A DNA stretch of 15,586 nt, taken from the NCBI GenBank assembly GCA_027489295.1, contig JAIYAA010000158.1:1-15586 (forward strand). Direction: 5' to 3'. The position numbers were made by a program, and so were the translations under genes. Positions 1 to 15,586 of the stretch are shown in pieces. This DNA is from Sphingomonadales bacterium. GTDB taxonomy: Bacteria > Pseudomonadota > Alphaproteobacteria > Sphingomonadales > Sphingomonadaceae. Position 1 is the first letter of the stretch, and every line of letters begins with the position of its first letter. Below the pieces are notes generated by a model. That model ran no database searches, had not been told where the DNA came from, and saw only the letters and a program-made list of their open reading frames with translations.

Positions 1-945
1 CATCGAACCCGGGATGATCCCCATTGTCCCCTTCGCCGCGCGCACCGCCCCCTTGCGGGTGACCAGCACATTCTCGCCGAAATGGTTCTCGCGCGTCACA
101 TAGTTGTGATGACAGTTCACCGCCTCCAGCTCTGCCTCGAACGGCTTGGCGATCTGCCCGCGCAGGGCGGCGATGACGTTGGTCATCATCATCCGCCGGT
201 TGAGCGCGGCATAGTCCTGCGCCCAGCCGACCGCCTCGACATAGTCGTCGAAATGGTCGGTCCCTTCCGGGAAATAGGCGAGATCCTGATCGGGCAGGTT
301 GATGTGCCATTTGCGCATGTCCTGCTTCGCCAGCTCGATGAAGAACGTGCCGATCGCATTGCCCACGCCGCGTGAGCCCGAATGGAGCATCACCCACACC
401 CGCTGTTCCTGGTCCAGACACAGCTCGATGAAGTGGTTGCCCGTGCCGAGCGTGCCCAGATGGCTGACATTGTTGGTGTTCTTCAGCCGCGGGTACTTGT
501 CGGTGATCCGCTGGAAGCGAGCAGCAAGCGTCGCCCACGCCTCGACGATCGCCGGCGGCGGCGCGCCCCACGAACCGTGGTCGCGCTGCCCGCGGCCGAC
601 CGAGCGGCCGTGCGGCACCGCCTGCTCAATCGCCGCGCGGATGCCCTCCAGATTGTCGGGCAGGTCGCTGGCCATCAGCGAGGTGCGCGCGGCCATCATG
701 CCGCAGCCGATATCGACACCCACCGCCGCCGGGATCACCGCACCCTTAGTCGGGATCACCGAACCCACGGTCGCGCCGATGCCGACATGCACGTCGGGCA
801 TCGCCGCCACGTGGCGAAACACGAACGGCATCTGCGCCGCGCGGGTGAGCTGGGCGCGGGCGCCATCTTCTACCGGCACGCCGCGCGTCCACATCTTGAT
901 CGGCACGCCGCCTTCGACATGCTGATAGTCATAGGTCGTGGTCAT
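1..945 (-). CDS. rtcB: RtcB RNA ligase, 3' end cut by window edge
   Basis: GTP- and Mn2+-dependent ligase that joins RNA 3'-phosphate or 2',3'-cyclic phosphate ends to 5'-OH ends; cytosolic RNA repair. The reading frame is open to the window edge, giving the first 315 residues of a family usually near 400. Visible hallmarks are VGVDIGCGMMA with the metal-binding Asp78 and Cys81, GRGQRDHGSWG near residue 126, NHFIEL, HSGSRGVGN, and RKGA...GIIPGSM at the cut end. The C-terminal part with the guanylylated His (in the SHGAGR-type motif) lies outside. The start is the ATG at 943-945, with a near-perfect Shine-Dalgarno AAGGAGGT 4 nt upstream. It is the last visible gene of the rsr - Y RNA array - rtcB unit; whether rtcA follows cannot be seen. 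Identification is from conserved motifs and is firm. Confidence 0.96.
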   Translation of the reverse strand, partial: MTTTYDYQHVEGGVPIKMWTRGVPVEDGARAQLTRAAQMPFVFRHVAAMPDVHVGIGATVGSVIPTKGAVIPAAVGVDIGCGMMAARTSLMASDLPDNLEGIRAAIEQAVPHGRSVGRGQRDHGSWGAPPPAIVEAWATLAARFQRITDKYPRLKNTNNVSHLGTLGTGNHFIELCLDQEQRVWVMLHSGSRGVGNAIGTFFIELAKQDMRKWHINLPDQDLAYFPEGTDHFDDYVEAVGWAQDYAALNRRMMMTNVIAALRGQIAKPFEAELEAVNCHHNYVTRENHFGENVLVTRKGAVRAAKGTMGIIPGSM

Positions 946-949
946 GTTG

Positions 950-957
950 ACCTCCTT
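950..957 (-). promoter_or_regulatory. Strong ribosome binding site of rtcB
   Basis: The minus strand reads AAGGAGGT, ending 4 nt before the rtcB ATG. It is the strongest Shine-Dalgarno in the window. It lies just after the fourth structured RNA ends (971), so ligase translation probably starts independently after the RNA array. Confidence 0.85.
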
Positions 958-970
958 GGTTCCTTCTGGT

Positions 971-1095
971 GCCGGCGACGAGGCGTGGCGAGACATTTCC
1001 CTGAGCTATCCGGTTTCCCGGAGGCGGAGTCGGACCGCCGACCTCCCGCGTTACCGCGGGCGCTCTGTCCTGTAGTCCCGCCGGCATTCGCCTGC
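971..1095 (-). ncRNA. YrlA-like Y RNA, unit 4 (nearest rtcB)
   Basis: Hand folding on the minus strand gives a terminal helix GCAGGCGA/UCGCCGGC with an A-G mismatch, then the conserved GCGAAUGCC / CUCGUCGCC internal-loop region. A second helix GGCGGGAC (1082-1075) pairs with GUCUCGCC (994-987). The head reads like a permuted tRNA: D-stem 3' strand GAGC (1065-1062), an anticodon-position hairpin CCCGCG-GUAA-CGCGGG (1045-1060), a five-base AGGUC variable loop, T-arm GGCGG-UCCGACU-CCGCC (1023-1039), an abutting acceptor-like hairpin UCCGG-GAAA-CCGGA (1009-1022), UA, and D-stem 5' strand GCUC (1006-1003). The T-loop has C where U55 normally sits, unlike the other three units. Bacterial Y RNAs bind Rsr through the terminal helix. 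RNA ends are inferred from the helix, not mapped. Confidence 0.8.
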
Positions 1096-1109
1096 TGTTC
1101 GTGTTCGGT

Positions 1110-1199
1110 GCTGGCAACAAGGATTGGCGAGACTTCCGGAGTGCTCCGGGGAGGATTCGAACCTCCTGTACCGATGTAGTCCCGCCGGCATTTGCCAGC
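1110..1199 (-). ncRNA. YrlA-like Y RNA, unit 3 (minimal head)
   Basis: This is the shortest unit, 90 nt. Its terminal helix GCUGGCAA/UUGCCAGC is a perfect 8 bp and carries compensatory changes relative to the GCGA/UCGC of other units. The second helix GGCGGGACU (1186-1178) pairs with AGUCUCGCC (1134-1126), 9 bp with one G-U. The head has only a T-arm GGAGG-UUCGAAU-CCUCC (1150-1166) abutting an acceptor-like hairpin CCGGA-GCAC-UCCGG (1136-1149). No D-arm or anticodon arm is visible. It looks like a reduced member of the array that keeps only the T/acceptor coaxial half of the tRNA mimic. It could be a decayed copy, but its helices are intact. Confidence 0.78.
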
Positions 1200-1210
1200 T
1201 TGGTTGTGAT

Positions 1211-1349
1211 CACGGCGACGAGAAGTGGGAAGGACTGCCCCGAAGGGCCGGTGCTCTACCTGGCTGAGCTACTGCGCCTCGCGACCCAGGCGGGATTCGA
1301 ACCCGCGACACCCGCAGTCGCAATGTAGTCCTTTCCGGCATTCGCCGTG
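1211..1349 (-). ncRNA. YrlA-like Y RNA, unit 2 (full D- and T-arms)
   Basis: Terminal helix CACGGCGA/UCGCCGUG is a perfect 8 bp. The second helix is GGAAAGGACU (1336-1327) with AGUCCUUCC (1236-1228); it differs in sequence from the other units yet stays paired, which is covariation, with one bulged A. The head carries T-arm GCGGG-UUCGAAU-CCCGC (1290-1306), an abutting closed acceptor-like hairpin CUG(GGU)CGC-GAG-GCGCAG (1272-1289), UA, a complete D-arm GCUC-AGCCAGGUA-GAGC (1253-1269), then a hairpin GCCC-UUCG-GGGC (1237-1248) where an anticodon arm would begin. The arm order is that of a circularly permuted tRNA opened in the variable region. There is no anticodon loop and no CCA-bearing 3' end. 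Confidence 0.82.
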
Positions 1350-1360
1350 TTGTTCGTGTT

Positions 1361-1507
1361 GAGTCGTGGCGACGAGATCGGCGAGACGCGGCCCTTAAGC
1401 TACGTGTCGGCGGCGGGGTTCGAACCCGCGTCTCCCGCTTGCGCGGGCGCTTTACTCGTCGGGCCTCCTTGGGTGACATGTAGTCCCGCCAGCATTCGCT
1501 ACGACCC
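1361..1507 (-). ncRNA. YrlA-like Y RNA, unit 1 (nearest rsr)
   Basis: It begins 6 nt after the rsr stop codon. Terminal helix GGGUCGU-A-GCGA/UCGC-C-ACGACUC has 11 pairs around an A-C mismatch, reminiscent of the interrupted Ro-binding helix of Y RNAs. The second helix is GGCGGGAC (1490-1483) with GUCUCGCC (1387-1380). The head has D-stem 3' strand AAGC (1452-1449), hairpin CCCGC-GCAA-GCGGG (1434-1447), T-arm GCGGG-UUCGAAC-CCCGC (1413-1429), a very short acceptor remnant (1403-1412, only 2 bp), UA, then D-stem 5' strand GCUU (1400-1397). The AAGC/GCUU pair replaces GAGC/GCUC of unit 4, which supports the pairing by covariation. Confidence 0.8.
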
Positions 1508-1513
1508 TGTTCG

Positions 1514-3061
1514 TTACACCTCCACTGCCTCGACGATGCTCACCCAGTCGCACGTCTCGCCGGCGGCGAAGCGTGCGATCCCGTCGAACACCGCATCGGA
1601 GAAGCCCCCGATGTTGAGGATGTCCGCCCGGCTTTGCGCCTGGGTCGTGCCGTATGGCGCGATGTCGATGCAGACGAGCTTCGCGCCCGGGCAGCGCTGC
1701 TTCAGCCGATCCCATTCGCGCAGCGTCGCCGTGGCGCCACTCCGCGTCGCATCGACCCAGGACTGGTTGTCCGAGACGATCACGACCAGATCGACCTTCT
1801 CGCCGAGCATGTTGAGCAAGGCGAGCGGCGCCGAGACATTGGTGCCGCCCCCGCCCACCGCCGCGAGCTTCGCGGCATTCACCGTGACGCGCGCCTTGGG
1901 ATCGAGCTTGAGCTTCACCACGCCCTGTTCGAACGGCAGCACCCGGGCATCGCGGTTGGTCCGCAGCATCGCCGCCGCGACCAAGGCGGCGACATCGATG
2001 CAGCGCACCTTCGACGAAGCACCCTTGCGAACACCCGTCGCCGGCGAGGCCATCGACCCCGACACGTCGGGGCAGACGACCACCCGGCCCGCCACCGCCG
2101 GCACGCGGGCCAGCGATTGCTCGAGCGCATCTTCCAGCGCTGCCTGGACAGTGAGCGGCACGGTCTCGTCCGCCGCCGCCAGCGCCATCTGGAGCTGGTA
2201 CGGCATCGGCTTGGCCCGGGCGATCGCAGCCGGATCGCGCAGCCGTTCGGCCACCCGCGCCGTCACGCCTTCCACGTCGAACGCCCCCTTGCGCGCCAGC
2301 GTGTTGAGGTTCATCCGCAGCGCCTGCCAGCCCATCGAAGCGGCAAGCTCGGCCCATTGTCCGGCCGACAGCTCGAAGGCGGTCAGCCATTCGAACGGCA
2401 CCGGCGGCAGTGGCCGCGAACGATCCGCCTTCCACGCCTCGAACGCGGCGATCTCCGCCGGCAGCGCAGCCACGTCATAGGGCTTGCCGATCAGCCAGCC
2501 GTAAAAGGCGCGCCGTTCGGCGTCCGCCGGCTTGGGGTGCACCATCCTGACGATGTCCGCCAGGCTGGGATCCTTGCCCGTCGCCGCGGCCATCAGGTCG
2601 CGGATCGAGGCGCGTTCCAGCCAGCCCTGCACCAGCCGCTTCGGCCGCGAACCGAGCGACGTCCGCCCGACCTGGCCGGAGCGCAGGATCTGGACATAGC
2701 TGCGCAGCATCCGGCCGGTGTCGATGACGCGCCCGAAGACGCGCACCGCCAGGTCCGGATCGGCCACGGTGAGATAGGCCGCGAGCAGCGCCGGCATGTC
2801 CTTCATCGCACCCGAACGGCGGGCATAGACCGCCGCCTTGGCGACGAAGCCCGGATCGCACGCCTGGGCGGCGGCGATCACGTCGGAAAGCTGCGCCTCG
2901 GCGGTTGCGTAGAAGGTTTCGCTGAGGGTGCCGGTCACGGCAAACTGGGCGAGCTTCGCCTGCGGGCCATAGGCATAGGCCGGGGCGCCTTCATGGTTGC
3001 GCGTATCGGCTGCCGGAAGCAGCTTCGCGATCGCCGAGGCGAAAAGACCCTTGTTTGCCAT
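1514..3061 (-). CDS. rsr: Rsr, Ro60-like TROVE/vWA RNA-binding protein
   Basis: Bacterial ortholog of the Ro60 autoantigen: a ring-shaped HEAT-repeat protein that binds Y RNAs and the ends of misfolded or damaged RNA. The product is 515 residues, close to the family's ~530. The TROVE part covers roughly residues 1-330, starting MANKGLFAS..., with KDMPALLAAYL and TLARKGAF segments. A vWA-like domain follows, with the MIDAS motif DVSGS (after VVVCP) and a later VIVSDNQSW strand. I chose the ATG at 3059-3061, not the in-frame ATG at 3182-3184, because the latter lies in the sigma-54 promoter and the upstream residues are not family-like; AGGAAGGA and GAAGG precede the chosen start. It is the first gene of the unit, followed after 6 nt by the Y RNA array and then rtcB, as in the enterobacterial rsr-yrl-rtc arrangement. 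Confidence 0.93.
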   Translation of the reverse strand: MANKGLFASAIAKLLPAADTRNHEGAPAYAYGPQAKLAQFAVTGTLSETFYATAEAQLSDVIAAAQACDPGFVAKAAVYARRSGAMKDMPALLAAYLTVADPDLAVRVFGRVIDTGRMLRSYVQILRSGQVGRTSLGSRPKRLVQGWLERASIRDLMAAATGKDPSLADIVRMVHPKPADAERRAFYGWLIGKPYDVAALPAEIAAFEAWKADRSRPLPPVPFEWLTAFELSAGQWAELAASMGWQALRMNLNTLARKGAFDVEGVTARVAERLRDPAAIARAKPMPYQLQMALAAADETVPLTVQAALEDALEQSLARVPAVAGRVVVCPDVSGSMASPATGVRKGASSKVRCIDVAALVAAAMLRTNRDARVLPFEQGVVKLKLDPKARVTVNAAKLAAVGGGGTNVSAPLALLNMLGEKVDLVVIVSDNQSWVDATRSGATATLREWDRLKQRCPGAKLVCIDIAPYGTTQAQSRADILNIGGFSDAVFDGIARFAAGETCDWVSIVEAVEV

Positions 3062-3087
3062 TGCCTTCGATCCTTCCTGCGGATCCT

Positions 3088-3115
3088 GGGGCGGCCAGCC
3101 CATTCCGGCCGCCCC
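3088..3115 (-). other. Stable hairpin in rsr 5' leader
   Basis: The minus strand reads GGGGCGGCC, a 10-nt loop, then GGCCGCCCC, a perfect 9-bp GC-rich stem lying 26 nt upstream of the rsr start codon and downstream of the predicted sigma-54 start site. Two GGATCC sextets (3081-3086 and 3132-3137) flank it and could extend the fold. There is no U-tract, so a simple terminator is unlikely. A leader structure affecting rsr translation or mRNA stability is possible. Confidence 0.6.
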
Positions 3116-3167
3116 GTTCTTCCGCACCATCGGATCCAGGAAGCGCCCGATCCGATGCCATCTACTT

Positions 3168-3183
3168 TGCAGAAGGCGTGCCA
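3168..3183 (-). promoter_or_regulatory. Sigma-54 promoter of the rsr-Y RNA-rtcB unit
   Basis: The minus strand reads TGGCACG-CCTT-CTGCA, matching TGGCACG-N4-TTGC with one change. The invariant GG (3182-3181) and GC (3170-3169) are exactly 12 nt apart. Transcription would start near 3157, leaving a leader of about 95 nt. An extra TGGCACG occurs 10 nt upstream (3193-3187) without a matching -12 element. The divergent gene encodes RtcR, the sigma-54 activator known to drive rtc operons, so context supports the call strongly. Confidence 0.88.
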
Positions 3184-3315
3184 AGTCGTGCCAGCGGGGC
3201 AGAGGAATTTCACATCGATCTGAGATTACACAGCTTTTCTTGCTGCGATATCAGTTTTTCGAGAATGCCAGCGAAAGACTACCTCGGCAAAACACGATCG
3301 CGTTGGATCGCATCT

Positions 3316-3329
3316 TATCCTATAGGATA
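3316..3329. promoter_or_regulatory. Perfect 14-bp palindrome at the rtcR start
   Basis: TATCCTATAGGATA is its own reverse complement and ends 3 nt before the rtcR ATG. It contains the likely Shine-Dalgarno AGGA (3324-3327). It could be a protein operator or a small mRNA hairpin hiding the ribosome site; either would tune RtcR level. Function is inference. Confidence 0.5.
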
Positions 3330-3332
3330 CGC

Positions 3333-4931
3333 ATGAAACCGCTCACTGTTATCGGCTTTCTCGGCTCTACGCTCGATGCGAGCAAGTTCGGCCCCTCCCG
3401 CTGGAGCAAGTGGCGCCCCACCGTTGCGCTGGCCATGCACGAGGATCTGCGGATCGACCGGCTGATCCTGATCCATGGCTCGCAGCATCGCCGGCTTGCG
3501 GAGTATGTCGCGGAAGATGTGGTCTCGGTGTCCCCCGAAACGACGGTCGATCTGCGCGTGCTCGATTTCCGCGACGCGTGGGATTTCGAGGAAGTGTACG
3601 GCAAGCTGCTCGACTTCGCGCGGGCCGAGCCGTTCGACCCCGAGGCGGAGGACTATCTCGTCCATATCACCACGGGCACGCACGGCGCGCAGGTCTGCCT
3701 CTTCCTGCTCGCTGAAGCGCGCTCTCTCCCGGGCCGGCTGCTCCAGACCCAGCCCGCCAGGCGCGGCGAGGATGGCGGCGCGCCGGGGCGCTGGACCACG
3801 ATCGATCTCGACCTGTCGCGCTACGACAGCATCGCCACGCGCTTCGCCGTCGCCGCGCAGGAGAGCACGTCGTTCCTCAAATCGGGTATCGACACGCGCA
3901 ACCCCGCCTTCAACCGGATGATCGACGAGATCGAGCAGGTGGCATCGCGCTCCAAGGCGCCGATCCTGCTCACCGGCCCCACCGGCGCGGGCAAGAGCCA
4001 GCTGGCGCGGCGCATCTACGAACTGAAGCGGCTGAAGCACCAGATCGCCGGTCCGTTCGTCGAGGTGAACTGCGCGACGTTGAAAGGCGACAGCGCGATG
4101 TCTGCGCTGTTCGGGCACCGCAAGGGCGCGTTCACCGGAGCCGTCGCGGATCGGCCGGGGCTGCTCCGCGCCGCCGACAAGGGCATGCTGTTCCTCGACG
4201 AGATCGGCGAACTGGGTGTCGACGAACAGGCGATGATCCTGCGCGCGATTGAGGACAAGCGCTTCCTCCCCGTCGGCTCGGATCGCGAGGCGGCGTCCGA
4301 CTTCCAGCTGATCGCCGGCACCAACCGAGATCTGGGCGCGGCGGTGGCGACGGGCGGCTTCCGCGACGATCTCTATGCCCGCCTCAACCTGTGGACCTTC
4401 CAGCTGCCGGGCCTCGCCGACCGCCGGGAGGATATCGAACCCAATCTCGATTATGAACTCGATCGCCACGCCGAGCGCGAGGGCAATCGGGTGAGTTTCA
4501 ACAAGGAAGCTCGCCAGCGCTACCTAAGCTTCGCCACCGCTCCGGATGCGCATTGGCCGGGCAATTTCCGCGACCTTGCCGCAAGCGTCACCCGAATGGC
4601 CACGCTCAGCCCCAAGGGGCGGATCGACACCGACACCGTCCAAGCGGAGCTCCACCGGCTCGGGCGCCTGTGGTCCGGGCGGGATCAGAACGAAGACGAC
4701 ATTCTGGCAGAGGTGCTGACGCCGGCGGCGCTAGCAGAAATCGACCCCTTCGACCGCGTGCAGCTCGCCGCGGTGGTGGATACCTGCCGCCGGAGCCGCT
4801 CGCTCTCCGAGGCCGGGCGGACGTTGTTCGCCGCATCCCGGACACGCAGAACATCCGCCAATGATGCCGATCGGCTGCGAAAATATCTGGCGCGGTTCGC
4901 GCTGGATTGGTCCACCCTCACCCGACGCTGA
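3333..4931 (+). CDS. rtcR: RtcR, CARF-domain sigma-54 activator of RNA repair
   Basis: Transcription activator of rtc operons. Its length, 532 residues, is that of the enterobacterial protein. The N-terminal ~180 residues form the RtcR/CARF ligand-sensing domain, opening MKPLTVIGFLGSTLDAS, with HITTGTHGAQV near residue 110. The AAA+ domain follows: Walker A GPTGAGKS (215-222), the sigma-54 contact loop GAFTGA (265-270) and Walker B MLFLDE (285-290). The C-terminal end is a helical DNA-binding region. The ATG at 3333 has AGGA 5 nt upstream; the longer in-frame ORF upstream lacks family sequence. In Salmonella the CARF domain senses tRNA fragments with 2',3'-cyclic phosphate ends; applying that here is inference. 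It is divergent from rsr with 271 bp between starts. Confidence 0.95.
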   Translation: MKPLTVIGFLGSTLDASKFGPSRWSKWRPTVALAMHEDLRIDRLILIHGSQHRRLAEYVAEDVVSVSPETTVDLRVLDFRDAWDFEEVYGKLLDFARAEPFDPEAEDYLVHITTGTHGAQVCLFLLAEARSLPGRLLQTQPARRGEDGGAPGRWTTIDLDLSRYDSIATRFAVAAQESTSFLKSGIDTRNPAFNRMIDEIEQVASRSKAPILLTGPTGAGKSQLARRIYELKRLKHQIAGPFVEVNCATLKGDSAMSALFGHRKGAFTGAVADRPGLLRAADKGMLFLDEIGELGVDEQAMILRAIEDKRFLPVGSDREAASDFQLIAGTNRDLGAAVATGGFRDDLYARLNLWTFQLPGLADRREDIEPNLDYELDRHAEREGNRVSFNKEARQRYLSFATAPDAHWPGNFRDLAASVTRMATLSPKGRIDTDTVQAELHRLGRLWSGRDQNEDDILAEVLTPAALAEIDPFDRVQLAAVVDTCRRSRSLSEAGRTLFAASRTRRTSANDADRLRKYLARFALDWSTLTRR

Positions 4932-5225
4932 TCCGGGCTTCAGAGGACTGCACACGATGCACGCGAGTCGGCGCGAATGCGTTAGAAGCCGAACTTCCCT
5001 ATGATCCGAGTGCCCAACGCTTTCGCCGCGCGCGCGAGTTACCGAACAGCGGAGATTGCCATCCATTCTACGGGCACTGGGTCCACAAGGGCTTCGTCGC
5101 GCAGGGGGCGTGCCTTTGGCGCCCGCGCTTGCCGGTTGCGGTTTCACAGCTGAGCGCAACGTTCCCCAACAGACACTAGTTCGCTGGAGCACTGGCTCAT
5201 AGCCTGTCCAGACTGGAGAGCCACC
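4932..5225. other. Gene-poor gap after rtcR
   Basis: 294 bp with no recognised gene. One plus-strand frame stays open for 90 codons (4907-5179), but it starts inside rtcR, has rarer codons such as TTA, and resembles no family I know. A short imperfect hairpin around 5106-5127 (GGGCG ... CGCCC) lacks a T-tract. I see no convincing terminator, tRNA or promoter. Confidence 0.5.
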
Positions 5226-5633
5226 ATGTCCGATGAAGCTGACGCCCCCTTCCACCTCCGGGCGCTTGATCACCTCGTGCTGCGGGTCGCTGACATCGAG
5301 CGGAGCATAAACTTCTATTGCGACGTCATCGGCTGCACGGTCGATCGGCGACGTCCGGAATATGATCTCGTGCACCTGCGAGCGGGCACGGCGATGCTCG
5401 ATCTCGTCCGCCACGAAGGAGGCGCATCGGCTGGCGACAATGTCGACCATTTCTGCCTGCAGATCGCGCCGTTCAATGAGGCCGCGCTTCTCGCGCACCT
5501 CGCGAAACGAGGCGTACGCACCGAGCCGCCGATTGCGCAGCGTTATGGCGCGCAGGGCACGGGGCGATCGCTGTATCTTCGCGATCCCGACGGTAATCGC
5601 GTCGAACTCAAGGAAGCGCTTCAGGCGGAGTAG
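5226..5633 (+). CDS. Glyoxalase/VOC-fold small metalloprotein
   Basis: A 135-residue protein of the vicinal oxygen chelate superfamily (glyoxalase I, fosfomycin-resistance and extradiol dioxygenase fold). Two beta-alpha-beta-beta-beta modules are visible. The first begins LRALDHLVLRVADIERSINFY, with candidate metal ligand His16. The second has VDHFCLQI (a second His) and ends YLRDPDGNRVELKE, with the usual Glu ligand. The start ATG has GGAG about 8 nt upstream. The substrate cannot be told; this subgroup includes many stand-alone enzymes. It is flanked by the rtcR gap, and its last 13 bp overlap the end of the convergent MFS gene. Confidence 0.85.
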   Translation: MSDEADAPFHLRALDHLVLRVADIERSINFYCDVIGCTVDRRRPEYDLVHLRAGTAMLDLVRHEGGASAGDNVDHFCLQIAPFNEAALLAHLAKRGVRTEPPIAQRYGAQGTGRSLYLRDPDGNRVELKEALQAE

Positions 5634-7024
5634 ATGCGGGCAGGCAGTCGCGCTGCCAGCGCGGCCCCGGCAGCCAGCAATGCAAGGATAATCGCTGCGG
5701 AGGGGACAAGGCTGCGGGAGTCCGCCAGCCCGAAAAAGGCAGCGCCTACCAGCGCGATGCCGGCCACCCCGCCCATTTGCTGCACGGTCTTGACGATCCC
5801 GCTGGCCGCGCCGGCATCGGCGCGGTCGACCCGCGCCAGGATCAGCGGCGTGGCGGGTCCGCTGCTCATTCCCATGCCGACGCCTGCTGCCAGCAGCGTC
5901 GGCAACAACAGGCCCAGCGGCAAGCCGCCGACTTCGATCCAGGCGAGCGATGCCGTCGCGCAGAGCGCCAGCAGGCCATAGCCGACAACCAGGATCCATT
6001 TTTCCGCGCGCCGCGCCAGGCGACGGCCGATGACGCCCATTCCGAGCATGACCCCGACGCTGAACGGCATGTGGATCAGCCCGGTTTCGAACGGCGAGAA
6101 GTGCGCGATCCGCTGCAGCGCATAGGCGAACAGGAACAGGAAGCCTGTGTTTGCGGCCGAGAACAGCAAGAGCAACAGGATGCCGACGCGAAACACGCGG
6201 TTGGCAAGCAGATGCGGCGGAAACAGCACGGCGCCTCCCCGCGCCGCCCGCCGCCGCAGGCCCAGCCATGCCCCGAACAGCAACGGGACACCCGCGATCA
6301 ACAGCGCGAGCGACGCCCCCTGCAGCCCCCCCTTCTCCGCCTGCAACAGCGGGAACAGCAACGCCAGAAGGGCAGCGCCGAAGCCGAGCGTGCCGAGCAG
6401 GTCGATGCGGGTCGCGGCATTGCCGCGGCTGCGCGGCAGCAGCCACCAGCCGGCAAGCAGCGCGACAAGGCCGATCGGCCCGTTGATCAGGAACACCGTG
6501 CGCCAGCCGAGCCCGCCAATGTCCGCGGCGATCAGGAAACCGCCCAGAATCGGCCCGGCGATCGACGAGAGGCCGCCGATCACGCCGAACCAGGCAAGCC
6601 GCCCGATCCGCTCGACCGGCGTATAGAGCTGCTGGATCACCGCCAGCACCTGCGGCGCCATCAACGCCCCCGCCGCCCCCTGCAGCACCCGCGCGACGAT
6701 CAGCAGGGTGCCGCTCGCCGCGAGGCCACAGCCGATCGATGCGGCGGTGAAGCCACCCACGCCGATCAGGAAGAGCGTCCGACTGCCGAACAGGTCGCCC
6801 AGCCGGCCGGAGAGCATCAGCAGCAGCGCATAGGGCAGCACATAGCCCGCCACCACCCACTGGGCGAAGGCGCCCGACCCGCCGAACTCAGCCTGGATCG
6901 AGGGGAGCGCGGTGTTGACGATCGTCACGTCGACGATCTCCAGCACCAATGCGATGATCAGCGTGAAGAAAGCGAGGCTCTTCTGCCGATCGCTCAGATG
7001 GGCAGGATCAGAGCTTGCCGGCAC
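5621..7024 (-). CDS. DHA2-type MFS transporter
   Basis: A 467-residue inner-membrane major facilitator with many hydrophobic helices, likely 14 as in the EmrB/QacA (DHA2) group. The first helix region has LEIVDVTIVNTALPSIQAEF, typical of that group. GRLGDLFGSRTLF is motif A, RVLQGAAGALMAPQVLAVI is motif B, and GPILGGFL is motif C of drug:H+ antiporters. It starts at GTG (7024-7022), inside the 3' end of the GMC gene (17-nt overlap), so it is probably translationally coupled and last in the receptor-oxidoreductase operon. That placement suggests export or exchange of a substrate or product of the oxidation pathway; classic drug efflux is the alternative. Confidence 0.88.
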   Translation of the reverse strand: MPASSDPAHLSDRQKSLAFFTLIIALVLEIVDVTIVNTALPSIQAEFGGSGAFAQWVVAGYVLPYALLLMLSGRLGDLFGSRTLFLIGVGGFTAASIGCGLAASGTLLIVARVLQGAAGALMAPQVLAVIQQLYTPVERIGRLAWFGVIGGLSSIAGPILGGFLIAADIGGLGWRTVFLINGPIGLVALLAGWWLLPRSRGNAATRIDLLGTLGFGAALLALLFPLLQAEKGGLQGASLALLIAGVPLLFGAWLGLRRRAARGGAVLFPPHLLANRVFRVGILLLLLFSAANTGFLFLFAYALQRIAHFSPFETGLIHMPFSVGVMLGMGVIGRRLARRAEKWILVVGYGLLALCATASLAWIEVGGLPLGLLLPTLLAAGVGMGMSSGPATPLILARVDRADAGAASGIVKTVQQMGGVAGIALVGAAFFGLADSRSLVPSAAIILALLAAGAALAARLPARIYSA

Positions 7025-8708
7025 GCAGCTGCTCGACGGCGTAGGAACAGGCCCGCGCGGTGAGCGCCATATAGGTGAGCGACGGGTTCTGGCAGGCCGA
7101 CGAACTCATCTGCGCGCCATCGGTGACGAAGAGATTGGAAATGGCATGCGCCTGGCTGAACCGGTTGAGCACCGAGGTGGCCGGATCCCAGCCCATCCGC
7201 GCGCCGCCCATCTCGTGGATCGCGGTGCCGCCCGGTCCCGGCCGGTCGAAGCCGAGGATGACATGGCCGCCGGCAGCGGTGAGCATCTCGGAAGCATCGG
7301 CCTTCGCCTGGGCAAGGGCGGCCTGCTCCTCCTTGCCGAAGGCGAAGGCCACGTTGAGCTGGGGGATGCCGCGATCGTCGGTCTTGACCGGATCGAGGGT
7401 CAGCCGGTTGGTCGCGCGGGGCACGCAATCGGCAAAGCCGACCAGCACCATCTTCCACGGGCCGACCTGGCGCAGCTTCGCCTTGTAGTCCGCGCCGATG
7501 CCGGCCTCGCGCTTGCCCGCCGTCCAGGTCGATTGCAGCGCGCCCCCCTGGAAGGAGAAGCCGCGCGTGTGGCCAGTGCCGTCCATCACGTCCATGTTGC
7601 GGTAGCGGGGTACGATGACGCCGGTCGGGCGATTGCCGAAGCTGGTGTGCGCCTCGAACCCCGGCATGATCGCCATCGCCGACAGCGTATTGGCATGGTC
7701 CATGATATGGGTGCCGAGCACGCCGCTTGCGTTCGCCAGGCCGTGCGGCATCGCCTCGCTCGCCGAGTTGAGCAGGAGGTGCACCGAGTTGAACGCACCG
7801 GCATTGAGGAACACGATCCGTGCCGATGCCGAGCGCCGCCGGTTCGAGGCGGTATCGATCCAGCGCACCCCGGTGACGCGCCGGGTGACGGGATCATAGT
7901 CGATCTTCTCCACGACCGCGTCGGTGACCAGCGTCAGCCGGCCGGTCTTCTGCGCGGCGGGCAGCGTCGAGGACTGGGTGGAGAAATAGGCGCCGTAGGA
8001 GCAGCCGCGCGCGCAGATGCTGCGATACTGGCAGTGGGCCCTGCCCTCCTCCGGTTTTGCTTCGGTGAGGTTGGCGGTGCGGCCGATCGTCAGGCATCGG
8101 CCGGGGAATTTCTCCGCCAGCACGCCGCGGACATGCTGTTCGACCGCGTTCAGCGCCATCGGCGGCTGGAACTTGCCGTCGGGCAGCTGCTTCAGCCCCT
8201 CCGCTGCGCCGGAGACACCGATGAAGCTCTCGACATGATCATACCAGGGCGCGAGATCGGCATAACGGATCGGCCAGTCGGTGCCGTGCCCGTCGCGCTT
8301 GTTGGCGCCGAAATCATAGTCCGACCAGCGATAGGATTGCCGCCCCCAGGTGAGCGACCGTCCGCCGAGCTGATAGCTGCGGAACCAGGTGAAATCGGTG
8401 CCCTCGGCGGTGGCGTAGGGGTTCTCGCGGTCGTTGACGAAATGGCCTTCGGTGAACTCGGTGAAGTGCCGGTTGAGCATCTGCACCGGATAGTCCTGGC
8501 GGTACCGCGCCGTGTCGCCGATACCGCGGAACGGCATTTCCCACGGCGCCTTTGTCTCGGTCTCGTAGTCCTGCTGGTGGCGGATGTTGCGGCCCCGCTC
8601 GACCATCAGCACGCGCAGGCCTGCCTCGGTCAGTTCCTTGGCCGCCCAGCCGCCGGTGATGCCGGAGCCAACCACGAACGCATCGAATTGCATCGCCTCC
8701 CCCGCCAT
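7008..8708 (-). CDS. GMC-family FAD oxidoreductase (sugar dehydrogenase large subunit)
   Basis: A 566-residue FAD enzyme of the glucose-methanol-choline family, in the branch with the gluconate 2-dehydrogenase and glucoside 3-dehydrogenase catalytic subunits. The N-terminal dinucleotide motif GSGITGG (14-20) and VERG (Glu37) bind FAD. HEMGGARMG begins near His498. The C-terminal QNPSLTYMALTARA block (Asn541) matches the family end, and the His/Asn pair is the expected catalytic set. A Cys-rich CQYRSICARGC segment sits mid-protein. It has no signal of its own; it would be exported folded with the Tat-signal partner encoded just upstream. The start ATG overlaps that gene's stop as TGATG. Expected to oxidise a ring hydroxyl of a sugar, often C3, in the periplasm; the exact substrate is unknown. 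Confidence 0.9.
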   Translation of the reverse strand: MAGEAMQFDAFVVGSGITGGWAAKELTEAGLRVLMVERGRNIRHQQDYETETKAPWEMPFRGIGDTARYRQDYPVQMLNRHFTEFTEGHFVNDRENPYATAEGTDFTWFRSYQLGGRSLTWGRQSYRWSDYDFGANKRDGHGTDWPIRYADLAPWYDHVESFIGVSGAAEGLKQLPDGKFQPPMALNAVEQHVRGVLAEKFPGRCLTIGRTANLTEAKPEEGRAHCQYRSICARGCSYGAYFSTQSSTLPAAQKTGRLTLVTDAVVEKIDYDPVTRRVTGVRWIDTASNRRRSASARIVFLNAGAFNSVHLLLNSASEAMPHGLANASGVLGTHIMDHANTLSAMAIMPGFEAHTSFGNRPTGVIVPRYRNMDVMDGTGHTRGFSFQGGALQSTWTAGKREAGIGADYKAKLRQVGPWKMVLVGFADCVPRATNRLTLDPVKTDDRGIPQLNVAFAFGKEEQAALAQAKADASEMLTAAGGHVILGFDRPGPGGTAIHEMGGARMGWDPATSVLNRFSQAHAISNLFVTDGAQMSSSACQNPSLTYMALTARACSYAVEQLRAGKL

Positions 8709-9340
8709 CAGCCGAAATCCACCGCGGTCCAGTCGCTGGACCAGGCGTGCATGGCCGGTGTGAGCGGCAGGTCCGGATCCCAGCGGCCGGGCACGAGTTC
8801 GTAGTTGAGTTCCTTCGATCCGCCGACTTCGGAGGTGTAATAGCCGGTAAGGATCAGGCCCTTGATCGTTCGCCAGGGATGGGATCGCGCCCCCTCGGCA
8901 TAGGCCTCACCGTCCAGCGCCTGGAGCGCCGCGAGCCGCCGGGCGGGGTCGGCCTTCTGGAAATCGCCGGCGGCGCGCTGGTCGAGCTGCGTCTCCAGCC
9001 AGTCGAGATGGCGCAGCGAACCGTCGCGCCGCCGGTAGCTGGCGAGGTTGGGCATCGCGTCGGCGGCGGCGGGCGTGCGGGATCCCTCCAGCCCATGGGC
9101 AAGCGCGAGGATAACGAAATCGCCGACGCGGATATCGCCCGCCCCGGCCGTGTCGGTGCGGGGAAGTACCAGCTGCGAAACGCCGGCGATCATCACGCGC
9201 TGGCGGTCGCTCGGCTCGTCCGAGGGGTCGAGATCGGAATAGCGGACCACCGCCGTGGGCACACCCACCGCAAGCGCGAGCAACGCCGCGCCGCCGAAGA
9301 AATCGCGGCGGCTCCACCCCGCCGCCTGTCGCTCCGCCAT
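8708..9340 (-). CDS. Gluconate 2-dehydrogenase subunit 3-like protein with Tat signal
   Basis: A 210-residue small subunit. A twin-arginine signal, SRRDFFGG at residues 10-17, is followed by a hydrophobic stretch ALLALAVG. The mature part has the family's QRVMIAGVSQLVLPRTDTAGA segment and a C-terminal GYYTSEVGG...W region. Such subunits carry their GMC partner through the Tat system and aid activity. The start ATG is preceded by AGAGAGGA. It sits 59 nt after the TonB-dependent receptor stop and is coupled to the GMC gene by a 1-nt overlap. Confidence 0.88.
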   Translation of the reverse strand: MAERQAAGWSRRDFFGGAALLALAVGVPTAVVRYSDLDPSDEPSDRQRVMIAGVSQLVLPRTDTAGAGDIRVGDFVILALAHGLEGSRTPAAADAMPNLASYRRRDGSLRHLDWLETQLDQRAAGDFQKADPARRLAALQALDGEAYAEGARSHPWRTIKGLILTGYYTSEVGGSKELNYELVPGRWDPDLPLTPAMHAWSSDWTAVDFG

Positions 9341-9370
9341 CCTCGATCCTCTCTTGCGCGTACAGGGTTC

Positions 9371-9393
9371 GGGGCGACACGCAGTGCCGCCCC
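9371..9393 (-). other. Intercistronic stem-loop between receptor and oxidoreductase genes
   Basis: The minus strand reads GGGGCGGCAC-UGC-GUGUCGCCCC, a 10-bp stem with one G-U and a 3-nt loop. It lies 6 nt after the receptor stop. No T-run follows, so it is more likely an mRNA 3'-end stabiliser or partial terminator, letting the receptor be made in excess over the downstream enzymes. Confidence 0.65.
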
Positions 9394-9399
9394 GCCCGA

Positions 9400-11703
9400 T
9401 CAGAAATCGATGCCGAGACGAACGCCGTAGGTCCGCGGCGGCGTGAACTGCCAGTTGTAGATGTTCGCCACCCCCGGCACCACGGTGTTGCCGGCATAGG
9501 CGATCAGGCGATAATTCTCGATGTTCCGCACGAACGCCTGCACGCTGTAATGCTTGTTGGCCGGCTTGTACTCGAGGCTGAAGTCGCTCTGGGTGTGCCC
9601 GATCTGCTTCGAGTCATTGTAGTTGTAGAAGTCGAGATAATAGTTGCCCTTGTAGCGCGAATAGGCCGAGGCCGTGATCGTGCCGGCGCCGCCCAGATCG
9701 AACAAATGGTCCCAGCCGACCGATACGATCGCGTTCGGTGCCTGCGGCAGGCGGTTGCCGCCCAGCTCCAAGGTCTGCGGTGTCGTCGGCACGACGCCGT
9801 TGGTGAAGGCCGCCACGCTCGCCTGAAACTTGCGATAGGTGGCGTGCATCAGGTTCACTGCGATCGACACGGTGTCCGCGCGCGACGGGTGGAGATTGGC
9901 CTCGGCCTCGACGCCGTAGATCTTCGCGCTCCCGGCGTTGAAGGTCTGCGCACCCACGGCCGGGTTGAGCAGCACGTCGTTCTGCAGGTCCTTGTAATCG
10001 TAGTAGAAGCCGGCGACGTTGAACGTGTTGTTGCCCGAGAAGCGCAGCTTGGCGCCGCCTTCATACGCGGTGTTGTTCTCCGGGTTGAACGTCTTGCCGG
10101 TACCGTCGAAGCCGCCCGCCTTGTAGCCGGTCGAGACCTTCGCATAGAGCAGCGTATCGGCATTGGGCTTGTAGTTGAGGCCCGCCAGCCAGGTGAACTT
10201 GCTCCCCGAATAGTGCAGCGGGGTGCTGGCGGAGGGCTGGTTGGTCAGCTCGATCGGACCACTATTGAACGCGAAGAAATAGTTGGTGAAGGTGGCGCTG
10301 CGCACGTCATGCGTGTAGCGCGCGCCGCCGACGGCCGTGAGCTGGGTGGTGAGCGGCACTTCCACCTGCGCGAAGCCCGACACGCTTTCGCTAAGCGTCG
10401 GATGGCGGAAATAGTTCACATAGGAGCCGTTGGGGCCGATGAACGGGCTGTACAGGCCGCCATTGGTGTTCTGCTTCTCGCGGAAATAGAAGGCGCCGGT
10501 CTGCCACTCGATGCCGTGGACGTTGCCGTTCAGGCGCAGCTCGTGGCTCTGGGTCTTCACCCGCCCGCCGAAATTCGTGAAGACGAAGGCGGGCGACAGC
10601 GTGTTCGCGCCATTGTTCTTGGTGGTGCGATAGCCGCCGGTATAGGTCAGTGTCGCCGGGCCGAAATCATAGGCGATACGGGCGCGCGCCGCGGTCGAGA
10701 TCTGGTGAAGCGAACCCACGCCGATCAGCGGCGAGGCATAGTTGCTGCGATCGATCTTCGACAGCGTATTGGTGTTCTTCGGCACGCAGCCGACGCCGCC
10801 CGCCACGGCATAGGCGACCGCCCAGCCATTGGCGCAGCTGGTGGTGCTCGATCCCGGATTGTTCGCAGCGCTGGCCATGTCCTGCCAGGCCTGGGCGGCC
10901 GGGATCAGCGTCTGCTCGACATGCTCCACCGCCGCGTCGACGGTGAAGCCCGCCGCCGGCTTCAGGCGAAGGCTCACGCGGCCGCCGCCGGTATTGTCGG
11001 TATCGCTCTCTGCCGTCTTGCTGGGCGTGAAGGCCGAGGTGGGGCTGAACGGCGTGTTCGGATGCGTGGTGTAGCCGTCATGCGAGCGGTAGAAGCCGGC
11101 GACGCGGACCCCGCCGACATCGCCCAGCGGCACATCGACGCCGCCGTCCACCAGCACCTGGTTGAAATTGCCATAGCTGGCCGTGCCGTTGACCGCGAAG
11201 CTGTCGCCGGGCTTGCGGGTGATGAAGTTCACCGCGCCGCCCGTGGAGTTGCGGCCGTACAGCGTGCCCTGCGGCCCGCGCAGCACCTCCACGCGATCCA
11301 GGTCGAAGATCGCGGCGTTCAAGATGGTCGGGCGGTTGATATATTCGCCGTCGATATTGACCGCGATCGACTGGTCCTGCGCCTCGTTGTTGGTCAGCGA
11401 GCCGACGCCGCGCACCGAGACGCGGGTATTGTTGGTGTCGTTGGTCACCTGCAGCGCGGGCGAGACCTTCTGCACCGAGGTGAAGTCGGTAACGCCCTTG
11501 TCCTTCAGCGCATCGCCCGAGATCACCGAGATCGCGATCGGCACGTTCTGGACGCTCTGCGCGCGGTTTTGCGCGGTGACGATGATCTCGTCGGTGAGCT
11601 GCGCATTGCCCTGCGGTGCGGCGGGCGCCGTCTGCGCCTGCGCCACCCCGCCCGCCAGCGCACTGGCGCTCGCCATCAGCACGAGCACGGTCCTGCCGTT
11701 CAT
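9400..11703 (-). CDS. TonB-dependent outer-membrane receptor
   Basis: A 767-residue outer-membrane active transporter. The signal peptide MNGRTVLVLMASASALAGG...AQA is followed by a TonB-box-like DEIIVTAQ. The plug domain has NVPIAISVISGDAL, RGVGSL and VEVLRGPQGTLYGRNSTGGAVNFI. The 22-strand barrel ends in YGVRLGIDF, with the terminal Phe expected for BAM-mediated insertion. A longer in-frame reading extends upstream to 12150, but the signal peptide fixes the start at the ATG 11701-11703, preceded by GGGAGAG. It heads the minus-strand operon with the Tat subunit, GMC oxidoreductase and MFS gene, so it probably imports the glycoside they process. The divergent partner is the sugar isomerase operon; both have a candidate operator in the 230-bp gap. 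Confidence 0.93.
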   Translation of the reverse strand: MNGRTVLVLMASASALAGGVAQAQTAPAAPQGNAQLTDEIIVTAQNRAQSVQNVPIAISVISGDALKDKGVTDFTSVQKVSPALQVTNDTNNTRVSVRGVGSLTNNEAQDQSIAVNIDGEYINRPTILNAAIFDLDRVEVLRGPQGTLYGRNSTGGAVNFITRKPGDSFAVNGTASYGNFNQVLVDGGVDVPLGDVGGVRVAGFYRSHDGYTTHPNTPFSPTSAFTPSKTAESDTDNTGGGRVSLRLKPAAGFTVDAAVEHVEQTLIPAAQAWQDMASAANNPGSSTTSCANGWAVAYAVAGGVGCVPKNTNTLSKIDRSNYASPLIGVGSLHQISTAARARIAYDFGPATLTYTGGYRTTKNNGANTLSPAFVFTNFGGRVKTQSHELRLNGNVHGIEWQTGAFYFREKQNTNGGLYSPFIGPNGSYVNYFRHPTLSESVSGFAQVEVPLTTQLTAVGGARYTHDVRSATFTNYFFAFNSGPIELTNQPSASTPLHYSGSKFTWLAGLNYKPNADTLLYAKVSTGYKAGGFDGTGKTFNPENNTAYEGGAKLRFSGNNTFNVAGFYYDYKDLQNDVLLNPAVGAQTFNAGSAKIYGVEAEANLHPSRADTVSIAVNLMHATYRKFQASVAAFTNGVVPTTPQTLELGGNRLPQAPNAIVSVGWDHLFDLGGAGTITASAYSRYKGNYYLDFYNYNDSKQIGHTQSDFSLEYKPANKHYSVQAFVRNIENYRLIAYAGNTVVPGVANIYNWQFTPPRTYGVRLGIDF

Positions 11704-11743
11704 GATCTCTCTCCCGCTCTCGGCGGCTTTGTGCCACCTGAAG

Positions 11744-11759
11744 TAAAATATGCGTTCTA
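11744..11759. promoter_or_regulatory. Candidate operator, copy 1 (receptor side)
   Basis: TAAAA-TATGCG-TTCTA is an inverted repeat with one mismatch in the left arm relative to (T/A)AGAA-N6-TTCTA. It lies 40 bp upstream of the receptor ATG. A minus-strand TTGACA (11787-11782) lies 22 bp upstream of it, so the site would sit near a promoter -10/start region and could block it. The -10 itself is poor, so the promoter is tentative. Confidence 0.5.
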
Positions 11760-11841
11760 AAAAATCGCGTCTGCAGATCCTTGTCAAGCGGATTCGAATG
11801 GCCGTTCGCAATACCGTAAAATTGCATTGACAACGGTCAAA

Positions 11842-11857
11842 AAGAATCATTGTTCTA
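11842..11857. promoter_or_regulatory. Candidate operator, copy 2 (isomerase side)
   Basis: AAGAA-TCATTG-TTCTA, with AGAA/TTCT arms, lies 76 bp upstream of the isomerase-like gene. A plus-strand TTGACA (11827-11832) starts 15 bp before it, so the site would overlap a -10 region. It differs from copy 3 at only two positions, both in the spacer. Confidence 0.6.
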
Positions 11858-11933
11858 ATACGGAAACGTCGCCACCTTGCGGCGGCGGGAGCACGTCCGA
11901 GCCAAGGAGACGTGCCGGTCCGGAGAGGATGCC

Positions 11934-12701
11934 ATGCTTCTGTCCCCCTGCATCGAATGGATGTTTGCCGATGCGCATGCCGATATGGGCGATCGCATCC
12001 GCGCCGCGGCTGCGGCGGGTTATCCGGCCGGCGAGTTTCATTTGTGGCGCGACAAGAACCTGGAATCGGTGGCGGCCGCGCTGCGCGAGACCGGCAGCAC
12101 GCTGACCGGGGCCTGCGTCGATCCGCGTCGCAGCCTGGTCGATCCGGCACAGCAGGACGAATTTGCCCAGGCGGTAGAGGAGAGCCTTGCCGCCGCGAAG
12201 ACGATCGGCTCGCCGCCGATGATCATTGCCTCCGGCTTCACCCGCGAGGGCGTCAGCGAGGAGGAACATTTCGCCGCAGCCGTCGCCGCGCTCAAGCGCG
12301 CTGCCGCACTGGCGGAGGCAGCCGACGTGATGCTGGTGCTCGAGCCGCTCAACGACCGCGTCGAGCATCCCGGCATGTGGCTGGTCTCGACGACCAAGGG
12401 GCTCGACCTGGTCGAGGCCGTGGGCAGCACGCATCTGCGGCTGCTCTACGACGTCTATCACTCGCAGGTGATGGGCGAGGATATGGCGGAGGTGCTGCGC
12501 GGGCGCATCCATCTCGTCCACCATGTCCAGGTCGCCGACCTGCCCGGCCGCAACGAGCCTGGCACCGGCACCATCGACTGGGATGGGGCAATGCAGAAGC
12601 TGCGCGACCTCGGCTACACCGGCGCCATCGGACTGGAGTACCGCCCCACCCTGCCCCCCGCCGAGTCGCTGGCCGCGACCCGTGCGGCGCTCGGGCTCTG
12701 A
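11934..12701 (+). CDS. Hydroxypyruvate isomerase-like TIM-barrel sugar isomerase
   Basis: A 255-residue protein of the AP-endonuclease-2-type TIM barrel (Hyi/sugar isomerase-epimerase) superfamily, close to the ~258 of hydroxypyruvate isomerase. It opens with CIEWMFAD, typical of Hyi-like proteins. The metal and catalytic set is visible: LEPLND (Glu137), LLYDVYH (Asp173), HHVQVAD (Gln199) and GLEY (Glu235). The start ATG has GGAGAGGA 5 nt upstream; a longer in-frame start at 11877 has no family sequence. It is first of a plus-strand operon, 7 nt from the GPH symporter. In this context it may isomerise or open a keto-sugar rather than hydroxypyruvate; that is inference. Confidence 0.88.
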   Translation: MLLSPCIEWMFADAHADMGDRIRAAAAAGYPAGEFHLWRDKNLESVAAALRETGSTLTGACVDPRRSLVDPAQQDEFAQAVEESLAAAKTIGSPPMIIASGFTREGVSEEEHFAAAVAALKRAAALAEAADVMLVLEPLNDRVEHPGMWLVSTTKGLDLVEAVGSTHLRLLYDVYHSQVMGEDMAEVLRGRIHLVHHVQVADLPGRNEPGTGTIDWDGAMQKLRDLGYTGAIGLEYRPTLPPAESLAATRAALGL

Positions 12702-12708
12702 GGGCGGC

Positions 12709-14046
12709 ATGTTGGTCGCCTCGCCCCCGCGCGAACCGCGGCTGGGGCTGGTCGAGCGGCTGAGCTACGGGTTCGGCGATTTCGGCTACAGCCTTCCCTA
12801 CAACATGGTGGGGGCCTTCCTCCTCTATTACTATACGGTGGTGCTACGGCTGCCCGCGGCCGCCGTGGGCACGATCTTCCTCACCGCGCGGCTGTTCGAC
12901 GCGGTGGTCGATCTGGGCGTGGGCGTGCTGCTCGATCGCACGCGCAGCCGCTGGGGCCGCGCCCGCCCCTATATCCTGTTCACCTCGGTGCCCTATGCCG
13001 CGGTGTTCGTGGCCATCTTCCTGGTGCCGGCCGGCGGGGTGAACGCGCAGCTCGCCTGGGCCTTCGTGACGTTCAACCTGCTCGGGCTGCTGATGTCGTT
13101 CGGCTCGATTCCCTACACCGCGCTGCTGCCGATGATGACCGCCGATACCGACCAGCGGCTCAAGCTCGGCTCGATGCGGTCGATCGGCACGTCGGTCTCG
13201 GTGATCCTCGGCACGGCCGCGACGATGCCGCTGGTCGGGCTGCTGGGCGGCGGCGACGAGCGCAAGGGCTTCCTGCTCACCGCGCTTTTGTTCGGCACGC
13301 TGGCGCTGGCCGCCATGCTCGCGCTGTTCCGCAACTGCCGCGAGCGCCATGTCGGCGATGCCGATGCCGCTCCCGCGCCCGCTCCCACCGCGATCGCCGG
13401 AATGCTGCGCAACCGCGCCTGGTGGGTGTGCTTCCTGTTCACGCTCCTCTATTTCGTGCGGTTCGGGGCGATGCTCTCGGTCACCGCCTTCTTCGCCATC
13501 GAGGTGCTCAAGCGGCCCTGGATGATCTCGGTGATGCTGCCGGCGATCTCGGGCATGCTGCTGCTCGCGGCGTTCGTGGCCCCGCCGATCCTGTCACGAA
13601 CCGGGATCCGGGGCGGGTCGCTCGGTGCACTCGGCGTTTCGCTGTTGCTGTTCGCACTGCTGCCCTTTGCCGAGGCGTCGCCGATGACTTTCCTGGTGCT
13701 GTACCTCGCCGCGTCGATGGCGACCTCGATCACCATCACCGCCATTTTCACGATGATCGCCGAATCGGTCGACTATCACGAAGCGCAGTTCGGCAGCCGC
13801 AACGAGGGGCTGCTCTCGGCCGGGGTCAGCCTCGCCACCAAGATCGGCATGGCGCTGGGATCGGCGGCAATCGCCTATGCGCTCGCCTATGCGGCCTATG
13901 CGCCTGGGGCAGTCACCCCGGCGGCCGTACAGACGATCCGCTGGTCCTATTATGGCGCGCCGCTGCTGCTGCTGTCGCTGCAGGCGCTGTGCATCCTGTT
14001 CTGGCCGGTCGCGCCGCGGGCACCGCGCGGCCTTGCCACCGCCTGA
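12709..14046 (+). CDS. GPH-family (MelB-type) sugar:cation symporter
   Basis: A 445-residue inner-membrane transporter of the glycoside-pentoside-hexuronide:cation symporter family, usually 12 helices and ~450 residues. Near the N-terminus, LSYGFGDFGYSLPYNMVGAF is typical. The cytoplasmic-loop signature DRTRSRWGRARPYIL follows helix 2, and MSFGSIPYTALLPMMTAD is another family block. In the C-terminal half, DYHEAQFGSRNEGLL matches the conserved loop of this family. I took the ATG at 12709, 7 nt past the isomerase stop; the longer ORF starting at 12523 overlaps that gene. It would bring the sugar or its keto-product into the cytoplasm. The ThuA-like gene begins 26 nt downstream. Confidence 0.92.
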   Translation: MLVASPPREPRLGLVERLSYGFGDFGYSLPYNMVGAFLLYYYTVVLRLPAAAVGTIFLTARLFDAVVDLGVGVLLDRTRSRWGRARPYILFTSVPYAAVFVAIFLVPAGGVNAQLAWAFVTFNLLGLLMSFGSIPYTALLPMMTADTDQRLKLGSMRSIGTSVSVILGTAATMPLVGLLGGGDERKGFLLTALLFGTLALAAMLALFRNCRERHVGDADAAPAPAPTAIAGMLRNRAWWVCFLFTLLYFVRFGAMLSVTAFFAIEVLKRPWMISVMLPAISGMLLLAAFVAPPILSRTGIRGGSLGALGVSLLLFALLPFAEASPMTFLVLYLAASMATSITITAIFTMIAESVDYHEAQFGSRNEGLLSAGVSLATKIGMALGSAAIAYALAYAAYAPGAVTPAAVQTIRWSYYGAPLLLLSLQALCILFWPVAPRAPRGLATA

Positions 14047-14072
14047 GCCTAGACACGCAAGGGAGAGGGATC

Positions 14073-15026
14073 ATGAAGATACACGCGCTCGCATCTGCCC
14101 TACTGGTGACGGTCGGCACCGCTCTGCCCGCCGCGGCGCAGGTGATCGTCCACCCCGCCTATCGCCCGCCCGAGACCGTCCAGCGCGTCGCCATTCCGGT
14201 GGACCCGCAGGAAAAGCGGCTGAAGGTGCTGATCATCAGCGGCCAGAACAGCTATGAGCACGACTGGACCGGCGTCAACAACCTGCTGCGCACGCTGATG
14301 CACGACAGCGGCCGGTTCGACGTGCGCGTGACCGAGGATTTCGACCATGGCAGCCTCGCCATGCTCAAGGCCTATGACGTGGTGCTGCTCAACTATTCGA
14401 GCCGGTGGGTCTATGACGACAAGACCGAGCATCGCTGGTCGCCGGACGCGGAGAAGGCGCTGTTCGACTATGTGCGCGAGGGCGGCGGGCTCGTCGCCTA
14501 CCATTCCTCCTTCACCTGGGGCTATAACTGGCCGGCCTATCGCGAGCTGGTCGGCGCCGTCATGGATCCCGGTGCCAGCCGCCGCTCACCGCCCGGTGCG
14601 TTCGCCGTCCATATCGTCGACCGCGGTGACCCGATTACCAAGGGCATGCGCGAGTTCGTCTGGACGTACAACGACGACATGTACACCAACATGGCCTTCG
14701 CTCCGGGCGCGAAGATCCATGTGCTGGCCACCGCGCATGATTCGTCCGCCAGCTACGATCCGAAGCTCGCCGGCCCCAAATATCCCGCCGCCGCCTATAC
14801 GCCCGAAAAGCTCAAGGCGATGCAGGGCATAGACGCCGACCATCCCCAGGCCTGGACACAGGAATATGGCAAGGGCCGCGTATTCTCCATCACGCTGGGC
14901 CATGACGAGGTGTCGCTGCATTTCAAGCCACTCCAGTCGCTGATCCTGCGCGGCACCGAATGGGCAGGCTCCGGCAAGGTCACGCTGCCGCTGCCGGAGG
15001 ACGCCAAGGACTATCCGGTGAAATGA
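14073..15026 (+). CDS. Exported ThuA-like protein
   Basis: 317 residues. A signal peptide, MKIHALASALLVTVGTALPAAA, ends before QV. The rest is a ThuA-like domain (class I glutamine-amidotransferase-like flavodoxin fold): KVLIISGQNSYEHDW, MLKAYDVVLLNYSS, then GGGLVAYHSSFTWGYNW with the family His, and YGKGRVFSITLGHDE near the end. ThuA was first described with ThuB in rhizobial trehalose use, where 3-keto-trehalose is formed. Many relatives sit beside GMC or GFO/IDH/MocA oxidoreductases and sugar isomerases. Here the signal peptide puts it in the periplasm, alongside the Tat-exported oxidoreductase. GGGAGAGGGA precedes the ATG. Its reaction is not firmly known. Confidence 0.87.
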   Translation: MKIHALASALLVTVGTALPAAAQVIVHPAYRPPETVQRVAIPVDPQEKRLKVLIISGQNSYEHDWTGVNNLLRTLMHDSGRFDVRVTEDFDHGSLAMLKAYDVVLLNYSSRWVYDDKTEHRWSPDAEKALFDYVREGGGLVAYHSSFTWGYNWPAYRELVGAVMDPGASRRSPPGAFAVHIVDRGDPITKGMREFVWTYNDDMYTNMAFAPGAKIHVLATAHDSSASYDPKLAGPKYPAAAYTPEKLKAMQGIDADHPQAWTQEYGKGRVFSITLGHDEVSLHFKPLQSLILRGTEWAGSGKVTLPLPEDAKDYPVK

Positions 15027-15063
15027 GTCCTGCCCCGTTGCGTCGGGCTTAAAATCACGATAG

Positions 15064-15079
15064 AAGAATCAATATTCTA
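15064..15079. promoter_or_regulatory. Candidate operator, copy 3
   Basis: AAGAA-TCAATA-TTCTA, an inverted repeat in the 174-bp gap after the ThuA-like gene, 121 bp upstream of the next start codon. A weak promoter-like TTGCGT - 17 bp - TAGAAG (15038-15066) runs into it. Near-identity to copy 2, including the following A, suggests a common regulator and a separate transcription unit from here. Confidence 0.58.
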
Positions 15080-15200
15080 ATTAGGGTCGAACGACCCCAG
15101 GGGAGAGGTTACAAGCGGCGCGGCACCTGCCGCCCGTCCGGGTCTCGCCACCTCCCCCGCTTCACCGAAGTGCACCCGAAAAGTTGAAGAGGTGAATGCG

Positions 15201-15586
15201 ATGAGCAGCATCAAGCGGGGCGTCAGCCTCTACAGTTTCCAGAACGAGACGTTCCAGGGGAAGATGTCCCTGGAAGATTGCGTGCGTACCTGCGCCGAGC
15301 TGGGGGCCAACGGCATCGAGATCATCGGCGAACAGAGCTTCTGGGGCTGGCCCGAAGTTGGGGTGGAGGATGCGGCGGTCGCCGAATGGCACCGGCTGAT
15401 GCAGGCCTATGGCACCACGCCGGTCAGCCATGACTTCATGCTCGACTACAAGCGCTACAAGGGCCGCGAAATGCCGTTCGACGAGCAGGTCGCCAGCGTG
15501 AAGAAGGACATCGATTTCGGCGCGCGCCTCGGCATGAAGTACATCCGCGCGCTCGTCTCGATCGCGCCCGAAGTGCTCGTCGCCGC
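15201..15586 (+). CDS. Sugar phosphate isomerase/epimerase-like protein, cut by window end
   Basis: The first 128 residues of a second AP-endonuclease-2-type TIM barrel, different from the 11934 gene. It opens MSSIKRGVSLYSFQNETF, then SLEDCVRTCAELGANGIEII, a first beta-alpha unit typical of this superfamily, and later TPVSHDFMLDYKRY. The metal-ligand half lies beyond the window. The start ATG at 15201 has GAGGTG 6 nt upstream. By eye the opening resembles proteins annotated as sugar isomerases that include C-glycoside deglycosidase alpha subunits, but this half alone cannot decide. It has its own candidate operator, so it starts a new unit in the same regulon. Confidence 0.82.
   Translation, partial: MSSIKRGVSLYSFQNETFQGKMSLEDCVRTCAELGANGIEIIGEQSFWGWPEVGVEDAAVAEWHRLMQAYGTTPVSHDFMLDYKRYKGREMPFDEQVASVKKDIDFGARLGMKYIRALVSIAPEVLVA

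Follow-up and report, generated by a model that had tools for sequence, protein, structure and literature searches.

Four tandem Y RNAs in a predicted bacterial RNA-repair operon appear to carry tRNA-like modules of more than one circular permutation

The window, meaning the whole stretch of 15,586 nucleotides analyzed here, comes from a Sphingomonadales bacterium and, as judged from its sequence, encodes four Y RNAs of an RNA-repair operon of the RtcR/sigma-54 type, arranged rsr - Y RNAs - rtcB. The rsr gene, a Ro60 ortholog, lies on the minus strand (1514..3061, with its ATG at 3061; searches were run with 1514-3064, one codon longer). Its product matches the Pfam family vWA_Ro60 over the cut-off and TROVE slightly under it (22.3 versus 23 bits), and it scores 75.2 bits against the NCBIfam Rsr model, far under the equivalog cut-off of 900. 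The closest named relatives are the Rsr proteins of Sphingomonas sp. S2M10 (96% identity), S. azotifigens and Sphingomonas sp. TDK1 (95% each). Along the minus strand the order is rsr, Y RNA units 1 to 4, and rtcB. The start of rtcB is found at 928..945 (minus strand; ATG at 945, with AAGGAGG ahead of it), and the gene is truncated by the window edge; the Pfam family RtcB (PF01139) corresponds to residues 49-332 of the long rtcB open reading frame. A start at 996, which would give a longer reading frame overlapping unit 4, is unlikely. The position of rtcA falls beyond the edge of the window, which ends within rtcB, and in the close relative L022 rtcA is present after rtcB and an RlaP gene.

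Divergent from these genes, on the plus strand, is rtcR (3333..4931, its ATG at 3333 picked by eye within an open reading frame at 2997-4931), coding for a sigma-54 activator that matches RtcR (PF06956) and Sigma54_activat in Pfam and exceeds the cut-off of the NCBIfam RtcR equivalog. A sigma-54 promoter-like site, TGGCACGCCTTCTGCA, identified by pattern match only, is located at 3168..3183 on the minus strand, some 120 nt ahead of the start codon of rsr. A loose version of this pattern occurs in 66 of 77 regions upstream of rsr versus 29 of 80 control windows inside rsr. The locus therefore has the parts of an RtcR-controlled RNA-repair operon: rtcB, a divergent rtcR, and a sigma-54 promoter, the last by pattern only. 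In Salmonella, RtcR drives rsr-yrlBA-rtcBA, according to the available text of PMC9879122. That operon has the same order of rsr, Y RNAs and rtcB, a divergent rtcR and a sigma-54-like site before rsr, but carries two Y RNAs rather than four.

The four tandem units span 970-1504 on the minus strand, to which all unit coordinates below refer. Unit 1 (U1, 1364..1504) and unit 2 (U2, 1210..1350) are each 141 nt in length, unit 3 (U3, 1109..1200) is 92 nt, and unit 4 (U4, 970..1096) is 127 nt. Comparison among them and with relatives establishes that each is predicted to form the same Ro-type stem, composed of two helices with AAUGC and CUCG/CUUG as internal-loop strands. Proximity to an rsr/Ro60 gene and a basal two-helix stem with a conserved internal loop are the features that mark bacterial Y RNAs, and both are present here. 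An initial annotation had interpreted the region as a tandem set of Y RNAs between rsr and rtcB, under selection for RNA structure rather than being decayed tRNAs, and had based this on paired changes between units. The changes are indeed there: helix 2 is GGCGGGAC/GUCUCGCC in U1, U3 and U4 and GGAAAGGACU/AGUCCUUCC in U2, while the terminal helix is GCGA/UCGC in U1, U2 and U4 and GCAA/UUGC in U3. Covariation in related genomes, named beforehand as the test of this proposal, is present in helix 2 and in alignments of unit-1 and unit-4 relatives. Gene context and alignments to the Rfam YrlA model bear out the tandem Y RNAs, and covariation in relatives bears out selected structure. ARAGORN finds no tRNA. 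The common plan attributed to the four units holds for the Ro-binding stem, but the modules beyond the stem differ. Helix 1 of U1 has one A.C mismatch, at which the close relative L022 has G-C. All four units likely serve one Rsr, because they share the same type of stem and a near genome (G001) yields a single rsr match.

Scanning with an Rsr alignment yielded 80 loci, for a total of 81 rsr loci compared when the window is included. A pattern-based finder returned 297 units, of which the 291 within 1500 nt of rsr were kept. Arrays are present at 78 of the 81 loci, with two units in 12, three in 17, four in 29 and five in 20, counts that are lower bounds because gaps in the arrays show missed units. 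Of the loci at which no unit was found, L091 and L098 have sequence that ends in rsr, and L099 has the flank there with no pattern match. The suggestion that four units represent an expanded set is not upheld, since four is ordinary in this clade (29 of 78 arrays have four and 20 of 78 have five, the window included). In the 291 units from 78 loci, 7.41 of 8 helix 2 positions are paired on average within a unit, compared with 6.36 of 8 when strands are matched between different units of an array (874 pairings); 200 shuffles reach at most 6.51. The unit finder ignored the 3′ strand of helix 2 and used just the last two bases of its 5′ strand. Minus-strand open reading frames of 94 and 89 amino acids cross the units, and a coding region was rejected because the lengths of homologous units vary by non-multiples of three.

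Unit 2 is, by sequence and predicted fold, an example of the known YrlA permutation, in which the Ro stem sits where the anticodon arm would be. YrlA is described as a circular permutation of tRNA (PMC11472068, available text) and has a published structure, 6CU1, according to the accessible parts of PMC8394870 and PMC11472068. The Rfam YrlA family (RF02553) and the units examined here share location beside rsr, the two-helix Ro stem, a T arm and an acceptor-like hairpin. Between the strands of its Ro stem, unit 2 has an acceptor hairpin in addition to a T arm (1290-1306) and, as in YrlA, a complete D arm following the acceptor hairpin (1253-1269); an extra hairpin, GCCCUUCGGGGC, is located at 1237-1248. 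The alignment of unit 2 to doubled tRNA sequences begins at tRNA position 41 and ends at position 44 in the second copy. The anticodon-arm permutation with a complete D arm is seen in unit 2 only and not in units 1, 3 and 4. In unit 3, sequence and fold suggest a reduced module that, beyond the Ro-binding helices, consists of GGUA (1165-1172), a T arm (1150-1166) and an acceptor-like hairpin (1136-1149), without a D arm.

Comparative analysis establishes a second predicted permutation for units 4 and 1, with the Ro stem entering at the D loop, a split D stem and a retained anticodon-like arm. In such a D-loop module, the two halves of the D stem sit at the two ends of the module. Within helices 1 and 2 of unit 4, these ends are a G18G19-like GG with the 3′ half of the split D stem (GGACAGAGC, 1062..1070) and UA with the 5′ half, A14 and G15 (UAGCUCAG, 1001..1008). 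Between them lie an anticodon-arm-like hairpin, CCCGCG-GUAA-CGCGGG, with a GNRA loop and no anticodon (1045..1060), a T arm (1023..1039) and a loop-closed acceptor-like hairpin (1009..1022). Units 1 and 4 were also considered as class II forms, in which the variable arm is long, and this was rejected: the hairpin preceding the T arm occupies the place of the anticodon arm, and a short variable stretch follows it.

An alignment (A2) was made from 36 of the 39 unit-4-type units, that of the window included, with those of L079, L086 and L101 omitted and that of L076 extended by 12 nt. With no structure supplied, RNAalifold returned helices 1 and 2, the split D stem, the anticodon-like arm, the T arm and the acceptor-like hairpin. 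When one acceptor pair is added to this structure, 97.6% of cells are paired and two-sided change occurs in 18 of 35 pairs, a level attained by none of 500 shuffles. The anticodon-like arm shows two-sided changes in all five modelled pairs. All 34 distinct rows pair at the split D stem, which is nearly invariant, with one pair occurring as G-C 33 times and G-U once and the other three fixed. Covariation support for the split D stem comes from the unit-1 set and from other clades, not from A2. As seen in this alignment, unit 4 also keeps A14, G15, GG at positions 18-19 and a variable stretch of five bases, the last of which is C. From what is generally known of tRNA, these retained positions would be expected to support the usual tertiary contacts.

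Split D stems of other D-loop units read GCGC/GCGC (2), GCGG/ACGC (5) and GUUC/GAAC (2). The five GCGG/ACGC units are Leu-like, with three pairs and a G.A, and a long variable arm can be seen by eye in the Leu-like units of L035, L100, L189 and L190. Among these further D-loop units are those of L100 (Methylibium) and of L187, which belongs to another class of the same phylum, both outside of the Alphaproteobacteria. A permissive scan for split D stems gave noisy results with unreliable raw counts, and the GUUC/GAAC forms of L094 and L097 were read by eye from it; a tighter scan yielded a 5′ half in all but 10 of 52 rows.

Unit 1 combines the Ro-binding helices with a D-loop-opened module that has a lengthened D arm. 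Its T arm (1413..1429) and anticodon-arm-like hairpin, CCCGC-GCAA-GCGGG (1434..1447), are accompanied by a split D stem (3′ half AAGC at 1449..1452, partner GCUU at 1397-1400) and a D-arm extension (5′ strand GGCCC at 1461..1465, partner GGGCC at 1390-1394). Alignment A3, made from 47 of the 49 unit-1-type units with that of the window included and L087 and L093 omitted, exhibits two-sided change in 20 of 39 pairs. The split D stem is paired in all 47 rows, and its top pair is A-U in 39, G-C in seven and G-U in one. RNAalifold did not predict the split D stem from the unit-1 set, yielding the Ro helices, an anticodon-like arm of 3 bp and a T arm of 4 bp. On a tree of the 49 Rsr proteins, which stands in for the history of arrays that may recombine, the GCUC/GAGC form must have been gained or lost at least three times along well supported branches. 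When the split D stem was tested on this tree, three of four independent pairs differed the same way and one showed no difference, numbers that are too small to be significant (p 0.25). The D-arm extension changes from GGCCC/GGGCC to GGUCC/GGACC, the pair concerned being C-G in 22 rows of A3, U-A in 20, A-U in three and U-G in two. Its two sides are concordant in 46 of 49 rows, and for an average of 5.8 of 6 independent pairs they differ in the same direction.

There is no acceptor hairpin in unit 1. Instead, the sequence that follows ACUAC is complementary to the segment separating the T arm from the UA-D stem: in the window, UGUC (1475..1478) would pair with GACA (1405..1408), and the forms found among unit-1-type RNAs are UGUC/GACA, UCC(A)/(U)GGA, UCCC/GGGA and UGGC/GCCA. 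Because this pairing crosses the D-arm helices, it would constitute a pseudoknot, by which unit 1 probably closes its acceptor stem. The pairs found within units outscore all 5000 re-pairings of the strands. In a control that keeps relatedness by scrambling positions of the 3′ strand, the observed contrast was reached in one of 400 trials and the raw pairing score in eight of 400. For motif classes that were defined after the sequences had been seen, GUC/GAC is concordant in 49 of 49 rows, with seven changes and agreement in six of six independent pairs (p 0.031), and support is weaker for the UCC/GGA contrast, with concordance in 42 of 49 rows and a median p of 0.125. Just 72% of cells pair in the MAFFT columns because the register shifts by one base between groups. 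A pseudoknot also completes the acceptor stem of viral tRNA-like structures such as that of TYMV, a likeness drawn from general knowledge to the form proposed for unit 1; position and role are unrelated.

All 291 units were sorted by our own patterns into a YrlA class (98), in which the T arm is followed by a complete D arm, a D-loop class (89), in which the 5′ half of the D stem follows the T arm and the 3′ half precedes it, units with a T arm only (74), units with none of these elements (24) and others (6). By the same patterns, 55 of 78 arrays contain both the YrlA and the D-loop class. The D-loop class includes 49 units of unit-1 type and 39 of unit-4 type, with unit 4 of L071 excluded; at 196 nt, this is probably two units merged. 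In a test that permits any permutation, units were aligned to doubled copies of the 41 distinct tRNA genes of G001. All 98 units of the YrlA class beat the best of 60 shuffled units, as do 79 of 89 in the D-loop class (10 do not), 31 of 74 with a T arm only (43 do not) and one of 24 without a T arm. The commonest alignment end is tRNA position 33-35 for the YrlA class (31 of 98) and position 15-17 for the D-loop class (28 of 79). Starts in the D-loop class are scattered, with 34 of 79 at 3-5 and 16 of 79 at 15-20, in part because the alignment extends into the Ro stem. Median scores for permuted versus normal order are 72.1 versus 48.0 for the YrlA class, a large gain, and 50.8 versus 45.1 for the D-loop class, a small one. 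Within the window, unit 4 gains clearly from permutation (58.4 versus 47.2) and unit 1 slightly (47.5 versus 45.3). Minimum-energy folding of the 89 D-loop units gave the anticodon-like arm a GNRA loop in 52, UUCG in two and another loop in 35, and a 7-nt loop occurs in just one. Because GNRA loops dominate and 7-nt loops are rare, these RNAs appear to keep an anticodon-like arm that mostly lacks a decoding loop.

Published findings suggest how such RNAs might be used. In the available text of PMC8394870 and PMC9879122, tRNA enzymes are described to modify YrlA, and PNPase is bound by Rsr and YrlA. The Deinococcus Rsr-Y RNA-PNPase complex, RYPER (PMC4726728, PMC8394870, accessible parts), provides a model for a Y RNA that tethers Ro to a partner. 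We infer Rsr binding, expression and function for the four units, and we consider it quite probable that the locus as a whole is an RNA-repair operon whose differently permuted tRNA modules, carried on the Ro stem, tether or titrate tRNA-binding proteins near Rsr. RNA ends with a 2′,3′-cyclic phosphate, predicted to come from cleaved tRNAs, are given as the RtcR signal in the available portions of PMC9879122 and PMC7790460. Such ends would activate RtcR and turn on the operon. The four Y RNAs would be co-transcribed, excised from the transcript and then docked on Rsr. Because the stem exits the tRNA fold at two different places, anticodon-opened and D-loop-opened RNAs would hold the tRNA body in different orientations. 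The elbow and acceptor would be free in the former, and the anticodon arm and acceptor would be free in the latter. Together, the modules could tether or titrate PNPase, tRNA-modifying enzymes or tRNA-cutting enzymes near Rsr during tRNA repair or removal.

A serious rival, to which we assign a distinctly lower probability, is that the modules are mainly decoys or inhibitors of a tRNA-cutting nuclease whose products induce the operon, with Rsr a mere carrier. The accessible text of PMC7790460 reports that RtcR activation parallels tRNA fragments and suggests YrlA as a possible competitive inhibitor of a nuclease. The anticodon-like stem retained by D-loop members suits such a role, and its 7-nt loop is mostly lost; this loss, however, takes away what anticodon nucleases read, and the Ro stem is retained in every unit.

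Far less probable than a decoy function is that all four units are ordinary YrlA RNAs with one fold, and that the D-loop permutation is alignment noise in fast-evolving inserts. The YrlA covariance model RF02553 aligns end to end with all four units (U2 52.1, U3 47.5, U4 27.6 and U1 18.6 bits; E-values from 8.3e-11 to 0.4, the latter for U1), but none reaches the gathering score of 69. The units therefore go unreported at default settings, at which an Rfam scan of the window gave no matches. The tRNA-like parts do have a T arm and acceptor-like elements in common, as a single fold would require. However, the RF02553 alignment passes over D-arm positions in units 3 and 4, and the covariation of the split D stem disfavors this reading. 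A covariance model built from A2, termed R1, scores unit 4 of the window at 140.3 bits, though this unit is in the training set. For six held-out D-loop units from other families, R1 gives 100.2 (L101), 95.2 (L190), 89.4 (L191), 81.8 (L189), 79.2 (L097) and 74.2 bits (L094). Of the three from L189 to L191, RF02553 scores that of L189 at 30.8 bits and leaves those of L190 and L191 unmatched at E ≤ 0.01. The preference is reversed for a YrlA-class unit of L191 (3256-3368; RF02553 92.5 versus R1 29.0), and for one of L190 (1025-1154; 47.0 versus 45.2) the margin by which the two models separate held-out members is as small as about 2 bits.

We give even less credence to the idea that decayed or spurious tRNA genes are involved, such that the ends and starts of tandem tRNAs are read as permuted tRNA. 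R1 matches at E ≤ 0.001 were found in 172 of 385 genomes of the class, and in the weak matches, 15 of 15 loci examined (25 were fetched) have an ordinary tRNA gene at the match, some of them in tandem. It may be that tandem tRNA genes were the origin of the permutation. The array itself argues against this idea: ARAGORN detects no tRNA genes in the window, no unit has a cloverleaf of normal order with an anticodon, the element order is permuted, covarying Ro-type helices bound every unit, and the loops of D-loop units are those described above, with 7-nt loops near-absent. Decayed tRNAs were ruled out on these grounds. Some units could likewise be RtcB substrates or products, for example circularized, given that rtcB adjoins the array and that permuted tRNA genes with D-loop or anticodon-loop junctions exist in algae and archaea and mature to working tRNAs (PMC3978253, available text), but this is equally implausible, as a loop or a pseudoknot closes the acceptor strands here and the anticodon loop has mostly disappeared, and no maturation to a linear tRNA is expected of unit 4 because its acceptor strands are joined via a loop.

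With tethering or titration near Rsr as the preferred explanation, a more general proposal can be made, on which we are evenly divided: that bacterial Y RNA arrays comprise tRNA mimics derived by several circular permutations of the tRNA fold on one type of Ro stem, through which a single Ro protein would present several faces to different tRNA-binding proteins in the course of RNA repair, and that the D-loop class, its Leu-like members included, is undescribed. Three permutations figure in this proposal, namely anticodon-arm-opened, D-loop-opened and the D-loop form with a pseudoknotted acceptor. That Y RNAs reside beside rsr and that YrlA is a permuted tRNA are already known. What differs from YrlA is that the opening in units 1 and 4 is at the D loop instead of the anticodon arm, that unit 3 is without a D arm, that unit 1 has a probable pseudoknot, and that all four units score under the Rfam gathering threshold. 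In the literature searched, whose coverage leaves the core Y RNA papers outside and includes other papers in part, no D-loop-opened Y RNA or Y RNA pseudoknot was found. The abstract of Chen 2014 reportedly states that each species has one or more Y RNAs resembling tRNA, and if so, it would leave the remaining Y RNAs of each species undescribed.

If this proposal is correct, cells have re-cut the tRNA fold by two or more routes, each attaching a tRNA body to the Ro ring, and Y RNAs besides the known YrlA type are also tRNA mimics. The role of Ro and its Y RNAs in RNA repair would then be testable, as each orientation predicts proteins that reach the mimic. Library searches would miss these RNAs because the Rfam model contains one permutation only.

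The distribution of Rsr is sparse, with matches in 21 of 397 genomes of the family, seven of 385 of the class and 10 of 398 of the phylum. Among the R1 matches listed, those of at least 45 bits come from five genomes. Rsr is present at 1e-20 in four of them, and the remaining one, G533, carries a single unit ahead of an apparent rtcB start.

Several Y RNAs from the relative loci compared with the window resemble particular tRNAs. One set, opened at the D loop, is tRNA-Leu-like and is represented at L035 (3287-3428), at the Methylibium locus L100 (5572-5715), and at L187, L189, and L190, with GGUAGACGC before and UGGCGGA after in all five. Those of L035, L100, L189, and L190 also appear, by eye, to carry a long variable arm. 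Another set, comprising L034:5501-5638, L046:5352-5492, L061:5384-5512, and L062:5072-5213, has a D arm (GUCGUCUAG...GGAC) that was judged by eye to be tRNA-Glu-like upon comparison with the tRNAs of the near genome G001. Judging from these Glu-like D arms, it is as though separate units imitate separate tRNAs.

Short Y RNAs of 78-89 nt that lack a T arm occur at L059:5242-5320, L061:5199-5277, L068:5144-5232, L084:5072-5160, and L087:5247-5324, and have in common the sequence CCUxUxACGAUG located 3′ of ACUAC. A solitary Y RNA resembling the reduced form of unit 3 (Ro-type stem, T arm, and acceptor-like hairpin) precedes an rtcB-like start in genome G533 (L152:1501-1592), which is 83% complete and gave no Rsr match.

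In L022, the closest named relative, a gene for RlaP (L022:6887-7678; PF10127, RNA repair pathway DNA polymerase beta family) sits between rtcB and rtcA. The operon there is therefore rsr - Y RNAs - rtcB - rlaP - rtcA. Helix 1 of unit 1 in the window includes an A·C mismatch at position 1500, where L022 has a G-C pair, and this mismatch may be a recent change.

Small ORFs on the minus strand across the Y RNA units (window 1210-1479 and 929-1213) look similar to the spurious peptides commonly predicted over tRNA genes. Farther right, within window 5000-15586, reading of the ORF sequences by eye suggests a glyoxalase-type protein, an MFS transporter, an oxidoreductase pair, a TonB-type receptor, sugar-isomerase-type proteins, and a ThuA-like protein.
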